Assembly (NCBI GenBank): GCA_030427385.1
Contig: JAUHWR010000001.1
Span: 1,980,042 to 2,044,041, forward strand
Length of the DNA stretch: 64,000 bases
Origin: Alphaproteobacteria bacterium
GTDB taxonomy: Bacteria > Pseudomonadota > Alphaproteobacteria > Micavibrionales > Micavibrionaceae
Direction: 5' to 3'
Shown here: piece by piece, positions 1 to 64,000 of the stretch
Layout: each line of letters starts with the position of its first letter
How positions within the stretch are numbered: position 1 is the first letter of the stretch
Notes under the pieces: generated by a model
The model's input: the letters and a program-made list of their open reading frames with translations, nothing else
Told to the model about the DNA's origin: nothing
Database searches by the model: none
Made by a program: the position numbers and the translations under genes

Positions 1-630
1 CAGATCAAACAACCAATTCATATTTGATTTTAAAGGAGAGTGACAAATAATATTTCTGTTTGATTTTCCCGCAATCCTGTTTTTATCTGTGTGTTCTGGT
101 TTGCTTAAAAGGTTAGATTCATTGAGCCAGCTAGGCTCTTCAAATCTATTAGGAGGAAAATAAAGACTACAATTACTATCAACCAACTTTTTAAGCTCAT
201 CAGACTTTTTCGGTAAATTGTTTCCTGTAACAGTGTTTTCTCCATCAGGAATTTGTGCCCACTCCTTTCTCGCTGGTGTATACTTATAAACATCTTCAAA
301 ATCTTTTTTAAAACGTGACAATACCCATTCGTGAAATTCTATCCCTTCACTTAAATAAAGCTTCATAAAAGCATAATGCTTACCAGAAGTTATATAATTG
401 GGACTTCTTAGCTTATAAACTCTTCCATCCTCCACTTCTGTATTAGGGTAAAGAGACGCTTTAGCAACCATTAATGCATTCACCGCATGGGAAAGAAAAA
501 TACTTTTCCCACTTCCATTTTTGCCGACAATGATTAGAGGTTTAGGATTCCCATTTGTCGAAAAAGGGAAGTTAATATCCAAATTCTTTAGAGGGCCATA
601 ATTCTCAATCTCAATTCGCTCGAAGTACAT
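1..630 (-). CDS. AAA ATPase (SMC/OLD-like), N-terminal part, runs off left edge
   Basis: The reverse strand from 630 is open to the window edge, giving about 210 N-terminal residues. The protein begins MYFERIEIENYGPLK, the typical opening of RecF/SMC-like AAA ATPases of the AAA_15/AAA_23 kind, followed by a clear Walker A, GKNGSGKS, near residue 40. A second ATG lies six bases upstream (636), but the AAAGG ribosome-binding site is correctly spaced only for 630. The signature and Walker B regions are outside the window, so the subfamily cannot be fixed. Proteins of this kind occur in DNA repair and in defence systems. It diverges from the cas1 module, from which it is separated by about 260 bases. 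It may be a neighbour of that element or part of its cargo. Confidence 0.75.
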   Translation of the reverse strand, partial: MYFERIEIENYGPLKNLDINFPFSTNGNPKPLIIVGKNGSGKSIFLSHAVNALMVAKASLYPNTEVEDGRVYKLRSPNYITSGKHYAFMKLYLSEGIEFHEWVLSRFKKDFEDVYKYTPARKEWAQIPDGENTVTGNNLPKKSDELKKLVDSNCSLYFPPNRFEEPSWLNESNLLSKPEHTDKNRIAGKSNRNIICHSPLKSNMNWLFDL

Positions 631-636
631 TTTCAT

Positions 637-892
637 TACCTTTCATTCACTGCCTATTATTCTTATTTTTTGATCAAAACACAATAAAATCATAGAGTTG
701 TGCTTGAAATCTCGGTTTTTGAGATTTTCGGGGCTTAGTAACTCTGCACTAGGCAGTTGGAATCCAGTCGCTACCAATGAAGCCAATTGGTTTCTATATT
801 TTAAATCAACTGCTTAATCATGGTAAAACGCATTTAAAACTGCTAAAAATAAGCATGTCCCAAACACATGCAAAAGCCAAAACTGATAGTAA
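637..892. other. Intergenic region between divergent ATPase gene and cas1 module
   Basis: This AT-rich gap lies between two divergent transcription units and should contain both promoters. A small inverted repeat, AAATCTC-GGTTTTT-GAGATTT, sits at 707-727. The palindrome CCAATTGG lies at 783-790. A short ORF of 56 codons starts at ATG 777 and ends at 947; its last codons (from ATG 900 or 906) look like the missing N-terminus of Cas1 and are described separately. I searched for CRISPR-like repeat-spacer structure and saw none. Confidence 0.5.
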
Positions 893-899
893 AACGCCA

Positions 900-1045
900 A
901 TGATAATGACTGGTCAAATCGTGGCGAATATTGGCAAAAAAGAATAAATCCCATTCCGCAATATAAAGCCCAAAAACGCAGGATCATTCACAGGCCACTT
1001 GTTTTAAGCGGTCACGGTATCCGGTTAAATGTCGATTGCGGCACG
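900..1045 (+). other. N-terminal Cas1 segment upstream of the first in-frame start, with a frame change at six A
   Basis: The Cas1 frame stays open upstream of TTG 1046 to position 893 and encodes PLVLSGHGIRLNVDCGTLL (995-1051), which resembles the usual first strand of the Cas1 N-terminal domain. No ATG, GTG or TTG occurs in that frame between 893 and 1045. The frame one base away contains ATG 900 and ATG 906 and reads MTGQIVANIGKK up to AAA AAA GAA TAA (936-947). One extra A, or a -1 shift, at the A6 run (936-941) joins the two into a continuous protein reading IGKKRINPIPQYKAQKRR. This could be programmed frameshifting, transcriptional slippage, a sequencing error or an inactivating deletion. 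The joined frame is seen directly; its expression is inferred. Confidence 0.5.
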
Positions 1046-2020
1046 TTGCTTATAAAATGTGGTTTTACCCATTATCCACAAAAGCGAGAAGAATACCGCT
1101 TTTTTCCTAAAGATCGGCAGCTACCCTCCCGCATTGTTATTTTAGACGGTGACGGTAGCATTACTTTTGATGCGCTAGAATGGCTATCAGAACAAGGCGT
1201 TCCTTTGGTGCAAATAAATTGGAAAGGCGATATTTCATGTGTTGGTGGTGCTGATTATGCGGCTAATTTTGACTTGGTAAAGCGTCAACTGGAAATACAG
1301 GAAAACGGCCAAGGCTTTGAGTTTTCTAAATGGCTAATCCTTGAGAAGATAAAAAATTCTTATGACACGATAAAACATATATCGGATAATTCGCCCGAAG
1401 CGCAGCCCATGCTGGCAAAAATTAAAGAACAGGCTGACGCTTTAAAAAAGAACCCGCCCGATAATTTAGGATCATTGCTTGCTGTGGAAGGTATCGCTGC
1501 GGCGGCTTATTTCCGTTATTGGTACACGCTGCCTTTGAAGTGGCGAGGTTTAGGCCGTAAACCAATTCCCCAAGAGTGGGAAAAGATCGGAACGCGCATC
1601 GGCGGCACGAGAAAAAGCAATCAATATGCCGTGCATCCGGTCAATGCCATTCTAAACTACGTCTATGGCGTTTTAGAGCAACAAGTAAGAGGGCATATAG
1701 TGGCGGCGGGTGTTGATCCCACGATTGGTTATATGCACTCCAATAGCAGCGACCGCGCCTCACTTGTCTTTGACCTTATGGAGCCTATACGCCCTGTAAT
1801 GGATCAAAAAATACTGGAATTTGTCATTGGCCGGACATTCTCGCCGGATGATTTTATACTTGGCAAAAATGGTATTGTACGATTGCACCCGCAATTTGCG
1901 CGATATGTCGTTAAAATAGTGCAGGATATACCGGAAATAGAAAAAATAACCGCGGGCAATTTAAAAAAGCTATTTGGCCGCAATATATCTCAAAAACCTC
2001 GTAATTCTTTTATTTCTTGA
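1046..2020 (+). CDS. cas1: Cas1-family integrase (solo, casposase-like)
   Basis: This is the Cas1 metal-dependent integrase/nuclease. Counting from TTG 1046, the catalytic Glu is E148 in LLAVEGIAAAAYFRYW. The catalytic His is H231 in TIGYMHSNSSDRASL and the Asp is D243 in VFDLMEPIRPVMD, so all three metal ligands are present. The N-terminal beta domain (FTHYPQKREEYRFF, RIVILDGDGS) is recognisable, but this TTG start truncates it; see the segment at 900-1045. No Cas2, Cas4, effector gene or repeat array is nearby. Genes for an HTH protein, an HNH protein and a family B polymerase follow instead, the gene content of casposons, in which Cas1 acts as the transposition integrase. Confidence in family is high; the exact start is uncertain. 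Confidence 0.9.
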   Translation: MLIKCGFTHYPQKREEYRFFPKDRQLPSRIVILDGDGSITFDALEWLSEQGVPLVQINWKGDISCVGGADYAANFDLVKRQLEIQENGQGFEFSKWLILEKIKNSYDTIKHISDNSPEAQPMLAKIKEQADALKKNPPDNLGSLLAVEGIAAAAYFRYWYTLPLKWRGLGRKPIPQEWEKIGTRIGGTRKSNQYAVHPVNAILNYVYGVLEQQVRGHIVAAGVDPTIGYMHSNSSDRASLVFDLMEPIRPVMDQKILEFVIGRTFSPDDFILGKNGIVRLHPQFARYVVKIVQDIPEIEKITAGNLKKLFGRNISQKPRNSFIS

Positions 2021-2099
2021 ATTAATTAGCCTTTTATTCCCGATTAAATTAATTTCTTTAATTAGGTTTAATTATAAAAATAGATAGAAATTTTAGTAA

Positions 2100-2927
2100 A
2101 TGGTTGATTTTGCAACAGATATAAAAGAAACATCCGAGGTATTAGGAAAAGAAAATATTAATTGTTTAATTAGTTTATTTAATGAAATAGACGGTAAACC
2201 ACCACGCGTTAATAAAAAACGGTATCGTGCCAATAAACCAGATCAAATACCCGTGTTAGATTATTTAGAACAATCGGCACATTTAATAACAATCAAAACT
2301 ATTGAAACAAAGCAATTTTATCATTTGCGCGCTTATGCCATTCCTTTAATTAAAGAACAAAAAGCGCAAAATTTGCTAAATCTTATGTGTAAAATATATG
2401 GGGAGTTGTCTGTATTCTATAAAGAACGCTTAGACAAAAATGTTACAAGGGATGAGTTGCTAAAAACCATTGATGCTCCCAATCGACAAGCATTAGAAGC
2501 TTTAAGCTATTTTCAGGATACGCATAGCGTTTGGACGGGATGGGGAAAGGGCTTTCCATACGAGGAAGGTTCGCACATTAATATTTCAGAAGATGTTATT
2601 TTAAAAGAAAGTTTCCTTGAAGTTTTAACGGATTATTACCGCTGGCATTTTATTAATCAAAATAAAGAGGATTCATTTATAAATAACAAAATTTCGTTAC
2701 CTGATAAAAAACCACATAGAAAACAGGGAAGACCATCCAAAAAACACATGATAGACGAAGCCTTCGATGCTTTGGACAGTGACGGTAAAATTAATCGTTC
2801 GGATTCGATACAATCTCATTATGATTTAATTCGAGATACTCTAATAATCCTATATCCTGATATGAGCGACGATAACGGCCTGTCAGATGAAACTATTCGG
2901 CGCGCTATCCGAGAACATTTCAAGTAA
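2100..2927 (+). CDS. Unrecognised protein in casposon-like module
   Basis: I do not recognise this 275-residue protein. It is soluble, with no signal peptide or membrane segment. A basic, low-complexity linker (KKPHRKQGRPSKKH, roughly residues 203-217) separates an alpha-helical N-terminal part from a C-terminal part that ends ETIRRAIREHFK, suggesting a DNA-associated helical domain. It follows cas1 by 79 very AT-rich bases and precedes the HTH, HNH and polymerase genes on the same strand, so a role in replication, integration or control of the element is reasonable but unproven. No convincing Shine-Dalgarno sequence precedes ATG 2100. Confidence 0.6.
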   Translation: MVDFATDIKETSEVLGKENINCLISLFNEIDGKPPRVNKKRYRANKPDQIPVLDYLEQSAHLITIKTIETKQFYHLRAYAIPLIKEQKAQNLLNLMCKIYGELSVFYKERLDKNVTRDELLKTIDAPNRQALEALSYFQDTHSVWTGWGKGFPYEEGSHINISEDVILKESFLEVLTDYYRWHFINQNKEDSFINNKISLPDKKPHRKQGRPSKKHMIDEAFDALDSDGKINRSDSIQSHYDLIRDTLIILYPDMSDDNGLSDETIRRAIREHFK

Positions 2928-3014
2928 AATACCCCTCCTAAAAAAACACAAAAATACCCTCAAAATTATTTCTATTTTTGCGAGATTTATTGAGGTTCTG
3001 GTCTGACATATCTT

Positions 3015-3626
3015 TTGATTCGGAACACCGAAATAAAGGATACGAACGTAGGCAAACAAAATAAAAAACGCGATTATAAAGCTGAATATAAGCGGCGGGT
3101 TGAGCGCGGCCTTGCTAAAGGGCTTACACTTTCACAAGCGCGGGGGCATCCCAAGGCAGGTGAAAAAAACATCAAAAAACCGCGCCCTATAAGGGATGAG
3201 TCGTTTCAAATTAGTTTGAAAGCCCTACGCTCTGGCAAAACGCTTGCCGAGGCTGCTAAGGAAATTCGTGTTTCTCCCGAACGCTTGCGAAATCAGGCAA
3301 AAGCACGCGGGGCTATCAAAAAGAAAGGCCGCAGATGGGTTGTTAAAAACGATCTACCACGGCAAATGTTGATCTACACAGAAGGTCAGGCTCTTTCTAT
3401 CACTATCGGCAGATTCCATTACGCCTCAAAGCTTGGCCGTTATATGGCGGGTGTAAGACGGTTTTTAAGAAGCAATGACCCCGCACATCTAAAACCATTT
3501 ATCGGGCAGTCCGTTAAGGATAGCCGCGACAATACTTACATTTTTGAAACTGATCCAAACGCTCTCTACCGCATAGCGGCCAGTGGCAGCGAAACCTTTG
3601 AACAGATTTATCGCATCATCATTTAA
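3015..3626 (+). CDS. Small DNA-binding (helix-turn-helix) protein of the module
   Basis: This basic protein of up to 203 residues starts at TTG 3015, since no better start is visible. Residues about 20-50 (RDYKAEYKRRVERGLAKG, then LTLSQARGHPK) form a positively charged segment. Residues about 72-105 (SLKALRSGKTLAEAAKEI, then RVSPERLRNQAKARGA) look like a helix-turn-helix. The C-terminal part has no recognised fold. The stop is 17 bases before the HNH gene, which has its own AAAGGAG ribosome-binding site, so the genes are probably co-transcribed. HTH proteins are regular companions of Cas1 and PolB in casposons. The function is inferred from composition and context. Confidence 0.6.
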   Translation: MIRNTEIKDTNVGKQNKKRDYKAEYKRRVERGLAKGLTLSQARGHPKAGEKNIKKPRPIRDESFQISLKALRSGKTLAEAAKEIRVSPERLRNQAKARGAIKKKGRRWVVKNDLPRQMLIYTEGQALSITIGRFHYASKLGRYMAGVRRFLRSNDPAHLKPFIGQSVKDSRDNTYIFETDPNALYRIAASGSETFEQIYRIII

Positions 3627-3643
3627 CAAAAGGAGAAAAAGAT

Positions 3644-3991
3644 ATGAATGATAAAGAAGCACGTAAACAAAAACGCCTTGAAGTCTTAGGCAGCAATCAT
3701 CCGGTATGTGTTGTTTGCGGCGAGGATAGTTGGCAGTGCCTTGAACAGCACCATATCGCCGGACAAGCCTATAGTGACGATCTATGCAATGTTTGCCGAA
3801 ACTGTCACCGTAAATTAAGCGATGAGCAAAACGATCATCCTAGCCCGATAACCAAAGATCCCGCATCTACTGAAACCATAGGCCATTTTCTTTTGGGGTT
3901 GGCAGACCTATTCGCGCTTTTGGTCGAAAGATTGCGGGAATATGGTCAGTCTCTTATTCAGGCCGCCAAAGATGCAGGGAGAGAGGTATGA
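3644..3991 (+). CDS. HNH-type zinc-binding nuclease-like protein
   Basis: The 115-residue product carries a compact zinc/HNH motif: C22-x2-C25, H36-H37 (EQHHIAGQAYSD), N49 and C51-x2-C54-H55 (CNVCRNCHRKLSD). The His-His, Asn and His positions match the metal-finger nuclease fold. The remaining C-terminus is helical and unassigned. A strong AAAGGAG site precedes ATG 3644. The stop codon overlaps the start of the polymerase gene by four bases (ATGA), indicating translational coupling. HNH proteins are a common casposon component. Whether this one cleaves DNA is inferred from the motif alone. Confidence 0.75.
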   Translation: MNDKEARKQKRLEVLGSNHPVCVVCGEDSWQCLEQHHIAGQAYSDDLCNVCRNCHRKLSDEQNDHPSPITKDPASTETIGHFLLGLADLFALLVERLREYGQSLIQAAKDAGREV

Positions 3992-6900
3992 GTATTCCCG
4001 ATGAGCAGCCTTTGCCTATCGCGGTTCGTGCCTATGTATGCAAAGTGGATCAAAAAACTCTGCCTTTCATAAAGAAAAAAGGCGGCAGAAAGCGGCCTGT
4101 CCCTTCGGAATGGATTTTAATTTTTGATACTGAAACCACTACCGACGCAGCACAAAAGCTTCGTTTTGGCACGTATCAGGTGCGAAAGAGTGCTGATCTT
4201 GTAGAGGCAGGAATTTTTTACGATCCCGAAACTTTGAATAAAACAGAGCAAGTTACTCTGAAAGAGTACGCGAGAAAAAAACAATTAACCTTGATGAATG
4301 TGCGGGGATTTATTGAGAAAATATTTTATGGCGTTGGCTATAAATACCGCGCCAGCATTGTTGGCTTTAATCTTCCCTTTGATATTTCACGGCTAGCCAT
4401 AGACCATACGCCCTCAAGAGGTACGCGCTATAATAAACTTATGCGCGGCGGGTTTACTTTTAAATTATCTGATAACCACTGGCAGCCAAGAGTGCAGATC
4501 AAGCATGTATCATCGCGCAACGCTTTTATTCAATTTGCGGCAACTAGAGAGCAGCGCACATCAAGAGGCAATCGAAAGAAAGGAAATTATCAGGCTGTAA
4601 GACGCGGCTTTTTTATCGACACGAAAACATTGGCGGCGGCATTAACCAGCCAATCTCATTCCCTTGCATCATTGGCGCAAGCTTTAAAAATTAAAGCTCA
4701 AAAACATCATACGGAAGATCACGGACGAACTTTAACCACTGATTATATTGACTACGCGCTGCAAGACACACAAACCACATGGGAATGTTATGAACGGCTG
4801 CAATCGCTTTACAAATTGCATGGGCTGGAATTAACACCAGCACATAGCATTCATAGCGAGGCTAGCCTTGGAAAAGCCTATTTGCGGGATATGGGCGTTA
4901 AGCCTTGGAAGACAATGCAGACAGATTTTCCCGATGATATTACAGGCAATATTATGAGTGCCTATTATGGGGGGCGTTCTGAAATTCATATTAGCAAAAA
5001 GTCCGTACAAGTCCTGTATTGCGATTTCCTATCCATGTATCCAACAGTTTGCACCCTCATGGGATTATGGCGATTTGTAACATCGCAAGGCATGGATTGG
5101 CACGATAGCACCGAAGAAACAGGTAAGTTTTTAAACGACATCACAATACCAATTTTACAAAAACAGGAAACATGGCAATCGCTTACTATCCTTGTTCAAG
5201 TTATACCAGATAACGATATTTTCCCCGTTCGTGCCAAATATGGTGGGGATGCTCAATATACAATCGGCTCAAACTTTCTAACCAGTGATACGCCGCTATG
5301 GTTTACATTGGCTGATTGCATATCCTCAAAACTTCTCAGTGGCCGCACCCCTAAAATATTGAAGGCAATTTCCTTTAAACCCAAAGACATGCAGGAAGAT
5401 TTAAAACCTGTTTGCGTGGCGGGAAATACCAATTATGCGGTTGATCCTTGCGAGGGTGATTTCTTCAGGCGGGTTATTGATCTGCGCCGCGCTGTAAAAG
5501 AAAAGGTCAAAACAGCCTCCCCACAAGAAAAAAACGCGCTAGAAAACCAGCAGCTTGCGCTCAAAATTCTAGCAAACGCCACAAGTTACGGAATATTTGT
5601 AGAGCTTAATGTTGAGGAAGAAAAGCAAACGCAACCGCTTTTATGTTACGGATATAGCGGCAAGCCTACGAAACTTGAAAAGAAAAAATTTGAAGCCACA
5701 GGCTCATTTTTCCATCCGTTGCTTGCCGCACTTATTACAGGGGCGGCGCGGTTAATGCTGGCAATCACCGAACGTCAAGCGTTAGATGCGGGATTGGATT
5801 GGGCTTTTTGCGATACGGACAGCATGGCTTTGGCAAAGCCTGAAAATATGAGCATTGAGGAATTTTACAAAAGAGCAAGGCAAGTGCAGGAATGGTTTAC
5901 ACCGCTTAATCCCTATGCAGAAAAAGCACCGCTTTTAAAAATAGAGGATTATAATTATAGCCTACCCTATAAAGACACGTTAGATCCGCTTTATTGCTAT
6001 GCCATTTCATCAAAGCGTTACGCGCTATATAATCTTGATGAAAATGGACAACCAATCTTGCGAAAAATTTCCGCGCATGGGCTTGGTCATTTAATCGCCC
6101 CCTATCAAAAGCCAAATACAAAAACTCTAGAGGACTCGCAGCCTTGGCAGCAGGATTTATGGCTGGAAATCATCAAGGCATCACTCGAAAATAGACAGCC
6201 GAATTTTATGAGCCTAAAAAACTTTAATCTGCCCGCCGTAAGCCGTTATGGAGCAACCACGCCTGCCCTTGAAAAATGGTTCGTTGGATATAATGAGAAC
6301 AAGCCATATAAAGACCGTGTACGGCCTTTTAATTTCCTACTAGCCATGCAATCGCTCCCACACTTTAAAACATTAAAACCCGTTGCATCCTATGACAAAA
6401 ATCCATCTAAGGCCGTGGCGCGTTGCTTTGATCGCAGCACAGGAGAAAAGATCAAAAAATTCCAGTTAAAGACCTATCTGGATTCTTTGGCGCAATATCA
6501 CTTGCACCCTGAAACCAAGTTTTTGAACGGCGATTATACGGATGCGGGAATAACACAGCGGCGGCATATCCGCGTTAAATCCATTCAACATATCGGCAAA
6601 GAGGCCAATAAATGGGAAGAACAGTTTTTTACGGGCTTTAATCCCGATGCACAAATTGAATACGGTATGTGCGCCGAACAAAAAATAGAAATGCTCGAGA
6701 CTGTATTACGGGCAATAAAAAAATATGGCGTAAAGTCCATGGCAGATATGTCTAAATTATCGCAACGTCATATTTTGAATATTTATAAGGAAAAAACAAA
6801 TTTATCCGAAAATGCGCTATTAAAATTATATTCCGCTGTAAAAACTCTCGGAAATTTAGATAAAAAAGAAAATGAATTACGGGAATTAATTAGAAATACA

Positions 6901-7038
6901 ATTAAAGAAAAAGGTATTTCTATTCGTCAATTAGCAGAAACGGTAGAAATAGACCCATCCAATCTGTCGAAATTAATTTCAGGAAAAAGAACAGATTTAA
7001 AAAAATTAGAATTTATTTATTCGTATTTAATTAAATAA
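3988..7038 (+). CDS. polB: Family B DNA polymerase with 3'-5' exonuclease and C-terminal XRE-type HTH
   Basis: The 1016-residue protein has both catalytic halves of a family B DNA polymerase. The exonuclease motifs are D47/E49 (FDTETTTD), N128/D132 (GFNLPFDISR) and Y256-x3-D260 (DYALQD). The YxGG motif is YYGGR at 326-330. Polymerase motif A is D346 in YCDFLSMYPTV, motif B is KILANATSYG near residue 526 and motif C is CDTDS near residue 609. All catalytic acids appear intact. Unusually, the last 60 residues (ISIRQLAETVEIDPSNLSKL, then ISGKRTDL) form an XRE/Cro-like helix-turn-helix, suggesting self-recruitment or autoregulation. The gene overlaps the HNH gene by four bases. In casposons PolB is proposed to replicate the excised element. 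Confidence 0.92.
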   Translation: MSIPDEQPLPIAVRAYVCKVDQKTLPFIKKKGGRKRPVPSEWILIFDTETTTDAAQKLRFGTYQVRKSADLVEAGIFYDPETLNKTEQVTLKEYARKKQLTLMNVRGFIEKIFYGVGYKYRASIVGFNLPFDISRLAIDHTPSRGTRYNKLMRGGFTFKLSDNHWQPRVQIKHVSSRNAFIQFAATREQRTSRGNRKKGNYQAVRRGFFIDTKTLAAALTSQSHSLASLAQALKIKAQKHHTEDHGRTLTTDYIDYALQDTQTTWECYERLQSLYKLHGLELTPAHSIHSEASLGKAYLRDMGVKPWKTMQTDFPDDITGNIMSAYYGGRSEIHISKKSVQVLYCDFLSMYPTVCTLMGLWRFVTSQGMDWHDSTEETGKFLNDITIPILQKQETWQSLTILVQVIPDNDIFPVRAKYGGDAQYTIGSNFLTSDTPLWFTLADCISSKLLSGRTPKILKAISFKPKDMQEDLKPVCVAGNTNYAVDPCEGDFFRRVIDLRRAVKEKVKTASPQEKNALENQQLALKILANATSYGIFVELNVEEEKQTQPLLCYGYSGKPTKLEKKKFEATGSFFHPLLAALITGAARLMLAITERQALDAGLDWAFCDTDSMALAKPENMSIEEFYKRARQVQEWFTPLNPYAEKAPLLKIEDYNYSLPYKDTLDPLYCYAISSKRYALYNLDENGQPILRKISAHGLGHLIAPYQKPNTKTLEDSQPWQQDLWLEIIKASLENRQPNFMSLKNFNLPAVSRYGATTPALEKWFVGYNENKPYKDRVRPFNFLLAMQSLPHFKTLKPVASYDKNPSKAVARCFDRSTGEKIKKFQLKTYLDSLAQYHLHPETKFLNGDYTDAGITQRRHIRVKSIQHIGKEANKWEEQFFTGFNPDAQIEYGMCAEQKIEMLETVLRAIKKYGVKSMADMSKLSQRHILNIYKEKTNLSENALLKLYSAVKTLGNLDKKENELRELIRNTIKEKGISIRQLAETVEIDPSNLSKLISGKRTDLKKLEFIYSYLIK

Positions 7039-7048
7039 TAAAAAATAT

Positions 7049-7075
7049 CGAAATATTTCTAATTAGAAAAAAATC
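7049..7075. promoter_or_regulatory. Imperfect palindrome downstream of polB, possible operator
   Basis: The perfect 14-bp palindrome TTTCTAATTAGAAA (7056-7069) sits inside a longer imperfect one bounded by CGA and TCG. It lies in the 109-base AT-rich gap between polB and the DUF4238 gene. No T-tract follows, so a terminator is unlikely. It could be a binding site for one of the HTH proteins of the module; this is inference. Confidence 0.3.
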
Positions 7076-7147
7076 GGAATTACAATGAAATCTATTTCTT
7101 AATACTATATCATTCGCATATAAGCACACAAAACTCGACACAGAATA

Positions 7148-8122
7148 ATGCCCAAAGATCATTATGTAGCGCAAACTTATCTGAAACATTTTTTAGCCCC
7201 AGAGTTGGGCAACCTTTTGCATGCTTACGACAAACAGGGATTGAAGCATTTTACCCCGACCACAAAAAACATATGTTGTGCTCAAGATTGGGATACAAAT
7301 CCATATTTTGAAGATGAGCGGGCGATTGATAAATATCTGCGTGTCATAGAGCCTAAATGGAATCACGGCGTTGAAGATATTAGTGACCTCTTGAAATATG
7401 AAGAGGTTAAATATTTTATGGCTGGATATATCGCAGTTTTAGTTTCCTGCACTCCGGCAAGCATTAGAACTCTGACTTATGCGACGGAACAAATTATTGC
7501 ATCCGGCGGAAACATTTTAGCTCAGCAAATGCAGGAACATCCTGAAAGGTTTCCCGAGACAGTACCCTTACCATCGGAAATATTTGAGAAGATTATGGAC
7601 GCTGGAGGAATCTCTGCACAGGTCGATCCGAAGCATACGCATGCCCGTACCATGCAAAATCTAGTGGATTTGCAATGGCACTTCTATAAATCGCCGTGGA
7701 TGATCCTTGATAATGAAACGGACAGCCCGTTTCTTACCAGTGACTTTCCCGTGGCATATTACTATCCAAAGCCTCACGCACAGATACCTTACAGATTTGT
7801 TCCTCTCACCCCAAGATATGCGGTGTTAATTAAACCCAGCCTTGATAAATCGGACAGAAAAGATCCCAAAGAATCTTTTGAAAAATACCCGATAACGGAA
7901 ATTGATATTCGATCTGTACGACCAGAATTTCCGAAAGTATTAAATAAGCTCACCATTCAAGGGGCAGAACAGTTTGTTATTTCTGCTTACGATGCACCTT
8001 GGATAATGAAAATGGTTAAAAAATATCGTAACTGGAAAATGGATAGCGGCACTGTTCGCTTGCCTCACGGTAATGGGGAACTGATTGTTTCCCGCAACAT
8101 GCCGAGAGAACAAGCAGCTTAA
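7148..8122 (+). CDS. DUF4238-type protein
   Basis: The 324-residue protein opens MPKDHYVAQTYLKHFLAP, a close match to the characteristic start of DUF4238 proteins. These are sporadically distributed and often found near mobile elements or defence genes; their biochemical function is not established. Further expected features are a WHFYKSPWMIL segment and a SDFPVAYYYP stretch around residue 200. No signal peptide or transmembrane segment is visible. It follows the polymerase gene on the same strand and precedes the NTPase gene by 80 bases, and I read it as probable cargo of the element. Confidence 0.7.
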   Translation: MPKDHYVAQTYLKHFLAPELGNLLHAYDKQGLKHFTPTTKNICCAQDWDTNPYFEDERAIDKYLRVIEPKWNHGVEDISDLLKYEEVKYFMAGYIAVLVSCTPASIRTLTYATEQIIASGGNILAQQMQEHPERFPETVPLPSEIFEKIMDAGGISAQVDPKHTHARTMQNLVDLQWHFYKSPWMILDNETDSPFLTSDFPVAYYYPKPHAQIPYRFVPLTPRYAVLIKPSLDKSDRKDPKESFEKYPITEIDIRSVRPEFPKVLNKLTIQGAEQFVISAYDAPWIMKMVKKYRNWKMDSGTVRLPHGNGELIVSRNMPREQAA

Positions 8123-8202
8123 TTTGGAAGGACACATGACAACATTTGAAAGATAAACCATATGCAAAACTTAGTTCTTGAAAAGAACAGACGGAATAAA
8201 AA

Positions 8203-10044
8203 ATGATAAATCATATAGAAAATGAAATTTTAGACTTCCTAGATTCCAATGAATCAGGCGTAATTGTGATTAAGGGCGATTGGGGCACTGGAAAAACTTA
8301 CACTTGGAATGAATGGCTTAAAAAAGCTGTAGTTAATAAAAAGATCAATGAAAGCCAATACACCTACGTGTCCTTGTTCGGTTGCAATTCATTGGATGAG
8401 CTAAAAACCCAAACATTCCAAGAGTTAATACCCGTGGGTATGATACCCGAAGGTGTGAATATCGACACTGTTACTGAAAATATCAAAGAAGTGGCAGAAA
8501 AGAAGAATTGGAAGGCATTACTGCCATTTTCGGGTAGTCTTACAAAAAAACTTAATGACATACCATTCATTAGAAATTATAGCGTGGATGTTTGGCGTTT
8601 GGGCTGGATGACAATAAAAAACACGCTCGTTTGCATAGATGATATTGAGCGCATTGGTGAAGGTCTTAGGGTCAAGGATGTTTACGGCCTTGTATCTGTT
8701 TTAAAAGAGCAGAAGAAGTGCAAAGTTGTTCTCATTCTTAACGACGAAAGTATCGAGGGTGCTAATAAGAAAGATTATGAAGACTACAGAGAAAAAGTCG
8801 TAGATGTAGAACTCCATTTTTCTCCAGTAACGGAAGACTTGGTTAAACTTATTTTCGAAGATACGCACCCATACTTCAGTAAAATTAATCACTGCATATC
8901 CCGTTTGCAGGTTAAAAATATACGGACAATTCAAAAGATAAAAATGTATCTCGACAAGCTTTCACCCAATTTAGAGGGGGTGGAAAATATATACTATGAG
9001 AATGTAATCAATTCCATTGTGCTGTTTACAGTTTTGCATTTTTCAAAGCCAGATAAATGGCCAACCCTAGATCAAGTGTTAGAAACAAATACCGAACAAT
9101 TTTTGATGGTTGAATATTGTTTGAAGAAAGACGGTGCTGAGCAACAAGGTGCAACCACCGACTGGGCACAAACCATGAATCTTCTAAGGGAAAATTATAC
9201 ATGGGGCGGTGCGGATGAAATAGATCAACTTTTAGGACTGTACGTTAAACAAGGCTACATTGAGCCAGAGCGTTTACAAAAACTAATCGAAAAATCTGCC
9301 GAGGACACCCAAAAAATAAAGCAAAAGGATGAAGCACGCTCACGTAAAGAGAAAGTGCGAGAGCTTTTATTCTCAACTTGCGAAGAAAACCTACCGGAAA
9401 TTATTTCAGCTATAGAAGAAAGTCTTGAGGCAAACGTAAAGTCATACGCAGCTTTGGGCGAATTGAATGAAGCTGTAACGATTTTAAAAGAAATTCAACA
9501 AGCAGGCGAAGCTGATAAGCTTATTGCAAAATATGTTGAATGGGGCAAAGGCATAGGATCGAGCCGTTTAAATCCAGATAATTATGACTCAATGTTTACC
9601 GGAACGCTTGATGATAAAATTCTTTCAGAAATACAAAAGCCATTTGAAGAGTTAAGAAAAAAAGAAATTGCCGAACATATTCAAACTATTGATCGACAAG
9701 AAAAGCTAGCTGATGTAGCAGAGCGAAGCCCCGACTATAATTTGAATGAAGAAGATTATGAAACTCTCTCATATTTTAAGACAGAAGATTTTGAAACATT
9801 TCTTCGAAATTCCAGAATAATTAGTAAGCAGATAAGAAACTTTTTGGAAATTTTCCTGTTACGATCAGAGCCAATAATTGGTGATTGCTTAACGCATCAC
9901 AATAAAATCCAGCTAGTGTTAATTGAAGCGATTAAAGCAATTACGAACGATTCTGATTTAAATAAATATCGTTTCGACAAATATATAAATTTTATCGAAT
10001 CTCTTAACGCTGATTCCATAAATGAAACAACCGCTACCAATTAA
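8203..10044 (+). CDS. KAP-like P-loop NTPase
   Basis: This 613-residue protein has an N-terminal P-loop domain. The Walker A is KGDWGTGKTYTW near residue 28 and the Walker B is TLVCIDDIERIG near residue 150, the doubled Asp-Glu form seen in KAP-type STAND NTPases. The segment VVLILNDESIEG (about residue 180) would be the sensor strand. The C-terminal 350 residues are helical and Glu/Lys-rich without a recognised domain. No membrane segments are evident, although many KAP proteins have them. KAP NTPases are recurrent in anti-phage and mobile-element loci, so a defence or cargo role is plausible but unproven. The 3' end runs into a perfect hairpin. Confidence 0.65.
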   Translation: MINHIENEILDFLDSNESGVIVIKGDWGTGKTYTWNEWLKKAVVNKKINESQYTYVSLFGCNSLDELKTQTFQELIPVGMIPEGVNIDTVTENIKEVAEKKNWKALLPFSGSLTKKLNDIPFIRNYSVDVWRLGWMTIKNTLVCIDDIERIGEGLRVKDVYGLVSVLKEQKKCKVVLILNDESIEGANKKDYEDYREKVVDVELHFSPVTEDLVKLIFEDTHPYFSKINHCISRLQVKNIRTIQKIKMYLDKLSPNLEGVENIYYENVINSIVLFTVLHFSKPDKWPTLDQVLETNTEQFLMVEYCLKKDGAEQQGATTDWAQTMNLLRENYTWGGADEIDQLLGLYVKQGYIEPERLQKLIEKSAEDTQKIKQKDEARSRKEKVRELLFSTCEENLPEIISAIEESLEANVKSYAALGELNEAVTILKEIQQAGEADKLIAKYVEWGKGIGSSRLNPDNYDSMFTGTLDDKILSEIQKPFEELRKKEIAEHIQTIDRQEKLADVAERSPDYNLNEEDYETLSYFKTEDFETFLRNSRIISKQIRNFLEIFLLRSEPIIGDCLTHHNKIQLVLIEAIKAITNDSDLNKYRFDKYINFIESLNADSINETTATN

Positions 10045-10056
10045 GATAGCGGTTGT
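10027..10056 (+). repeat. Perfect 10-bp inverted repeat at the end of the NTPase gene
   Basis: ACAACCGCTA (10027-10036) and TAGCGGTTGT (10047-10056) form a 10-bp stem around a 10-base loop that contains the TAA stop. No T-run follows, so it may stabilise the transcript 3' end, or be part of an element boundary. Confidence 0.55.
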
Positions 10057-10115
10057 CTGTGTCTTTAGTGGCAAGTGTGGTCAGAATATGGAACTCTGTG
10101 ACCTATCACTATACC

Positions 10116-10139
10116 CCCTGCATGATGCGGGGCTTTTTT
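10116..10139 (+). terminator. Rho-independent terminator of the accessory region
   Basis: CCCTGCA-TGA-TGCGGGG is a GC-rich stem followed by C and six T (10134-10139). It would end plus-strand transcription from the NTPase gene before the convergent fasciclin gene. Base composition changes at about this point, making it a natural right margin of the accessory region. Confidence 0.75.
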
Positions 10140-10156
10140 GTGATTAGATTGTATTT

Positions 10157-10765
10157 TTATTCAACATCTATGTCGGTTTCGGCTTTAAGATCCGGATTGA
10201 CGCTTTCATTTGTTGGCATAATGACGGTATCAATGACGTGGATTACGCCGTTAGAGCCGTTGATATCAGCGGAGGTGATATTGGCACCGTTAATGGTAAC
10301 GCCCGCATCAGTTTTTACCACGGCAGCCGTTGAGCCTTCCAATGTTTCAACATCTGTGGAGCCATCCGCAATATCACCGGCATGGATAACGCTGCCAATA
10401 ACGTGATATTTCAAAATGGATTGCAGTTTTTCTTTATTTTCAGGCTTTAGCAGATCATCAACTGTTCCTTCCGGCAGCTTCTCAAATGCCGCATTTGTCG
10501 GTGCAAAAATGGTGATATTTTCAGTTGTTTGCACGGTTTCAGCCAAATCAGCAGCTTTTAAAGCGGAGACAAGCGTTGTGAAATCTTCATTTTCCATGGC
10601 AATTTCACCCAGATTTTGATCTGCGCTTGACGTGTCATGGGCGGATTTTTCTTTGTGATCCATATCTTTATGATCACCTTCATGGTGTTCAGCCAGTGCC
10701 GGCATTGCGCCTAACGCTGCGATCATCGCGGTTGTGCATAAAATTTTCTTAAACATGTTATTCAT
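10157..10765 (-). CDS. Secreted fasciclin (FAS1) domain protein
   Basis: The 202-residue protein starts with a cleavable signal peptide, KKILCTTAMIAALGAMPALA, followed by a His/Asp-rich linker. A single FAS1 domain covers about residues 50-185. The two conserved FAS1 boxes are visible: ITIFAPTNAAFEKLPEG and the C-terminal GVIHVIDTVIMP. FAS1 proteins act in cell-surface adhesion and matrix binding and are found in many alphaproteobacteria as small periplasmic or secreted proteins. The C-terminus is acidic. A second ATG lies nine bases downstream of 10765 and could be used instead. The gene is convergent with the NTPase gene, from which it is separated by a terminator. Confidence 0.9.
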   Translation of the reverse strand: MNNMFKKILCTTAMIAALGAMPALAEHHEGDHKDMDHKEKSAHDTSSADQNLGEIAMENEDFTTLVSALKAADLAETVQTTENITIFAPTNAAFEKLPEGTVDDLLKPENKEKLQSILKYHVIGSVIHAGDIADGSTDVETLEGSTAAVVKTDAGVTINGANITSADINGSNGVIHVIDTVIMPTNESVNPDLKAETDIDVE

Positions 10766-10836
10766 CTTTCATTTGATTGTGTGCCCTTTAAACGCATAAC
10801 AATCGAAAAAGTTCAATAATCCGTGAATATTCAGCG

Positions 10837-10914
10837 TTAACTAGGGACAGTCACTTTTTAATTGAAAAGTGACTGTCCCTAGTTAAGAGGAAAAAGTGAC
10901 TGTCCCCAGAGAGG
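10837..10914. repeat. REP-like palindrome cluster, intergenic copy
   Basis: A perfect 22-bp inverted repeat has its arms at 10837-10858 and 10865-10886. The core is GGGACAGTCACTTTT against AAAAGTGACTGTCCC, with a 6-base loop. A third unit follows in direct orientation at 10887-10914, reading GAGGAAAAAGTGACTGTCCC. The arrangement is the same as in the cluster inside xseA. Such short palindromic units are typical of REP/BIME sequences mobilised by Y1 transposases, but no transposase gene is in the window. Confidence 0.8.
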
Positions 10915-10918
10915 TGGG

Positions 10919-12277
10919 TTAATCGAGGAGTTTGCAGGCTTTCAGGGGGGGATCGCCGGTATATGTTTCAAGCTTTCGTTTCATATAGCCCGGTAGATCG
11001 CCAAGATTGGAAAACATCATAACCGCATATAAGCAAAATAACGTACCCGCAATGGCAATTGCGCGCTGTTTACGAGACGGTTTTTTCTTTAGGGCGCCCT
11101 CCATAATATAGGTCAGGACAAAATCACCATCCAGACGCGGAAAGGGGATCAAGTTAATAAAGCCGATCAGGATGGACAACAATGCCGTCTTAAACGCAAT
11201 TTGATAGATGATATTATGATAATAATAGATGCTTTCCGTTTCAAAGGGAATGCGTTCGGCGAAAAGTTTGGGGTCAATCGGAAAAATCTGGAAGGGCATT
11301 TTAAGCATATGCCAGAACAGCTTGCCGGCCTCATTTATGCCTTGGCGCGCGGCTTCAGTGGGAGATAATGACAGAAAGGCATTATCATGTAACGGCCCGA
11401 TATAAACGGCCTCGTATTTTTTATGATGTTCATCTAAAAGGTTCTGATTGAGGGCGGCGCGGATGACCACCGGATAAAAATAGACATTATCATCCACATT
11501 ATACATTCCAATGCGAATGGGGCGATCAAAGGATTTAATTAGCTCGGCGCGGGCGCGATCTTCATCATTTTTGGTGTAAACTGACCCGACTTGGTGGATG
11601 AATTTCAAGGGAATCGCCAAATTCGCGTTTAAAACGCCAATGCGATATTGGTTGCGCGGAATGCCAACGATATCGATATATATATCTTTTTTGGGCGTGA
11701 CAGAAAGGCGTAGATTTTGCCCCGCGCGGATAATGCCCAAATTAAGTGTCTGTCCCTTTGAGTTATTAATAAAATCGCCTAGCTGGTCATAGCTGTGGAT
11801 CTTAATATCATTTACGTGGGTGATGAAATCGCCGCGTTGCAATCCGGCAGTTTCAGCCGCCGATCCAATTGTTACGCCGCTGAGGACCGGCGGGCGGATG
11901 GGAAAGCCGACGAGGATGAAGCAAAGCGGCAATATTATAAAGGGCAGTAATAAATTTGCCCCCGGCCCCGCCAAAACAACCCATAATCGCGTGCCAACCG
12001 AGCGGCGGGAGTTAGTATTTTCATCAAGGGTCAGATCGGAAATCCGTACGTGGCCACCAATCGGGAAAATACGAAACACCCATTCAGTGCCGTGGCGATC
12101 CGTTATGCCCCAGAGTTTTTTACCGATACCGACTGAAAATTCTTCGATTGTCATGCGCCGCATGCGCGCCGCCCAGTAATGCCCCAGTTCATGTATAATA
12201 AAGACAAGAAACAGAGCAATCAGCGCGCCGGGAATGGTGGAGAGTTTATCGGACGTCGCCTCAAGAAATTCAGTCAT
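10919..12277 (-). CDS. rseP: Site-2 (M50) membrane metalloprotease, RseP/MmpA-like
   Basis: The 452-residue membrane protein has the zinc-binding motif HELGH near residue 29, inside the first transmembrane helix. A PDZ domain spans about residues 130-200 (IGSAAETAGLQRGDFITHVN). The second catalytic motif, NLIPFPRLDGD, near residue 385 supplies the Asp ligand. Family members perform regulated intramembrane proteolysis, for example of anti-sigma factors or, in Caulobacter, of PodJ. It differs from standard RseP in a long insert (about residues 220-340) between the PDZ domain and the third membrane segment, and in LDGD rather than LDGG. It is not next to bamA or dxr as rseP often is, so it may be a paralogue with another substrate. 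Confidence 0.85.
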   Translation of the reverse strand: MTEFLEATSDKLSTIPGALIALFLVFIIHELGHYWAARMRRMTIEEFSVGIGKKLWGITDRHGTEWVFRIFPIGGHVRISDLTLDENTNSRRSVGTRLWVVLAGPGANLLLPFIILPLCFILVGFPIRPPVLSGVTIGSAAETAGLQRGDFITHVNDIKIHSYDQLGDFINNSKGQTLNLGIIRAGQNLRLSVTPKKDIYIDIVGIPRNQYRIGVLNANLAIPLKFIHQVGSVYTKNDEDRARAELIKSFDRPIRIGMYNVDDNVYFYPVVIRAALNQNLLDEHHKKYEAVYIGPLHDNAFLSLSPTEAARQGINEAGKLFWHMLKMPFQIFPIDPKLFAERIPFETESIYYYHNIIYQIAFKTALLSILIGFINLIPFPRLDGDFVLTYIMEGALKKKPSRKQRAIAIAGTLFCLYAVMMFSNLGDLPGYMKRKLETYTGDPPLKACKLLD

Positions 12278-12355
12278 AATATTAATATAATGGCTTTACG
12301 GCGCGGATGAAAATTTAAATCGCCGCGGCGTGCCTATTCATGTCCGGCAGGGATG

Positions 12356-12820
12356 TTAGGTTGCGGAAGCAAAGAAATTATACTGATCCGAGCTGAGTGA
12401 AAAGGAGCTGTGGGAGAGGGTGTCTCTGGTTTGGGTTAGGATCAAATCTAATTCGCCGCGATCATTGATTTCCGTTGCCAATGAGGTCGTTTCCTGAATG
12501 GCAGTGATTTGGGTGGCATTGAGCGTGGTGTTTTGCCCGCTGCCCGCGATGAAGCCATTATTTTCGGCATTGATTTCCTTGATAACGTCCGATGCCGGGC
12601 GTTTACCCTTTAGGACATCCAGAAAACGGGTGAGTTGTTTATCGAGATTGCGCAGGCTTTCCAATGCTTTTTGGCTATCCTCGCTTAAGGAGACTTGATC
12701 CGCCAATTGTTGTTGGGTTTTGCTTAAGCCTTCGCTGAGCACTGATTTTTGGGGTGCCTGTGCCTTTGAAATGTTGGTAATATTTTTCGGAAATCCTGTC
12801 CCGTTTATTGATTCAACCAT
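12356..12820 (-). CDS. Unrecognised small soluble protein
   Basis: I do not recognise this 154-residue protein. It is Ser/Thr/Gln-rich and largely helical. A probable coiled-coil stretch covers residues 30-75 (LSKTQQQLADQVSLSEDSQK), and the C-terminal segment ends SLSSDQYNFFASAT. It has no signal peptide or membrane segment. The pattern of polar heptads and a short disordered N-terminus resembles small secreted or flagellar-associated proteins, but nothing specific supports that. It is transcribed divergently from the permease gene at 12881, from which it is separated by 60 bases. Confidence 0.55.
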   Translation of the reverse strand: MVESINGTGFPKNITNISKAQAPQKSVLSEGLSKTQQQLADQVSLSEDSQKALESLRNLDKQLTRFLDVLKGKRPASDVIKEINAENNGFIAGSGQNTTLNATQITAIQETTSLATEINDRGELDLILTQTRDTLSHSSFSLSSDQYNFFASAT

Positions 12821-12880
12821 TTTTTATCCCTTTTATCGTTGGTATTCTTCCAACCTGTTTCAGTATAACATATAATTCTT

Positions 12881-13792
12881 ATGAAGATCTTACTTTCCCA
12901 TAAATTAAGTATGCCTGTAAAGGGAATTACATTGATGGTCATTGCGGTGGGGTTAATTGCCGTGATGAATATGTTTGGTAAATTAACCACCGATTACCAT
13001 GATCCGATTGAAAAAGTATTCTATCGCGGCTTGATCGCCTTGGCGTTGGTGATGGTTATCATTGCGGTCAGAAGAGATTGGGGCGTGTTAAAAACAAAGC
13101 GTCCCTTTGGACAATTGGCGCGTGGATTGGTGGGAACGGGGGGATTAAGTCTGGTTTTTTGGGCATATTCATTAATGCCGATGACTGAGGTTACCGCCCT
13201 GATGTTTACCGGCGGGTTTATGACGTTATTGGTATCGCCGTTTTTATTGGGGGAACGGGTGGGCCTATACAGATGGGCGGCGGTCATAGTCGGGTTTTTG
13301 GGGGCGATTATTATCGCGCAGCCCAATAGCGCGTATTTCAATGCCTATGGGGTGTTTGCCTCCCTGTCGGCGGCGTTTGTGGGCGGGGCGATGATTGCCG
13401 TCTTCCTGCGTAGTCTTGGCAAAACCGATAGCGCTTATACGACGGTCTTTTATTTTTTATTGATCGGTATTATTTCCACCGCGCCTTACATGATTTTATA
13501 CGGATCATGGTTACAGGAGCAGGCGATGATACCGATGGTGGGTATGGGTCTGGCGGGGGGTGTCTCGCTTTTGATCAAAACCCAAGCCTATCGTTATGCG
13601 GAGGCATCTTTATTATCGCCGGTGATGTATACGGGCATTGTGTGGGCGGTGTTATTTGATTATATGATCTGGCATCAATTACCGTCATTGACGATTACAT
13701 TCGGCGCGGGGATTATTATCTTTGCCAATGTATTTATCTTATGGCGTGAGCAGGTAAAGAAAAGCAAGATTGAAAGAGACGCATATGAGTAA
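12881..13792 (+). CDS. DMT-superfamily permease (EamA)
   Basis: The 303-residue product is an integral membrane protein with about ten hydrophobic segments arranged as two EamA repeats. The first repeat opens LMVIAVGLIAVMNMFGKL and includes VTALMFTGGFMTLLVSPFL, the typical EamA helix-4 region with a following acidic residue (GERVG). Relatives export amino acids or small metabolites, but the substrate cannot be read from the sequence. It overlaps the next permease by eight bases, so the two are translationally coupled and may work as a pair or be recent tandem paralogues. Confidence 0.88.
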   Translation: MKILLSHKLSMPVKGITLMVIAVGLIAVMNMFGKLTTDYHDPIEKVFYRGLIALALVMVIIAVRRDWGVLKTKRPFGQLARGLVGTGGLSLVFWAYSLMPMTEVTALMFTGGFMTLLVSPFLLGERVGLYRWAAVIVGFLGAIIIAQPNSAYFNAYGVFASLSAAFVGGAMIAVFLRSLGKTDSAYTTVFYFLLIGIISTAPYMILYGSWLQEQAMIPMVGMGLAGGVSLLIKTQAYRYAEASLLSPVMYTGIVWAVLFDYMIWHQLPSLTITFGAGIIIFANVFILWREQVKKSKIERDAYE

Positions 13793-14729
13793 ACAAACCA
13801 AGCCCGGTACGCCGTTAATTACCGGGGCGAGCATTCCGGAAAAGCATATTGATGACCCGTTATTCGGGATGGGCGTGGCCGTTCTGGCTTATTTTTTATT
13901 GGCGTTAATGCAGGTCTTTGGCAAATTATTGAGCGATCATCATCATGTCGTCGAGATCGCCTTTTGGCGCAATGCCATCGCGCTGGTGCCCTTTTTTTTA
14001 TATATCGTTCTGTTTCGTGATAAAGAGATTTTAAAGGTTAAAAAGGGCGCATTTGGGGCGATTTTTGCACGATCTACCTTTGGGACGCTCAGTTTGATTG
14101 TCACCTTTGCCGCCTTTGCCGCGATGCCGATGGCGGATACTACGGCGTTTTTATTCACGTCATCGTTAATGCTGCCAATTCTATGTATTTTCTTTTTGGA
14201 TGAGCGGGTCGGGAAATATCGCTGGGCGGCGATTTTAATCGGTCTGGTCGGGGCGATTATTATGGCGGCGCCAACAGGCGCAGTGAATAGCTGGGGGATA
14301 ACGCTGGCGCTATCGGCGGCGGTGTTACATGCGATTTTGGGCACGCTGCTGCGGTTATTGGGTAAATCGGAAAGTCCGGAGACGATTACGTTTTATTTTC
14401 TGCTGACGGGGTTGTTGTTGACCGCCATTGGCATGCCGTGGGTTGGCACAATCCCAAGCGCCGAACATATTCCGTGGTTGATCGGGTTGGGGCTGTCGGG
14501 GGCGGCGGCGCAATTTTGCCTGTCGCTGGCGTTTAAATATGCCCCTGCCGCGCTGGTGACGATTTTTAATTATACGGGGATTATTTGGGCGACGTTATTT
14601 GGCTATTTTATATGGAATGACTGGCCGTCATGGCCGATCTGGCTTGGCGGCGGGGTTGTCATTATCTCCAATTTATTTATCGTCTGGCGCGAGCAGAGGC
14701 GGGCGGCAGACGGTCAGATCACCTCTTAA
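13785..14729 (+). CDS. DMT-superfamily permease (EamA), second of a pair
   Basis: This paralogue of the upstream permease has the same two-repeat, ten-helix layout, with parallel motifs such as DTTAFLFTSSLMLPILCIFF and DERVGKYRWAAILIG. The start is placed at ATG 13785 because GAAAGAG lies seven bases before it. A TTG at 13770 would lengthen the N-terminus inside the preceding gene. The N-terminal 25 residues are polar and cytoplasmic. The substrate is unknown. The stop codon overlaps the stop of the converging gene at 14726 by three bases. Confidence 0.88.
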   Translation: MSKQTKPGTPLITGASIPEKHIDDPLFGMGVAVLAYFLLALMQVFGKLLSDHHHVVEIAFWRNAIALVPFFLYIVLFRDKEILKVKKGAFGAIFARSTFGTLSLIVTFAAFAAMPMADTTAFLFTSSLMLPILCIFFLDERVGKYRWAAILIGLVGAIIMAAPTGAVNSWGITLALSAAVLHAILGTLLRLLGKSESPETITFYFLLTGLLLTAIGMPWVGTIPSAEHIPWLIGLGLSGAAAQFCLSLAFKYAPAALVTIFNYTGIIWATLFGYFIWNDWPSWPIWLGGGVVIISNLFIVWREQRRAADGQITS

Positions 14730-15514
14730 GTTTGAGGTGTACGGGCGGGGGTGTATGCAGACCCATATCCTTTGACCGCCGCCGCCGTTAGTGGATGGCT
14801 TTCATTTAAAACGGTTTTAAGGGTTGAGGCTTGATATAGGAAATAGTCCATCATAATTTCCGGATGGATTGAAAAATCCAAATTATGATCGCGTGGCATA
14901 ATTCTGTCCCTTTGTAAGGCTTCGGGAGAAATAAAAATAGTCGGAATATCTTCGTGGGTTAATTGACGGGAGGAGATACCGGAATCCCGTGCTGCGATAA
15001 TTCCTGCGCCGCTGCGTTGAATGGTTCTTTGGATTTGTCTCAAATTTTCTTCTGCAGAGGTGCCACGCGCGAAAGCTTGGGAGGTTTCCAAATCATTGTA
15101 ATCTTGTGTTGAGATTGCTTCGGGTGGTTTCAAGCCAACGGCAATGACTAGATTGGCTTTCGTCGATTTATCCTGTACAAAGTTTTTGTGAATACTAATT
15201 TTGCCACTTTGGAAGTCCGAACGAACCCATGTGGTTTCTTCGTTTTGTAAGTCGTAATAATCCCATGTTATATCAGTATCAAACATAAAACCGGCCTCTG
15301 CCAGCTCTTCGATGGTTTGATATATCGTCAAGGCGTCGGCGTTGCTGATGTTGCCTTCTTCATCTACCGGTGCGGCAAGCACGGAGATGTGGCGGATAAG
15401 CTGTGGTGAGATCTGTTCATCAAAATCTTCAAAGGAACGACCTGCAGCACCAATCACACTGGCACAATCCAAAGCCAAATCAAGTACATTTTTCTCAGAT
15501 GGATTTAAATCCAT
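14726..15514 (-). CDS. Unrecognised cytoplasmic protein downstream of pheS
   Basis: I do not recognise this 262-residue protein. The start at 15514 (MDLNPSEKNVLDLALDCASV) is chosen because a GAGGCGGG sequence precedes it. An upstream ATG would place 57 low-complexity residues inside pheS. The protein is acidic, with no signal peptide or membrane helices. Segments such as TKANLVIAVGLKPPEAIS and GAGIIAARDSGISSRQLTHE suggest an alpha/beta fold. It follows pheS on the same strand with a 34-base gap, where pheT would usually be expected. Confidence 0.6.
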   Translation of the reverse strand: MDLNPSEKNVLDLALDCASVIGAAGRSFEDFDEQISPQLIRHISVLAAPVDEEGNISNADALTIYQTIEELAEAGFMFDTDITWDYYDLQNEETTWVRSDFQSGKISIHKNFVQDKSTKANLVIAVGLKPPEAISTQDYNDLETSQAFARGTSAEENLRQIQRTIQRSGAGIIAARDSGISSRQLTHEDIPTIFISPEALQRDRIMPRDHNLDFSIHPEIMMDYFLYQASTLKTVLNESHPLTAAAVKGYGSAYTPARTPQT

Positions 15515-15548
15515 GGGTAACCCGCCTCTATATTTTTTATGTATAGTA

Positions 15549-16634
15549 TTATTTTTTAGCAAGAGTTTCAAATAAATTAAAACCGTAATGTTCCAGCCAT
15601 CTGGAATCGCTTTCGAACATGGAGCGTAAATCGGGGATGCCGTATTTGAGCATGGCGAGGCGGTCGATGCCCGTGCCGAAGGCAAAGCCCTGATATTCGG
15701 TGGGGTCGATTCCGCAGTTTTTCAGCACATTGGGGTGCACCATACCGCAGCCGAGGACTTCCAGCCATTCTTGTTCCAAAGGATTATCGGCGCGGGCGAT
15801 TTTAAGCTCGCCGTTTTTACGTGAACAGCCGATATCCACCTCCGCGCCAGGTTCCACGAAGGGAAAGAAGCTGGGACGCAGACGGATGGGGAGATCCTCA
15901 ATTTCGAAATAGGCGCTAAGGAAGTCGATTAAACAGCCCTTTAGGTGCCCCATGGTCACGTTTTTATCAATGTATAATCCCTCTACCTGATGGAACATCG
16001 GGGTATGGGTCATGTCGTAATCAGAGCGGTAAACGCGCCCCATACAGATAATTTTAATCGGCGCGCCGTGTTTTTCCATCTCTCTTATTTGAACAGAGGA
16101 GGTGTGCGTGCGGAGGAGATATTGAGTATTTTTATCCGCAGATGCCTTGGAATTTAAGAAAAATGTGTCCTGCATTTCGCGCGCCGGGTGGCCGGGGGGG
16201 AAATTCAGGGCGGTGAAGTTGTGCCAGTCATCCTCGATATCCGGGCCTTCGGCAACGGAAAATCCCATATCGGCGAAGATGGTTTGTAATTCTTCCATTG
16301 TTTGGGTGATGGGGTGTACGTGTCCGATTTTTTTCGGGAGCGGCGGCAGGGTGACATCCAACGTTTCGGTGGCAAGACGGCGGTCTAACTCTTCTTTTTT
16401 CAGCTTGGCTTCCCGCGCCTTGATAAAATTGGCGATTTCATCCTTAAGGGCGTTCAGTTCCTGCCCTTTAATTTTGCGCTCCTCCCCTTCGAGGCGCCCT
16501 AGGGATTTCATTAGATCAGTGATCGCGCCTTTCTTCCCGAGCGCGGTCACGCGGACATCATCAAGAGATTTCAAATCATTCGCCGCCTCAATTTTGGCAG
16601 TCAGGTCGTTTTTCAGGGTCAGTGCATCACTCAT
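15549..16634 (-). CDS. pheS: Phenylalanyl-tRNA synthetase alpha subunit
   Basis: This is the catalytic alpha subunit of the heterotetrameric class II synthetase, which charges tRNA-Phe. At 361 residues it has the usual length. An N-terminal coiled coil (about 1-90) precedes the catalytic core. Motif 2 is GRVYRSDYDMTHTPMFHQVE, the substrate loop includes FFPFVEPGAEVD, and motif 3 is GFAFGTGIDRLAMLKYGI. In most bacteria pheT follows immediately, but here an unrelated gene does, and no pheT is present in the window. The upstream gap to 16792 contains no rplT. Confidence 0.97.
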   Translation of the reverse strand: MSDALTLKNDLTAKIEAANDLKSLDDVRVTALGKKGAITDLMKSLGRLEGEERKIKGQELNALKDEIANFIKAREAKLKKEELDRRLATETLDVTLPPLPKKIGHVHPITQTMEELQTIFADMGFSVAEGPDIEDDWHNFTALNFPPGHPAREMQDTFFLNSKASADKNTQYLLRTHTSSVQIREMEKHGAPIKIICMGRVYRSDYDMTHTPMFHQVEGLYIDKNVTMGHLKGCLIDFLSAYFEIEDLPIRLRPSFFPFVEPGAEVDIGCSRKNGELKIARADNPLEQEWLEVLGCGMVHPNVLKNCGIDPTEYQGFAFGTGIDRLAMLKYGIPDLRSMFESDSRWLEHYGFNLFETLAKK

Positions 16635-16791
16635 AAGGATGTTTTAACGGGAAATATGGGGAAAGGGAAGGTTTTTTGTAACGGGAAAAAGTTTGTCGTC
16701 TTTTATATCTTTGTCTTTATGAAATATATTGGTATTTACAAAGCCAGACATATTATGGTAATTTTTGGCAAAATATAAATAGAGGATATTC

Positions 16792-17517
16792 ATGGTGTTA
16801 ACATTTTCACAAACCGGCCTTCCCGATCGTCCGAATTTTCGCAATGCTTTCGCGGTTGCCTATGAGCATTATCCGGAGCAGCCGGAAATCATCGAGTTGA
16901 TTTCGGAGCTTACCGGTTGGAGCGCCGATGAATTGTTTTTGCGAAGTCGAGTAGGGCCCGCCTTAATCTTAGCGGAGATGGGGGATGCCGTGTCCGATAA
17001 TGTTGCCGCTTATGCCATGGTAGATTTGACCTTGCGCATGAATGCAGAGACGATAAACGCGTTAAGTCCCGCCATGCAAGTGAGTGCCAAGGGGTTGTTG
17101 GCATTTAGCAATAAGTTGATGGCGGCGCAGGAAAATAATGATGATTTAAGTAAAGCATATTTGGATGGCATGGCCGAACAGCAAGTAACGCCGGAAGATT
17201 TCAAGCGGGCGGTGCTTCAAGATCAGATTTCCGATCTGGAGATGACACGGGCAAGCATCTGTTTTTTACAGGCGCAATCCATCGCAGGGTATAATTTTTT
17301 AAGAGATATGCCTTTTAATTGCCGAGATCATTATGAATTAGCGATAATGATGAGTGATTCTTTGGAGGTTACCGATGCGCAAGTGGGCGATATGCCTTCG
17401 CCTTTATCGAAAAAGTATCAAACAGCGCGTCATGAAGTGGCCGATCGCATCGTTGAATTAAATTGGTTAGCGGATGAGCAGTATTCTATGGAGCCCAGCG
17501 ATGCAATGTTATGTTAG
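16792..17517 (+). CDS. Unrecognised acidic helical protein
   Basis: I do not recognise this 241-residue protein. It is acidic and predominantly helical (SPAMQVSAKGLLAFSNKL, RAVLQDQISDLEMTRASI), without a signal peptide or membrane segment. The start at ATG 16792 has GAGG seven bases upstream. It is the first of several small unassigned genes between pheS and purD. The others are separated from it by gaps, so they need not form an operon. Confidence 0.6.
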   Translation: MVLTFSQTGLPDRPNFRNAFAVAYEHYPEQPEIIELISELTGWSADELFLRSRVGPALILAEMGDAVSDNVAAYAMVDLTLRMNAETINALSPAMQVSAKGLLAFSNKLMAAQENNDDLSKAYLDGMAEQQVTPEDFKRAVLQDQISDLEMTRASICFLQAQSIAGYNFLRDMPFNCRDHYELAIMMSDSLEVTDAQVGDMPSPLSKKYQTARHEVADRIVELNWLADEQYSMEPSDAMLC

Positions 17518-17617
17518 GGGTCTTAAAATAAGTAATTAAATTTAGGGATGTTCACAAATGAGGCGTGATTATATCAATCCATAAATTGACATATTTCTTT
17601 GTTTTGTATAAAATTTT

Positions 17618-18436
17618 ATGATGAATCCGTTATTATCAGGCGCCGCAATGATTGCCAGCTTATTTATAGCTGAGCCGAACGCCGCGAATGCGGGGGATAT
17701 TCGTAAGGATTTTAAGGAGGGTGTTGATAGCTCTGAAATGGATACTACGCCGCAGGCAACTGTTCCTGAATTGACGGAAGAGGCGGTTGTTGCGGCGCTA
17801 AAAGATCATATTAATTTTTTCTATAAAATTTATTCTGAAGATTCTGATAAGCCTTGGAGCAGTCAGACCATAATAAATCCAAAGGAGATACGCGAAATTG
17901 CGGGCGCAACGATGGAGCAAATTGCCCCCCTTGGATTGACCAAGGATACAGATTTATCCATTACATTATCGCCTGAGTTTTCGCTACCTACTTTTGATGA
18001 CATATATAATATTGCAGATTTGACGATTATAACGGATCCTGTTTCGATTGAAGCATTGAAACAAAACCTTGCTTTAGAGGCAAGTCAGCAAATTCGCCAG
18101 GAATATACGGATGACGTATTGCAGGCAAAAATGGATGAATTGGGTGTTATTGCCGAAAACAGAGCAGAATTTATCACAGCTTTTTATAACAGCACCAGCC
18201 CCGAAGCCATTGCAGAAACGTTAGAGGATGCAGATGTTTTGGCGTTGCACATTCAAGAGCAAGTTAATGAAATTTTAGATGGCATTGCAGAGAGAGTTAT
18301 GGCGGAGCCTAATTTAGGGATCATGACTATCGTTACAAGATATCTTGGATTAAATGAGCTCGCTCCTATTGAAGCGCCAGATAATGTTGAAGGCGGAATT
18401 GACCGATCCGTTCATCTTACTAATTCTTCATTTTGA
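17618..18436 (+). CDS. Unrecognised exported protein
   Basis: The 272-residue protein has a probable signal peptide (LLSGAAMIASLFIAEPNAANA, cleaved near residue 25). An acidic helical body rich in Glu, Asp and Ile follows. No catalytic motif or known domain stands out. Repeated patterns of the type EALKQNLALEASQQIRQEY suggest long helices. The preceding 100 bases are AT-rich and could hold the promoter. No ribosome-binding site of note precedes ATG 17618; the second codon is also ATG. Confidence 0.55.
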   Translation: MMNPLLSGAAMIASLFIAEPNAANAGDIRKDFKEGVDSSEMDTTPQATVPELTEEAVVAALKDHINFFYKIYSEDSDKPWSSQTIINPKEIREIAGATMEQIAPLGLTKDTDLSITLSPEFSLPTFDDIYNIADLTIITDPVSIEALKQNLALEASQQIRQEYTDDVLQAKMDELGVIAENRAEFITAFYNSTSPEAIAETLEDADVLALHIQEQVNEILDGIAERVMAEPNLGIMTIVTRYLGLNELAPIEAPDNVEGGIDRSVHLTNSSF

Positions 18437-18482
18437 ATATCGAACTTTAATATTCTAAAGATCACTCCGCCAGAATTTTTTA

Positions 18483-18746
18483 TTATGTATGGGCGGGATC
18501 TATGACGTGGATTGACACAAGTTGATCGGGGGAAAGGCGGCGCGGCGTAATCTCCGCGAAGGGTGCGCTTGTGGTAATTTCAACATTTGTCTTTGGCTTC
18601 AGGGCGGCATAAGCCTGTTGTTCCTGACAAAGAGGAAGGTCGATTTTGTGGGTGTTCCCCGTTGCGCTTTGGAAATGGAATGTCATTCTTTGTCCATTGA
18701 TGCCATCTGGCTCGTAATCGATGGTGCCTTGATATGTTTGTGTCAT
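18483..18746 (-). CDS. Unrecognised small protein
   Basis: An 87-residue product starts at ATG 18746 (MTQTYQGTIDYEPDG). A TTG start at 18830 would add 28 residues, but these are less plausible. The composition suggests a small beta-rich domain (RMTFHFQSATGNTHKIDLPL) with two PDQL/EITP-like loops. It has no signal peptide or membrane segment. It sits between two plus-strand genes and is transcribed against them. Confidence 0.45.
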   Translation of the reverse strand: MTQTYQGTIDYEPDGINGQRMTFHFQSATGNTHKIDLPLCQEQQAYAALKPKTNVEITTSAPFAEITPRRLSPDQLVSIHVIDPAHT

Positions 18747-18857
18747 GATGCGGATTTTATCACCTTTTTCATAAAGAATAAAGGTGCGCTGATAAAAGAA
18801 ATTGACGATTTTTCTATTTTCATATAACAATAACTCATAAATATAAAGGGTGCAAAC

Positions 18858-19502
18858 ATGAATATGCTAACAGTAGTTGATACTTTTAATAAAGAGTCAG
18901 TAGGCCAGTTCTTTTTATTATCACGCGATGTGCAAGTGGCCGTTGCCCGTAAAATTCAAAAAGCAGAAGGCGCGCCGTATTTTGATGCGTTATTTGAGGC
19001 TGTTTTAAGCTCGAAGCATCCTGAGGTTTTGCAGGAACTTGTAAGCTATGCCAATGAAGAGTTTTTAACGCCAGAGCGTGCCTTGGCTATTATTGATAAA
19101 AATAATATGGAGGCCACCAGACGGCTGATTGCTAAAAAAGATATTATTACTGCCGAGATTGCTTTGGCCATAATTACCGCCGAGGGGGCGGATAATGGTG
19201 ATATGATGTATGATCTGTTGGAAAACAGATCGCCCGACGTTATGACGCCGGATGTGATCGATGCCGTCTTTGAGAAGGGTAATCTGCGCGGGTTTTTGGC
19301 GCTGGCGAGAAATGAAAATCCGGAGATTTTAACCGAAGATCTTGCACGCCGATTAACAGAAGTCGCGCCCGATTTTGTGAATATGAAGCGTGACCCCATT
19401 ATGCTTAGTTTGGAAAATAACAACGCCTATTGCGCATTAGTGCAGGAAGCGGAAGAAAATTATAAACGACTTTTAGACGGCCTATTTATTTACACTCTAT
19501 AG
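18858..19502 (+). CDS. Helical-repeat protein, possibly DUF2336-like
   Basis: The 214-residue protein shows repeated helix pairs of about 25-30 residues. Their pattern resembles LTPERALAIIDKNNMEATRR, ITAEIALAIITAEGADNGDM and MTPDVIDAVFEKGNLRGFL. This looks like a HEAT-like solenoid of the kind found in alphaproteobacterial DUF2336 proteins, but I cannot confirm the family by eye. There is no catalytic motif, and a scaffold or partner-binding role is likely. GGGTGC precedes ATG 18858 closely. It converges with purD. Confidence 0.55.
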   Translation: MNMLTVVDTFNKESVGQFFLLSRDVQVAVARKIQKAEGAPYFDALFEAVLSSKHPEVLQELVSYANEEFLTPERALAIIDKNNMEATRRLIAKKDIITAEIALAIITAEGADNGDMMYDLLENRSPDVMTPDVIDAVFEKGNLRGFLALARNENPEILTEDLARRLTEVAPDFVNMKRDPIMLSLENNNAYCALVQEAEENYKRLLDGLFIYTL

Positions 19503-19529
19503 AGTAAAATTAGATTTGCGTCATTCCCA

Positions 19530-20804
19530 TTACTTAACCGCCCGCCAGCCAATGTCTTTCCGGTAGAAGCCGTCCGGCCAGTCGATTTTGCTGCAGGACT
19601 CATATGCCTTTTCCTGCGCGGAGGCAATGTCCTGTGCGATGGCGGTAACATTTAAGACGCGGCCGCCGGAATTGACCAATTTGTCACCATCCATTTTGGT
19701 GCCGGCATGGAAAATTTTAATATCGCCCGCCAGTTCGGCGATCTCTAAATTTTTGATTTCCGTATTTTTCTCATAAGAGTTCGGATAGCCGTTTGCCGCC
19801 ATGACCACCGTCAAGGCCGCCATATCATGCCAGTTAATATTATTTACAAATGCGCCGAGTTTACCGGTTGCGGCGGCGTGGAGAATGTCCACCAGATCGC
19901 TGTTCAGGCGCATCATTAAAACCTGACATTCCGGATCACCGAAGCGGGCGTTATATTCAATTAATTTTGGCGCGCCGTCTTTGATCATTAAACCCGCATA
20001 TAATACACCTGCAAAGGGGCAGCCCTCGGTGGTCATGCCCGCAATGGTGGGGGTGATAATTTGCTGCAGTATTTTTTCTTCCAGAGCGGGTGTTAAAAGC
20101 GGCGGTGGGGAATAGGCGCCCATGCCGCCCGTATTGGGGCCTTTATCGCCGTCAAAGGCGCGTTTATGATCTTGGGCGGCGGAGAAGGGGAGCGCGATTT
20201 TACCATCGGATAGAGCAAAATAGCTAAGCTCTTCGCCATCTAAAAATTCTTCAATGACGACTTCATGTCCTGCCTCGCCGAATTTATTTCCGGAGAGCAT
20301 ATCATCGATCGCGCCAAAGGCATCAGCTTCATTTTCACAGATCAAAACGCCCTTTCCGGCGGCAAGACCGTCAGCCTTGACGACGATCGGCGTGCCGTTT
20401 TGCTGCACAAATTTTTTGGCGGCGGCGGGATCGGTAAAGCGTCCATAGGCGGCGGTGGGAATGTTATATTTGGCGCAAAGGTCTTTCATGAACCCTTTTG
20501 AGCCTTCTAGTTGTGCCGCCAGTTTGGAGGGTCCAAAGCAGGGGGTTCCCGCGCCGCGGATTGTATCGGCAAGACCATCGACCAGCGGGGCTTCGGGTCC
20601 GATGACCACGAAATCGATTTGATGATCGGTGATAAAGTCCAGAACGGCCTGATGATCTTCCACATTCAGAGAGACGCAGGTCGCATTTTGCGCGATGCCC
20701 GCATTGCCCGGTGCGCAAAACAGTTTTTCACATTTGGGGGAACGGGATAATTTCCAAGCCAGCGCATGTTCACGGCCGCCGGAACCGATAAGGAGAATAT
20801 TCAT
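19530..20804 (-). CDS. purD: Phosphoribosylamine-glycine ligase (GAR synthetase)
   Basis: The enzyme catalyses the second step of de novo purine synthesis, ligating glycine to phosphoribosylamine with ATP. The length of 424 residues is standard. Recognisable landmarks are the N-terminal GSGGREHALAWKL, the ATP-grasp segments IVVKADGLAAGKGVL and EEFLDGEELSYFALSDG, the signature GPNTGGMGAYSPPP, and the metal-binding EYNARFGDPECQ. All key motifs are intact. No other purine gene is adjacent. It stands alone between two unassigned genes transcribed in the opposite direction. Confidence 0.97.
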   Translation of the reverse strand: MNILLIGSGGREHALAWKLSRSPKCEKLFCAPGNAGIAQNATCVSLNVEDHQAVLDFITDHQIDFVVIGPEAPLVDGLADTIRGAGTPCFGPSKLAAQLEGSKGFMKDLCAKYNIPTAAYGRFTDPAAAKKFVQQNGTPIVVKADGLAAGKGVLICENEADAFGAIDDMLSGNKFGEAGHEVVIEEFLDGEELSYFALSDGKIALPFSAAQDHKRAFDGDKGPNTGGMGAYSPPPLLTPALEEKILQQIITPTIAGMTTEGCPFAGVLYAGLMIKDGAPKLIEYNARFGDPECQVLMMRLNSDLVDILHAAATGKLGAFVNNINWHDMAALTVVMAANGYPNSYEKNTEIKNLEIAELAGDIKIFHAGTKMDGDKLVNSGGRVLNVTAIAQDIASAQEKAYESCSKIDWPDGFYRKDIGWRAVK

Positions 20805-20928
20805 ACGGGCAAATTACATTTATTTTCTGATTTGTACAAGGCTATGACTCAGACGGTGATGGCAGGTTTTTCTTTACGTAATGACTATAAAACGGTATGA
20901 GTATAGTCAAAATAAACGGAGGTAACCA

Positions 20929-21414
20929 ATGGGTGTCGTGAATATAATCAGCAACTTTGTTGATGCTGTACGGGACAGAATCAATAAAGGACCGATTGAA
21001 GAGTTAAGAGTGTATAAGATCGGCGAAACTTATTCTTTTCGTCGTTGGTATATGGATTTGTGTTTAGACAAAGGTGATTGGGTTGTTGATTTAAAACCCT
21101 ATGCAGATGGGCAAGATACAAAACATTATCAACCTGCTACGTTTGATGATAGCGGATTTCGCAGTTTGGGTAATCCATTTCCAGTTCCTTTTGGTGAAGA
21201 AGGAAATATTAAGATGGTTCCTTGTGCCGTTTTACGTGGGCATAGATTGAAGGAACGTTTTATGAATCGCGAATACTTAACATATGCAGATGACGTCATC
21301 TCAGCCCCTGAACAGGATATTGTGGCAGAGATCACAGCCCCGCCGGAAAGTTGCGGAAATATAGATGCCGGTTTCAGCACACAAAATTCGCCCTTAGTCG
21401 ATAAGAGCAGTTAG
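20929..21414 (+). CDS. Unrecognised protein
   Basis: I do not recognise this 161-residue protein. It is preceded by a good GGAGG site seven bases before ATG 20929. The central part (YSFRRWYMDLCLDKGDWVVD) is aromatic-rich, and the C-terminal 40 residues look disordered. There is no signal peptide. Its stop codon abuts that of the convergent putA gene with no spacer. Confidence 0.55.
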   Translation: MGVVNIISNFVDAVRDRINKGPIEELRVYKIGETYSFRRWYMDLCLDKGDWVVDLKPYADGQDTKHYQPATFDDSGFRSLGNPFPVPFGEEGNIKMVPCAVLRGHRLKERFMNREYLTYADDVISAPEQDIVAEITAPPESCGNIDAGFSTQNSPLVDKSS

Positions 21415-24375
21415 TTATTCCCCCAGTGAGACCAAGCTTGCATTCCCGCCGCTGGCGGTGGTGTCGGTGGAGATGACTTTTTCGAGGGCGAATGCCTTGA
21501 GATAGTCAGGGCCGCCGGCTTTGGGGCCTGTGCCGGATAGGCCGCGCCCGCCAAAGGGTTGTGAGCCAACGACTGCGCCCGTCATGCCGCGATTAATATA
21601 GATATTACCGCATTTAATAGCGCGTGCGGTGGCAAGGGCGCGGGATTTAATACGTGTATGCATACCAAAAGTTAAGCCATAACCGCTTTGATTAATTTCC
21701 TTTAAGACGTGATCCAGCGAGGCAATATTATAGCGAATGACATGAAGGACAGGGCCGAAGACTTCGCCTTTTTCCAGCATGTCCATGGATTTAATCTCAA
21801 AGGCGCATGGCGCGAAATAAAATTCATCACTTTGTTTAACATTTAGCGGGGCGGTGGCGATGTGTTTGGCGTTAGCTTCCAGAAATTTACGGTGGGAGAC
21901 AAGGCGGTTATGAGCATCCCCGTCAATCACAGGCCCGATATCGGTGGAGATATTCGCCGGATCGCCCAATTTGAGGGTTTTCATGGCGCCGGTCAGCATA
22001 TCCAGAATTTTATCGGCGATTTCATTTTGTACATAGAGGACGCGTAGCGCCGAGCAGCGTTGCCCCGCAGAGCCGAATGCGCTGCTTAGAACATCATCCA
22101 CGACCTGTTCGGGGAGAGCCGTGCTGTCGATAATCATGGCATTTTGCCCGCCGGTTTCCGCGATTAAGGGGACAATCGGCCCTTCATTGGCGGCAAGGGT
22201 CATGTTGATTTTTTTAGCCACTTCGGTGGAACCGGTAAAGGCAACGCCCGCGACATGTTCATGATAAATCAGCTCCGCGCCGATTTGCCCATCGCCAAAG
22301 ACCAATTGCACGATATCCTTTGGAAGGCCTGCACTTTCCATTAATTCCAGAACTTTGGCAGCAATTTTCGGGGTTTGTTCGGCGGGTTTGGCGATGACCG
22401 AATTGCCCGCCATAACGGCCGCAACGATTTGCCCGGTAAAGATCGCCAGCGGGAAGTTCCATGGGCTGATGCAGATAAATGTACCGCGCGGTTTATAATA
22501 AAGTTTATTTGTCTCCCCTGTTGGTCCCGGCAGATCCGAGCCGTCTTCGGAGAATTGTTCACGCCCGCGCGCGGCGTAATAGCGGCAAAAATCAATGGCT
22601 TCGCGCACTTCGGCTTCGGCGTCGGAGATGGTTTTCTTGCCTTCAATCACCAGATGCGCGATCAAATCAAGTTTATGTTGCTGAAAAGCTTTGGCAATAT
22701 TGTCCAAAATATCGGCGCGTTTTTGAGATGGTGTTTCCGACCATTTATGAAAGGCGGGGCGTGCCCGTTGGAATTTGATTTCAACCTCGGATTGGATGGT
22801 GTCCTTAATAATGGTGGCGTCGATTTTGTTGCGGCGCTGATTAATCAGTTCTTTGATCTGGTCCAGATATTTTTGGTCGGATAAATCTATACCCTTTGAA
22901 TTTGGGCGGCTTCCGAACAGATCCGCAGGCAGGCGAATATGCGGATGACGCATTGTTTCGGATTGTTTTGATGCCGTCACCGGATCGGTTATAAGCGCGG
23001 CAGGGGGCGTTGTTTCATCATATAATTTATGTATGAAGGACGAATTGGCACCGTTTTCAAGTAATCTTCGTACCAAATAAGGGAGCAATTCCTCATGCTT
23101 GCCAACGGGGGCATAGACGGTGACGGTACAGCCGGTATCATCCTGTACTTGTTTGAATAAACCCTCTGCCATGCCGTGTAATCTTTGGAATTCATAATCT
23201 GCCGCGCTGCCCGCCGATTCAATGATGGCGGCGATGGTGTGGGCGTTATGCGTGCCGAACATCGGGTAAATATGTTTGGGATGATCCAGCATTTTTTGCG
23301 CGCAGACAAGGTAGGATAAATCGGAGTGACATTTGCGCGTGAAGACGGGAAAATCATCCAGCCCCGCAATCTGGGCATGTTTGATTTCCGTATCCCAATA
23401 TGCACCTTTGACAAGACGGATACGGATGCGGCGGCCAGATTGTTCGGATAAGGTCAGGAGATGATCAATTAATGGCAGGGCGCGTTTTTGATAGGCCTGC
23501 ACCGCCAACCCCAGTTTATTCCAGTCCTTTGGCGCGGCGCGTAGGACGCGGTCAAAAATTTCCAAGGACATATCCAGACGATCTGCCTCCTCTGCATCCA
23601 CAGTCAGGGCGATGTTATATTGGGCGGCAAGGGTGCAAAGATGGCGCAGTTTATCCGCCAAAAGCGGCACGCAAATGCCGGATTGCGCGGTTTCATAACG
23701 CGGATGTAGTGCAGAAAGTTTAATGGAAATTCCGGCAGGTTTCAGCATATCCGCTTTGCCGATGGCTTCAATCGCGGCGGCGTAACTCTCAAAAAACTTT
23801 TCGGCATCTTCCAAGGTGCGCGCGCCTTCGCCGAGCATGTCAAAGGAATAATCCTCTCGCGGGTTTTTGGAGGAGATCGCAAGTGCCTTTGTGATGGTCT
23901 CACCGAGGACAAATTGATGTCCCATCTTACGGATTGCGCTCTCTATCCCTTTACGGATGAAAGGTTCCCCGATTTTGCCGAACATGCTGTTCAGGGTGGA
24001 TTTAGAGGCGATAATCCCCGCACCGGCAAAACGCGTGAACCAGTTCGCCGCGCTTTGCGGGTTATTCCAGGTGGCATCATTCAGGCGATCCTTCATGAGC
24101 GCGCTGCGCGTTGCGCTATCAGGGACACGTAAATATGCCTCTGCCAAGGTCATCATCGTGCGCCCCTCATCAGAATTTAAGGGATATTGTTTTAAGAAGG
24201 TTTCTAATGTGCCGAGTTTATGTGTATTAGCGCGGGTGCGCACGATCAGGTCAGAAGCACGATTATGAACTTTATCGGCAAGCCCTGCCGGCCAGTTCAC
24301 CTCACGTAATAATGCCTCGACGCAAGTGGCTTCGTCTTTGAGTTTATAGCTTTGATAGGGACTCTTTGCATTCAT
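21415..24375 (-). CDS. putA: Bifunctional proline dehydrogenase / P5C dehydrogenase
   Basis: This 986-residue enzyme oxidises proline to glutamate. The FAD-binding proline dehydrogenase domain covers about residues 60-470 (GISIKLSALHPRYE, RIRIRLVKGAYWD, YEFQRLHGMAEGL). The NAD-dependent P5C dehydrogenase domain covers about 510-965, with FICISPWNFPLAIFTGQIVA, the catalytic Glu in LIAETGGQNAMI and the catalytic Cys in GSAGQRCSALRVLY. The N-terminal ribbon-helix-helix DNA-binding domain found in enterobacterial PutA is absent, as in the short PutA form common in alphaproteobacteria. It therefore should not self-regulate. The gene is divergent from xseA. Confidence 0.97.
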   Translation of the reverse strand: MNAKSPYQSYKLKDEATCVEALLREVNWPAGLADKVHNRASDLIVRTRANTHKLGTLETFLKQYPLNSDEGRTMMTLAEAYLRVPDSATRSALMKDRLNDATWNNPQSAANWFTRFAGAGIIASKSTLNSMFGKIGEPFIRKGIESAIRKMGHQFVLGETITKALAISSKNPREDYSFDMLGEGARTLEDAEKFFESYAAAIEAIGKADMLKPAGISIKLSALHPRYETAQSGICVPLLADKLRHLCTLAAQYNIALTVDAEEADRLDMSLEIFDRVLRAAPKDWNKLGLAVQAYQKRALPLIDHLLTLSEQSGRRIRIRLVKGAYWDTEIKHAQIAGLDDFPVFTRKCHSDLSYLVCAQKMLDHPKHIYPMFGTHNAHTIAAIIESAGSAADYEFQRLHGMAEGLFKQVQDDTGCTVTVYAPVGKHEELLPYLVRRLLENGANSSFIHKLYDETTPPAALITDPVTASKQSETMRHPHIRLPADLFGSRPNSKGIDLSDQKYLDQIKELINQRRNKIDATIIKDTIQSEVEIKFQRARPAFHKWSETPSQKRADILDNIAKAFQQHKLDLIAHLVIEGKKTISDAEAEVREAIDFCRYYAARGREQFSEDGSDLPGPTGETNKLYYKPRGTFICISPWNFPLAIFTGQIVAAVMAGNSVIAKPAEQTPKIAAKVLELMESAGLPKDIVQLVFGDGQIGAELIYHEHVAGVAFTGSTEVAKKINMTLAANEGPIVPLIAETGGQNAMIIDSTALPEQVVDDVLSSAFGSAGQRCSALRVLYVQNEIADKILDMLTGAMKTLKLGDPANISTDIGPVIDGDAHNRLVSHRKFLEANAKHIATAPLNVKQSDEFYFAPCAFEIKSMDMLEKGEVFGPVLHVIRYNIASLDHVLKEINQSGYGLTFGMHTRIKSRALATARAIKCGNIYINRGMTGAVVGSQPFGGRGLSGTGPKAGGPDYLKAFALEKVISTDTTASGGNASLVSLGE

Positions 24376-24479
24376 GGAGAGTTTATTCTATCCGTTTCGG
24401 GTGATCTGGGGAATAGTTAAATACAAAATCATCCACGTCTTCGTGCTTTAAAATTCTGATTATTTGGCTATGATGAGGA

Positions 24480-25874
24480 ATGCAGGAAACACTCCCTTTG
24501 AATAATGTGCCTGAATTTTCGGTCTCCGAGTTGGCATTTTCCTTGAAAAAAACGATTGAAGATACGTATGGGCGCGTGCGGTTGCGCGGGGAGCTTGGAC
24601 GCTTGACGTTTCATTCCTCCGGTCATTTATACGGCAATATCAAGGATGATAAATCCACCATTGATATTGTATGCTGGCGCGGCAATGTGTCCAAACTTTC
24701 GGTTCGTCCCGAAGAGGGGATTGAGGTGATTTGCACGGGAAAGATGTCATCCTTTCCGGCGCGGTCCAATTATCAATTCCAGATAGAAAGCATGGAGCTG
24801 GCGGGTGAAGGCGCTTTGTTGAAAATGTTGGAAATGCGGAAGAAAAAATTGGCCGCGGAGGGGCTGTTTGATCAAGGCCGTAAGAAAGAATTACCATTTT
24901 TGCCGCAGAGCATTGGCGTGATTACCTCCCCGACCGGCGCGGTGATCCGTGATATCTTGCACCGGATCAGGGAGCGTTTTCCGATGCCCGTCCAGCTTTA
25001 TCCGGTGCGGGTACAGGGGGAGACGGCGGCGGGTGAAGTCCTGCAGGCGATTAGATTTTTCACCGCGCTTTATCATGCGAGCGAGGGACAGTCACTTTTG
25101 GAGATGGGCGAAAAAGTGACTGTCCCTCGAGGAAAAGTGACTGTCCCCAGTGTGTTGATTTTGGCGCGGGGGGGCGGAACATTGGAGGATTTGATGCCGT
25201 TTAACGATGAAGCGGTGGTGCGTGCCGTGGCAGAGTGCCCGATTCCGATCATCAGCGCCATCGGGCATGAAACGGATACGACATTGGTGGATTATGCCGC
25301 CGATCTGCGCGCCCCGACCCCGACGGGGGCTGCGGAAATGGCCGTGCCGGTGCGGGCGAATTTACGCGCGCAGGTCATGGATGATGCGATGCGTTTGGAT
25401 TCCGCGGTGCAACGCCAAATGGATTATGCCGGGCAAAAGCTGCGCGCGGCGCGTTTGAAAGATCCGCAGGCGATTTTAGAAATGAAAGGGCAGGGGCTGG
25501 ATCATAGTGCGCTGCGATTATCTTCCTCATTTGATAAATATTTAGCACGTAAAAAAGAGCAAGCCAGTCGTATCGGCGCGGGATTGCGCCATCCGAAGCA
25601 TGGTTTGGAAGAGAAAAAGCGGCAATTAGCGTTGTATCAAGGGCAGTTTGAGCGATTAGCGCCCGTTCTGACCAAGCAGAAAAAGCAAGAGCTGGACGCA
25701 TTGGGGCGTATGTTGGAAACCTTATCATTTAAATCGGTTCTGGCGCGGGGATATGTTGTGGTGCGCGATGCGAAGAACGGTGATTTGGTGAGCGATGCAC
25801 GCAAAATTACGAGCGACCAAACGTTAGAGTTACAATTTAAAGATGATAAACGCATTAAAGTCACATCTGCATAA
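24480..25874 (+). CDS. xseA: Exodeoxyribonuclease VII large subunit with in-frame repeat insertion
   Basis: The product is the large subunit of exonuclease VII, which degrades single-stranded DNA. The N-terminal OB fold (about 10-105) includes GRVRLRGELGRLTFHSSGHL. The catalytic core contains IGVITSPTGAVIRDILHRI, ILARGGGTLEDLMPFNDEAV and ISAIGHETDTTLVDYAADLR, and a coiled-coil C-terminus completes the protein. Between the FFTALYH helix and the strand SVLILARGG lies an insert of roughly 23 residues encoded by the repeat cluster at 25082-25150. The insert preserves the reading frame. No xseB is adjacent. Confidence 0.95.
   Translation: MQETLPLNNVPEFSVSELAFSLKKTIEDTYGRVRLRGELGRLTFHSSGHLYGNIKDDKSTIDIVCWRGNVSKLSVRPEEGIEVICTGKMSSFPARSNYQFQIESMELAGEGALLKMLEMRKKKLAAEGLFDQGRKKELPFLPQSIGVITSPTGAVIRDILHRIRERFPMPVQLYPVRVQGETAAGEVLQAIRFFTALYHASEGQSLLEMGEKVTVPRGKVTVPSVLILARGGGTLEDLMPFNDEAVVRAVAECPIPIISAIGHETDTTLVDYAADLRAPTPTGAAEMAVPVRANLRAQVMDDAMRLDSAVQRQMDYAGQKLRAARLKDPQAILEMKGQGLDHSALRLSSSFDKYLARKKEQASRIGAGLRHPKHGLEEKKRQLALYQGQFERLAPVLTKQKKQELDALGRMLETLSFKSVLARGYVVVRDAKNGDLVSDARKITSDQTLELQFKDDKRIKVTSA
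25082..25150. repeat. REP-like palindrome cluster inside xseA
   Basis: Inverted arms with the core GGGACAGTCACTTTT lie at 25082-25099 and 25112-25129, separated by 12 bases. A third direct unit (GAGGAAAAGTGACTGTCCCC) follows at 25129-25150. The three-unit order is the same as in the intergenic cluster near 10837. It is translated as part of XseA, giving EGQSLLEMGEKVTVPRGKV. Confidence 0.85.
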
Positions 25875-25951
25875 ACGTGAAAGCTTTGCGTGAGGCGCAG
25901 AGATAGGATATAAGAAAGTCAGAATTATTAAAACATAGAAAGGGAATGATT

Positions 25952-26275
25952 ATGAATAGAATCACATTATGTTTTTGTGCGGCTTTTTTAATGATGCTAT
26001 CCGCCTGCGCTTCCGATAAAGCGCCCTCCAAAGGAGAATTAATGCGCGCGCAAGGGATGCAATATACCGCCACCGCAGATCAATGGGATAATGCCAATGA
26101 GATGATCGAAGACGGCAACGAATTGATTGCCGCGGGTGAAAAATCCGTTAAAAAAGGAGAGTCCTTAATTGATAAAGGCGAGAGCCAGATCAAAAAGGGC
26201 AAAAAAATGGTAAAGAAGGGGACTGCTGCAAAATTAAAAGCGGAAGATGCCTTTCAACTTCAGGATAAAAATTAA
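25952..26275 (+). CDS. Small lipoprotein with heptad-like Lys/Gly/Glu repeats
   Basis: The 107-residue protein has a lipobox signal peptide (FLMMLSACASDK), placing it in the envelope as a lipoprotein. After a short helical region, residues about 55-90 consist of a near-perfect seven-residue repeat of the type KKGESLI / DKGESQI / KKGKKMV. These probably form a charged helix. The start at 25952 is preferred over ATG 25946 because AAAGGGA is spaced six bases from it. It precedes an entericidin-type lipoprotein gene. The function is unknown. Confidence 0.7.
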   Translation: MNRITLCFCAAFLMMLSACASDKAPSKGELMRAQGMQYTATADQWDNANEMIEDGNELIAAGEKSVKKGESLIDKGESQIKKGKKMVKKGTAAKLKAEDAFQLQDKN

Positions 26276-26290
26276 GAAAGGTAATTAATA

Positions 26291-26425
26291 ATGACAATTC
26301 GTAAATTTTCTTTATTGAGCTTGAGTCTGCTTAGTCTGTTTGCGTTATCTGCCTGCGGCACGTTAAACGGAGTCGGGCGTGATTTGGAAGCGGCAGGACG
26401 GGGCGTTCAGTCGGCCGTTAATTAA
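26291..26425 (+). CDS. Entericidin EcnA/B family lipoprotein
   Basis: This 44-residue product starts at ATG 26291 after AAAGG (nine-base spacing). The signal peptide ends in the lipobox LSACGTLNGVGRDLEAAGRG, the exact pattern of entericidin EcnA/EcnB peptides, with the Cys followed by a short amphipathic segment. Entericidins are small envelope lipoproteins, first described as an antidote/toxin pair in enterobacteria. In alphaproteobacteria single copies are widespread and their role is less clear. Only one copy is present here. It sits between another lipoprotein gene and an unknown gene, probably in one transcript. Confidence 0.85.
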   Translation: MTIRKFSLLSLSLLSLFALSACGTLNGVGRDLEAAGRGVQSAVN

Positions 26426-26428
26426 TCA

Positions 26429-26929
26429 ATGCAAGTAAACCTTACAGAGCTTTTGAGTTATCTTGGTATTCAGGAAGACTTGCTCGGTTATGAAACCGAT
26501 AGCAGTCAGTATCGCGATGACGATAAAGAAAAAACCTGTAGCGCCGAAGTGCGTATGGCGGGGGAGCAGCGCGAGTTCGAGGTGGAAATCCTGACATTTT
26601 TTGATGAACCCGAAGAGGGCGCGCCGCCGGTCGAACAAATTTTGGCGATGATCGGTAAGCCAAAATCCGGGGATCGATGGTCATTATCGCAGGCCTCTGT
26701 TAAGGGGGAACCGTTGAATTTTGGTGGCTGGGAAGAAGGAGTTTGCGCGTTTTACACGGAAATCGTGATGAATTTGCGCCAGGAAGTTTTTCCCGATATT
26801 GACGCGCTGATTGATGAGCATCTTCAGGGTGAGGGCGGTCAGGCGGGACGTAATAAGCGCGGCGGGGGACGTAAAAACCCGAAATTCAAACCGCCATCGA
26901 ATAGCATCAGCATGAAACGCGGCTTTTAA
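26429..26929 (+). CDS. Unrecognised acidic protein with basic tail
   Basis: The 166-residue protein starts three bases after the entericidin stop, so it is likely co-transcribed and coupled. The first 130 residues are acidic and look folded (RDDDKEKTCSAEVRMAGEQR, EVFPDIDALIDEH). The last 35 residues are Gly/Arg/Lys-rich (GRNKRGGGRKNPKFKP), suggesting nucleic acid or membrane contact. I do not recognise the family. Confidence 0.6.
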   Translation: MQVNLTELLSYLGIQEDLLGYETDSSQYRDDDKEKTCSAEVRMAGEQREFEVEILTFFDEPEEGAPPVEQILAMIGKPKSGDRWSLSQASVKGEPLNFGGWEEGVCAFYTEIVMNLRQEVFPDIDALIDEHLQGEGGQAGRNKRGGGRKNPKFKPPSNSISMKRGF

Positions 26930-26941
26930 GCGTGTGATATT

Positions 26942-28597
26942 TTAAAGATACTTGGCTTCGATATGGCGTAGTAAAGGCTCGTGCGATAAGTCGCTGCCCG
27001 TTACGGAATAGATCAATTCATCCATACTTTTCAGGCGTCCCTTTGAGTGGATTTTTTCATTCAACCAATCTTTGATAGGGCGCATTTGTCCGCTGAGGAT
27101 GTATTTATCAAAAGTGCCGATATCCTCTGTCATCTTTTCCGCCAATTGCGCGGCAATCATATGCCCCAGCGCATAAGAGGGGAAGTAGCCAAATTTACCC
27201 ACAAACCAGTGCACATCCTGTAGAAGACCGTCTTTATGGTTATCGGGGCGAATGCCAACCAAATCATGAATTTTATTATTCCAGGCTTCCGGCAGGTCGG
27301 CTGTATTTAATTTACCGTCAAAGAGTTCCTTTTCCAATTGGAAGCGGGCATAGACATGAAAGAAATAGGTGACTTCGTCCGCGCCGCGTCGCACCGGAGT
27401 ATGTGCGACATTGGTACGCAAACGATACAGATTTTCAGCGGTGAGTTCGGGATTGCCAAGATCATGAAACAAACCTTCGACGCGGGGAGATAGGTAGGTA
27501 AAGAACGCCTTGGAACGCCCGATAATCATATCATAGAGCAGGGCTTGAGATTCTTGAACTGCGGCGCCGAGATCTTGCCCGACAGGTTGATAGCGCCATG
27601 TTTTACGCGGCAGACCTTGTATATAAATGCCATGTCCGCCTTCATGGATGCTGGATTTAATCATTTTCAAGAAATTACGGTGATCGGCTGTATTAATGAC
27701 AAGGCGCGTATCATCAGGTGTGCCGCCCTCGACGGGGTTATGTCCGGTTTCATAAAGCCCGCCGCGTTCAAAATCAAAGCACATGACATGAAGCAGAGAA
27801 TTATTCAGCCATAATTGCGCGGTGTTATCGTAATCACCGGTCAGAGGTAGCGGCGGGGTGCGCTGTTTTTGTTGTTCTTCGATTTTGGGCATGATTTTAT
27901 TGAGATCACGCGCATAATCACGAAACAGGGTTTCGGTTTTTTCCAAGGTAATCCCCGGCATATAGTTTTGCATCAGGCTTTCATAAGCGGAGGTTTGATT
28001 AGTTGTTTTTTGTTGTGCCAGTGCGATTTTGCGATGCAGGCTGATTTGCTCCTCTAGGAGGGGTTTTGCATCCTCCCAATTACCTTTGGCAAGAAGCGCG
28101 CTGTGCTGGCTGCGTCCGACATATTCCAGACGGGCTTTTTCTTCCATTAATTCGCCGCCGATATGGCAGTGACGAATGTAGAGGTTTTCCATCTCTTGTA
28201 AGTTGGCGCTGTCCCATTTATCCCAATCATTGGGATTCACATATTCATGTGCGCGTGCTTCGTCGAGCAATTGCTGCATTTTTTCATGAGTGAGTTCCTC
28301 ATGCATACGTTTAAAAAGAAATGCCAATTGTCCAAGACGGGAGGCATAAGCGCCGCTGGGCATGGCGGTTAAAAAATCACGTCCCAATGTTTCCCCGATA
28401 GCCGATAAACGTCCGATATCACGAAAACGGGTTTTTAATTCCATATAGGCGGGGCAGGCATGGACTTCTTCTTGTCTTGCCTGTGGTTCGGCGCGGCGCG
28501 GGGGCGGCGGAAGGGCAATCGGAAATGCCTTTTGAAGCGGTTTTAAAATCGCCTTTTGTTTCATATTTTGCCAAAGCTGTCCGAGGGAGCGCCACAT
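26942..28597 (-). CDS. M32 family metallocarboxypeptidase
   Basis: The 551-residue protein carries the M32 zinc motif HExxH as SSIHEGGHGIYIQGLPR near residue 317. The family motifs HNPVEGGTPDDTRLVINT, RTNVAHTPVRRGADEVTYF and GIRPDNHKDGLLQDVHWFVG follow the order known for thermostable carboxypeptidase 1 (Taq type). These enzymes remove C-terminal residues from peptides in the cytoplasm. The N-terminal 45 residues are basic and Pro-rich, longer than usual. It is convergent with the preceding gene, 12 bases away. Confidence 0.93.
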   Translation of the reverse strand: MWRSLGQLWQNMKQKAILKPLQKAFPIALPPPPRRAEPQARQEEVHACPAYMELKTRFRDIGRLSAIGETLGRDFLTAMPSGAYASRLGQLAFLFKRMHEELTHEKMQQLLDEARAHEYVNPNDWDKWDSANLQEMENLYIRHCHIGGELMEEKARLEYVGRSQHSALLAKGNWEDAKPLLEEQISLHRKIALAQQKTTNQTSAYESLMQNYMPGITLEKTETLFRDYARDLNKIMPKIEEQQKQRTPPLPLTGDYDNTAQLWLNNSLLHVMCFDFERGGLYETGHNPVEGGTPDDTRLVINTADHRNFLKMIKSSIHEGGHGIYIQGLPRKTWRYQPVGQDLGAAVQESQALLYDMIIGRSKAFFTYLSPRVEGLFHDLGNPELTAENLYRLRTNVAHTPVRRGADEVTYFFHVYARFQLEKELFDGKLNTADLPEAWNNKIHDLVGIRPDNHKDGLLQDVHWFVGKFGYFPSYALGHMIAAQLAEKMTEDIGTFDKYILSGQMRPIKDWLNEKIHSKGRLKSMDELIYSVTGSDLSHEPLLRHIEAKYL

Positions 28598-28710
28598 ATA
28601 AAAATTATAGCGGGTTTGATGAGTTTAGGATAGGCAGGAGATTGAAAATTTGGTGAGGCATGATGAGGCTATATATTGAAATTTGATTCTGATTATTAAT
28701 GTCAGCGCCT

Positions 28711-30174
28711 TTATTCGCCGGCGCTGAAGGGTGGGAAGGAGAGAATAAAGGCCGTGCCGCCTTTATAATCACGATCCAGTTTAATTTCACCGTTATGAGC
28801 GCGCATAATTTTTTTACAGATAGATAAACCGATGCCAAGCCCTTCATATTCCGAACCGTCACCGTGCAGGCGTTGGAAGATCAGGAATATTTTTTCTTCG
28901 AATTCCGGATCAATGCCAATGCCGTTATCTTCAATATGGATGTCGACATGTCGGCCCTTTTTTATGGCATAGATTTTAATTTTTGGTTGAACGGAGGCTT
29001 TTCTGTATTTCAGAGAATTTTCAATTAAATTTTGAAATAATTGCTCCAATAAACCTTTATTCCCTTTAATGCTGGGTAGTTTTTTCAAAATAATGTCGGC
29101 TTCTTTGTCGTCGATATCAAAGCTGAGCGTGCTGAGGACGCCATTGACCAATACATTCAAATCCACATCTTCGGGGGTGACTTCGGTGCGTCCGATGCGC
29201 GAATATTCAAGGAGATTATCAATCATATATTGGGCTTTTTCGGCGCCGCCGGTCAGAATATTCATGAATTCCTTTTGATCATCACTTAAGTGATCATCAA
29301 TATTGTCGTTAAGAAAGCTTGCGCTCATGGTGATATGACGAAGCGGGGCTTTCAGGTCATGTGATACAGTAAAAGCAAAATCCTGAAGGTCTTTGTTGGA
29401 GCGTTCCAGTTTTAATTTAATATCATGTAATTCGGTCACATCGCGGGCAACTCCCAGCAAATTAACATCGCCATTGGCTTTTTCAATACGTACCTTTTTG
29501 GTAAAAAGTGTTTTGGTGGATCCATTTGGAAAGTGGATGGTTTCATATGTTTCCGTATAGCCTTCGCGGAGAGCTTTTTGATCCTCGGCTAAAAAGGCTT
29601 TTGCTTCCTCTTCATCATAGCCTTCTACGGTGGTGGTGCCGATGATAGTATCCCGCATGTCAGCCGGATATAAATCCAGAAAGGAAGAATTGGCGAGTAA
29701 TATACGTGATTTGGAATCTTTCACAAAAATAGGATCGGGGATGCTTTCCATGACCAATTGCATAAAAGTTTGGCTATCCAATCGTTCCAATTCAGCGGTC
29801 TTTTGATCGGTTATATCCCTGAAAACACCAAAAATTCCAACAACTTTCCCATCTGTAATATCTGGTTCACCAAAAGATTCAACGTATCTTAATTCCCCGT
29901 CCGGGCGATATAGGCGTAAGTTGAAGCTAAAATCCTTTTGATTTTCAATTGCATTATTTAACTTTTTTTCAAGGATAGGAATATCATTGGGATGATAGAA
30001 GCTTGTCGCGCTGTCCAAATTTGGTTGAAATGTTTTTCTTGAGACGCCGTGGATATAATATATTTCATCTGACCATTCGATTTCATTTGTTTCCAAATCA
30101 AGGTGCCAGTGGCCAATGCCGGCCATTTTTTCAATACGTCTTAAAAGTTTTTTCTGTTTTTCAAGTTCGGGCAT
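28711..30174 (-). CDS. PAS-domain sensor histidine kinase
   Basis: The 487-residue soluble kinase has two PAS domains. The first (about 15-115) ends GIFGVFRDITDQKTAELER and the second (about 120-245) ends NLLGVARDVTELHD. A HisKA domain follows with the phosphoacceptor His in FAFTVSHDLKAPLRHI near residue 280. The ATPase domain contains NLIENSLKYRKA, IHIEDNGIGIDPEFEEKIF and GLGIGLSICKKI. It has no membrane segment, so the signal is probably intracellular. No response regulator is adjacent. It is divergent from the aldehyde dehydrogenase gene. Confidence 0.93.
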   Translation of the reverse strand: MPELEKQKKLLRRIEKMAGIGHWHLDLETNEIEWSDEIYYIHGVSRKTFQPNLDSATSFYHPNDIPILEKKLNNAIENQKDFSFNLRLYRPDGELRYVESFGEPDITDGKVVGIFGVFRDITDQKTAELERLDSQTFMQLVMESIPDPIFVKDSKSRILLANSSFLDLYPADMRDTIIGTTTVEGYDEEEAKAFLAEDQKALREGYTETYETIHFPNGSTKTLFTKKVRIEKANGDVNLLGVARDVTELHDIKLKLERSNKDLQDFAFTVSHDLKAPLRHITMSASFLNDNIDDHLSDDQKEFMNILTGGAEKAQYMIDNLLEYSRIGRTEVTPEDVDLNVLVNGVLSTLSFDIDDKEADIILKKLPSIKGNKGLLEQLFQNLIENSLKYRKASVQPKIKIYAIKKGRHVDIHIEDNGIGIDPEFEEKIFLIFQRLHGDGSEYEGLGIGLSICKKIMRAHNGEIKLDRDYKGGTAFILSFPPFSAGE

Positions 30175-30301
30175 ATTTCAATTGAATGTTTGACGTCTAT
30201 ATTGATGAGTAAGCTTTTTGAGAAATTTCCGGTTATTCTGAGTATTAGTTTGCCTGATTCTTCTTATAAAAGAGTTAATGAATATAAAGAAAGATGAGTT
30301 T

Positions 30302-31666
30302 ATGACGATCGAAAGCATTAATCCGGCAACGGGGCACTCTATTCAAACCTATGAATCACATACGGATCAGGATATTGAGGCGGCATTATCGCGATCGATT
30401 AGGGCGCATCAGGCATTGAAACAGCTTTCATTTGCGGATCGGGCAAAATATATGCACCGCGTTGCCGAAATCTTAGAGCAGGATGTTGAAAAATTTGCAA
30501 AAATTTTAACGCAGGAAATGGGAAAGCCGATTTCAGCCGCCAAGGCGGAGGTGAAAAAATGCGCGGACGTTTGTCGCTATTACGCGGATCACACTGAGGG
30601 GTTTTTGGAAGAGTGCGAGATTACAACAGATGCCAAGCGATCTTATATTTCCTATGAACCGCTGGGGCCGATTTTGGCGGTGATGCCGTGGAATTTTCCG
30701 TTTTGGCAGGTATTTCGCTTTGCGGCGCCTGCCTTGATGGCGGGAAATACGTGTGTGTTAAAGCATGCCTCGAATGTGCCGGGATCGGCGCTTGCGATTG
30801 CGGATATTTTTAAGCGCGCGGGATTTATGGACGGCGCGTTTGAAACATTACTGATTGGGTCGGACAAGGTGGAGGGGATATTAAAAGATCCGCGAATTAA
30901 GGCCGCAACCTTGACAGGATCGGAGAAGGCGGGGGCATCCGTGGCCGCCATTGCGGGATCGCAGATTAAGAAAACCGTTCTGGAGCTGGGGGGAAGTGAC
31001 CCGTTTATTATTATGCCATCCGCCGATTTGGAGGCGGCGGTTAAGGCGGCGGTGACGGGGCGGACGATGAATAACGGTCAATCCTGCATTGCGGCAAAGC
31101 GTTTTATCATTCATAGCGATATTTATGAGGATGTTAAAGCGCGCCTTAAGGTAGCATTTGAGGAATTAAAGATCGGGGATCCGATGGAAGAGGATACAGA
31201 TATTGGCCCCCTGGCGATGCCGCAAATTCGCGATGATCTGGATGAGCAAGTTCAAAAGAGTGTCAGCATGGGCGCGGTGCGCGTGACGGGCGCGGAAGTG
31301 ATGGCGGGGGATGGATATTTTTATCGCCCCGGCTTATTAGAAAACATTCCGGAGTATTCCCCCGCCGCCAATGAAGAATTCTTTGGGCCGGTGGCGAGTT
31401 TATTTAAGGTGCAAAATTTGGAAGAGGCGATTGCACGCGGCAACAAAACACGATTTGGTTTGGGCGCAGCAATTTTCACGCAGAATGAGGATGAGACTAA
31501 AATTGCCGTGCGGGAGCTTCGTGCGGGCGGCGTGTTTGTGAATCAAATTGTGGCATCTAACCCGCGCCTGCCGTTTGGGGGCGTGGGCATTTCCGGCTAT
31601 GGGCGCGAATTATCCGATATAGGGATGAAAGAATTTATGAATATTAAGACGGTTTCAATTAAATAA
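30302..31666 (+). CDS. NAD(P)-dependent aldehyde dehydrogenase, succinate-semialdehyde type
   Basis: The enzyme belongs to the aldehyde dehydrogenase superfamily and most resembles succinate-semialdehyde dehydrogenases of the Sad/YneI group. It has the cofactor motif ILAVMPWNFPFWQVFRFAAP, the catalytic Glu in KKTVLELGGSDPFI, and the catalytic Cys in MNNGQSCIAAKRFI. Length (454 residues from ATG 30302) suits the family. ATG 30278 would add eight residues; AAAGATGAG before 30302 favours the shorter form. The true aldehyde substrate cannot be fixed from sequence. Confidence 0.9.
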   Translation: MTIESINPATGHSIQTYESHTDQDIEAALSRSIRAHQALKQLSFADRAKYMHRVAEILEQDVEKFAKILTQEMGKPISAAKAEVKKCADVCRYYADHTEGFLEECEITTDAKRSYISYEPLGPILAVMPWNFPFWQVFRFAAPALMAGNTCVLKHASNVPGSALAIADIFKRAGFMDGAFETLLIGSDKVEGILKDPRIKAATLTGSEKAGASVAAIAGSQIKKTVLELGGSDPFIIMPSADLEAAVKAAVTGRTMNNGQSCIAAKRFIIHSDIYEDVKARLKVAFEELKIGDPMEEDTDIGPLAMPQIRDDLDEQVQKSVSMGAVRVTGAEVMAGDGYFYRPGLLENIPEYSPAANEEFFGPVASLFKVQNLEEAIARGNKTRFGLGAAIFTQNEDETKIAVRELRAGGVFVNQIVASNPRLPFGGVGISGYGRELSDIGMKEFMNIKTVSIK

Positions 31667-31686
31667 GCAGAATAGATAGCTATCAT

Positions 31687-34600
31687 TTAATAATCCCATT
31701 CCCAAAAGACGCCGACATCGGCATCACCGTTTTGGCCGGTTTTGCTCTCCACGGTGACGCTGGGGGTCAGCTCGATTTGAACGGAGGCGGCGCCGGTATT
31801 TTCGCCCGCGCCGGTTTCAAGTTCAAGATAGACATCATCGGAGATATATTTGCCTGCGCCGACGGTGGCTTCTTCGGTGCCGACGCCTTCAACGCGGATA
31901 TCATCCAGACCCGTTAAATCACGCACCGTCCCAAGCAGGTCAATGCCGCCGCCGCCTTTGCCGGAGAAACGGCGCAAGGTTTGCGCCAATTGCACGGCCT
32001 GATAGGGGGAGATATTACTGGGGTCTTCGCCAAATAAAATGCGGGAGAGGACTTCGTCTTCGGGGAGTTCGGGCGTGGAGGAAAAGGTGAGTTCGGGATC
32101 GGTGGCGCGTCCGCCGATTAGGATGTGTCCGGTGATATCATCCTCCAATTCCGTCGAGGTTTTGACGTCCAGATAAGGGGAGGGCGGCACCGCCCCCTGG
32201 AAACGCAGGATGGCATAATCAATCTCAAAACGTTTGCCCAGTTCCTCATAACGTCCGCGAATGGTTTCCAGTTTGCCTTGAATATCGGGCGCGGCGGCGG
32301 TTCCGGTGATGGCAAGATTGCCCCCAAGCTCGGCATCCAGACCCCAGCCGCGCACAAAAATTTGTTGTGCGGCGTCAAAGGTAATATCCAGATTAAGCTT
32401 TTCCATCATATTCGGTCCCTGTTTTTTGTCTTTCTCACGGGTGACGACATTCAGGGTGGGAATGGTTTCATTAAAACGCTCGGGGATATTGATCTGGATT
32501 TCTTCGGGGGTGATTTGCCCGGTTAAGAAGTAATTTCCCGCGCGTGTGATCAAATCCATATTGGCATTCAGGCGGACGTTATATTCATCGCTTTGGAGCA
32601 GGCGAATATTATTGGCGCGTACGTTTGCGGTCATGTCAGGGGTTGCCGCATTTGCCAGATCAATGCGCCCATTGGCGGTGATTGTGCCGGTTCCGGCGGC
32701 GTCTGTGCCGTTGAAAGACTTTAGAATGACTTCTTTGCCTTGGAAGGCGGCATCGGCGCTCAGGCTTTTGAGTTCGATTTCATTTACAGCGTCCAAAAAT
32801 CTGCCGTTTTTCCATGTGAGTGTACCGCGCAGATCAGGGGCGGAGGGCGCGCCGCCGATGGTGGCATTCAGGTTTATATCTCCGCCGATTTGATAAGCTT
32901 CGGGCATAAAAAGCGGGGTGATGGAGGCAAGATCAAAGTTACCATTTGCGTCGCCGCTTAGCGCCGCATTTTGCGCTAGATTAAAGGCGAATGGTTGCAA
33001 GGATAAAGATAAGGGCAGGGCGGCTTGCCCGGTCAGGGATTTAATCCCCTCACCTTTTGCGGAAAAAGAGGCGGATGCTTTGTTATCTTCATAGAGCGCC
33101 GCGCCGCTTAAGGTGACCGCCGGGGCTTTGGGTAGGGTGGAGGTGAGGGCGTAATCCACATTCAGGCGCGGGGCGGCCATGGTGCCGGATAATGCTGCGC
33201 TTAGGTCATTGATTTTAAGGGGTAATTTAGATAAATCGGCATAGGGAAGCGCCGCCAAATTTAGGGTTTTGCTGGTGAGTTTGAAGTCTGGGATATCGTT
33301 TTGTAGCGTACCGCTTAGGGTGGCGCTGCCGCTGCCGGCGGTCAGGGTGAGAGCGGGGATGTTCAGATTTAGGGGTTTAAAGGCTTCAATTTCCGCATTG
33401 CCTTTTACGGTGAAGGGTTGTTTGGCAAAGGCGTTCATGGTCAGGGCGATTTTTGCGCCGCGCTCAAAGGGTTCCAGATTGATTTGTGCGGATGTGATTG
33501 TGGTTTGCGGCACGTCGGCCTGTACGATATCAATTTGACCTGTTGCGGATTTGATGTCTTTGACATTGGGCAGGTTGAGGGCGGCGGTGACGGTTTTGGC
33601 GCGGATATCATTATAGGTCAAATTATTGATCGACACATTTGCGGCGGCGGCCTGTTGGTCATTGTCGCCCGCAGCGCTGAGGTGAAATTTACCGTTACCG
33701 CCAAGGTTTTGTTTGGCAAGGCTGTTGACAAGATCAAGACTGTCGAAATTGCCCGTGATATCACCTGCGGCAAGTTTAGTGGTCAGGTTATAGGTAAGGT
33801 TACCGCCAAGGGTGATGTCGTTGGATGTGCCCGATAAATCGCTCAAAGTGATGATTTCCTGATCGCGTTTGAGCAGGGCGGATAATGAGGCGGGGATATC
33901 CTTATAGGCGGTATCAAGCGCGATATCGCCGTTAAAGTGATCTATCTGTCCGGTGATATTTGCGGAAAATGTGATCGGCGCGGTCAGATCGGGGGAGAGG
34001 GCGGCGGTATTCTCCCAAATGCCGGCGCTTTCGATTGAAAAATCTTTGGTGTCGAGGTTATAAAATCCGTTTGCGTCAATATGGTTATCATCATTAATCA
34101 GATTGATGTTAGACAAGGTTAAAAGCTGTTCGTTTGCATTATAGGTAATATCATTTGTCAGGGTCAGCGGCAGGTAGGGGCGCGCGGTTTCGGAATCCAA
34201 ATTCTCAATTGTCAAGCGGCCATGATCGGAGAGGATTTGGTCATCTATGGTGAGCGTTTGGGCAAGGTTGACATCCAGTTCAAGGCCGCCCTTTACCACT
34301 TTATCTGATAAGGAAAGGCGGCTGACATCGATCAATAGGTCAATGGTTTGAAAGTAGATATTGGGAATGTGGAATGCGGGTTTTTCTGTTTCTTCCTCGG
34401 TATCTTTTTTGACCGGCTTAGGAATGGACAGCAGGGAGATATGGCGAGAGGAGAGGGAGACATCCAGACCCTTTACCGCAAGATGAAACGGATTAAGGCG
34501 CAGGCGCGTATTTTGTGCGCGTAAAAACGGCGTCTCCGCGGTAGAGAGTTGCAGGTTTCCGATTTGTAATCCGAGTAATCCGCTTAGGCTGACGCCCGCC

Positions 34601-34800
34601 AGTTCCACCTGATAGGGGCTGTCTTTCATAGCGGTTTCGATTTGCGCGGCAAGCCAAGCGCCGCCGTGATTGGTATTTAGCCAGACGATCACGCCCTGCA
34701 CCGCGATGATGAGTAAAAATGAGAGGAGGAGTATAATCGAGAGCAAGGCCAGCGTGGTCTTGCTGATGATATAGGCGGCGCGTTTGATGTGTTTATTCAT
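31687..34800 (-). CDS. tamB: Translocation and assembly module protein TamB
   Basis: The 1037-residue protein has one N-terminal signal anchor (LALLSIILLLSFLLIIAVQG). Long repetitive beta-strand sequence of AsmA/TamB type follows. The C-terminal DUF490 domain ends with the typical LGTVRDLTGLDDIRVEG and VFWEWDY. TamB spans the periplasm and works with TamA in outer-membrane protein insertion or lipid transport. The start overlaps the tamA stop by one base (TAATG), so the two are coupled. It is shorter than E. coli TamB, as is usual in alphaproteobacteria. Confidence 0.93.
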   Translation of the reverse strand: MNKHIKRAAYIISKTTLALLSIILLLSFLLIIAVQGVIVWLNTNHGGAWLAAQIETAMKDSPYQVELAGVSLSGLLGLQIGNLQLSTAETPFLRAQNTRLRLNPFHLAVKGLDVSLSSRHISLLSIPKPVKKDTEEETEKPAFHIPNIYFQTIDLLIDVSRLSLSDKVVKGGLELDVNLAQTLTIDDQILSDHGRLTIENLDSETARPYLPLTLTNDITYNANEQLLTLSNINLINDDNHIDANGFYNLDTKDFSIESAGIWENTAALSPDLTAPITFSANITGQIDHFNGDIALDTAYKDIPASLSALLKRDQEIITLSDLSGTSNDITLGGNLTYNLTTKLAAGDITGNFDSLDLVNSLAKQNLGGNGKFHLSAAGDNDQQAAAANVSINNLTYNDIRAKTVTAALNLPNVKDIKSATGQIDIVQADVPQTTITSAQINLEPFERGAKIALTMNAFAKQPFTVKGNAEIEAFKPLNLNIPALTLTAGSGSATLSGTLQNDIPDFKLTSKTLNLAALPYADLSKLPLKINDLSAALSGTMAAPRLNVDYALTSTLPKAPAVTLSGAALYEDNKASASFSAKGEGIKSLTGQAALPLSLSLQPFAFNLAQNAALSGDANGNFDLASITPLFMPEAYQIGGDINLNATIGGAPSAPDLRGTLTWKNGRFLDAVNEIELKSLSADAAFQGKEVILKSFNGTDAAGTGTITANGRIDLANAATPDMTANVRANNIRLLQSDEYNVRLNANMDLITRAGNYFLTGQITPEEIQINIPERFNETIPTLNVVTREKDKKQGPNMMEKLNLDITFDAAQQIFVRGWGLDAELGGNLAITGTAAAPDIQGKLETIRGRYEELGKRFEIDYAILRFQGAVPPSPYLDVKTSTELEDDITGHILIGGRATDPELTFSSTPELPEDEVLSRILFGEDPSNISPYQAVQLAQTLRRFSGKGGGGIDLLGTVRDLTGLDDIRVEGVGTEEATVGAGKYISDDVYLELETGAGENTGAASVQIELTPSVTVESKTGQNGDADVGVFWEWDY

Positions 34801-36536
34801 TAAAAGGCCTGCCCGATGCTGATGTAGAATTGGTAGCCTTGATCGAGGTCATCTTTTTGGGTGAGCGGGACGGCAACATCAAAGCGAATGGGGCCAAAAT
34901 CAGTGTAATAACGCACGCCAACGCCCGCGCCGATATAGGTGCCGCCCTTTAGGTCAGGAAAGGCGCTGTCGGAGACGCCGCCCGCATCGACAAATACCGC
35001 TCCGCCAAAGCTGTTATTGAATTTCAGGCGCAGTTCGGTGGTGGTTTCAATGATCGAGCGCCCGCCGGAGGGATCGTTTTGTGCATCGATTGGGCCGGCT
35101 TCCTGATAGCCATAGCCGCGGATGGAACCGCCGCCGCCCGCGTAAAAACGCTGTGAGGCGGGGATATCCTGGGTTTCCGTTCCCAAGATCGAGCCAATTG
35201 AGGCGCGGAGCGCAATCACGCTATCGAATAATGATTTACCAAGACCGATATAGGTCGTGCCGGTGGCGCGGGTTTTGACGAACGGCGCCGTCGTGCCAAT
35301 CGCATCAATAAACGGCGCGGCAAGTAGGCGCAGGGTATAGCCCTTTTTCGGGTTCAGGACATCATCGCGGCTGTCATAATTTAGCTTGGCAGGAAAGGAA
35401 ACAAGCGCGTAATTATTAGTGCTCTCGCCTTCTTCAGTGATTTGCAGCAGGTTTAACCCCACACCGAGACTGGCGCTCCAGAAGCGGGAGAGTTCACGTT
35501 CAATGGCGGCGCTGGCATTAATCCCAAGCTCATCATAGGCATCGGTTTCTTCGCGTTGTAAGGAGGAGGTAAAGCTGAAGCTTTGTTTATCGGTTAGGAA
35601 GAACGGTTTCTTAAAATCAAGGCCGACTTTTTGCAAAATGCCGGAAATTTGGGTGGAAACCGATAGCTCCTCGCCCGAGCCAAAGAAATTACGATGCAGC
35701 CATTCGGCCAGAACGCCCGGCCCTTCGGAGGTGCTGTAATTTGCACCGAGGCGGACTTTGCGCGGGGCGCGTTCCTTTAATTCCATGGCAACGGGGACAA
35801 GTCCATCTGCCGGAACATCTTCGGGCAGGGTGACGTTGATCGTGCTGATGAGGCCGGTTTTGAGCAGGGCGTTTTTGGTATCTTCCAGCTCGGTGGCTTT
35901 CCAGCAATCGCCATTATGATATTTGATGAATTTTTGTAAATAATCCTGATCTATATTTGGCGCGCCGGTAAGAGTTGTGGCCCCGAACTTTGCCTGATCG
36001 CTGGCGGTGACATCAAAAAAGACATCTGCCATATGCGCGCTTTGATCGAGAAAAACACGGTTTTTAATGGCAAGCTTATAAAAGCAGTTATCGTCAGATA
36101 CAGTTGTGATGATTTTTTTCTGGGCGCTTAAGACATCCCTGGCCATTAGCGGCGAGCCGGGCGCGAGTTTGAGCGGCGGGGCGGGGCTGTAGCCCGTGAC
36201 ATCAATCAGCGAAATTGTATAAAGCGGACCGGGGGTGATGAGATAGGTATCCGGCGTTGCGGGATCATTTGTGACTTTGGGGTTATAATAGCCGAGCGCC
36301 TTGGCAGCCTTTTTTAATTGTGCCTTAATCGTCGCGGGGTAGGGGGCGGGATCATCCTTATCACGATCATTAAAGGCGGGAAGGACTTTATCTTCGATAT
36401 AGCTTTTGAGGGCGGGGGTATCCTCCAGACCGCTGACCGCGATTTTGGCGAAGGCGGGAGACAAGCACAAGCATAGCGCCGCCGCAATAACAGCGGCAGG
36501 GACAACGCGCAAGGATATCAAATTCGAACGGATCAT
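34800..36536 (-). CDS. tamA: Translocation and assembly module protein TamA (Omp85 family)
   Basis: The 578-residue outer-membrane protein has a signal peptide (VIAAALCLCLSPAFA), a POTRA region (about 30-240) and a C-terminal 16-strand barrel of the Omp85 family. The barrel contains the conserved RFYAGGGGSIRGYGYQEAGP (lid-lock RGY motif), and the protein ends in Phe. It forms a complex with TamB, encoded immediately downstream. It precedes the export-related block, which may be more than coincidence. Confidence 0.93.
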   Translation of the reverse strand: MIRSNLISLRVVPAAVIAAALCLCLSPAFAKIAVSGLEDTPALKSYIEDKVLPAFNDRDKDDPAPYPATIKAQLKKAAKALGYYNPKVTNDPATPDTYLITPGPLYTISLIDVTGYSPAPPLKLAPGSPLMARDVLSAQKKIITTVSDDNCFYKLAIKNRVFLDQSAHMADVFFDVTASDQAKFGATTLTGAPNIDQDYLQKFIKYHNGDCWKATELEDTKNALLKTGLISTINVTLPEDVPADGLVPVAMELKERAPRKVRLGANYSTSEGPGVLAEWLHRNFFGSGEELSVSTQISGILQKVGLDFKKPFFLTDKQSFSFTSSLQREETDAYDELGINASAAIERELSRFWSASLGVGLNLLQITEEGESTNNYALVSFPAKLNYDSRDDVLNPKKGYTLRLLAAPFIDAIGTTAPFVKTRATGTTYIGLGKSLFDSVIALRASIGSILGTETQDIPASQRFYAGGGGSIRGYGYQEAGPIDAQNDPSGGRSIIETTTELRLKFNNSFGGAVFVDAGGVSDSAFPDLKGGTYIGAGVGVRYYTDFGPIRFDVAVPLTQKDDLDQGYQFYISIGQAF

Positions 36537-36642
36537 AGTTTGCTTTTAGTCATACACATATTTGTGGGAAATGACTATTTCAAAAGAGATATAGGCGAGA
36601 TATAGCGCGTTGCAAGGTTGAAGGCGGTGAGGGGATGAAAAT

Positions 36643-37947
36643 TTAAGGTGTGATTAGCCCCATATTTGCTGCGTTCAATAAACCGAGATTAGCCGCAAGG
36701 AGATAGTTGGAGAGCTCACCTTGATATTTTGTGCCAACCAGAGCGGTTTGAGAAGTAATGATGTCATTACTGGCATCCAGAATATCCAGTACGGTACGCT
36801 GGCCAAGTTTGGCTTCCTCCTCCACGCCATGCATGGTGCTTTCGGCGGCGGTGATTTCAATCATGCGGTATTCTTCCTCATCGGCGGCGCTGGTTAAGAT
36901 GCGGTAATTACGTAGAACATCTTGGCGGATTTGACGCTGTAGATCTTCGGCCTCATAGGTGCTGCGCTTGGCGCTATGTTTTGCTTGGCGCAGACGGGAG
37001 CGAGTTGTGCCCGCCTGATAGAGAGGGATAACAGCGCGCAATCCCAGTGTTTCGACGGCGCTGCTGGTGATAATGCCGGGTTGGGGGTCGTATGATTTAT
37101 TATAAGCCGCATAGGCAGACAGGCGGGGCAGTAATTCGCGAAAGACGCTATCGATGCCATGTTCGGCGGCATTTTGTTCATAGCGGGCAATCCAAAGATC
37201 GGGGTTTTGCGAGTCTGCTGCGGCTAATAATTCATCAATTCCATCCGGAAATTGAAAATCCAGCATGGGGACGGATGGTACGTTATCGGCGGATAGACCC
37301 GTGATTTGTTCAAATTCTGCCATGCTGATATCCATGGCGCGTTTGGCATTAATAACGGCGCTGTCGGCGCGGGCAAGGCGGCCTTTGGCTTGATCGACAT
37401 CGGTAATTGTTAATTCACCGCCGTCAAAACGCGCGCGGGCGCCATTACGCTGGCCTTGGATATTTTCCTGATTTTTCAGGCGCAGATTATATAGTTGTAC
37501 ATCGCGTTTGACATTCAACATGGCGCGGATTGCCTCCAGCAAGATATCCTGTTCGGCTTGGTGTAGATAGGCTTCGCCGGCATTGATCAGGGCGCGGGCG
37601 CGGCGCGTTTCGGCAAATGTTTTGCCGCCCTGCCAGATGGGTTGATCGAGAGTTACGCTATAATCCTTTGTCGTGGCACCATCGCCGCCGCCAAAATTAC
37701 TATTATCAATATCGGTGGTAAAAATACCGGCTTCGGCGCCGAGTGTGGGACGCCATCCGGAGGTTGCCTGCGGGTATAGTTCTTTTGTTTCCGCCAGTTT
37801 TTCACGGGCTGCATTTAAACCGGGGTGGGTATGATAGACATGGCGCAGTACCTGGAAAAAATTTTGGTGGTCTGGCTGTTCCTCTGCGGCATGGAGGTGA
37901 GTGGGGGATAGAAGTAAAAAAGAAAGTAGTAAAATACGAAGAATCAT
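36643..37947 (-). CDS. TolC-family outer-membrane efflux/secretion channel
   Basis: The 434-residue protein begins with a signal peptide (ILRILLLSFLLLSPTHLHA). The start at 37947 has GAGGTT five bases upstream. Two repeats of the outer-membrane efflux fold include ATSGWRPTLGAEAGI, LDQPIWQGGKTFAETRRAR and QAGTTRSRLRQAKHSAKRS, with the expected coiled-coil helices. It lacks a long C-terminal extension. Its position beside the ABC/HlyD genes suggests it is the outer-membrane component of that type I system. It is transcribed away from them. Confidence 0.9.
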   Translation of the reverse strand: MILRILLLSFLLLSPTHLHAAEEQPDHQNFFQVLRHVYHTHPGLNAAREKLAETKELYPQATSGWRPTLGAEAGIFTTDIDNSNFGGGDGATTKDYSVTLDQPIWQGGKTFAETRRARALINAGEAYLHQAEQDILLEAIRAMLNVKRDVQLYNLRLKNQENIQGQRNGARARFDGGELTITDVDQAKGRLARADSAVINAKRAMDISMAEFEQITGLSADNVPSVPMLDFQFPDGIDELLAAADSQNPDLWIARYEQNAAEHGIDSVFRELLPRLSAYAAYNKSYDPQPGIITSSAVETLGLRAVIPLYQAGTTRSRLRQAKHSAKRSTYEAEDLQRQIRQDVLRNYRILTSAADEEEYRMIEITAAESTMHGVEEEAKLGQRTVLDILDASNDIITSQTALVGTKYQGELSNYLLAANLGLLNAANMGLITP

Positions 37948-38063
37948 AGCAACCTCAAATTGATTAATGTCATCATTCGAGATAATCAAACTATAAGTTA
38001 ATATACAACTATAAATGTATATTTATACACAATGCGAATAATTATATACAATTGTATGTGTAA

Positions 38064-38786
38064 TTATATGGTCATTTGGCCGTCATGACCGCGATCAAGC
38101 ATATAGCCGATGCAACGAATGGTTCGTATGATTTGTGGACAGGTGGCATCATCCCCCAATTTTTTGCGTAATCTGGTGATTTTGACATCAATGGCCCGCG
38201 GGGTCGGGATGTAATTATCTTCGCGAATTGATTCGCATAAATCCTCTCGCCGTACCGGCTCCCCCAAATTTTTATATAGGGCTTCGATGAGTAGATATTC
38301 ACGCATCGTCAAGTCAATCGGCTGGTTTTCGCGGTCAAGTAATTGGTAGCGCTCCGGGTCTAGAGTCATGCCGTGGAAGCTGAAATTTTGAGGCTCCGGA
38401 TGATTATTTTGCCATGTGTCATTGGCTTGAAAGCGGCGTAGATTGGCGCGTATGCGGGCATTGACATCCTGAACATCGAACGGTTTGCAGATATAATCAT
38501 CCGCGCCGAAATCAAGGCATCCCGTTTGTTTTTTCATGCATGTTTCCCCGCTGATGATAATAAGAGGTGCATTGGTTTGCAGGCGCAGGTCAGGAATAAA
38601 ATTTTCAGCAGATCCATCAGGTAAATGTAAATCGAGAAGAACCAAATCAATGGGATGTTGGCTTAAGACATCCATCATGCGCTTTCCGTTGGCGGCTTCG
38701 ATAACAAGGAATCCTTCTTCTTCCAAGTTATCTTTCAGGATTGTACGGACAATTTTATCGTCGTCAACGACCAGCAGGGTTTGCAT
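38064..38786 (-). CDS. OmpR-family response regulator
   Basis: The 240-residue protein has a receiver domain with the phosphoacceptor D52 (LVLLDLHLPDGSAEN), the acidic pocket DDD at residues 8-10 and the conserved Lys in DDYICKPFDV. A winged-helix DNA-binding domain of OmpR type follows (about 140-235), with REYLLIEALYKNLGEPVRRE and VKITRLRKKLGDD. It is divergent from the secretion operon, and GAAA repeats at helical spacing lie between them, making it the likely direct regulator. No kinase is adjacent, although the hybrid kinase at 48646 could be its partner. Confidence 0.92.
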   Translation of the reverse strand: MQTLLVVDDDKIVRTILKDNLEEEGFLVIEAANGKRMMDVLSQHPIDLVLLDLHLPDGSAENFIPDLRLQTNAPLIIISGETCMKKQTGCLDFGADDYICKPFDVQDVNARIRANLRRFQANDTWQNNHPEPQNFSFHGMTLDPERYQLLDRENQPIDLTMREYLLIEALYKNLGEPVRREDLCESIREDNYIPTPRAIDVKITRLRKKLGDDATCPQIIRTIRCIGYMLDRGHDGQMTI

Positions 38787-38803
38787 ATAAGTACACTCTA
38801 AAG

Positions 38804-38842
38804 TTGAAACAAGATGAAATAAAACGAAACACTATTGAAACA
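38804..38842. promoter_or_regulatory. Phased GAAA repeats in divergent promoter, candidate regulator binding site
   Basis: GAAA occurs at 38806, 38816, 38826 and 38837, giving spacings of 10, 10 and 11 bases. Three copies read GAAAC and one GAAAT. Repeats on one helical face are typical for tandem OmpR-family dimers. The site lies between the OmpR-type regulator gene and the repeat-protein operon. Confidence 0.5.
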
Positions 38843-38917
38843 TAAAATTTATATTTAAACAATCTATAATTGATATCATAGTAATTCAAGCCAATCAATT
38901 ACATTCAGGAGGGCGGC

Positions 38918-41455
38918 ATGGAAGAAAAGATAGAAACGAATCAAGTCACATCAAAAATTGAAAATGGTCAGGAATTATCCGATCTGGTTTTTGTCCCTGT
39001 ATCCAAGTTGGATGCTGATCAATATATGGTGAGCGATCTGGACGGTGTGACCGAGAGTGTCTTCGGATCCGGCAATATGGGATATGCCAGTCTGCAAGCC
39101 GCGCAAACAAATGGGGCTTTTCAAAAATTTCAAAGTGATATCACAGAAGGCATGGGCGATGATGCAGTGCAGAGCGGTAATGTTCAAACGGCCAAAATGC
39201 CATCATTATCATCATTCAGTTCAGAAATATCGGGGTTATCCAATATCCCTGCTGATGTTGGGACAAGTGTTCCTGAAGGTGGCGCGCAGGATCCTTTATC
39301 GAATAAAGACGGTTCAGCAGGCGTGACCAATGCAGCGGTCAGTTCGGTCAGCGCATCAGAATTATCATCAAATGCAGGAAATTTCAGCCCGAGCGGGTCT
39401 GGGTTAAGTTTATCGGAAACAGGGGGGAGTACGACAAATAACAGCACGTCTTCGACAAGTTCAACAACGAATACGATCACACATAATACACAGAATAATT
39501 ACACCTATAACAATACCTATAATGATGGTGACGTAACTAATAATTATTATGATAACAGCATTAACATTTTGAATGATTTTGATCTGGATTTATTGAATGT
39601 GAATATTCTGGTCGATCAGGTTTTTACAAACGTCAATACCACGATTGAAACGCTATTAAATTCGGTCGGGGATGTTACCGGCAAATTATTATTCATTCTG
39701 AATAACTTGCAAAATGCAACCGGTGATACATTGAATATTGTCACCACGATTACGGCGGATTTGCTGGAGTCAGTTACGAATAATCTGGAAGTTTTGCTGC
39801 AAAGTGTGACTGAAACTCTGGGTGATAATCTGGAGACTGTTACCAATAACATTCAAAATATTCTGGATTTAGATATCATAAATAATATCGATATCATCGA
39901 TACGGTGGGCGATACCATCGGGCATTTGGGCGGCGCAGTTCATAATTTAAAACTTGTGATTGGTGATGTTAAAAACGTGATCACGGATTTGGATGTGACA
40001 AATGTGGCGGGCGATGCGCTGACATTAATTGATACGAAGCTATCCCTATTGGAAGTTGTTGTTGATCAGACAATTTTGGTTGCGGATAACGTGCTGAATG
40101 ATTTGGGTCTTGATTTATTCGGAGACGGAAACGGCGATGGGGATATCGGATTAGGTTTGGACCTTGATTTAGCGGGGCAGGGCATTTTTGATGTGCCATT
40201 GGATGTTGTCATTGATCCGATTGAGGATTTAGCCGGAGATATCGATCTGGATTTAAATATAGGATTGGATTTATTCGGTACGGATAATGTTGATAATGAT
40301 GCAGGTGATCAGGATCTGACGTTACTGGCGGATGTTGATTTATTAGATGACAATATTGTTGATCTTGCCGAGGCGGTGGAGTTAGACCCGGTTGAGGCTA
40401 TAGTCGGGGATATAGATATTGATTTAACCGATGCGGTGAATATCCTTGGTGATCAGGCAGGCGGATTATTGGATCAGGAAGACGGCGGATCAGGCGGCGG
40501 AATTCTGGCCCAAGTTGGTGATGTGGTTGCCGATATCGCCGATGCCGTTTTACCCGATATTGAAGATGGTCTGTTGGAAGATGCCGGATTGGGCGCAATT
40601 GGCGATCTTATCGGCGGTGATTTGCTGGGCGGCGGCGATGATGGTGATCATGATATCGGCGCGGGATTGGACGTCGATTTGGTTGATCATGATCTTGTTG
40701 ATGTGCCTTTGGATGTTGCCATTGATCCGGTTGAAGATTTAGTGGGTGATATTGATCTGGATTTGAATGTCGGCATTGATGTCTTTGGTACGGATGATAT
40801 CGATAATGATGCCGGTGATCAGGATGTAACGTTATTGGCGGATGTGGATATTCTTGATGATGATATTATCGCATTGGCAGATGGGTTGAATTTGGATCCG
40901 GTGGAGGCCATTACGGGTGACATAGATGTGGATTTAACCGATGCGGTGAATATCCTTGGTGATCAGGCAGATGGATTATTAGATCATGAAGATGGCGGAT
41001 CGGATGGCGGTTTGCTGGCAGATGTCGGTGATATCGTTGCCGACGTAGTCGATGCCGTTCTGCCCGATATTGGTGGCGGATTACTTGGCGGCGCGGATGA
41101 TGGCATCTTGGGCGGTGATGAGGCATTAAATGCAGACTCGGTTGAAGATTTGCTGCAAGAAATTGATCTGGGGCTTGAGCCGGTCATGGATATTTTAGAT
41201 TTGGGTCAAGTTGGCGGTGATGATGCCGATGGCGGATTACTGGGCGGTGATGATGGCGGTGTGGTCAATTGGACCGATACCATTATTACCGAAGGGATCG
41301 GAGTCTTTGATGATCTGAATAGCGGCCTTGGAGCAGGCGGCGGTATTTTACCGGAACCTGTCGGAAGTGTGGCAGAGGGGCTGGGCGCGTTAGATATTAC
41401 GGGTGATCATGGCGGCGGCGGTGGCGGCGGCATATTCGGAGGATTATTCGGATGA
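38918..41455 (+). CDS. Large Asp/Leu-rich repeat protein, probable type I secretion substrate
   Basis: The 845-residue protein has no signal peptide. The N-terminal part is Ser/Asn/Thr-rich and ends in a spacer full of Asn and Tyr (about 170-215). Helical segments with the pattern LLESVTNNLEVLLQSVTETL cover about 220-400. Two tandem 170-residue acidic repeats follow (residues 409-578 and 579-735). The C-terminus is Gly-rich (GGGGGGGIFGGLFG). No Cys is present. The first ABC gene overlaps its stop by four bases, and a strong AGGAGG precedes ATG 38918. Substrates of type I systems are usually encoded beside their transporter, lack signal peptides and are acidic, so secretion by the downstream system is the best reading. 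A surface adhesin or matrix role is inferred. Confidence 0.75.
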   Translation: MEEKIETNQVTSKIENGQELSDLVFVPVSKLDADQYMVSDLDGVTESVFGSGNMGYASLQAAQTNGAFQKFQSDITEGMGDDAVQSGNVQTAKMPSLSSFSSEISGLSNIPADVGTSVPEGGAQDPLSNKDGSAGVTNAAVSSVSASELSSNAGNFSPSGSGLSLSETGGSTTNNSTSSTSSTTNTITHNTQNNYTYNNTYNDGDVTNNYYDNSINILNDFDLDLLNVNILVDQVFTNVNTTIETLLNSVGDVTGKLLFILNNLQNATGDTLNIVTTITADLLESVTNNLEVLLQSVTETLGDNLETVTNNIQNILDLDIINNIDIIDTVGDTIGHLGGAVHNLKLVIGDVKNVITDLDVTNVAGDALTLIDTKLSLLEVVVDQTILVADNVLNDLGLDLFGDGNGDGDIGLGLDLDLAGQGIFDVPLDVVIDPIEDLAGDIDLDLNIGLDLFGTDNVDNDAGDQDLTLLADVDLLDDNIVDLAEAVELDPVEAIVGDIDIDLTDAVNILGDQAGGLLDQEDGGSGGGILAQVGDVVADIADAVLPDIEDGLLEDAGLGAIGDLIGGDLLGGGDDGDHDIGAGLDVDLVDHDLVDVPLDVAIDPVEDLVGDIDLDLNVGIDVFGTDDIDNDAGDQDVTLLADVDILDDDIIALADGLNLDPVEAITGDIDVDLTDAVNILGDQADGLLDHEDGGSDGGLLADVGDIVADVVDAVLPDIGGGLLGGADDGILGGDEALNADSVEDLLQEIDLGLEPVMDILDLGQVGGDDADGGLLGGDDGGVVNWTDTIITEGIGVFDDLNSGLGAGGGILPEPVGSVAEGLGALDITGDHGGGGGGGIFGGLFG
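40142..41105 (+). repeat. Two tandem long repeats in the Asp/Leu-rich protein gene
   Basis: The unit starting at 40142 recurs at 40652, a period of 510 bases (170 codons). Both units share runs such as DIDLDLN, NDAGDQD, LTDAVNILGDQA and AVLPDI at equivalent places. The second unit is slightly shorter at its end. Confidence 0.8.
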
Positions 41456-43191
41456 TGAGTACGGCAGGGGCATTATTTACAGACACATTCGCGCACAAAA
41501 AAGACGATATTTTACAACCGGACGGATTTAAGCAAGATACGGGATCGTTATTATTATCTACATTTGTGATTAATATTCTCTCATTGGCATTGCCGGTGAT
41601 GACATTACAGATTTATGATCGTGTGTTGCCGAATGAGGGGACATGGACCTTACCGGTTTTAATTATCGGGGTCTGTTTGGCGATTGTTCTGGAGGCGATG
41701 CTGCGTTTATGTCGGCAATATATCACCAGTCGCGCCGGTGCCAAATATGAGCATTTAACAGCGTGCCGCGCGATGGATAAAGTGTTGAATGCCGATTTAT
41801 CCAAAACCATTGATTACGGTATCGGCGAGCATTTGCACCGCATGGGATCGGTGGGCAAGGTAAAGGATTTTTATAATGGTCAGGCCTTAGTCACGTTGGC
41901 GGAGCTGGCGTTTATTCCGGTGTTTTTGGGTTTGATTTATTATATTGCGGCGCCGTTAATATTGGTGCCCATTACGATTTTAAGTATTTTTACCGCCCTG
42001 TCATTTTGGGGGGGATATAGATTACGTCATGCCTTGCAGCGCCGCGAAAAAGCCGATGATCACCGTTTTAATTTCCTGATTGAATCCTTAAAGGGTGTGC
42101 ATACTCTTAAGGCCTTTTCCTTAGAGAAATTTTTCGAGCGGCGTTATGAAGCTTTGGAGGAGACATCAACTTATGCCAATTATCGCGTGACCGAGGAAAC
42201 GGCAGGAATTTTTAATAACGGGGCGATTTTCTCGCATTTAATGGTTACGAGCGTGATTAGCGTGGGGGCGTGGTGCGTGTTAAGCGGATATGTCACAACG
42301 GGCGGATTGATTGCCACCCTTTTATTATCAGGGCGTATGATGCAGCCCGTTCAAAAGGCGCTGGGGTTATGGGCGCGTTATCAGGATTATGCCCTAGCCC
42401 GCGCACATTTAAGCGGGATTTTATTAACGCCGCAAAATGAAAACGAATATGTAGAAGAGGCACCGCAAGTATATCCGGAAGGACGATTAAAGATAACGGA
42501 TATGTCGTTTAAGTACCAAAAAGACGAGCATAACTTTTTGGAAAAAATTGACTTAAGTTTGAAATATGGCGATACGATCTTAATATCCGGCGCGCAGGGG
42601 GCGGGAAAATCAACATTGTTAAATTTGATTTCGGGAATATACCCCCCTGCCAGCGGGGAAATTATGATTGATGGGCAGAGATTGCAGTCTTTCTCTCAGA
42701 ATCAATTTATCAAGCATGTTGGTTATATCCGATCCGAGCCAATGATTTTTCGCGGTACGATCCGCGATAATGTGACCGCCTTTGGGTTGATACCCGAAGC
42801 GCAGGTGCAAGAGGTTGCCAGATTATTAGAGATTGATCGCGATATTGCCAAATTACCGGGCGGGTTTGATACGTTCCTGAGCGGGAATAATACTGATTCC
42901 ATCCCATCCGGCTTGAAACAACGGCTTTCGATTTTACGCGTTCTGGCAACCAAGCCGAAATTGATCTTATTTGATAATGCCGATCGCGCCTTGGATAAGG
43001 AAGGATATGCCATGATTTATAGCTTTTTGGCACGTCTTAAGGGCAAAGCCACCATGATTTTAGTGTCTGAAGATCGCAATATTTGTGATTTGGCGGAGCG
43101 TCATTATGTGATGAGAGACGGGAAATTAATACCGGATTCTCAGCAAGAAAAACAAGGAAATATCAAGCCATATCAGGAGTTAAGATTATGA
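41452..43191 (+). CDS. Type I secretion ABC protein with degenerate nucleotide-binding domain
   Basis: The 579-residue protein has six membrane segments (about 30-300, beginning LLLSTFVINILSLALPVM with the type I landmark LQIYDRVLPNEG) followed by an ATPase domain. Walker A (SGAQGAGKSTLL) is intact. The signature that should read LSGGQ is SIPSGLKQRLS. Walker B ends LILFDNADRALD, where the catalytic Glu is replaced by Asn. The switch His region reads ILVSEDR instead of AHR. The Q-loop Gln is also missing (GYIRSEP). These changes suggest it hydrolyses ATP poorly or not at all. It overlaps the next ABC gene by four bases, and the pair probably forms a heterodimer. Confidence 0.9.
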   Translation: MMSTAGALFTDTFAHKKDDILQPDGFKQDTGSLLLSTFVINILSLALPVMTLQIYDRVLPNEGTWTLPVLIIGVCLAIVLEAMLRLCRQYITSRAGAKYEHLTACRAMDKVLNADLSKTIDYGIGEHLHRMGSVGKVKDFYNGQALVTLAELAFIPVFLGLIYYIAAPLILVPITILSIFTALSFWGGYRLRHALQRREKADDHRFNFLIESLKGVHTLKAFSLEKFFERRYEALEETSTYANYRVTEETAGIFNNGAIFSHLMVTSVISVGAWCVLSGYVTTGGLIATLLLSGRMMQPVQKALGLWARYQDYALARAHLSGILLTPQNENEYVEEAPQVYPEGRLKITDMSFKYQKDEHNFLEKIDLSLKYGDTILISGAQGAGKSTLLNLISGIYPPASGEIMIDGQRLQSFSQNQFIKHVGYIRSEPMIFRGTIRDNVTAFGLIPEAQVQEVARLLEIDRDIAKLPGGFDTFLSGNNTDSIPSGLKQRLSILRVLATKPKLILFDNADRALDKEGYAMIYSFLARLKGKATMILVSEDRNICDLAERHYVMRDGKLIPDSQQEKQGNIKPYQELRL

Positions 43192-45416
43192 GTAGCCCCG
43201 CCGCAAACGCCGCGCAAGATGACAAAGCATTTGAGCGCTTTGTCGATAGTCAGCCAATTTTAAATATGCTGGCCTTATTAAGCAGAACTGGGCGTAGCCA
43301 TTTTGAAGAAGAAGGCGCATGGGAAGTTTGTTTATGCGCGATGGTCATGAAATTAGAGCCGCAATGCACCGTACAAAGAATTTTGGAGGCATTGCCATAT
43401 CATAATGACAAGATGGATGCGGAGGATTTCTTAAATACCATGGCGCATTTAGGTTATTTTTGCCGTAAGGCGGAAAGCGCGTTGGAATATATTGATGAGC
43501 GTTTATTGCCCGCTGTCTTTATTCCCGATTACGGCCATCCATCCATTATTATCGGACGTGAAGCCGATGGACGACATAGATTTTATGATCCTATCTCCAA
43601 GTTAGTGTCCAATGTTGCGCCTAGCACTGAAAATAGCGGACATATCTGGTTTTTTCAAAAGTATGACGAGCAAAAATCATCTCTGTCTAAATTTATGCGA
43701 AAAGGCAGTGGGTATAGCTGGTTTTATGCATTGCTGCGCCGCTTTAATGGCACATTCGCACAGGTCATGACGGCGGGTTTCATTTTGAACATTATTGCGC
43801 TGATTACGCCGTTATTTATTATGCTGGTTTATGATCGCGTTATTGCGGCGGGCAGCATGGAAACATTACCGATGTTGGCGGTGGGCGCATTTATTGCGAT
43901 TGGCTTTGAGTGGAAATTGCGCGGCATACGATCACGCGGTCTGTCATGGTTGGCAGGGCGGTTGGATAATATTGTCGGTAATCGCATTTTAGCGCATTTG
44001 ATTGGTTTGTCCCCCGATACGATTGAAAAAGCATCCGTATCGGCGCAGATTGCGCGGATTAAAACATTTGAATCGGTGCGCGATTTTTTTAGCGGATCCG
44101 TCTTTTTATCCGTCTTGGAAGCGCCGTTTGTCTTTATTGCAATTGGGGCGGTGATGATGATTGCGGGGCCGTTGGTTTATGTGCCGCTATCGGTGTCGGT
44201 GGCGTATATCGCGCTGTTTATCTATATCCGTCAAAAGGTGAAAGTTTATATTCGCCTGGCGGCGAAAAACAGCTCGGCACGTCAACAATTTACAATTGAG
44301 ACGTTTGAGAAGTTGCACGGTATTCGCGGGCAGGGTTTGACCGGAAAATGGCAACAAAAATTCCGCCATTTATCAGGGCAGGAAATGATGTCGCATTTTG
44401 TTCTGGGGTGGTATGGCATTTTGGCGGAAACGTGCGCGCATACCTTGACGGTTCTGGCCGCCGTGATGACGGTGGGGTTTGGCGTGCATCTGGTATGGGC
44501 CGGCGCAATGAGCGCGGGCGCGCTGGTGGCCAGTATGATTTTGGTGTGGCGTATTTTGACCCCGTTCTATGCGATATGTACGATGATCCCGCGTCTTGAG
44601 CAGCTGCGGAATAGTATTCATCAGGTGAACCAGTTAATGGATATTGAAACCGAAGCCGAAGCCGCGCGTAGTTTTTCCAGATTGCCGCGTTTAAGCGGGG
44701 CGCTGTCATTTCAAAATGTGTCATTTAAATATCAGCCTGACCAAGATGTTATTTTTTCCAATTTAACATTCGAGGCCAAGGCCGGGGATTTGGTGGCAAT
44801 TACCGGCGGTAATGGATCGGGCAAAGCCACAATTTTGAAATTATTGAAATCATTGCATCAACCGGAAACAGGCACCATACGATTGGACGGATTTGATATT
44901 CGCCAGTTGGATGCGCCGCATTTACGCCGCCAGATTGCCTATGTGCCGAAAACGCCGCATTTTTTCCACGGATCGATTTTGGAAAATTTACGCTTTTCCA
45001 ATCCGCTAGCGAGCCGTGAGGATATTGAAAAAGCGCTGGATTTGGCGAATATTTTGGAGGCGGTGCAGGAATTGCCAAAGGGGTTGGATACGGTGATCGG
45101 GTATCATAGTGATATTAAGCTGACATCCAATATGCAGGCATGTTTATCGCTGGCGCGGGCATATTTACATCCGGCGGCGTTATTACTGATTGATGAATTA
45201 CCCAATAAATTATTATCGGGGCGCACAGGGCAAAATTTAAAAGATTATCTGGCACGTGCCAAAGGCAAACGCACCATTTTATTCTGCACGTATCGTGAGG
45301 ATTTTATGAAATTGGCGGATACGATTGTATGGCTGAAGGAGCAGGAAAAGCCCCTTTGCGTTACCCGCGCCGATTTTTTTGATAACATTAAAACACAATT
45401 AAAGGTTGTATCATGA
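43188..45416 (+). CDS. Type I secretion ABC protein with C39-like N-terminal domain and degenerate ATPase
   Basis: This 742-residue protein has an N-terminal C39-peptidase-like domain (about 20-160). The catalytic Cys is not recognisable, although the later HPSIIIGREADGRHRFYDP is, as in LapB-type transporters that only bind substrate. Membrane segments fill about 185-470 (IALITPLFIMLVYDRVIAAG). The ATPase domain has Walker A GGNGSGKATIL, with Ala where Ser or Thr binds Mg. The signature is LTSNMQACLSLARA instead of LSGGQ, and TYR replaces the switch-His motif. Walker B (LLLIDEL) keeps Asp-Glu. The protein complements its partner only partly. It overlaps the adaptor gene by four bases. Confidence 0.9.
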   Translation: MSSPAANAAQDDKAFERFVDSQPILNMLALLSRTGRSHFEEEGAWEVCLCAMVMKLEPQCTVQRILEALPYHNDKMDAEDFLNTMAHLGYFCRKAESALEYIDERLLPAVFIPDYGHPSIIIGREADGRHRFYDPISKLVSNVAPSTENSGHIWFFQKYDEQKSSLSKFMRKGSGYSWFYALLRRFNGTFAQVMTAGFILNIIALITPLFIMLVYDRVIAAGSMETLPMLAVGAFIAIGFEWKLRGIRSRGLSWLAGRLDNIVGNRILAHLIGLSPDTIEKASVSAQIARIKTFESVRDFFSGSVFLSVLEAPFVFIAIGAVMMIAGPLVYVPLSVSVAYIALFIYIRQKVKVYIRLAAKNSSARQQFTIETFEKLHGIRGQGLTGKWQQKFRHLSGQEMMSHFVLGWYGILAETCAHTLTVLAAVMTVGFGVHLVWAGAMSAGALVASMILVWRILTPFYAICTMIPRLEQLRNSIHQVNQLMDIETEAEAARSFSRLPRLSGALSFQNVSFKYQPDQDVIFSNLTFEAKAGDLVAITGGNGSGKATILKLLKSLHQPETGTIRLDGFDIRQLDAPHLRRQIAYVPKTPHFFHGSILENLRFSNPLASREDIEKALDLANILEAVQELPKGLDTVIGYHSDIKLTSNMQACLSLARAYLHPAALLLIDELPNKLLSGRTGQNLKDYLARAKGKRTILFCTYREDFMKLADTIVWLKEQEKPLCVTRADFFDNIKTQLKVVS

Positions 45417-46753
45417 TTTGGAATTTCCTGAAAAATAAAAGTGAAAAAAGAGAAAAGCAAACGCGCTATCTCTCGCAAGCGATCCAGTTAGAGGAAGCGG
45501 TTAATCCGCATATTATCCGCGCAACGATGGGGATGATATGTTTGGCAATTCTGGTATTTTTGGGATGGGCGTCGGTGACATCGATTAGCGAAGTTGCCCG
45601 CACGCCGGGGGAGGTGGTTCCCGCCGGTTATCAGCAAACGGTGCAGCATTTGGAAGGCGGCATGGTCGAAGCCATTCATGTTCATGAGGGCGATATTGTC
45701 GCCGAGGGACAGGTGTTAATGACCCTGAGCGCCGATGGGATCGGAGAAGATTTGGCGCGGGCGCAGCAAAAGCAAATGGCGCTGGCGATACAGATTGAGC
45801 GTCAACGTGCGTTTATTGAAGGGCGGGAGCCGGATTTTTCACAGTTTGAAATTCGTGACAGCGCGAATTTAACTGATCACCAAAAATCATTTGAAGGTAT
45901 GCGCAGCGCACGTGAGGGAGAAGGCAGCGTTGTTGAAAATCAGATCAGGGAAAAACAACAGAGTTTGCTATCCCTGCAGAATGATTTAAAGACGGCGGAG
46001 CTGAATTTGAAGATTGCGCGAGAGATGTATAACAGGCGCGCGGCTTTGAATAAAAAGGGTTATGCGTCGGATATGCAATTATTAAAAGATGAACAGCGCG
46101 TCAATGAAATTAAGGGGGAAATTGGGCGGCTGCAAAAAAACATTGATATTGCCCATACGCAGATCGGCGAATTTAAAAGCCGGGCAACGTCTCTTACGGC
46201 GCAGCATATTGATCAATCACATGAGAAATTAGACGCAGTTTTAGCCGAAGCAGCGCAAAATGAAAAAATCATTGAAAAATTAGAACAACGGATTGATAAG
46301 CTGCGTATTAAAGCGCCGACTGAAGGGTTAATCAAAGGATTTGAGATTAATACCGTCGGGGCAATTATCCAGCCGGCACAAAAAATTATGGAGATTATTC
46401 CGATTGCCGAAACATTTGAGATAGAGGTGAAAATATCGCCGCAGGATATTGGGCATGTAAAGGTCGGGCAAAGTGTACAGACCAAATTCGCGACCTATGA
46501 TTTTTCGCGTTATGGGTTTGTAAAGGGCAGTTTAAAGCGCATTTCCGCAACCACTTTTACGGGGGAACAAGGCGAGCGTTATTATAAAGGGCACATTTTA
46601 TTGGATAAAAATTATGTCGGTCATGACCATGCCAATCAAATTATTCCGGGCATGACAGTTATGGCGGATGTCATTACGGGGCAGAAAACAATATTGCAAT
46701 ATTTATTAAAGCCCATCCATCTATCGTTGAAATCATCATTCGCAGAAAGGTAA
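45413..46753 (+). CDS. HlyD-family membrane fusion protein (type I secretion adaptor)
   Basis: The 446-residue protein has one N-terminal membrane anchor (MGMICLAILVFLGWASV). A lipoyl-like half-motif (PGEVVPAGYQQTVQHLEGGM) and long periplasmic coiled-coil hairpins (about 120-300) follow. The second lipoyl half (LRIKAPTEGLIKGFEI) and the beta domain end the protein. HlyD proteins connect the inner-membrane ABC unit to the TolC channel. It completes the type I system with the two ABC genes upstream and TolC at 36643. Confidence 0.95.
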   Translation: MIWNFLKNKSEKREKQTRYLSQAIQLEEAVNPHIIRATMGMICLAILVFLGWASVTSISEVARTPGEVVPAGYQQTVQHLEGGMVEAIHVHEGDIVAEGQVLMTLSADGIGEDLARAQQKQMALAIQIERQRAFIEGREPDFSQFEIRDSANLTDHQKSFEGMRSAREGEGSVVENQIREKQQSLLSLQNDLKTAELNLKIAREMYNRRAALNKKGYASDMQLLKDEQRVNEIKGEIGRLQKNIDIAHTQIGEFKSRATSLTAQHIDQSHEKLDAVLAEAAQNEKIIEKLEQRIDKLRIKAPTEGLIKGFEINTVGAIIQPAQKIMEIIPIAETFEIEVKISPQDIGHVKVGQSVQTKFATYDFSRYGFVKGSLKRISATTFTGEQGERYYKGHILLDKNYVGHDHANQIIPGMTVMADVITGQKTILQYLLKPIHLSLKSSFAER

Positions 46754-46760
46754 GCACATT

Positions 46761-47720
46761 ATGTTAGCCGCACCATTAGAAGATAATATCGATTATACGT
46801 TACTGAAAAAAAACGACATGATCCGCATTTTGGCCGTAGAGGATGATCTGTTATCCATGCAATTTTTAGAGGCGCAGATCAAAGAATTGGGTCATGAGAT
46901 GATTCAGGCGGAAAACGGACAAAATGCAATTGATATTATGCTGCAGCAAAAAAATAATATCGATGTGGTTTTAATGGATCGTGAAATGCCGGTCATGGAC
47001 GGCTTAAGTGCGGTTCGTAATATAAAAGCGAATAAGGAATTGCGAAATATTCCGATTATTATGGTTACCGGCGCAGATAGTCAGGAGGAATTAAAAGAGG
47101 GGTTGGATGCGGGGGTGTTTTATTATCTGACAAAACCTGTCGATGCCAAAATGTTGCAGTCAGTTTTATCCGCCGCGGTCAGGCAAGCCAAGCAAGAAAG
47201 AACATTAGCGGAAGAGCTTGGGAAACATCGGACCAGTTTTCATTTGATTGAAACATGTAAATTCAGTTTCAGAACATTAGGGGAGGCGGAGAGTTTAGCG
47301 GCGTTTATTGCCAATTGTTTCCCCAATCCCCAGCGTGTTTTAACAGGATTAGGCGCGTTATTAATCAATGCGGTAGAGCATGGAAATTTGGGAATAACCT
47401 ATGAGGAGAAAACCGAAATGATCGCCGCCGGAACATGGCGTGCGGAAGTTAAAAGATTGCAAAAGTTACCGCAGCATCAAAACAAATCCGCACAAGTTAC
47501 CATTGCGAAAAAGGAGGATGGTATTTATGTGGTGATTGAAGATGAGGGCGCGGGATTTGTCTGGCAGGATTATATCACGATTGACCCCGCGCGTGCGGGC
47601 GATAATCATGGGCGCGGGATCGCACAGGCAAAGTCGGTCAGTTTTGATCGTTTAAATTACAATGAACAAGGCAATAAAGTCGTCGGCTTTGTTGGTCATG
47701 GCAAGCAAATGGAATGGTAA
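46761..47720 (+). CDS. Receiver domain fused to RsbW-like ATPase domain
   Basis: The 319-residue protein has an N-terminal receiver domain (about 22-145) with the phosphoacceptor Asp in VVLMDREMPVMDG and the conserved Lys in YYLTKPVDAKM. The C-terminal domain (about 170-315) is a HATPase_c_2 module of the RsbW/anti-sigma kind, recognisable from LGALLINAVEHGNLGIT (N-box) and VVIEDEGAGFVWQDY (G1 box) with NHGRGIAQAKSV. Such fusions link phosphorylation to partner-switch signalling. It starts seven bases after the adaptor gene stop. The target sigma-factor or anti-anti-sigma partner is not encoded nearby. Confidence 0.88.
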   Translation: MLAAPLEDNIDYTLLKKNDMIRILAVEDDLLSMQFLEAQIKELGHEMIQAENGQNAIDIMLQQKNNIDVVLMDREMPVMDGLSAVRNIKANKELRNIPIIMVTGADSQEELKEGLDAGVFYYLTKPVDAKMLQSVLSAAVRQAKQERTLAEELGKHRTSFHLIETCKFSFRTLGEAESLAAFIANCFPNPQRVLTGLGALLINAVEHGNLGITYEEKTEMIAAGTWRAEVKRLQKLPQHQNKSAQVTIAKKEDGIYVVIEDEGAGFVWQDYITIDPARAGDNHGRGIAQAKSVSFDRLNYNEQGNKVVGFVGHGKQMEW

Positions 47721-47741
47721 AAATATAAAGGAGTATTAAGT

Positions 47742-48644
47742 ATGATTGTTATTGCAAAAGATGCGGAACAAAAGTTTTGCGAAGAATTAAAGGGACAAAA
47801 ACAAGATTTATCGCAGATTAAATGCCTGCATGTTCAATTTTCAAGAACAGATGTGCCGCAAAAAGAGTTGTTTGATGAATTTTTACAGCTTTTGGAGAAA
47901 ATACCGGAATCATTTATGGCGGAAGTTTATATTTGCGCCGATCAGGATGTTTTCATTTTAATGCACGCATTTATGGAAGAGGCGTTTATGGAGGCGATTG
48001 ATACTTTGGAGCGTAAATTCGGTGGTAAAAGTGGGCGCTTTCCAAAGGAGTTATTTATCTTAGATCAGCATCATAAAACCCTGTATACAGTGGCGCAAAA
48101 AAAATATGTAGAGGTGCAGCAAAGACGGATGAGTGCGCAGGATTCGGCAAAAAAAAGTACGGTCGATCAAACCATTGAAAGCATTATGAAGCGGTTAGAA
48201 GTCGGGATGTTGGATACATTACAACGCCGCCGCGCAGACCGGCGCGACCCCGTGGTTTTGGTGGTTGAAGATGATCAGCTGTCGCGAACATTGGTCAGCA
48301 ATACGATACGCCAATCTTATCAAACTGTATGTGCGATTAATGGCGAGGAAGGTTTGAATGAATTTTTGGAACATGCGCCCGATGTGGTGTTTTTGGATAT
48401 CGGATTACCGGATATTAACGGGCATGAGGTGTTGGAATGTTTGTTCCAATTGGATCCCAATGTATATGTTATTATGTTTAGTGGGCGTAAAGATAAAGAA
48501 AATATAATGCGGGCGCTGCGTGCCGGCGCGCAGGGATTCATCGGCAAGCCATTCACGCGTGACAAATTATTCGAATATATCGGCCGCTCCGACTTTGTGA
48601 AAAAAAAGAAGCTTAAGATAGAGCCAACCACACAAGCGGTATAA
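47742..48644 (+). CDS. Response regulator with unrecognised N-terminal domain
   Basis: The 300-residue protein ends with a receiver domain (about 165-290). The acidic pocket is VVEDDQLS, the phosphoacceptor Asp lies in VVFLDIGLPDINGHE and the Lys in GFIGKPFTRDK. The N-terminal 140 residues are an alpha/beta region (CLHVQFSRTDVPQKELFDEF) without a recognised family. No DNA-binding output domain is present, so it probably works through protein contacts or in a phosphorelay with the hybrid kinase encoded immediately after it. AAAGGAG precedes ATG 47742. Confidence 0.85.
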   Translation: MIVIAKDAEQKFCEELKGQKQDLSQIKCLHVQFSRTDVPQKELFDEFLQLLEKIPESFMAEVYICADQDVFILMHAFMEEAFMEAIDTLERKFGGKSGRFPKELFILDQHHKTLYTVAQKKYVEVQQRRMSAQDSAKKSTVDQTIESIMKRLEVGMLDTLQRRRADRRDPVVLVVEDDQLSRTLVSNTIRQSYQTVCAINGEEGLNEFLEHAPDVVFLDIGLPDINGHEVLECLFQLDPNVYVIMFSGRKDKENIMRALRAGAQGFIGKPFTRDKLFEYIGRSDFVKKKKLKIEPTTQAV

Positions 48645-48645
48645 T

Positions 48646-50601
48646 ATGGGCGCATATTCTTTCATTATTATTTGTTGCCTGGCGGGTTTTATTTGTCTGG
48701 AAGGTGGTATGTATTTATTACGCCGCAGACAAAGACGCGCCATGCAGACAAAATTGGAATTGGCAAAGGAAGAAACGCGCGATATTGCCATGCTGTCTTT
48801 GAATAATCCGCAACCGATCATTCAGGTATCAGCCGCGGGCGAGATTTTATTTTCCAATCCGGCAGCGATTAAATTATTTCCCGATCTGGATGCGCGGCAA
48901 TTATCGCATCCGGTGATGGAACATATTCAGGCATGTTTTAGACAATTATTGCCATATCGGCGCGATGTCTATGTGAATGGACGGATTTATCAGCAATGTA
49001 TTTCTGCCGCCAAGATTAAAAATAAAGATGCCTTTATCATATATATGACTGATATCACCAGTTTAAAAACATATGAGGCAGATTTGGAAAAATCCAAAAA
49101 GCAGGCGGAAGAAAACAGAGTGATCGCCGAACAAGCCAATATGTCGCGTGGTCAGTTTTTGGCAAATATGTCCCATGAATTACGTACCCCCATGAACGGA
49201 ATCATCGGATTATCAGAGTTATTAACCAAGCGTGATTTGGCCGAAGATACAAAGTATATGGCGCGCGCCATTCATCAATCTGCGGCGGGATTATTGGTGA
49301 TATTGAATGATATTCTGGATTTTTCAAAAATAGAGGCAGGGGAGCTGCGGATTGAGCGCATTTCCTTTGCCCCGCGGGACATGATCGCACAGATTGAGGC
49401 GCTGCATAGAGCCGTTGCCGAAGAAAAGGGATTGGCATTTCATATCAAAATTGCCGAGGATGTCCCCGATATGTTATCCGGCGATCCGGCGCGGTTACAG
49501 CAAATTTTGAATAATTTGTTGAATAATGCGTTAAAATTTACGCATAGCGGGCATGTATCCATTACCGTCTCCGTTGAGGATGACCCAAAGGGAGAGGGAG
49601 CCTTTTTAAATTTAAGCGTAGAGGATAGTGGAATTGGCATTGCCAAAGATAAACAGGCCGGAGTCTTCGAAAAATTCCAGCAGGCAGAAGGATCAACCGC
49701 CCGCCAATATGGCGGAACCGGATTGGGGTTATCAATCACCCGTGATTTAGTCGAATTAATGCAAGGCGTTATCGGGATAGAGAGCCAAATGGGAGAAGGA
49801 ACACGATTTGATATCCGCATTCCAACCGCGGTGATACAGACAGAAAAGATGACACAGGATCAAGCGGAACAGGTCTGTGATCGTGGTTTGAATCATGGGG
49901 CAAAGATTTTGGTGGTGGATGATCATCCGGTGAATTTATTATATATGAAGCATGCCTTAATGGAGATGGGATTCAGCGATCCGGATGAGGCGGAGAGCGG
50001 CGTCATTGCCTTACGCTTATATCAAGAGAATGCGTATGATCTGATTTTTATGGATTGCCAGATGCCGGATATGGACGGGTTTGAAGCCACACAAAAAATT
50101 AGAGATTATGAAGTTCATAGCGAGCGTAAGACCCCCATTATCGCGCTGACTGCGGATGCGATGAAGGGCGCGGAAGAAAAATGCCGCAAGGCAGGGATGG
50201 ATGATTATTTAAGCAAGCCGGTTGCCCGCGCCGGATTGGTTAGTATTTTAAAGCAATGGTTGCCGCCCGCCGCCAATGATCAGCCGGTGAAAATAGCGGC
50301 ATTAGATGAATTTACGCAAGGGGACGCCGAGATGGAGCAGGAATTACTTCAGATCTTTCTTGATAACTTCCAAGTGGATTTGAGCGCACTTCATCAGGCG
50401 TATCAAAAGCAGGATTTTATATTATGGGATGAGGCGGCGCACAAGCTGTATGGAGCATGCGCGCATATGGGCATTGCGACTTTGGCTGATATTTGTAACA
50501 AAGCGCAATCATTGGAGACGGCAACGCCGGAAGTCGTCAAGCAATTGCATTTTGAAATTTTATCAGAAAGCCGCCGCGTGCGCGACCAATTGGCGGCCTG
50601 A
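48646..50601 (+). CDS. Hybrid sensor histidine kinase with receiver and Hpt domains
   Basis: The 651-residue kinase has one N-terminal membrane segment (AYSFIIICCLAGFICLEGG) and a PAS-like linker (about 45-140). The HisKA domain has its His in LANMSHELRTPMNGIIG. The ATPase domain has NNALKFTHSGHV, VEDSGIGIAKDK and YGGTGLGLSITRDL. A receiver domain follows (LIFMDCQMPDMDGFEA, Lys in DDYLSKPVAR). The C-terminal Hpt domain is marked by DEAAHKLYGACAHMG. The gene begins one base after the preceding stop, so it is part of the same operon. All catalytic sites look intact. It probably feeds the adjacent receivers or the OmpR regulator. Confidence 0.95.
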   Translation: MGAYSFIIICCLAGFICLEGGMYLLRRRQRRAMQTKLELAKEETRDIAMLSLNNPQPIIQVSAAGEILFSNPAAIKLFPDLDARQLSHPVMEHIQACFRQLLPYRRDVYVNGRIYQQCISAAKIKNKDAFIIYMTDITSLKTYEADLEKSKKQAEENRVIAEQANMSRGQFLANMSHELRTPMNGIIGLSELLTKRDLAEDTKYMARAIHQSAAGLLVILNDILDFSKIEAGELRIERISFAPRDMIAQIEALHRAVAEEKGLAFHIKIAEDVPDMLSGDPARLQQILNNLLNNALKFTHSGHVSITVSVEDDPKGEGAFLNLSVEDSGIGIAKDKQAGVFEKFQQAEGSTARQYGGTGLGLSITRDLVELMQGVIGIESQMGEGTRFDIRIPTAVIQTEKMTQDQAEQVCDRGLNHGAKILVVDDHPVNLLYMKHALMEMGFSDPDEAESGVIALRLYQENAYDLIFMDCQMPDMDGFEATQKIRDYEVHSERKTPIIALTADAMKGAEEKCRKAGMDDYLSKPVARAGLVSILKQWLPPAANDQPVKIAALDEFTQGDAEMEQELLQIFLDNFQVDLSALHQAYQKQDFILWDEAAHKLYGACAHMGIATLADICNKAQSLETATPEVVKQLHFEILSESRRVRDQLAA

Positions 50602-50706
50602 CAGGTTTCCAAACCATCGATGTGAGGGGTTATAATTTTTTTCCCAAAAGCGGATAAAAATCTGTATAGTGCCGCATTATAAAAAATATCAGAGGTTGAG
50701 GGAGTA

Positions 50707-52041
50707 ATGACGTATATTATTCTTGAAAATACAATATGTGGTAATGCCGGTGATGGTTCCATTATGTTGGCAGCGGAGAAAATCCTGAAGGAGGCATGCG
50801 GGCAGGATGTTGAGGTTTTGATTTTCGATCATGACGCCAAAACATCACAGGATCTATATTTGGAACAAACGTTCCATCAAATGCAGAGCAAGAAATTATT
50901 ATCAGGCAGTACATTTTCAAATTTTAAGTTGAGATTGGCTTTGTCCTGTGCGAAGCGTAATTTTTGGGCGGGGGCGACCTTATTCGGCGGAAGCGTTTTA
51001 GCCAAAACATTGAAGCAATATAAAGGCGCGGCAATGGTGGTGACAACGGGCGGCGGGTATTTGAATGAAAATTTTAACCTTAATTACCGTATCAGGCAAT
51101 TTCAGGTGGATACATATCTGGGTAAGCCGCCGATCTTTTTCACCCAATCTTTGGGCCCGTTTCGTAAATTGGAAAATCGTAATGGATTAAAAACGGCATT
51201 GAATGCATCCCCGTTGATTTTACTACGTGATGAGCCATCAAAAAGTTATCTGAACGGATTGGTGGATCGCATGGAAAAATGCCATGTGGTATCGGAAAGC
51301 GCGTTTGCCCTGGCGGAAGTGGCGCGGATTGAGTCATTGATCCGGCAGAGCGATCCGTTGAAAATGGAGCGCATTGCCATTTCCGTGCGGGATTGGCCCT
51401 ATTTCAAAAGCCGTTCCAATAAACAAGGGCGCGAGATTTACCGTCAGGCGATTGCGTCCCTTGTTCAGAAATTAATACGCGATTATGAGGTTGAGGTGAC
51501 GTTTATTTCAACTTGTCAGGGTTTGGATCATTTTAAATATGATGATTCCAAGGTGGCGGTTGAAATATGCAAGTTATTGCCGCCGGAAATGATGTCGCAT
51601 ATTTCGATCATTAAAGAATTTCATCATCCGAGCGAAATTATGGATATTTTGCGGGAAATGGATTTTGTCCTTGCCACGCGCTTTCATATGATGGTGCTCG
51701 CGATGTGTGTTGGCACGCCGGTTATGCCGATTGCTTACGAATTTAAAACGGCTGAATTGGCGCGTCAAATTGGTATGAAAGATGTTTTATGTGACATTGA
51801 AAGCATCAATGCAGGCGATTTAATGGGAAAATGCGATATATACTTCCACAATATGGAGAGTTATCGCGATAAAATCCTTCATCATACATTGGAATTTCAT
51901 AAATCAGCGCTACAGGCCGTGCCGTTAATTCGGGAGGTGTATGAAGCCAGCGTTTTAAAACGAATTGCTCCGGAGCTGGATGAGGATACTGATGGTGAAT
52001 TTGATACCAAGTTAGATGATGTCTTTGATGATGAGATTTAA
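50707..52041 (+). CDS. Polysaccharide pyruvyl transferase family protein
   Basis: The 444-residue protein opens TYIILENTICGNAGDGSIML, the typical start of the CsaB/WcaK family that adds pyruvyl ketal groups to surface polysaccharides. Further family landmarks are VVTTGGGYLNENF, IFFTQSLGPF and the C-terminal DFVLATRFHMMVLAMCVGTP with an Arg-Phe-His triad. The last 25 residues are strongly acidic. It follows the kinase gene by 105 bases and has its own GAGGGAG site, so it may be a separate unit. It links the region to exopolysaccharide or cell-wall polymer modification. Confidence 0.85.
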   Translation: MTYIILENTICGNAGDGSIMLAAEKILKEACGQDVEVLIFDHDAKTSQDLYLEQTFHQMQSKKLLSGSTFSNFKLRLALSCAKRNFWAGATLFGGSVLAKTLKQYKGAAMVVTTGGGYLNENFNLNYRIRQFQVDTYLGKPPIFFTQSLGPFRKLENRNGLKTALNASPLILLRDEPSKSYLNGLVDRMEKCHVVSESAFALAEVARIESLIRQSDPLKMERIAISVRDWPYFKSRSNKQGREIYRQAIASLVQKLIRDYEVEVTFISTCQGLDHFKYDDSKVAVEICKLLPPEMMSHISIIKEFHHPSEIMDILREMDFVLATRFHMMVLAMCVGTPVMPIAYEFKTAELARQIGMKDVLCDIESINAGDLMGKCDIYFHNMESYRDKILHHTLEFHKSALQAVPLIREVYEASVLKRIAPELDEDTDGEFDTKLDDVFDDEI

Positions 52042-52145
52042 CCCCCTATCCATTTAGAAGGCATCGCGCTTATTTTACGTTAAATCATAAGAAGGAACTT
52101 ATTTTCCGGCTAAGTGTTTATAGATAAATACAGAAAGGAAATATT

Positions 52146-52322
52146 ATGAGTTATGGAATCGTAGGAATTATCATTTTGGTTTTGGATATTATTGCCATTA
52201 TGAACGTTCTTCAGAGCGGCATGGAGCCAGTGATGAAGTTGGTATGGATTTTAGTTATTCTGGCAATGCCGTTAATCGGTCTATTATTATGGTACCTGAT
52301 TGGTGCGAAGAAACTGGCATAA
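52146..52322 (+). CDS. Small two-helix membrane protein (PLDc_N-like)
   Basis: The 58-residue product has two transmembrane segments, GIVGIIILVLDIIAIMNVL and LVWILVILAMPLIGLLLWYL, and ends IGAKKLA. The arrangement with PLIGLLLWYLIG matches the short PLDc_N domain otherwise found at the start of cardiolipin synthases, here standing alone. GAAAGGA precedes ATG 52146. A terminator follows directly. Confidence 0.75.
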   Translation: MSYGIVGIIILVLDIIAIMNVLQSGMEPVMKLVWILVILAMPLIGLLLWYLIGAKKLA

Positions 52323-52342
52323 ATAACATATAGTAAATTGGA

Positions 52343-52374
52343 AGCCCCTGAATTTTGAAATAAGTTCAGGGGCT
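52343..52374 (+). terminator. Rho-independent terminator
   Basis: AGCCCCTGAA and TTCAGGGGCT form a 10-bp stem with a 12-base loop, followed by ATTATTTTG. It ends the transcript of the small membrane protein. Confidence 0.75.
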
Positions 52375-52430
52375 ATTATTTTGTCGATAATATATCTTTA
52401 TTTTATATCATACCCCCGCCGCGCATAGAA

Positions 52431-52462
52431 AAAAGGCTGACACACGAATGTGTCAGCCTTTT
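52431..52462. terminator. Bidirectional terminator between convergent genes
   Basis: AAAAGGCTGACACA and TGTGTCAGCCTTTT form a perfect 14-bp stem around the tetraloop CGAA, with A-run and T-run flanks. It can stop transcription from both sides, including the CBS gene on the minus strand. Confidence 0.88.
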
Positions 52463-52495
52463 CTACAGGGAGGGTGAGGGAACTTTTGTCTTACC

Positions 52496-52990
52496 TTAGT
52501 AAGGAATCTTTTCTGTTGCCGCGTAATCTCTCATCATTTTTTCTTGCGGTTGAGTGCTGATAATAATGGAATGTGACTCATTGAAGTTATCATGTGAGGC
52601 GTCGATATGCTCTCTTAAATGCTTCATGTGAACAATGCCGAGGAGTCTTTTTCCTGAATTTGATAAGACAGGTAAATAATCCCATTGATATGCCAACATA
52701 ACGTTATGCGCCTCGCGGATTGTTAAATCGGGGGTTACGTATGGCGGGCTGAGAACGATCACCTCATATAAAGAGGTTTCATTCGGGTGCAAATGCCATT
52801 GGAGAACCTTGGACTCAAGATCCTTGCGGCTGAATAAACCTACGAATTCGCTTTCGCATTCAACGCCAATGACACTGACTTCGTATTCTTCCATCATTTC
52901 CAAGGCATCAGATACCATCGCGCTACCTTGTAGGCGGGGGGTATATGTATTACCAATAATGACATCAACTTTTTTATTCATACTTACCAT
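52496..52990 (-). CDS. Two-CBS-domain protein
   Basis: The 164-residue protein consists of a CBS pair (first about 10-65, SDALEMMEEYEVSVIGVE; second about 80-140, TIREAHNVMLAYQWDYLPVL). CBS pairs bind adenine nucleotides and act as energy sensors or signal relays. No enzymatic domain is attached. A perfect AAGGAG lies seven bases before ATG 52990. The gene is divergent from the response regulator at 53173, and a tandem 7-4-7 box lies between them, so it may belong to that regulon. Confidence 0.9.
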   Translation of the reverse strand: MVSMNKKVDVIIGNTYTPRLQGSAMVSDALEMMEEYEVSVIGVECESEFVGLFSRKDLESKVLQWHLHPNETSLYEVIVLSPPYVTPDLTIREAHNVMLAYQWDYLPVLSNSGKRLLGIVHMKHLREHIDASHDNFNESHSIIISTQPQEKMMRDYAATEKIPY

Positions 52991-53036
52991 CTTGAAGCTC
53001 CTTATGTTTCGTCTCCATGATTACAGTCTGCCATAG

Positions 53037-53059
53037 GAAACTTTCATGAAACTTACACA
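53037..53059. promoter_or_regulatory. Tandem direct-repeat box (7-4-7), candidate response-regulator site
   Basis: GAAACTT is repeated at 53037-53043 and 53048-53054, an 11-base period. In the phase used for PhoB-type boxes it reads CTTTCAT GAAA CTTACAC (53041-53058), similar to the layout CTGTCAT-N4-CTGTCAC. A related box lies upstream of the RTX gene at 55293. Confidence 0.5.
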
Positions 53060-53172
53060 GGCAAAAATTATTCATTTTGACAAAATGAGAAGTCGAAATG
53101 GCTTCTTAACTCATTGTAAAGCAGGCTTTTTCTGTGATATATATTTTTTACAAATAATAGAGGTTTTTCAAA

Positions 53173-53859
53173 ATGCGCGTTGCTTTAGTAGAAGATAATC
53201 CGGATTTAAGGTCATTAATTTCAAATCATTTACGCAGTTTAGGCATCCATGTCGAAACGGCAGCAACCGGAGAAGATGCTTTAAATATGATAGATGCCGA
53301 GGTTCATAATTTAATTATTCTGGATCGGGGCCTGCCTGATATGGAAGGGTTGGAGTTATTAAAAATCTTGCGGGATGAGAAAATCAAAACGCCTGTTCTG
53401 ATTTTGACCGCCAAAGACGGATTGGGGGATAAGGTCGATGGATTAAATAGCGGGGCGGATGATTATCTGGTTAAGCCATTTGAGATGGATGAGCTGGTCG
53501 CGCGCGTGCGGGCGTTAGGACGTCGTCCTTCGGAGGTGGTACATCCGGTATCACGGCTGGGCAATTTGGAATTTCATGCGGCAGAAAATAAAATTACCAT
53601 CGGTTCACAGGAAATAGAACTATCCTTAAAAGAAAAGGATATGATGGAGAGTCTGATGCGCCTTCCCGGGCGGGTCGTGAGTAAGGCATCTTTACAAAAT
53701 ATTCTGTATGGGCATAGTGAAGAAGGCTCCGCCAATTCAATCGAGGTTATTTTGCACCGATTGCGAAAGAAGCTGATGCAATCAGACGCCAATGTGGAGG
53801 TTCGTAATTTGAGAGGGATCGGTTATTTGATTAAAGAAAAAGAAGTTAAAACAAAGTAA
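53173..53859 (+). CDS. OmpR/QseB-type response regulator
   Basis: The 228-residue protein has a receiver domain (phosphoacceptor Asp in LIILDRGLPDMEGLE, Lys in DDYLVKPFEMDE) and a winged-helix output domain with IEVILHRLRKKLMQ and VRNLRGIGYLIKE. Length and layout fit the QseB/TctD/PmrA group. GAGG lies eight bases before ATG 53173. It is followed by its cognate kinase after nine bases. The divergent CBS gene shares its promoter region, in which a 7-4-7 direct repeat is likely its own binding site. Confidence 0.95.
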   Translation: MRVALVEDNPDLRSLISNHLRSLGIHVETAATGEDALNMIDAEVHNLIILDRGLPDMEGLELLKILRDEKIKTPVLILTAKDGLGDKVDGLNSGADDYLVKPFEMDELVARVRALGRRPSEVVHPVSRLGNLEFHAAENKITIGSQEIELSLKEKDMMESLMRLPGRVVSKASLQNILYGHSEEGSANSIEVILHRLRKKLMQSDANVEVRNLRGIGYLIKEKEVKTK

Positions 53860-53868
53860 GTTTGCGAT

Positions 53869-55224
53869 ATGATCCCCGGTTTAAAATCACTGCGCGTCAG
53901 AGTTATGATCAATGTCTTTGCGACATCTATCATTATGTTGTCATTATATGGTGCGTTGGTATTTTCACAGATTACCGTTGTTACGGATGAATTAGCGCGT
54001 GAAAATTTGTTGGAACAGGCGCGGCGGCTGGCATCTTATTTGGAGTATGATCAAAATGGCAATTTAACGATTGATTTTCCGGGACGCGATAGCACGTATT
54101 ACAATAATGAAGCGGGTGAGCATCAATATGCGGTTATGAATACCAAATGGGAATATTTATTCCATTCCGCCAATTTCATGAAAGAAGAAACACGCCATAC
54201 GTTAGAAGAGGGGGGAAAGCATTTCTTTGAATTTGTGACGGAGGATGAACAAACATATATGGCGCTCAAATATGATTATTTATTCAAGAATAATGTTTAT
54301 CCGGTTTATATCGTTGAAAAGAAAGAGATCTTTTTAAAGTTTTTAAGTAATCTGCAATCCAGATTTAATGTCAATGTTCTGGCCTATGGCTTGCCATTGA
54401 TTTTCCTGCAGGGATTATTAATTATTTTTATTTTCCGCAGTGCGCTTTATCCCATTATTCGGGTTGCCAGAGATGCAGAGAATATCAAGTTTGATAATCT
54501 TTCCTTTCGATTGGATGAAAAGGACATTCCCGCAGAAGTCTTGCCGTTGATTGAGAGCGTTAATAACGGTTTGGCGCGATTGGAGGATAGCGCGCAGGCG
54601 GAGAAAATGTTTATTGCCAATGCTGCGCATGAGCTGCGGACGCCGATATCCATACTGAAAGCGCGGATTTCATCCCTGCAAAACGAGAAGGAAATTTTCG
54701 CGCTAAATCAAGATTTACGCCATATTAACCGATTGATCAGCCAAATGCTGGATATTTCGCATCTGGATTTGTTGGAGCGTCCCCCCCTTAAGGAGATGAG
54801 CTTAAATGAGACAGCGCGTCGCGCGTGTGAGGAGATTGGCCCCTTATTCATAGCAGAAAATCGCATGATCTCTTTTGAGGAAAAATCCAAAGATCAGATG
54901 ATTGAAGGTAATGAAGAGATGGTATTCCGCGCCATCCTGAATTTGTTAGAAAATGCCTTAAAATATACGCCCCCCAATAGTGCGGTAAAAGTTATTATTG
55001 AAGATCAAAAAATTATTGTGCGTGATTACGGGAAGGAAATTTCCGAAGACTATCGGGAAAAGATATTCGACAGATTTGAAAAAGCGCCAGAAAATCTTAA
55101 TTCCAAAGGCTCGGGTCTTGGGTTGGCGATTGTTAAAAAAACAGCGGAAATTCATAACGCAAAAGCCATTTTAAGCGTGCGTGATAATGGTAATGATTTC
55201 ATTTTGGATTTTAACGCCGACTAA
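53869..55224 (+). CDS. Membrane sensor histidine kinase
   Basis: The 451-residue kinase has two membrane segments (about 8-30, and about 165-188 in GLPLIFLQGLLIIFIFRSAL) flanking a periplasmic sensor domain of about 135 residues. HAMP-like sequence, a HisKA domain with the His in IANAAHELRTPISILKARI and an ATPase domain (LNLLENALKYTPPN, SKGSGLGLAIVKK) follow. The G1 box reads VRDYGKEIS, lacking the usual second Gly, which could weaken ATP binding. It pairs with the adjacent regulator. Confidence 0.93.
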   Translation: MIPGLKSLRVRVMINVFATSIIMLSLYGALVFSQITVVTDELARENLLEQARRLASYLEYDQNGNLTIDFPGRDSTYYNNEAGEHQYAVMNTKWEYLFHSANFMKEETRHTLEEGGKHFFEFVTEDEQTYMALKYDYLFKNNVYPVYIVEKKEIFLKFLSNLQSRFNVNVLAYGLPLIFLQGLLIIFIFRSALYPIIRVARDAENIKFDNLSFRLDEKDIPAEVLPLIESVNNGLARLEDSAQAEKMFIANAAHELRTPISILKARISSLQNEKEIFALNQDLRHINRLISQMLDISHLDLLERPPLKEMSLNETARRACEEIGPLFIAENRMISFEEKSKDQMIEGNEEMVFRAILNLLENALKYTPPNSAVKVIIEDQKIIVRDYGKEISEDYREKIFDRFEKAPENLNSKGSGLGLAIVKKTAEIHNAKAILSVRDNGNDFILDFNAD

Positions 55225-55292
55225 ATTGCGCCTATTTTTTCATAAAATTTGCTCTGTATTCTTTATGTGATGTACTATCTTACGGATCGCAG

Positions 55293-55310
55293 CTTACATA
55301 AAACTTTACC
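55293..55310 (+). promoter_or_regulatory. Second 7-4-7 direct-repeat box upstream of the RTX gene
   Basis: CTTACAT AAAA CTTTACC lies 73 bases before the start of the beta-helix/RTX gene. It has the same half-sites, A-rich spacer and 11-base period as the box at 53041-53058, so the regulator at 53173 may also control this gene. Confidence 0.45.
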
Positions 55311-55382
55311 TGAATTTGTAGAAATGTTAGTAAGTGCAGATAGTAGTTAATACATTAAAAAATTAATTTGAGAGTGTGTAAA

Positions 55383-57497
55383 ATGGCGATTTATTATGTA
55401 GACCAGAAATCTGGCCTTGCCAGTGATAATAATACGGGCACACAGGCGCGTCCGTTTTTAACTATTCAAGCCGCTGTTGATTCTTTGCGACCCGGCGATA
55501 TTGTTTACGTTAAAGAAGGTACATACGATCAGTTTAATATCACCACATCCGGGACTGCGGGAAACAGAATTGTTATTACTAGCTGGCCCGGTAATGATGA
55601 TATGCCGATCATTGATGGAAAATATAGTTCCGGACGCGGGGTTATTGAATTAAGAGGACAAAGTCATTTCGAGGTGAGCGGTTTTAATATTAAACATGCT
55701 TCTACGGATGGGATTTTTGTCGAAGGATCAGCCGGCGGCGAGCGAGATATCGTGATCGCAGATAATTTGGTTTCAGATACTGGCAATGCGGGTATTTATG
55801 TTGCCGGTTTAATTATGGGACAAACCATTGGCGTGAATGAATTCCGTTTATTCGATGTCAAAATTACTGGCAATGAAGTCACCAGAACAAATGTACCCAG
55901 CGGTGGGAATGAAGCAATCTCGGTTGGCGGCGGCGTTGATGGCTTTGAAATTAGCAATAATCACGTTCACGACAGTGAGCAATATGGCATTGATATCAAG
56001 TTAGGCGTTCAAAACGGATCAATACATGACAATGTGATCCATGGCATTGAAAAGCATGGGATATATGTTGATAGCGCCTCCAGAGCGATCAAAAATGTAG
56101 GTATTTATAATAATACGGTTTTTGATAATAATAATGGAATTGTTTTGGCTAGAGAAAGTAACAGACAGCCGGCCGATCCCGATATTCAAAACATTAATAT
56201 TTTCAATAATGATGTATATGATAATCATAAATACGGCATCATGCTTTACAAACATAAGTGGGATGATGAAACGGGTTTATTTGATAATGTTAACATCACC
56301 GCAAATGATATTCATGGCAATGGCATTGATGGTTTGCGGTTGGTTGAAGTTAATTACGCGACAAATATCGTTGCCGACGGCAATGCGATTTATAATAACG
56401 CCAATAATATCCGTAACGGGATAGGCGCGGTTGTGAAAAATACATTGAATGCGGCAACATCCAAGGTGGGTGTGCAGAAAGACGTGGTCATCCCCGCTCA
56501 ACCGGATACGCCGAAGGAGCCAGATCAAAATAACGGGAAGCTGGTTATCAAATTGGTGGATGTAGACACAGATAAGGTGATTCACGTTATCCAAAACGGC
56601 GATGCCATTATAACCAACCCAGCCATGAAGATTGGGATTATCGCCGAATATGCAGGCGGGGCAAAGAGCATTACATTTGATTTGAATAATGGTGAGGTGA
56701 TACGTACGGAAAATGTCGTTCCTTTTGCCCTATTCGGCGATAGAAACGGGGATATTTTTGGATCAGAATTAGGTCACGGCAGTTTTACTTTAAATGTAAA
56801 AGCATTTTCCGCCGCCAATGGTAAAGGCAGTTTATTGGAGGGGCGCGATTTTTTCTTTAGCTTTACGGATGAGAAAATTGACGAGCCTGTCTTGCAGGAA
56901 AGCTCTGACAATTTGGCGCGATTTACCAATATTGATAATGTCCAAACCGGCGATAAAAGTGATAATAAGCTGAATGGTACGATGGAAAATGATCGCCAAT
57001 TCGGCGGAATTGGGAATGATACATTGTTGGGGGCAGGCGGAGATGATGAACTGCGCGGCGGCAATGGTAATGATGTCTTGAAAGGGCATAATGGGGATGA
57101 CCTTCTGGATGGGGGGGTTGGCGATGATATTCTTTATGGGGCTCATGGCAATGACATCCTTTATGGCGGCGCCGGTCATGACGCTTTATATGGTGAGGGC
57201 GGGGACGATATTTTTGTTTTTAGTGAAGATTCGTTTAATGGCAAAAATCATGTTTATGATTTTGACCGTGATGCCGATACGCTTGATTTAAAAGGATTAT
57301 TGGCGGGATATGATGCCAATGATCATGCCATTACCGATTTTATATCCATCACAAGAAGCGGTACAAACAGTATTGTTAAGGTTGATGTCAGCGGATCAAA
57401 ATCATTTGGCGCTGGAACGGAGATTGCCGTGCTTCATGATGTGATCGGGCTGTCGAACGAAGAGGCTTTGGTAAAGGATGGTACAATTATCATTTAA
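55383..57497 (+). CDS. Beta-helix protein with RTX repeats, probable type I-secreted carbohydrate-active protein
   Basis: The 704-residue protein has no signal peptide. Residues about 3-365 form a right-handed parallel beta-helix (IYYVDQKSGLASDNNTGTQA, IVITSWPGNDDMPIIDG and many N-rich turns) like that of alginate C5-epimerases and pectate-lyase relatives. A beta-sandwich-like domain (about 385-500) follows. RTX nonapeptides (GGDDELRGGNGNDVLKG and onward, about 545-625) bind calcium, and the C-terminal tail carries the type I export signal. ATG 55383 is chosen with GAGAG upstream. Enzymatic specificity cannot be told by eye. It could use the TolC/ABC/HlyD system encoded nearby. Confidence 0.9.
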   Translation: MAIYYVDQKSGLASDNNTGTQARPFLTIQAAVDSLRPGDIVYVKEGTYDQFNITTSGTAGNRIVITSWPGNDDMPIIDGKYSSGRGVIELRGQSHFEVSGFNIKHASTDGIFVEGSAGGERDIVIADNLVSDTGNAGIYVAGLIMGQTIGVNEFRLFDVKITGNEVTRTNVPSGGNEAISVGGGVDGFEISNNHVHDSEQYGIDIKLGVQNGSIHDNVIHGIEKHGIYVDSASRAIKNVGIYNNTVFDNNNGIVLARESNRQPADPDIQNINIFNNDVYDNHKYGIMLYKHKWDDETGLFDNVNITANDIHGNGIDGLRLVEVNYATNIVADGNAIYNNANNIRNGIGAVVKNTLNAATSKVGVQKDVVIPAQPDTPKEPDQNNGKLVIKLVDVDTDKVIHVIQNGDAIITNPAMKIGIIAEYAGGAKSITFDLNNGEVIRTENVVPFALFGDRNGDIFGSELGHGSFTLNVKAFSAANGKGSLLEGRDFFFSFTDEKIDEPVLQESSDNLARFTNIDNVQTGDKSDNKLNGTMENDRQFGGIGNDTLLGAGGDDELRGGNGNDVLKGHNGDDLLDGGVGDDILYGAHGNDILYGGAGHDALYGEGGDDIFVFSEDSFNGKNHVYDFDRDADTLDLKGLLAGYDANDHAITDFISITRSGTNSIVKVDVSGSKSFGAGTEIAVLHDVIGLSNEEALVKDGTIII

Positions 57498-57672
57498 AAT
57501 TTTATTTTTCATATTTTTTATGAAAGTAGATAAATTTAAACAGGATATTTAAGGTTTATTGATATTTATTGTTTGGGATTAATACTTAAATTTGACATAT
57601 TATTGGGCGCAGCGTAAAATTTCACATAAGCTTTTATCTAAAAAAGCATTTTTATACATATAGAGGGACAAC

Positions 57673-59631
57673 ATGATTACACATTTATTCAGGCTTCAAC
57701 TTGCGGGTATTTTGTTACTAACAGCCATCATGTTTTTTCCTTCGATGGGGCGAGCAGCGTTGGTTGAATGCGCGGCATCAGGGCCGACCTTTGCGCAGGC
57801 CAAGATGAATTTTGAAAAGAAATGTAGTGTCTCATATAATACAAAGGCAGGTCATGATTGTGATCCGACTAAATCCGGCGGATGGAATTGTAGTGGGAAG
57901 ATAGAACAAAAAGTAAGCGTGGCAACATCCTCTGATAAGGGTGAAATCTGTGCAGTTAGCAGACCTAGTTATAAAGCATCTATTGATTTTTTTGAAAGTC
58001 ATTGCGGTTTTTCTTCTGCTAAGGCCGTTGATTTCCGTTGTAAATTAGATAGCGGTAAGTGGTTATGTTTAGGATATCCGCCTGCCACATTTGTGGAAAA
58101 TAACGATGGGGCGTCGAACCAAAATGGAGGCGTCGTGCAGACATCAATATGTAGCGCGGCTGCCAGCAGTTTATCAGTTGCTCGAAATAATTTTGAGAAA
58201 AAATGTAAGGTGGCTTACGATAAATCCAAAGGTCATGATTGTGACCGGAAGGGATCCACCTGGACATGCGTGGGAGAGGTTGCGGTCTCTGTTAATGTTC
58301 AACCGAGTACACCTGTCACAACGGATGGGGCGGATACAAAAATATGCTTTATAAGACGAACAACGCAAGAATTGGCGAAGGCGGATTTCAAAAAACAATG
58401 CGGGATTGATTTCGCACAAGCCTATAATGCGGAATGCCAGAGAATAACAGGCGGCGAGCATGAAGGTAAGTGGCTTTGTAATGGTGGCGTGCCCGTTGGG
58501 GTTACAGAGGTCACAGAGACCACAAATAATGGCGGCTCAAATGATGATGCGGGGGCATTATGTTCAGTTTCTACACTGAGCAAGGCCAAAATCACGGTTA
58601 ATGCCGGGCAAAGTATTCAATCAGCCATCAATAAAGCTGCGCCGGGCACGATCATAGAAGTTAAAGCAGGTACATATAATGAGACCGTTTTGATCTCTGC
58701 TAAAAGTAATTCTCGTTTGAATAATACTTCCGCATCGGCTCCGATTATTATCAAATCAGTGGACGGACGTGGAAAGGCGATTATTCGCCAACCCAATGGC
58801 GATAAGAACCCGCCTTTCTTCGTTAATAGCGTGAGCCATGTTATTATTGAAGGGTTTAGAATTATTGAGAATCAGGGTGGTTCGGATATTTCCCCGATAA
58901 AAATTATTAATGGAAATGACACGTCAAAAGTGGCAGATGTGCATGGATATGTTCAAATTTTGAATAATGATATTGAGGGATCCAATCAAGATTTAATTAA
59001 AGTAGGGCGGGCGCATAATCTGAAAATCATTGGTAATACTTTTAAGGGAAATGTCAGTGATGCAGGAATTGATCTCGTGACCGTATGGAATTCAGAGATA
59101 GCCTATAATGATATGGCGGTAAAAGCCAATAATGGGATTACGATGAAAGCAGGCAGCCAGAATATTACTATTCATCATAATAAATTTGACGGGGGCAATC
59201 TGAAACCAGTGATTAAAATCGGCGGCGAAGGGCATAGCCGTACTAACAGAACGACCCCGTCCGCCAATTTCTTGGGATTCGAAGCCAAAAATATTACAGT
59301 GCGAAATAACGTAGTGCTGTCCGATGGTGATGATGTTTTGTGGTTCCAAGGTGGCCAAAACAGTATTATAGAGGATAATTACTTTAAAAAAGCATCCTCA
59401 ACCGGACGTCTTTATAGTGCGAAAAGGGCTCCATCGGGTCCATGGGCGAATGAATCAGGCTCTGCGCCGCTGAATCATCCAAGTATTAACAACGTTATTC
59501 GTAATAATATCATGGATGGTGATTTTAATAATGGCCATGTCGATGGCGCGCCGCACCCGCAAATGAGCGGTAATAAATCTGGCACGCTATCAAATGTCAA
59601 TTTTAAGTATGGCGTTTCATCCTGTCGATAA
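57673..59631 (+). CDS. Exported beta-helix protein with four Cys-containing repeats
   Basis: The 652-residue protein starts with a signal peptide (LAGILLLTAIMFFPSMGRAA). Four repeats of about 45-50 residues follow (roughly residues 32-78, 98-137, 157-200 and 226-272). Each contains Cys near its start, FEKKC or a variant, a second Cys in HDCD or similar, and W-x-C at the end, suggesting disulfide-bonded modules. From residue 305 a parallel beta-helix begins (ITVNAGQSIQSAINKAAPGT) and continues to the end, resembling polysaccharide lyases of the chondroitinase B/alginate lyase kind (KAIIRQPNGD, YNDMAVKANNGITMKAGSQN). No RTX repeats are present. Substrate unknown; periplasmic or extracellular. 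Confidence 0.85.
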   Translation: MITHLFRLQLAGILLLTAIMFFPSMGRAALVECAASGPTFAQAKMNFEKKCSVSYNTKAGHDCDPTKSGGWNCSGKIEQKVSVATSSDKGEICAVSRPSYKASIDFFESHCGFSSAKAVDFRCKLDSGKWLCLGYPPATFVENNDGASNQNGGVVQTSICSAAASSLSVARNNFEKKCKVAYDKSKGHDCDRKGSTWTCVGEVAVSVNVQPSTPVTTDGADTKICFIRRTTQELAKADFKKQCGIDFAQAYNAECQRITGGEHEGKWLCNGGVPVGVTEVTETTNNGGSNDDAGALCSVSTLSKAKITVNAGQSIQSAINKAAPGTIIEVKAGTYNETVLISAKSNSRLNNTSASAPIIIKSVDGRGKAIIRQPNGDKNPPFFVNSVSHVIIEGFRIIENQGGSDISPIKIINGNDTSKVADVHGYVQILNNDIEGSNQDLIKVGRAHNLKIIGNTFKGNVSDAGIDLVTVWNSEIAYNDMAVKANNGITMKAGSQNITIHHNKFDGGNLKPVIKIGGEGHSRTNRTTPSANFLGFEAKNITVRNNVVLSDGDDVLWFQGGQNSIIEDNYFKKASSTGRLYSAKRAPSGPWANESGSAPLNHPSINNVIRNNIMDGDFNNGHVDGAPHPQMSGNKSGTLSNVNFKYGVSSCR

Positions 59632-59634
59632 AGA

Positions 59635-59769
59635 TGGTTATGATCGTGGCTTAACCCAGTTTAAGTTTTTATTTGCGGGTTCGGACAATCATGACCTCTT
59701 GTTTGGCGGCGAAGGTAAAGATACCTTTATTTTGATAATACGGATATCCGCGATACCGTGATTTGATTA
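59635..59769 (+). pseudogene. Decayed RTX-domain fragment
   Basis: Just after the preceding stop the sequence encodes GSDNHDLLFGGEGKDTF, a typical RTX calcium-binding repeat. The reading then shifts by one base and continues DNTDIRDTVI before a stop (TGA at 59764-59766). No start codon or upstream repeats are present, so this is a relic of the 3' end of a type I-secreted protein gene. Confidence 0.7.
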
Positions 59770-59819
59770 ATAATGGAAAATTATTGTCTAATAATGTAAG
59801 ATTATAAATAGTTGATAAG

Positions 59820-59848
59820 TGCCGCCGAAAAGAGAGCGGCATTTTTTT
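59820..59848 (+). terminator. Rho-independent terminator
   Basis: TGCCGC and GCGGCA (59820-59825 and 59836-59841) form a short GC stem followed by seven T. It probably ends transcription of the beta-helix gene and RTX relic. Confidence 0.8.
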
Positions 59849-59887
59849 ATGTAAGAAGAGCTGGGCGTTTGAAATATTTTTTTAAAA

Positions 59888-59962
59888 TGGTGGGCGGTAG
59901 CAGGATTGAACTGCTGACCCCTTGCGTGTCGAGCAAGTGCTCTACCGCTGAGCTAACCGCCC
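59888..59962 (-). tRNA. tRNA-Val (anticodon GAC)
   Basis: The reverse strand folds into a full cloverleaf. The acceptor stem is GGGCGGT/ACCGCCC, the D arm GCTC/GAGC, the anticodon stem CTTGC/GCAAG with loop TCGACAC, and the T arm AGCAG/CTGCT with loop TTCAATC. The gene-encoded ACCA 3' end is at 59888-59891. The anticodon read at the usual position is GAC (Val). The base before it (position 33) is C rather than the near-universal T. Confidence 0.92.
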
Positions 59963-60039
59963 TTATTAAGGAAAAATAGAGATAACGTGTTTGCGAAAAA
60001 AAATCAAGCGCTTGTTATGTTTGTTGGTGTATAATCGAA

Positions 60040-60060
60040 AAAACGCCTGATTGGCGTTTT
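60040..60060. terminator. Short hairpin with A/T flanks
   Basis: AAAACGCC-TGATT-GGCGTTTT is an 8-bp stem with T-runs on both strands. It lies upstream of the tRNA gene and only 17 bases before the next plus-strand start codon, so it may be a bidirectional terminator or affect initiation of that gene. Confidence 0.55.
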
Positions 60061-60077
60061 GATTTTTGACAATAACA

Positions 60078-61244
60078 ATGTATTTGATGTTTATGACCGC
60101 CAAGCCAAACCGACTATTCTTCTTTCAATATGCTTTTATATTTTTACTGAGCATAAGCGTTTGTTTCAGTGTTTCAGTGGGGCAGGCCGCGCAGGCAAAT
60201 GTTTATATTGCGGATATTATAGGTAGATATTTGCCCAAAGTTGTTCTTCACATGGATCCCGGCGGGTATGACCGACAAGCCATTATTAGTGCCAATGATA
60301 AGAATGTTGACGGCGTTTTATATGTAGAATTTCAAGAAGCGCGCGGATATTACGGATTTTCGGCATTAGTTTGTGATGAGGAGAACGCAAAAAAATATGA
60401 AATGCGTGATAAGGCGGATTGTTTTCGCAAAGAAATTGATGTGAAGAGTGACACGCTTCGTTTTAATTACAAATCGCATAAGTCGTATTATTTATTTATC
60501 GTCAACCGTTCCAAGCCGTTAAGTATGAAGCGTGATATCACAGTCACCCCCTATATTTATTCAAAATTAACGCCGGAAGTGCGCGGTGAATTAACAACAG
60601 AAATAGAAAAAATTGATGCACAGTTGAACCGTTTTTTCAGCGTGGGCCCCTTAAATTATGCCGTGATTCCGTGTCGTAAAAAGTTTATCCCGTCCTCGAT
60701 TGAGAATAAAACATTGACGATATGTAGTGAGTTAATTTTGCAGCCGAATTCCTTGCCGCAGAAGAATTTATTAATGGGCGGTATTTTCTATGCCATTCCC
60801 GAGATTTTGGAAGCCAAATGGGAAGTGAGCGAAATTAAGACGTTATCCGACCATATAGAGTTCGTATCCATGATGATTATGTTATTCTCAAAAGATAAAG
60901 TGCCTTATTTGCAATTTATGGATTTGATTGAAACTAATCCGGATGTTCATACCATTCTTGTGCAATTCCCCGCTCATAAGGCGGATAAAACAAGGCGGGA
61001 TTATATAAATATTTTGATTGATATTAATAATACGCCGTTTGAAAAAATTGATCGATGGTTAAATATTGCATATGAGCACATGAATAATCCCGGATTAGAG
61101 GTGATACGTGATGCAAAATATAGGCATTACGGATTTTTGAGAGATATTGCGCGCGTTATTTTAAAGCGGCGTTATGAACAAGAATTAGAAGCCAACAAGG
61201 TTGAGCCGGAAAAAGAGAAAAATATTATCAGTGATTTCTGGTAA
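60078..61244 (+). CDS. Unrecognised exported protein
   Basis: The protein of 388 residues (from ATG 60078) starts with a hydrophobic signal sequence (YAFIFLLSISVCFSVSVGQA) cleaved near residue 40. I do not recognise the mature part. It includes ANVYIADIIGRYLPKVVLHM, a Cys pair within about 20 residues in the first third (CDEENAKKYEMRDKADC), a second pair further on (PCRKKF and ICSEL), and a Lys/Glu-rich C-terminus. No catalytic motif stands out. ATG 60087 and 60093 are alternative starts. It is convergent with cpdR. Confidence 0.6.
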   Translation: MYLMFMTAKPNRLFFFQYAFIFLLSISVCFSVSVGQAAQANVYIADIIGRYLPKVVLHMDPGGYDRQAIISANDKNVDGVLYVEFQEARGYYGFSALVCDEENAKKYEMRDKADCFRKEIDVKSDTLRFNYKSHKSYYLFIVNRSKPLSMKRDITVTPYIYSKLTPEVRGELTTEIEKIDAQLNRFFSVGPLNYAVIPCRKKFIPSSIENKTLTICSELILQPNSLPQKNLLMGGIFYAIPEILEAKWEVSEIKTLSDHIEFVSMMIMLFSKDKVPYLQFMDLIETNPDVHTILVQFPAHKADKTRRDYINILIDINNTPFEKIDRWLNIAYEHMNNPGLEVIRDAKYRHYGFLRDIARVILKRRYEQELEANKVEPEKEKNIISDFW

Positions 61245-61247
61245 TGA

Positions 61248-61616
61248 TCATGGCTCACTTAAAAGCCGTTCAATCTGTGTAATTAAATCATTTAAGTGAA
61301 AGGGCTTCGTCATCATTTTGTTTTTGGTGACAGCATCATCACGGCTGGAGACAATGCCGGAAAAGCCGGTGATAAACATGACCTTAAGACCGGGTTGTAC
61401 GTCCACGGCACGTTTTGATAGTTCGATGCCATCCATTCCCGGCATGACCACGTCGCTGAGTAGTAAATCAAAGGGGTGTTGATTATTAGTTTTAATCAGG
61501 GTTAAGGCCTCCAGACCATCAGAGGCAACCATGACCTGATGCCCTGCGCGCTCCAAGGCGGAGGCGATAAACGGGCGGAGGGATGTATCATCATCAGCAA
61601 GAAGAATTAAAGCCAT
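61248..61616 (-). CDS. cpdR: Single-domain response regulator CpdR-like
   Basis: The 122-residue protein is a lone receiver domain very like CpdR: ILLADDDTSLRPFIASALER, phosphoacceptor D55 in DLLLSDVVMPGMDGIELSKR, GLKVMFITGFSG and the Lys in TKPFHLNDLI. In Caulobacter unphosphorylated CpdR delivers substrates to ClpXP and promotes degradation of the cell-cycle regulator CtrA. Its presence supports an alphaproteobacterial origin. No kinase is adjacent, as CpdR is normally served by CckA/ChpT encoded elsewhere. Confidence 0.88.
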   Translation of the reverse strand: MALILLADDDTSLRPFIASALERAGHQVMVASDGLEALTLIKTNNQHPFDLLLSDVVMPGMDGIELSKRAVDVQPGLKVMFITGFSGIVSSRDDAVTKNKMMTKPFHLNDLITQIERLLSEP

Positions 61617-61629
61617 AATACAGGTTATA

Positions 61630-62676
61630 TCACTTTGAATGAGTTACAGACAAAAATTGTTCGGCGGCTTTGCGCCATGAATAATGCTGTTTAATATAAT
61701 CAAAGCGTTTTTGCGTATATTTCTCGTCATTATGGGCAAGAGCAGTTTCAGCCGCTTTGGATAGGTCATTATCCAAAGCGCCAAGATAAGGGTCAGTTAC
61801 AATATCAATAGGGCCGATGACAGAATGCGCGGCAACGGGAATGCCGCAGGCAAGGGCCTCGATTAACACAATGCCGAATGTATCAGTAAGGGAGGGAAAT
61901 ACGAATAAATCTGCGCTGCGGTAATGGTCGGCCAGATCCTTCCCGCTTTGTTTGCCGGCAAAATGGACATTCGGATACTTTTTTTCCAAACTTTTTTTCA
62001 ATGGGCCGTGCCCCACAATGACTTTGCTGCCTGTCCATGGCATTGAGAGGAATTCTTCAATGTTTTTTTCAACGGAGATACGTCCGACATATAGCGCAAT
62101 GGGTCTTGGCAGGTCGGGGAAGATGTCTGTTGTTTGATCGGGGTAAAAGATTGAAGGGTCAACCCCGCGTGTTAGGGGGGCAAAGGGGGGTGAAAAGCCG
62201 TTATCCCGCAAAGTTTGTTCAAGTTTCTTTCCCGCTACAAAGACACAGAATGAGTGTCTGTGAAATCTGCGGACATACATCCAGCTGATGCGTTCCACCA
62301 GATTTTTTGTGAAAGAAAGCGCGCGCGGAACGCGTTGTCCGATATAGGCGGCAAATTGCGTGTGATAGCAGGTGGAAAACGGAATGTTATGACGGTGGCA
62401 AAAAGCTCTGGCGGCGCGTCCCAAGGGTCCCTCAACGGCGATATGGATGTGATCCGCATGATGGGCACGTATAGATTTTGCCAAACGGCGATTAGGAAAT
62501 ACCACTAATTTAATTTCAGAATAGCCGGGGAGAGAAATTTTTTGTTGAAAATCTTCGGGGCCGATAATAGCCACATCATGCCCCATATCTGTTAATTCAT
62601 GGGACAAGTTTTCGTATGTTTTGACAACGCCGTTTGTTTGCGGATGCCATGCATCGGAAATAATTAAAATTTTCAT
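61630..62676 (-). CDS. GT4-family glycosyltransferase
   Basis: The 348-residue protein is a GT-B glycosyltransferase. The N-terminal half begins KILIISDAWHPQTNGVVKTY with the usual Gly-rich loop. The C-terminal half has ALYVGRISVEKNIEEFL and the nucleotide-sugar motif LFVFPSLTDTFGIVLIEALA, including the E-x7-E-like pair. It resembles enzymes that glycosylate diacylglycerol or phosphatidylinositol. ATG 62676 is chosen because the homologous start is there; ATG 62688 is also possible. It follows the plus-strand gene at 62741 divergently. Confidence 0.9.
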   Translation of the reverse strand: MKILIISDAWHPQTNGVVKTYENLSHELTDMGHDVAIIGPEDFQQKISLPGYSEIKLVVFPNRRLAKSIRAHHADHIHIAVEGPLGRAARAFCHRHNIPFSTCYHTQFAAYIGQRVPRALSFTKNLVERISWMYVRRFHRHSFCVFVAGKKLEQTLRDNGFSPPFAPLTRGVDPSIFYPDQTTDIFPDLPRPIALYVGRISVEKNIEEFLSMPWTGSKVIVGHGPLKKSLEKKYPNVHFAGKQSGKDLADHYRSADLFVFPSLTDTFGIVLIEALACGIPVAAHSVIGPIDIVTDPYLGALDNDLSKAAETALAHNDEKYTQKRFDYIKQHYSWRKAAEQFLSVTHSK

Positions 62677-62740
62677 CTGATGTACCATGCTTTTTGCTAT
62701 GATATATTTCAAGAGAAAGAAGTGCGGGAAAGAATTTTTT

Positions 62741-64000
62741 ATGGGGCGATCTGTTTTGATTATCAAGTTATGGTGTTCACTGGGCATTCTGTTTTTGACG
62801 TTTACAATGTCATCATCTGTGACAGCCGCAGAGAATTGTCAGATTATAAGAGAGGCGATTGAGCGGTTATATGCGCCGCGATTGGGCACGTACAGTTTAT
62901 GGGATTTAACGAATGGCTCAGCGGATATAGAGCAGACATTCAGTGATTTTATATTAACGCAGGAGGATGAGGTGATTATGGCGGGCGCGCAGAATAATAG
63001 CACTCTGATCCGTCCCATTATTACCAAGATGAATCGCCGTGGCCGTATTTTATGGACATGGATGGATAAAAACCCGATGGGTGTCTCACGTCCCATACGG
63101 ATTTTAGAGCTGGTTAAAGAGAAAGAGGGATTTTTAGCCGTCGGTCAACTTTATAAGGGCGGCGTTGAAGACGCGATCTGGTTTGCAAGATTTAATTATG
63201 AGGGTAAAAAAACATCAGAAAGCATTCTTTCAGAGGCCAATAATCGCTATATTTATGGGGGGATTACACCCTCTATTAACGGCGCGGGATTTGTTGTGGC
63301 AGTTACTCAGGGGCGGCGCTCTAGGGATGCTGTATTGGCACAATCGAATGCAAAATTTATTATTTTGGATAAAAATCTTAAAAAGCGCTCGGAGCGCTCA
63401 TTTATTCCGGGGCCGCAGAATAAAGTGAGGGCGATTAAAGAATTTACCTCTGCTATCGGGGAGCGATATTATATTGCCGCCGGGGAAATGGATGATGGAT
63501 ATGGGCGCGTTGCGGGGTTGGTGATCCGCTTAGATGAATATGCGAATGTTGTATGGCAACGGATTTATCCGCGCGGGGCGGGGCTTCGTTTTCAAGATGT
63601 TGCCTCCTCTCAAACGGGGGATATTATATTAATCGGTGATGCCCAGCCCATACAGGAAGATATTCCGACAGCCGCAATGGCTATGAAAATATCATCCGAT
63701 AGCGGCACAGAAATATGGCAGAGATATTATATGCGCGATGATATCAGTTATAGCGCCCGCTCGATTGTGGTTGATGCTTATGATCGTGTCATGATGGTAT
63801 TGCAGGGTGAAAAAGATACCGGCACGCAATTTCAAGATCATGCGCGATTAATAACATTATCACCGCGCGGGGAAATTTTAGATGAATCCAGTTATACAGC
63901 GGGTAAGGGGGTTCATCCCACAAAAATCAGGTTAGAGAATAAGAAAACTTTCCTATTATCCGGGCAGGTTACCTTGGAAGTGCCAGACCCCGATGCCCCC
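62741..64000 (+). CDS. Exported beta-rich protein, truncated by the window end
   Basis: The frame is open from ATG 62741 to the right edge (420 codons). GGGAAAG lies upstream. A signal peptide (KLWCSLGILFLTFTMSSSVT, then AA) is followed by repeated segments with the pattern W-x-x-Y/M and G-D-I/Y-x-L (RLDEYANVVWQRIYPRGAG, SSQTGDIILIGDA, SDSGTEIWQRYYMRD). These recall a beta-propeller of secreted proteins. An in-frame ATG at 62687 would add 18 residues. Family and function are not recognised. Confidence 0.7.
   Translation, partial: MGRSVLIIKLWCSLGILFLTFTMSSSVTAAENCQIIREAIERLYAPRLGTYSLWDLTNGSADIEQTFSDFILTQEDEVIMAGAQNNSTLIRPIITKMNRRGRILWTWMDKNPMGVSRPIRILELVKEKEGFLAVGQLYKGGVEDAIWFARFNYEGKKTSESILSEANNRYIYGGITPSINGAGFVVAVTQGRRSRDAVLAQSNAKFIILDKNLKKRSERSFIPGPQNKVRAIKEFTSAIGERYYIAAGEMDDGYGRVAGLVIRLDEYANVVWQRIYPRGAGLRFQDVASSQTGDIILIGDAQPIQEDIPTAAMAMKISSDSGTEIWQRYYMRDDISYSARSIVVDAYDRVMMVLQGEKDTGTQFQDHARLITLSPRGEILDESSYTAGKGVHPTKIRLENKKTFLLSGQVTLEVPDPDAP

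Follow-up and report, generated by a model that had tools for sequence, protein, structure and literature searches.

Casposons are mobile DNA elements with the CRISPR enzyme Cas1 as their integrase. In terms of described families, family 3 comprises StrAlb-C1, HenMar-C1, NitAL212-C1, and AceAut-C1 (PMC4046053), and the targets of families 3 and 4 have been termed just "intergenic" (PMC6614799). In family 2, found in Methanosarcinaceae and other archaea, Cas1 has a C-terminal HTH domain and the targets are tRNA 3′ ends (PMC4046053), with flanks such as GGTTCGAATCCCACC. The homologous Cas1 of CRISPR-Cas systems likewise duplicates its own target during spacer integration, but it needs Cas2, inserts short spacers at the leader, and involves neither inverted repeats nor a polymerase. 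The CRISPR repeat, which is the target in that reaction, is often palindromic. Two unrelated systems choose comparable landing sites: Tn7 uses a safe site behind glmS (PMC4046053), and group IIC introns are known to choose terminator stem-loops, in both cases with enzymes and mechanisms unrelated to those of casposons.

The window analyzed here is a 64,000-nucleotide stretch of an alphaproteobacterial contig (JAUHWR010000001.1, positions 1,980,042–2,044,041; contig coordinates are prefixed C1 below). An initial annotation had read the block at 893–7038 as casposon-like, and the block is indeed part of a casposon, as shown by its core genes, its terminal inverted repeats, and a duplicated target; integration by its Cas1 is inferred. 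The element is larger than that block and extends over C1:1978742–1990157, beginning 1.3 kb to the left of the window and reaching window position ~10116. Its terminal inverted repeats, ~100 bp long and both outside the block, bound 11.4 kb of DNA. The right repeat (10025–10117, minus strand; ~95–100 bp, inner border approximate) is 84% identical to C1:1978718–1978833 on the opposite strand, and the left repeat, placed by alignment of the pair, begins beyond the window's left edge at C1:1978742. The terminal sequence of the element is GGGG, and the end pattern is found in one forward and one reverse copy in the 2.19-Mb genome, which has no other copy of the inverted repeats. The possibility that these are a dispersed terminator repeat was rejected, as the genome holds just two good copies, one at either end of the element and in opposite orientation.

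The element carries eight genes, among which no recombinase or transposase other than Cas1 was recognized, one of them (P2) being without an assigned family. The initial annotation was correct in placing five genes on one strand: cas1 (893–2020, plus strand), P2 (2100–2927, plus), P3 (3015–3626, plus), an HNH endonuclease gene (3644–3991, plus), and a family B DNA polymerase gene (3988–7038, plus). The polymerase matches PF00136 (7.2e-6), has a C-terminal HTH domain (HTH_19, 3.5e-8), and retains the motifs FDTETT, NLPFD, DFLSMYP, KILANATSYG, and CDTDS, invariant in the three sequences of alignment A1. The HTH and HNH assignments are weak in Pfam (HTH_17, 0.067, for P3; 0.15 for the HNH protein, which matches a PHROGs HNH family at 3.6e-4). 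P3 is nevertheless a conserved casposon protein: among 83 surveyed loci with Cas1 and/or PolB relatives, 77 have a P3 homologue and 74 an HNH homologue, and core casposon genes occur in 72–81.

Two peculiarities noted initially, an unassigned second gene and a different gene order, also held. P2 is a lineage-specific protein of unknown function without a Pfam family at E ≤ 1 and with a low-confidence structure model (mean pLDDT 56); its homologues are confined to three of the 83 loci, namely the window's own (G000), one in a genome of the same genus (G001), and G073. That P2 is a form of the gene lying between cas1 and P3 in other casposons was rejected, with no HMM homology (best profile match E 0.0019, probability 14%). 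The same three loci are the only ones with cas1 and polB on one strand; the two are on opposite strands in 67 of the 70 loci that have both. A further claim, that bacterial casposons are few, failed: of 105 relatives found, 60 of the best 80 have bacterial titles, many of them metagenome-assembled genomes.

The remaining three genes are cargo inside the inverted repeats: a PtuA-like AAA ATPase gene, whose 5′ part occupies 1–636 (minus strand) and which continues to C1:1978854, left of the window (ORF L014:10855–12678; AAA_15/AAA_21 matches; PADLOC PtuA, 2.7e-29), a DUF4238 gene (7148–8122, plus; PF14022, 3.3e-23), and a gene for a KAP-type P-loop NTPase (8203–10044, plus; PF07693, 8.8e-6; PDC-S49, 7.4e-23; phrog_4740, 3.7e-64), a candidate defence protein. 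It is possible that the PtuA-like ATPase and the KAP NTPase are both defence genes.

The Cas1 frame is open from 893 (PF01867, 2.1e-40). Its catalytic residues Glu199, His282, and Asp294, reported initially as E148, H231, and D243 counted from a TTG at 1046, are invariant in the four sequences of alignment A2. The best PDB match is the Methanosarcina mazei casposase (6opm_A, 4.4e-29), and the protein has no extra domain. A Cas1 tree, one of the checks that had been proposed along with a search for element ends and a comparison with strains lacking the block, separates 68 casposases, the window Cas1 among them, from nine CRISPR Cas1 proteins by a branch with 100/99 support. Within the casposases, the window Cas1 falls inside a 32-row proteobacterial clade with moderate support (92/84), which was delimited with the hairpin-target trait described below in view. 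Henriciella pelagia is in this clade, and Nitrosomonas rows occur in two places; the tree does not include the four founding family 3 sequences.

These data bear on the reading of the block as a CRISPR-Cas adaptation module or a remnant of one, for which the only support is that the Cas1 matches CRISPR Cas1 models. Against it stand the position in the tree, on the opposite side from CRISPR Cas1, the inverted repeats, the duplicated target, and the absence of a second Cas1 from the genome. Consistent with the initial annotation, neither a Cas2 in the genome (in a search whose controls were positive in 7 of 14 cases) nor a tandem array in the window was found. On these tests, this reading can be all but set aside.

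The locus is instead very likely an 11.4-kb bacterial casposon of the family 3 type, inserted into an intrinsic transcription terminator. It shares with family 3 the bacterial host, a Cas1 that, like those of StrAlb-C1 and HenMar-C1, has no extra domains, an RNA-primed-type PolB, HNH and HTH proteins, inverted repeats, a target duplication, and the lack of any recognized known transposase. It differs in having cas1 on the polB strand, its own P2 gene, other cargo, and a terminator stem-loop as target, as opposed to the "intergenic" sites of PMC6614799, a comparison that leaves out the four founders. With family 2 it shares the Cas1/HTH/HNH/PolB core, a PolB with a C-terminal HTH, repeat ends of the GGGTTATAG/GGGATATAG kind, and a duplication near 14 bp; it does not meet the family 2 criteria of a C-terminal HTH on Cas1, an archaeal host, and a tRNA target.

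The terminator target was not foreseen by the initial annotation. The two flanks share 17 bp as a direct repeat outside the inverted repeats, of which 14 bp (10118–10131) are the likely duplication. The right copy, at 10116–10132 (plus strand), is the terminator stem-loop CCCTGCATGATGCGGGG and the first entry in a terminator scan of window positions 1–12000; the left copy is at C1:1978725–1978741. No Rfam family matched at gathering score in the same 12 kb. Joining the flanks rebuilds an empty site that is a textbook intrinsic terminator, situated between ilvC, identified by eye as the host gene on one side of the element, and a convergent gene for a fasciclin-domain protein on the other (10157–10765, minus; PF02469, 6.7e-38). 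No relative with the exact empty site, that is, no strain without precisely this insertion, was found, and the ilvC genes of the relatives have other neighbours downstream. Terminators behind ilvC were seen in four relatives, G030 and G071 by the hairpin routine and G001 and G010 only by eye. A comparison of this kind is available for the element in G067, which sits behind rpsD: G079 and G071, relatives of G067 without that element, carry hairpins at the corresponding position that are intact but differ, and therefore the structure, rather than one sequence, seems to have been chosen.

The target was then surveyed across casposons. From the 80 loci kept, four (L033, L034, L036, and L093) were left out as the same places as G001, G073, G264, and G494, and seven others were added to the remaining 76, giving the 83 loci. 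The end finder was run on the 81 loci with PolB, of which 36 passed (total ≥ 22 and repeat score ≥ 8); L052, L064, L079, and L097 have long direct repeats but fell below the repeat score and were excluded. Before the centring test, L083 and L088 were taken out manually, since in both of them the finder had come to rest within self-palindromic repeat sequence, and G067 was added by hand, giving n = 35 with both ends accepted. The cut-offs were set after first sight of the data; accepted ends have a combined direct and inverted repeat score of 24–43, versus at most 20.6 in 150 cross-pairings.

The rebuilt targets fold as terminators, and the duplication is centred on the hairpin in 16 of the 20 elements of the window's Cas1 clade (p < 0.01 versus random positions), compared with 0 of 15 outside it. 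A centred stem-loop is thus the target in most resolved elements of the clade. In the 16 centred elements, the strongest hairpin of the surrounding sequence (~60 nt each way) lies ≤2 nt from the duplication centre in 15 and ≤3 nt in all 16. The trait requires four changes on the Cas1 tree, versus at least seven in 300 shuffles, and two Marinicauda copies each occupy a different hairpin. The four exceptions in the clade are G494 and L041, without a hairpin, and L046 (p 0.13) and L068 (p 0.07), which are not significant. A strong hairpin lies 11–12 nt to one side of the duplication in L046 and also in L049, outside the clade; L087, likewise outside, is a hairpin by the fold cut-off (≤ −6 kcal/mol) but not by the centring test (p 0.42). 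A single-end scan of loci without both ends resolved gave a mixed picture, hairpin-like at G001, L029, L035, L043, and L060 and not hairpin-like at L037, L040, L045, L052, L063, and L070. Several targets in GC-rich hosts lack a T-run and are possibly REP-like palindromes rather than terminators.

The centring could in principle reflect survivorship, in which a casposase of low specificity inserts widely and only harmless intergenic insertions, often in terminators, persist. In favour of this explanation, terminators are natural safe sites, and the Aciduliprofundum boonei casposase shows no detectable preference when inserting into a plasmid without its target (PMC6614799). Against it, the duplication and the stem-loop share a centre, give or take 3 nt, in all 16 centred elements; the excess persists when the comparison is with non-coding positions from the same loci (14 of the 20 clade elements at p < 0.01); and centring of this kind is absent from the 15 casposons outside the clade. 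We consider this explanation very unlikely.

A second alternative is a sequence rule, by which Cas1 needs C-runs and G-runs at a spacing of ~14 bp and the hairpin arises only incidentally. In its favour, every hairpin target is bordered by C-rich and G-rich sequence, and the element end is GGGG. Pairing often runs past the duplication into A/T or other flanks, however, as in AAAAAAAAG/CTTTTTT at the window's locus and CCTCT/AGAGG in L042, which a border rule does not require. A sequence rule is unlikely, though less so than survivorship.

With the stem-loop itself as the target, a mechanism can be proposed, all of it inferred. A freed copy of the element, produced with help from PolB, would be bound through its GGGGTATAG ends by Cas1, which would join each 3′ end to a different strand of a GC-rich stem-loop, at points ~14 bp from each other and placed symmetrically around the loop; gap repair would leave the element flanked by two copies of the stem-loop. 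Integration by the window Cas1 itself, whose frame is split, has not been shown. The feature recognized may be the palindrome's two-fold symmetry, or a cruciform extruded from it, rather than one sequence, perhaps with assistance from the HNH protein, the HTH protein, or P2. Insertion in a terminator would break no gene, and the inverted repeats in the window's lineage carry hairpins of their own that could substitute for the split terminator.

A bolder reading is that the casposases of this clade recognize a DNA stem-loop as such, by symmetry or as a cruciform, with no fixed sequence involved, and that their insertion duplicates it; the evidence falls a little short of tipping the balance towards it. 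The integrase being a Cas1, any preference it has for palindromes that it then duplicates bears on why CRISPR repeats are palindromic. If the reading is true, a palindrome-copying Cas1 would be a living model for the origin of such repeats, and successive insertions into a single hairpin would produce units bounded by hairpins. It would also provide a precise and testable target rule for the bacterial casposons of the clade, whose sites are termed only intergenic in the open-access literature searched, explain how they can spread without gene breakage, and suggest a terminator-landing integrase as a tool for harmless insertion. We did not find the hairpin rule described in that literature, which left out some target-site papers and supplements, and its novelty is not certain.

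The window copy itself is likely worn and no longer mobile, because its Cas1 frame lacks the usual start codon: there is no ATG, GTG, or TTG before 1046, and the N-terminus, which in close relatives is homologous and begins with a start codon, is split over two frames, so that the gene is probably disrupted near its N-terminus. A related view, that the copy is a dead relic or that its Cas1 was retained for a host function, with mobility in the past, is one towards which we lean slightly. The split frame and the 84% identity of the inverted repeats are consistent with it, as are the decayed relatives G064 and G073 and the element in G067, where Cas1 is open but PolB, HNH, and P3 are gone. Against it, the remaining genes of this copy retain long open frames, and related elements occupy different sites in different genomes.

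A phage or plasmid origin was considered and rejected, as PolB has no match in phage and plasmid records. None of 27 candidates in viral contigs was confirmed. A Cas1 search restricted to plasmids matched 98 records, at least 20 of them annotated CRISPR Cas1 with <30% identity. As a separate observation, the IMG/VR contig L029 carries a close Cas1 relative adjoining phage-type genes.

When the DNA of the window is compared with that of four related genomes (G001, G064, G067, and G073), a sequence of ~120 bases recurs beside the Cas1 genes. The window's own genome holds two good copies, inverted relative to each other and 84% identical, the left at JAUHWR010000001.1 positions 1978718–1978833 and the right at window positions 10025–10139, and the end pattern (≤2 mismatches) is found once forward and once reverse in the 2.19-Mb genome. 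The element therefore spans contig positions 1978742–1990157 (11.4 kb, 1.3 kb of it left of the window), which corrects the extent of 893–7038 assigned in the initial annotation. The genes described there held: all five are present at window 893–7038, the catalytic E, H, and D of Cas1 are invariant in 4/4 aligned sequences, and the exonuclease and polymerase motifs of PolB are intact in a three-sequence alignment. Pfam matches of the HTH and HNH genes are weak; their homologues are present in 77 and 74, respectively, of the 83 loci examined. As cargo, the element encodes a PtuA-like ATPase, a DUF4238 protein, and a KAP NTPase.

The reading frame of Cas1 is open from 893, where it follows a stop codon, and contains no ATG, GTG, or TTG until 1046. 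A start codon and a homologous N terminus are present in Cas1 relatives, and the same N terminus is split over two frames in the window copy. Given this split frame, the 84% identity of the repeats, and the absence of a second Cas1 from the genome (which has no Cas2 either), the copy is likely no longer mobile, unless the Cas1 frame is bridged.

The sequence CCCTGCATGATGCGGGG lies on both outer sides of the terminal repeats in direct orientation, and joining the flanks yields AAAAAAAAG-CCCTGCATGATGCGGGG-CTTTTTT, so that the rebuilt empty site is, by its sequence, an intrinsic terminator. It follows ilvC at a distance of about 60 nt, and a fasciclin gene (the only host gene not named by eye) converges on it from the other side. 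In a simple terminator scan of window 1–12000, the right target copy ranks first of 16 entries; the count itself is uninformative, as shuffles average 11.6. The terminal repeats of the window lineage contain hairpins of their own, which could terminate host transcription once the target terminator is split. Adjoining the fasciclin gene, three near-copies of a 19–25-nt sequence, AAAAGTGACTGTCCC, are seen in direct and inverted orientation at window 10837–10909.

The border of the duplication is uncertain by a few bases because target and repeats alike end in C/G runs. At two loci where it is clear (L041 and L049), GGGGTATAG forms the repeat end and the duplication measures 14 bp; if the window's repeats also end in this way, its duplication would be CTGCATGATGCGGG, likewise 14 bp, resembling the 14–15 bp reported for the casposase of A. 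boonei and the 14 bp for that of M. mazei (PMC6614799, PMC6977970). The inference of a hairpin does not depend on this border, since the sequence of each arm is also available on the side distal to the element.

Among 142 genomes of the order, 5 have Cas1 relatives (E ≤ 1e-30); this count takes in the window's genome and G064, which has a remnant. PolB matches occur in 4/95 relatives, that in G067 covering the C-terminal HTH part only, and in 3 genomes from a draw of 385 of the class. The related elements occupy differing surroundings: a terminator behind rpsD in G067, a terminator behind a cold-shock gene in G073, and a position directly behind an autotransporter gene in G001 (all three genes named by eye). 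The stem-loops of G073 and G067 have asymmetric loops, and here too the copies are direct rather than inverted. In G064, a Cas1 fragment remains between two near-identical stem-loop copies beside a dehydrogenase-type gene (by eye), and decay is further seen in G067, which lacks PolB, HNH, and P3, and in G073, where PolB is cut short. This PolB (locus L012, 4184–8259) breaks off near residue 800; after it, still between the inverted repeats, comes an oligopeptidase-like frame (by eye) seemingly without its N terminus. Next to its complete Cas1, G067 carries another, partial stretch of Cas1 (L013, 5358–5600; E 4e-16) close to the far inverted repeat, possibly from an older element partly deleted or duplicated. 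On a viral contig (L029), the element end follows a short gene that closes a run of phage-type genes; this casposon left end (6560–7751, IMGVR_UViG_3300012268_000167), with a Cas1 80% identical, lies behind a stem-loop. Insertion in a prophage might move the element between hosts.

Searching 84,980 species genomes with an alignment of five PolB sequences gave 105 relatives, the best 80 of which were kept (60 bacterial and 20 archaeal by record title); together with loci found earlier, 83 distinct loci were analyzed. Ends were sought as a direct repeat flanking inverted repeats. Total scores were 24–43 for the accepted elements, whereas pairing unrelated ends 150 times never gave more than 20.6; both ends were accepted in 35 elements. 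Within the window's proteobacterial Cas1 clade, 16 of 20 elements have a stem-loop centered on the duplication (p < 0.01 versus 2000 positions drawn at random from its own locus), and outside it none of 15 does by the same comparison, even at p < 0.05. Against non-coding positions, 14/20 of the clade elements remain at 0.01 and 16/20 at 0.05. When about 60 nt to either side is considered, the strongest hairpin of the 16 elements significant against random positions is offset from the duplication center by ≤2 nt in 15/16, by ≤3 nt in 16/16, and by 0 in 10/16. On the Cas1 tree the trait requires 4 changes, versus at least 7 (mean 11.7) in 300 shuffles. Four clade elements depart from this: G494 and its sister row L041 (87/86) have no hairpin, and the result is not significant for L046 and L068; a strong hairpin lies 11–12 nt to one side of the duplication in L046 and, outside the clade, in L049. 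A single-end scan gave mixed results. Inspection of flanks revealed a tRNA-like 3′ end at the target position of several archaeal elements; tRNA 3′ end targets have been published for family 2 casposons.

The hairpin targets have little in common beyond C-rich and G-rich borders. One strain of Marinicauda salina carries two copies (Cas1 94.1% and PolB 91.8% identical) in two different hairpins. Behind rpsD, the insertion site of G067, other, uninterrupted hairpins are found in G079, of the same genus, and in G071, neither of which has a PolB match. Behind ilvC, hairpins were detected in G030 and G071 by routine and in G001 and G010 by eye; these four sites were rejected as strict empty sites, as their downstream genes differ. 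Many hairpin targets of GC-rich hosts have no T-run and could be REP-like palindromes of intergenic DNA. We read the palindrome as the common denominator of the hairpin targets.

In a Cas1 tree of 77 rows, 68 casposases stand apart from 9 CRISPR Cas1 (100/99). The CRISPR rows derive from plasmids, with types II and I-E not represented by name, and long branches on several leave their inner order unsure. The window Cas1 groups with those of G001, G067, G073, and L029 (100/100) in a moderately supported (92/84) proteobacterial clade of 32 rows that includes Henriciella pelagia, and its best PDB match is the M. mazei casposase (6opm_A, E 4.4e-29). By gene content the element is a family 3 casposon (PMC4046053), from which it differs in gene direction, P2, and cargo; Cas1 and PolB share a strand in 3 of 70 loci, the window's own included.

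The anatomy, the ends, the duplicated hairpin, and its recurrence are shown; the mechanism is inferred. Cas1 would be the integrase, attack on the target would be symmetric, gap repair would follow insertion, and PolB would replicate the element. Recognition of a palindrome is plausible because the M. mazei casposase uses a symmetrized target as well as the natural one and was crystallized on a symmetric 14-mer (PMC6977970). A terminator or palindrome target rule for casposons was not found in the open-access literature searched, which left out some key target-site papers. By word search, "terminator" is absent from PMC4046053, PMC6614799, PMC6977970, PMC9939771, PMC10359463, and PMC6563490, and in PMC8730458 and PMC6413058 it concerns tracrRNA and CRISPR transcripts.

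Three further loci bear separate observations. In G494 (L032, 1156–4489), the cargo includes genes resembling a His-Xaa-Ser peptide system, with a HASHASHAS-type peptide and two radical-SAM-like proteins (by eye). In a Robiginitomaculum MAG (L061, about 14307–14350), another TATAGTTATCTCC lies immediately after the target copy, resembling the end of a second element, and could represent a tandem insertion. In Acetobacteraceae JOPF011, PolB-bearing casposon ends lie at both ends of one 76-kb contig (L040 and L043), a second case, after Marinicauda, of more than one casposon copy per genome.

Follow-up and report, generated by a model that had tools for sequence, protein, structure and literature searches.

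A pair of probable type I secretion ABC half-transporters with eroded ATPase motifs

Results

Two adjacent genes in the window (the whole 64,000-nucleotide stretch of Micavibrionaceae DNA analysed here) encode intact ABC half-transporters of probable T1SS type, P1 and P2, whose ATPase motifs are eroded in both proteins, and comparison with their homologues confirms that this degenerate pair is real. Judged from its motifs and by analogy with known exporters, the pair could be an asymmetric, TAP/TmrAB-like T1SS exporter that is gated by ATP at one of its two composite sites (site A) and that carries out little or no hydrolysis, a reading to which we give an even chance.

Table 1. Genes and ATPase motif positions of the P1/P2 locus, numbered from the first nucleotide of the window; counts refer to the derived clade described in the text.
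Feature	Position	Strand	State or remark
TolC-family outer-membrane channel	36643..37989	-	TIGR01844, 266.2 bits (cutoff 225.15)
OmpR-type response regulator	38064..38786	-	Divergent; conserved in many relatives
Acidic protein, 845 aa	38918..41455	+	Probable cognate substrate; overlaps P1 start; N- and C-terminal motifs shared with the gene 5' of P1 in relatives
P1, probable T1SS ABC half-transporter, 579 aa	41452..43191	+	TMD and degenerate NBD, no C39-like domain; Pfam ABC_membrane and ABC_tran
P1 Walker A, GAQGAGKST	42589..42615	+	Retained; K386, S387
P1 Q-loop position	42733..42735	+	Ser428 instead of Gln
P1 signature, Pro485-Ser486-Gly487 (IPSGL)	42904..42912	+	Second Gly alone kept; 59/60 derived
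P1 Walker B, Asp508 and Asn509	42973..42978	+	Asn for catalytic Glu; Asn in 51/60 derived
P1 D-loop Asp515	42994..42996	+	Retained; 60/60 derived
P1 switch position	43069..43071	+	Glu540 instead of His; Asp/Glu/Asn in 57/60 derived
P2, probable T1SS ABC half-transporter, 742 aa	43188..45416	+	N-terminal C39-like domain, TMD and degenerate NBD; Pfam ABC_membrane and ABC_tran
P2 Walker A, GGNGSGKAT	44805..44831	+	Lys546 kept; Mg2+-ligand Ser replaced by Ala547; subclade-specific
P2 Q-loop position	44949..44951	+	Lys588 instead of Gln, the second Mg2+ ligand
P2 signature, Thr646-Ser647-Asn648 (LTSNM)	45123..45131	+	Both Gly gone
P2 Walker B, Asp669-Glu670	45192..45197	+	Retained; Glu in 49/51 derived
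P2 D-loop position	45216..45218	+	Ser677 instead of Asp; Asp in 0/51 derived
P2 switch position	45291..45293	+	Tyr702 instead of His
HlyD-family periplasmic adaptor	45413..46753	+	TIGR01843, 355.4 bits (cutoff 208.65)
Response regulator with C-terminal HATPase domain	46761..47720	+	Operon partner of the degenerate clade

Motif states of the two proteins

The P1 and P2 ORFs overlap in an ATGA, and both proteins come nearest to T1SS permease/ATPase families, TIGR03375 being the top NCBIfam family, with scores of 352.9 bits for P1 and 442.1 bits for P2 that lie below the cutoff of 693.1. The AlphaFold models have a mean pLDDT of 90.9 (P1) and 89.8 (P2), with complete NBD secondary structure in both, and the motif positions of Table 1 are consistent with these predicted structures, in that the signature starts a helix, Walker B ends a strand and the switch residue follows a strand. 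The top fold matches of P1 are PCAT1 and HlyB, while PCAT1, HlyB, PrtD and TmrAB are among the best for the pair; HlyB is also the best match to P1/P2 by sequence in the PDB.

A preliminary description of the locus had assigned to P1 an intact Walker A, an Asn in place of the catalytic Glu and the loss of LSGGQ, the Q-loop Gln and the switch His, and to P2 an intact Asp-Glu in Walker B together with GKA in Walker A, LTSNMQA as the signature and TYR in the switch region, and the motif alignment bears out each of these assignments. It overlooked the retention in P1 of G487, the second Gly of the signature, and of D515, the Asp of the D-loop, as well as the absence from P2 of the D-loop Asp (Ser677) and of the Q-loop Gln. 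Its statement that neither composite site would be complete is literally true of the window pair, but the two sites are unequal, with the core residues defined below kept at site A and not at site B.

A probable asymmetric P1:P2 heterodimer

The first search covered 57 other relatives and found orthologous adjacent pairs with open frames in 16-17 of them, and a protein scan of GTDB genomes yielded 80 loci in Alpha- and Gammaproteobacteria, Desulfobulbaceae, Magnetococcales and others. In all of these P2 directly follows P1, with the exception of one locus whose contig stops within P1. Members of the P1 family occur in many more genomes of a phylum-wide sample, in which matches near E 1e-120 probably include canonical T1SS proteins and were left out of the member count. 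The pair is patchy in its distribution, the sole other genome of the same genus being without it.

P1 and P2 very likely form a heterodimer, as suggested by their constant adjacency, by the mirrored branching of their trees (each protein forms one group, that of P1 with a weak support of 41) and by natural fusions in seven genomes (L195-L201), where a single ORF of 1298-1386 aa encodes P1 first; the complementary retention of motifs points the same way. Homodimers were rejected because a near-complete site arises only in P1:P2, and because fusions exist: a P2-P2 site would be without the signature Gly and the D-loop Asp, and a P1-P1 site without the Glu.

Within the predicted heterodimer, site A consists of the P2 Walker A and B motifs facing the signature Gly and D-loop of P1, and site B is the reverse. 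The two were compared by a core score of five residues (Walker A Lys, Walker B Asp, catalytic Glu, second signature Gly and D-loop Asp). At site A this core is complete in 48 of 51 derived pairs, that of the window among them, and in all 18 basal pairs; at site B it is complete in none of the 51 derived and 6 of the 18 basal pairs. A fully canonical site is absent from the window pair, in which site A is without its Mg2+ ligands, the switch His and the signature Ser; the normal P1 signature Ser is missing even in basal members.

Stepwise erosion under purifying selection

The division into basal and derived members is our own, taken from the P1/P2 tree, and is matched by a later tree calculated without the motif columns (a quick LG+G4 analysis that gave a long-branch warning for L205/L206); the order of losses was inferred on a tree rooted at the fused pairs, the rooting being an assumption. 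In most basal fused pairs P2 has the Lys, Ser, Gln, Asp-Glu, His and D-loop Asp, with an LSAGF-like signature, and P1 has Asp-Glu and an LPAG-like signature, the switch His having already gone. The other basal pairs are mostly intact except for their signatures. In P1 of the derived clade the Glu to Asn change and the replacement of the switch His predominate (Table 1) and the Q-loop Gln is lost in 58 of 60; a few derived members retain the P1 Glu (e.g. L102), so that the Glu change is not perfectly clean. The P1 Walker A has been lost in several lineages in which that of P2 is intact. Most derived members still have the Ser/Thr and the Gln in P2, and some also keep the P2 His, whose change to Tyr is placed around the order of the window. 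On the subclade formed by the window and seven relatives, P2 exchanges Ser for Ala together with Gln for Lys, Arg or Ala, and in the tree without motif columns this double loss of Mg2+ ligands is confined to one starred clade of eight members. As read from these trees, the Mg2+ ligands of P2 were exchanged once, on one branch, and the erosion of the ATPase is stepwise and one-sided. One Rhodobacteraceae-labelled pair (L129), whose subunits both have a poor Walker A and whose P2 Walker B reads Asp-Ala, is possibly the most degenerate member.

The survey of homologues proposed in the preliminary description thus finds the same kind of substitutions in orthologous adjacent pairs with open frames at about 80 loci. 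Of the two circumstances that had been considered capable of explaining them away, frame errors are excluded by these related loci; homologues with more canonical motifs are present among the basal members, and the eroded state of the motifs is therefore derived. In the derived clade, most close pairs whose dS is not saturated have an NBD dN/dS of about 0.02-0.1, similar to that of the TMDs, and some more distant pairs reach 0.16; the degenerate NBDs are under purifying selection. The replacement motifs FDNADR and IPPGLKQRI are themselves conserved among homologues. A frame error or pseudogene was rejected on the grounds of the open frames in relatives and the low dN/dS. In P2 of one Micavibrio relative (L071:7756-10140, minus strand, which equals L101:9625-12009, plus strand), about 20 Gly/Ser-rich residues are inserted immediately before Walker A.

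Genomic context

The 845-aa protein encoded upstream of P1 contains 16% Asp, 1.2% Lys+Arg and no Cys, ends in a GGIFGGLFG-type C terminus, and has no Pfam or NCBIfam family match. In Micavibrio-like members the gene directly 5' of P1 likewise encodes an acidic, Cys-poor product with a common N-terminal LDADxYxAEDxDGVTESxFGSGN and a C-terminal GGLFG or similar, and we infer that this conserved C-terminal motif is a T1SS signal. The neighbours in basal members are large, repeat-rich proteins that appear adhesin-like as judged from their repeats alone. Where a locus has room for it, P2 is nearly always followed by HlyD, and TolC adjoins the pair in many loci.

Of all genes, that for the response-regulator/HATPase protein shows the tightest linkage to the degenerate clade. 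Among loci with enough sequence, 41 of 46 derived and none of 15 basal ones carry it downstream of P2 and HlyD, a linkage that amounts to approximately one event on the tree; hybrid kinases are linked to the pair too. At one locus (L161) a short gene, STAS-like by its first residues, follows HlyD in place of the response-regulator/HATPase gene. No extra ABC ATPase consistently linked to the operon was found in the neighbourhoods of related loci.

Discussion

Proposed mechanism

In the reading set out above, P1 and P2 would be the two halves of one exporter that, together with HlyD and TolC, exports the upstream acidic protein. Site B, where the P1 Walker A and B motifs face the P2 signature, would be dead for hydrolysis, and the retained site A would bind ATP with the charge of Lys588 in place of Mg2+, a substitution that we put forward as a proposal. 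ATP at site A would then close the NBDs and open the channel, with hydrolysis very slow or nil, so that export would be ATP-gated or single-stroke, with the rest of the drive supplied by the proton gradient or by the substrate folding once outside. Binding of ATP without hydrolysis is suggested because the window pair and its seven relatives have lost both site A Mg2+ ligands and the switch His.

Three precedents bear on this proposal. In TmrAB one round of translocation is driven by ATP without Mg2+, while the reset needs Mg2+-dependent hydrolysis, and the Mg2+ ligands are Q441/T400 and Q419/S378 (PMC13040083); the corresponding positions (Walker A Ser/Thr and Q-loop Gln) are both altered in P2 of the window. 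Mutation of a D-loop Asp turns TAP into a nucleotide-gated facilitator (PMC7756269), and in E. coli T1SS export draws on the proton motive force as well as on ATP hydrolysis (PMC3034196). It is on account of these precedents that an ATP-gated, barely hydrolytic exporter is favoured. Several points count against it. The D-loop that matters in TAP belongs to the subunit corresponding to P1, where the Asp is kept, so that its loss from P2 need not uncouple transport, and the exchange of the Mg2+ ligands happened just once on the tree. P2 retains its catalytic Glu in 49 of 51 derived pairs and in seven of the eight that have lost both Mg2+ ligands, and this is the main point against a full loss of hydrolysis, in which case its retention would be odd unless the residue is structural. 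Moreover, a non-hydrolysing pump would have no known way to turn over, because the reset of TmrAB needs hydrolysis. The stronger proposal, that a natural T1SS exporter has evolved to work without ATP hydrolysis, is accordingly one that we hold tentatively and regard as more doubtful than credible; ATP or another nucleotide would here be a Mg2+-independent gating ligand at a site with Ala and Lys, the proton gradient or substrate folding would power export, and the linked signalling protein would control it.

Alternative explanations

Among the three readings offered in the preliminary description, an altered cycle fits best. A rival reading is an ordinary asymmetric exporter in which site A does hydrolyse ATP, if slowly, and the pump runs through a normal though slow cycle, the IPxG signature, Lys588 and Tyr702 substituting for the canonical residues. 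The near-invariance of the P2 Asp-Glu and of the P1 signature Gly and D-loop Asp argues for such activity, as does the presence of Ser/Thr and Gln in most derived P2 proteins, and of His in some; the window subclade, however, is without both Mg2+ ligands and without the switch His, and hydrolysis by TmrAB is strictly Mg2+-dependent (PMC13040083); we consider this explanation somewhat unlikely. The suggested gate or sensor would have transport lost or secondary, with the pair acting as a nucleotide-responsive device that reports the state of the substrate or envelope to the response-regulator/HATPase protein and hybrid kinases. The distribution of that gene between derived and basal pairs and the linked kinases are what it would predict, but the tree shows about one origin of this linkage, which therefore counts as one coincidence, secretion operons are commonly flanked by regulators, and HlyD is nearly always kept, with TolC and a translationally coupled substrate gene often kept as well; we consider it distinctly unlikely.

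Reliance on another ATPase, for example through a mixed complex with a canonical T1SS ABC dimer, is unsupported by the neighbourhoods, which hold no consistently linked extra ABC gene. The genome does encode two further T1SS-like ABC proteins with full motifs, and HlyB-HlyD contains three HlyB dimers (PMC11026475), but the canonical genes lie elsewhere in the genome and canonical ABC proteins are equally common in relatives without the pair, making this source of energy very improbable. That the pair is a decaying, non-functional remnant is scarcely credible: the motif losses and the patchy presence, including its absence from the same-genus genome, would fit decay, but not the open frames of the related loci, an NBD dN/dS far below 1, the conserved replacement motifs or the well-folded models.

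Relation to known systems

The pair resembles HlyB-type T1SS (HlyB/HlyD/TolC, TIGR03375/TIGR01846, PrtD) in its fold, the C39-like domain of P2, its HlyD and TolC partners and the adjacent gene for an acidic substrate, and differs in having two dedicated subunits, sometimes fused, with degenerate motifs and scores below the curated subfamily cutoffs. In TAP, TmrAB, TM287/288 and BmrCD, as in the pair, one subunit without the catalytic Glu and switch His gives its signature and D-loop to the better site, and the other keeps Walker A and B with a poor signature; in contrast to these exporters, the better site of the window pair is itself without Mg2+ ligands, switch His and signature Ser, and its context is one of protein secretion. 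The atypical T1SS of Vibrio MARTX toxins has two ABC proteins, RtxB and RtxE, both reported to be necessary for secretion (PMC3034196), and its likeness to P1/P2 lies in the number of ABC proteins per system, homology being claimed at the level of the ABC family only. CFTR and the TAP D-loop mutant are models for ATP-gated passage without coupled pumping (PMC7756269), but neither is a secretion system, and CFTR keeps one hydrolytic site. In the literature searched, which lacked many subscription journals, no T1SS pair was found described as degenerate at both of its sites.

Whether ABC exporters are driven by the binding of ATP or by its hydrolysis is debated, and the evidence comes largely from engineered mutants. 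Here the hydrolytic parts appear to have been removed by evolution along ordered branches while the transporter is still under strong selection, and the pair may thus serve as a natural test of a pump that works by binding ATP without splitting it. A ladder of natural variants for testing how much ATPase a protein exporter requires would run from the basal and fused pairs, in which site A is nearly complete, through the derived pairs to the window subclade without Mg2+ ligands, and the single-chain fusions offer a ready full-length exporter for structural work.

Other genes in the window

A 709-aa protein (55368-57497) has beta-helix-like repeats and C-terminal RTX-type GGxGxD repeats, and is a candidate substrate of another T1SS. 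At 31687-36536, on the minus strand, there are adjacent large genes that are TamB-like and TamA/Omp85-like, judged by eye from sequence only.

Follow-up and report, generated by a model that had tools for sequence, protein, structure and literature searches.

A two-ABC type I secretion locus linked to its own putative phosphorelay

The window, by which we mean the whole 64,000-nucleotide stretch of DNA analysed here, carries a conserved set of exporter and signalling genes that we read as a dedicated type I secretion system with two ABC proteins and a phosphorelay of its own, the outputs of which would be two regulators, a receiver-HATPase protein and a divergently encoded OmpR-type protein; we give this reading a probability of about 0.5. 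Export is probably regulated together with sensing as a single unit, and control of transcription through both regulators is the most likely way in which the phosphorelay would act.

A divergent unit of secretion and signalling genes

Seven genes of the plus strand are arranged head to tail between positions 38918 and 50601 in the list of open reading frames of the window. In order, they encode a presumed exported substrate (gene 1, 38918-41455, 845 aa), an ABC exporter half without a C39-like domain (ABC1, 41452-43191), a second half with such a domain at its N-terminus (ABC2, 43188-45416), an HlyD periplasmic adaptor (45413-46753), the receiver-HATPase (46761-47720), a receiver protein (REC2, 47742-48644) and a hybrid histidine kinase with an Hpt domain (48646-50601). 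The spacings from gene 1 to the kinase gene are -4, -4, -4, +7, +21 and +1 bases, so that the layout proposed in the sequence-only reading, with 4-base overlaps or gaps of no more than 21 bases, is borne out, and the seven genes are presumably co-transcribed. The boundaries given to the unit placed these seven genes correctly but were too narrow, since two divergent genes of the minus strand belong to it too. The first, for an OmpR/PhoB-type response regulator (38064-38786; Response_reg and Trans_reg_C domains), starts 131 bases upstream of gene 1 and has no kinase gene adjoining it on its own strand; the second, which makes up the rest of this half of the divergent unit, encodes a TolC-type outer-membrane channel (36643-37989; TIGR01844, 266 bits against a cut-off of 225).

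Several observations concern the flanks. A polysaccharide pyruvyl transferase gene (50707-52041) starts 105 bases past the kinase gene and may lengthen the transcript; it is absent from the maps of the relatives' loci. The longest terminator-like stem of the region, of 13 pairs, lies beyond it at 52343-52374. In the same promoter and terminator scan, promoter-like matches were in excess across the whole region (67, against 37.8 in shuffles), and internal promoters are therefore not located by that scan. On the minus strand, upstream of the TolC gene, lie two genes (31687-36536) that we take to be TamB/TamA-like.

The intergenic region between the two half-operons (38787-38917) is a common divergent promoter region, and it holds four phased TGAAACA-like direct repeats (38805-38842, plus strand) with steps of 10, 10 and 11 bases, a predicted regulator site. 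Binding by OmpR/PhoB-type proteins fits repeat steps of about 10 bases, and the spacing of these direct repeats, close to one helical turn, is consistent with the predicted control by a regulator of this type; we infer that the divergent regulator is paired with the TGAAACA repeats. Because the motif was read off the window site itself, the following figures are descriptive: a repeat count as high occurred in 0 of 1000 dinucleotide shuffles, chains of at least three repeats in none of 200 simulated 64-kb strands, and the exact pair GAAACAN(3,4)TGAAACA only once in the 2.19-Mb genome, at the window promoter. Support that does not depend on the window site comes from the phased copies present in 7 of 10 other regions (L033, L034, L035, L157, L151, L155 and L048); none were found in the remaining three (L032, L037 and L038).

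Conservation of the linkage between exporter and signalling genes

In a sample of 142 genomes of the order we found, apart from the window itself, 34 places with a relative of the receiver-HATPase (E 5.1e-47 or better). A relative that is full-length or covers the HATPase half is present in the window genome and in 33 more, and the remaining listed matches concern the receiver part. The hlyD gene lies directly upstream in 28 of these 34 relatives, the exceptions being L042, L044, L051, L056, L057 and L058. Viewed from the exporter side, ABC1 relatives of at least 325 bits numbered 33, spread over 32 of the 142 genomes, the next match scoring 243 bits. In six of these loci the contig stops before hlyD is complete; where the downstream side is visible, the receiver-HATPase gene comes next in 23 of 27, and four loci have no HATPase gene (L151 in G030, L152 in G126, L153 in G091 and L154 in G089). 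A lack of conserved linkage, which the sequence-only reading had named as grounds for giving up the idea of coupling, is thus not the case, and the proposed coupling of export and signalling is real in so far as it means conserved linkage; that export also feeds back on gene expression, the other part of that claim, is conjecture. One of the exceptions deserves mention in its own right: L042 (G041:C204, 5257 bases) holds an OmpR-type regulator, receiver-HATPase and kinase together without exporter genes, and since L033 of the same genus has the full unit, this is either a natural loss or an assembly fault.

Altogether, and not counting the window, 41 of the fetched loci have the receiver-HATPase gene adjoining hlyD, mostly at a distance of 1-32 bases, which indicates that the arrangement is more than chance. 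The receiver-HATPase is the core signalling partner of the exporter. A divergent homologue of the OmpR-type regulator is present at 13 of 58 ABC1 loci, and a divergent TolC gene likewise at 13 of 58, all of the latter in the signalling-linked lineage. Beyond the order, among the best 80 of at least 399 relatives in a scan of named genomes, exporter-linked receiver-HATPases were found in Rhodobacter aestuarii DSM 19945, Aquimixticola soesokkakensis and Desulfogranum mediterraneum DSM 13871, as well as in metagenome-assembled genomes of Desulfobulbaceae, Gammaproteobacteria and Rickettsiales; the arrangement is thus seen in Rhodobacterales and Desulfobulbales too.

A class-wide sample of 385 genomes contained ABC1 relatives in 49 and receiver-HATPases in 20. 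Twenty of its 57 ABC1 places were fetched (L170 is absent from the locus map), and hlyD is followed by a receiver-HATPase gene in four of the 20 (L160, L161, L163 and L166) and by a hybrid kinase gene instead in three (L162, L164 and L165), with L167 cut by a contig end. In more distant class loci, several of them near RTX-like genes, neither a HATPase nor a kinase gene directly follows hlyD. By coordinate comparison, 6 of the 23 receiver-HATPase places in this sample adjoin this exporter and most do not.

The signalling genes might only share an operon promoter with the exporter and regulate unrelated processes, as their stand-alone relatives do. Stand-alone receiver-HATPases are indeed common, making up 70 of 112 rows of our tree, and a related protein, TciR, regulates a pigment (PMC12826045). 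Yet the adjacency has long been retained across phyla and the exporter-linked lineage is mostly separate from the stand-alone proteins, and we consider such plain co-inheritance unlikely. In the receiver-HATPase tree (112 rows, 42 of them exporter-linked) the label has to change 8 times, where shuffled labels average 33.8, and there is full support for a single set of 63 stand-alone rows. The ABC1 tree (60 rows, built by a quick method) joins all 34 receiver-HATPase-linked rows with the 4 kinase-only and 5 contig-cut ones in a linked set that has 98% SH-aLRT support, with 3 label changes. Sampling for the trees was seeded from the window family, and near copies help such clustering; seven loci from duplicate genomes (L072-L076, L080 and L136) were left out of both the trees and the residue censuses. 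Taken together, the two trees suggest that the linkage is old and was followed by few losses.

A receiver-HATPase related to LvrC and TciR

The receiver of this protein spans residues 23-135, and the match of the remainder to HATPase_c_2 is weak (19.9 bits, cut-off 27.4). We nevertheless hold the HATPase assignment to be secure because an AlphaFold model built from 35 aligned sequences (mean pLDDT 83.9, pTM 0.70) matches the Leptospira protein LvrC (9qih) over the whole chain, as its best solved fold match (E 9.2e-17). A profile search also finds 9qih (E 3.6e-26, positions 16-304), and PorX is a further fold match of the model. By its predicted fold, then, the window protein is a response regulator of the LvrC/TciR type, a receiver followed by an RsbW-like Bergerat domain; the high rmsd to 9qih suggests that the model places the two domains differently.

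All 36 exporter-linked rows with a receiver retain the phosphoacceptor aspartate, and N203, D261, G263, G265, F266, G284, R285 and G286 show no variation across 35 rows. Six relatives of the HATPase domain (L059-L064) have no receiver, which rules out phosphorylation as their sole input. The N-box glutamate, which is the catalytic residue of serine kinases of this fold, is replaced by alanine in the window protein (Ala199) and is retained in 67 of 70 stand-alone relatives versus 25 of 42 exporter-linked ones. With this glutamate lost and the nucleotide-binding residues invariant, a binding switch is likelier than a serine kinase.

The cassette had been described as containing a partner-switch module, and in the Rsb sense this description is not supported. 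In such a switch the HATPase domain would phosphorylate a STAS antagonist and otherwise sequester a sigma factor. The sole STAS domain of the genome is in a 496-residue transporter, which we take to be of the SulP type; STAS_2 and SpoIIE gave no match in the genome, which has no free STAS antagonist. An Rsb-type switch was rejected for these missing partners, and the alanine in the N-box further argues against it. What speaks for it is the RsbW/SpoIIAB-type fold, known through LvrC (PMC13269768), and we regard a classical partner switch as highly improbable. The preferred reading, control of transcription by the phosphorelay, would require another target for the receiver-HATPase, presumably a sigma factor or other regulator, and the genome has six matches to sigma-70 region 2 over the cut-off.

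We also note a locus elsewhere in the genome (G000:C1, 388723-390156) with receiver-bearing frames of 764 and 254 aa and, beside them on the opposite strand, a match to sigma-70 region 2, which presumably is a PhyR/EcfG stress-response cluster.

An exporter with degenerate ATPase sites

The gene set of type I secretion is complete, with an ABC exporter and HlyD (TIGR01843, 355 bits, cut-off 208.65) in the seven-gene half and TolC in the divergent half. Both ABC proteins have membrane and ATPase domains and are 23% identical to each other; they probably act as a heterodimer. Neither reaches the cut-off of the T1SS ABC subfamily models TIGR03375, TIGR01846 and TIGR01842, the best of which, TIGR03375, gives 353 bits for ABC1 and 442 bits for ABC2 (cut-off 693.1); we assume that the N-terminal domain of ABC2 is C39-like from the T1SS models that it matched.

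Canonical catalytic residues are missing from both ATPase domains. In ABC1 the Walker B glutamate is replaced by asparagine and the H-loop histidine by glutamate, and in ABC2 the Walker B glutamate is kept and the H-loop histidine is replaced by tyrosine. Across the relatives (ABC rows below 290 bits or 450 residues being left out of this census, as of the ABC1 tree), the ABC1 Walker B glutamate is present in 3 of 43 proteins of the linked lineage versus 10 of 16 unlinked ones, the ABC1 H-loop histidine in 0 of 43 versus 11 of 16, and the ABC2 H-loop histidine in 10 of 42 versus 11 of 15. The signature motifs of both halves are degenerate in linked and unlinked groups alike. In the ABC1 proteins of three loci (L041, L045 and L055) even the Walker A pattern is lost, so that this exporter half probably cannot bind ATP in the usual way.

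These losses bear on a different way of using the signalling genes, in which the phosphorylated receiver-HATPase would act directly on HlyD or on the ABC heterodimer as a post-translational gate, without any sigma factor. The receiver-HATPase gene sits directly behind hlyD and moves with the exporter, the genome has no STAS or SpoIIE partner, the N-box glutamate is less often kept in the exporter-linked proteins, and the linked exporters have lost catalytic residues that their unlinked relatives mostly keep. On the other hand, the kinase-only loci L162, L164 and L165 have no HATPase gene and yet fall inside the degenerate transporter lineage, which means that degeneracy of the transporter is not tied to the HATPase gene, and shared ancestry confounds the comparison of residue losses. 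Such a gate therefore appears to us improbable, if worth keeping in mind, and its more specific form, in which an ATP-binding response regulator would license a heterodimer with weakened ATPase sites so that the phosphorelay opened or closed secretion without transcription, is less probable still.

REC2, the hybrid kinase and the proposed phosphorelay

The hybrid kinase combines HisKA, HATPase, receiver and Hpt domains (all by Pfam) in a single protein, as expected of a phosphorelay kinase. In many relatives the gene that comes straight after that of the receiver-HATPase or HlyD encodes a hybrid kinase of larger size (about 740 to 1220 aa), with an Hpt domain in the three that were checked by Pfam; the window has no kinase of this larger kind. 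REC2 consists of an N-terminal domain of about 160 residues (47742-48230) and a receiver in its C-terminal half. A model of the protein (mean pLDDT 82.5, pTM 0.54) has receivers among its listed PDB matches. The N-terminal domain is conserved in 8 aligned proteins and showed no significant family or fold match, a sequence search giving nothing useful and Pfam only a match under the cut-off.

Full-length REC2 is encoded in 8 relative loci, with the hybrid kinase next to it, and at L151 a REC2-like receiver gene and a hybrid kinase gene follow hlyD without a receiver-HATPase. The three signalling proteins, taken as a fixed cassette in the sequence-only reading, are thus better seen as a receiver-HATPase core and an accessory pair of REC2 and hybrid kinase.

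In the mechanism that we favour, ABC1-ABC2 and HlyD, together with the divergently encoded TolC, would export the hyperacidic product of gene 1. The hybrid kinase would autophosphorylate and pass the phosphate through its receiver to its Hpt domain, and from there to REC2, the receiver-HATPase and the divergent OmpR-type regulator, the direction of transfer among these neighbouring receivers being our supposition. The OmpR-type regulator would bind the TGAAACA repeats and set the transcription of both half-operons, and the receiver-HATPase would behave as a nucleotide-bound binding protein of the LvrC/TciR type under control by phosphorylation, with the state of its receiver deciding whether a sigma factor or other regulator is held back.

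The presumed substrate

Gene 1 encodes a hyperacidic protein (20.1% D/E, 1.2% K/R) without cysteine. L31, A33, D34, D40, D42, G43, E46, S51, G52 and N53 are invariant in 17 aligned members of its family, as are G838 and F840 at the C-terminus. The protein matched no Pfam or NCBIfam family, and a search for solved relatives gave none of use. We considered an RTX identity and rejected it, as there was no Pfam or NCBIfam match to the calcium-binding Gly/Asp-rich repeats. As judged from its sequence, the family is an unannotated hyperacidic family of presumed substrates; adjacency and co-conservation suggest that the gene 1 product is exported by the ABC1-ABC2 machine, after which it probably stays on or near the cell surface. 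At L046, L049, L050, L077 and other signalling-linked loci, the upstream ORF is acidic without the substrate motifs, or none was found.

Relation to known systems

A non-exhaustive literature search found no standard system with this layout, in agreement with the earlier reading. One parallel is the type IX secretion system, which is wired to its own two-component system through PorX, PorY and SigP, although both the machine and the output domain differ from those of the window. In Vibrio fischeri, SypE and SypF, the latter a hybrid kinase, are signalling proteins of similar make-up, with an RsbW-like domain and a receiver, that serve biofilm formation. SypE differs from the window protein in having an additional PP2C domain and the STAS protein SypA as its target (PMC12826045), and the window genome lacks the PP2C (SpoIIE-type) and STAS partners of that system; the syp genes direct the synthesis of a polysaccharide (PMC4517449, abstract).

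As to the exporter, the MARTX machinery of RtxB, RtxE and RtxD with TolC likewise has four parts and two ABC proteins, while the presumed substrate of the window is neither MARTX nor RTX by family search, and the available text of PMC3034196 describes no signalling genes with MARTX-type secretion. As to the receiver-HATPase, LvrC (SenB) has the same architecture of a receiver and an anti-sigma-type Bergerat domain and is phosphorylated by a histidine kinase, with no link to secretion described in the accessible portion of PMC13269768. The window protein has lost the N-box glutamate. TciR of Vogesella indigofera also combines a receiver and an RsbW-like domain, has a kinase partner and works in a host without an RsbV homologue, and the part of PMC12826045 at hand describes no link to an exporter. 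The same two papers, dated 2025 and 2026, as far as seen leave the direct target of TciR and LvrC open (PMC12826045; PMC13269768).

Receiver-RsbW fusions are widespread but rarely studied, and the exporter-linked lineage offers a concrete, testable output for them. In addition, the locus brings to light a family of hyperacidic presumed substrates that lacks annotation, as well as a two-ABC exporter whose ATPase sites are unusual; the host group probably includes the Micavibrio predators, for which surface proteins matter in prey contact.

Finally, a second regulator-kinase pair lies further along the window (53173-57497), followed by a 709-aa protein with RTX-type matches and a T1SS_VCA0849 domain over the cut-off; this protein is another likely type I substrate encoded beside signalling genes.
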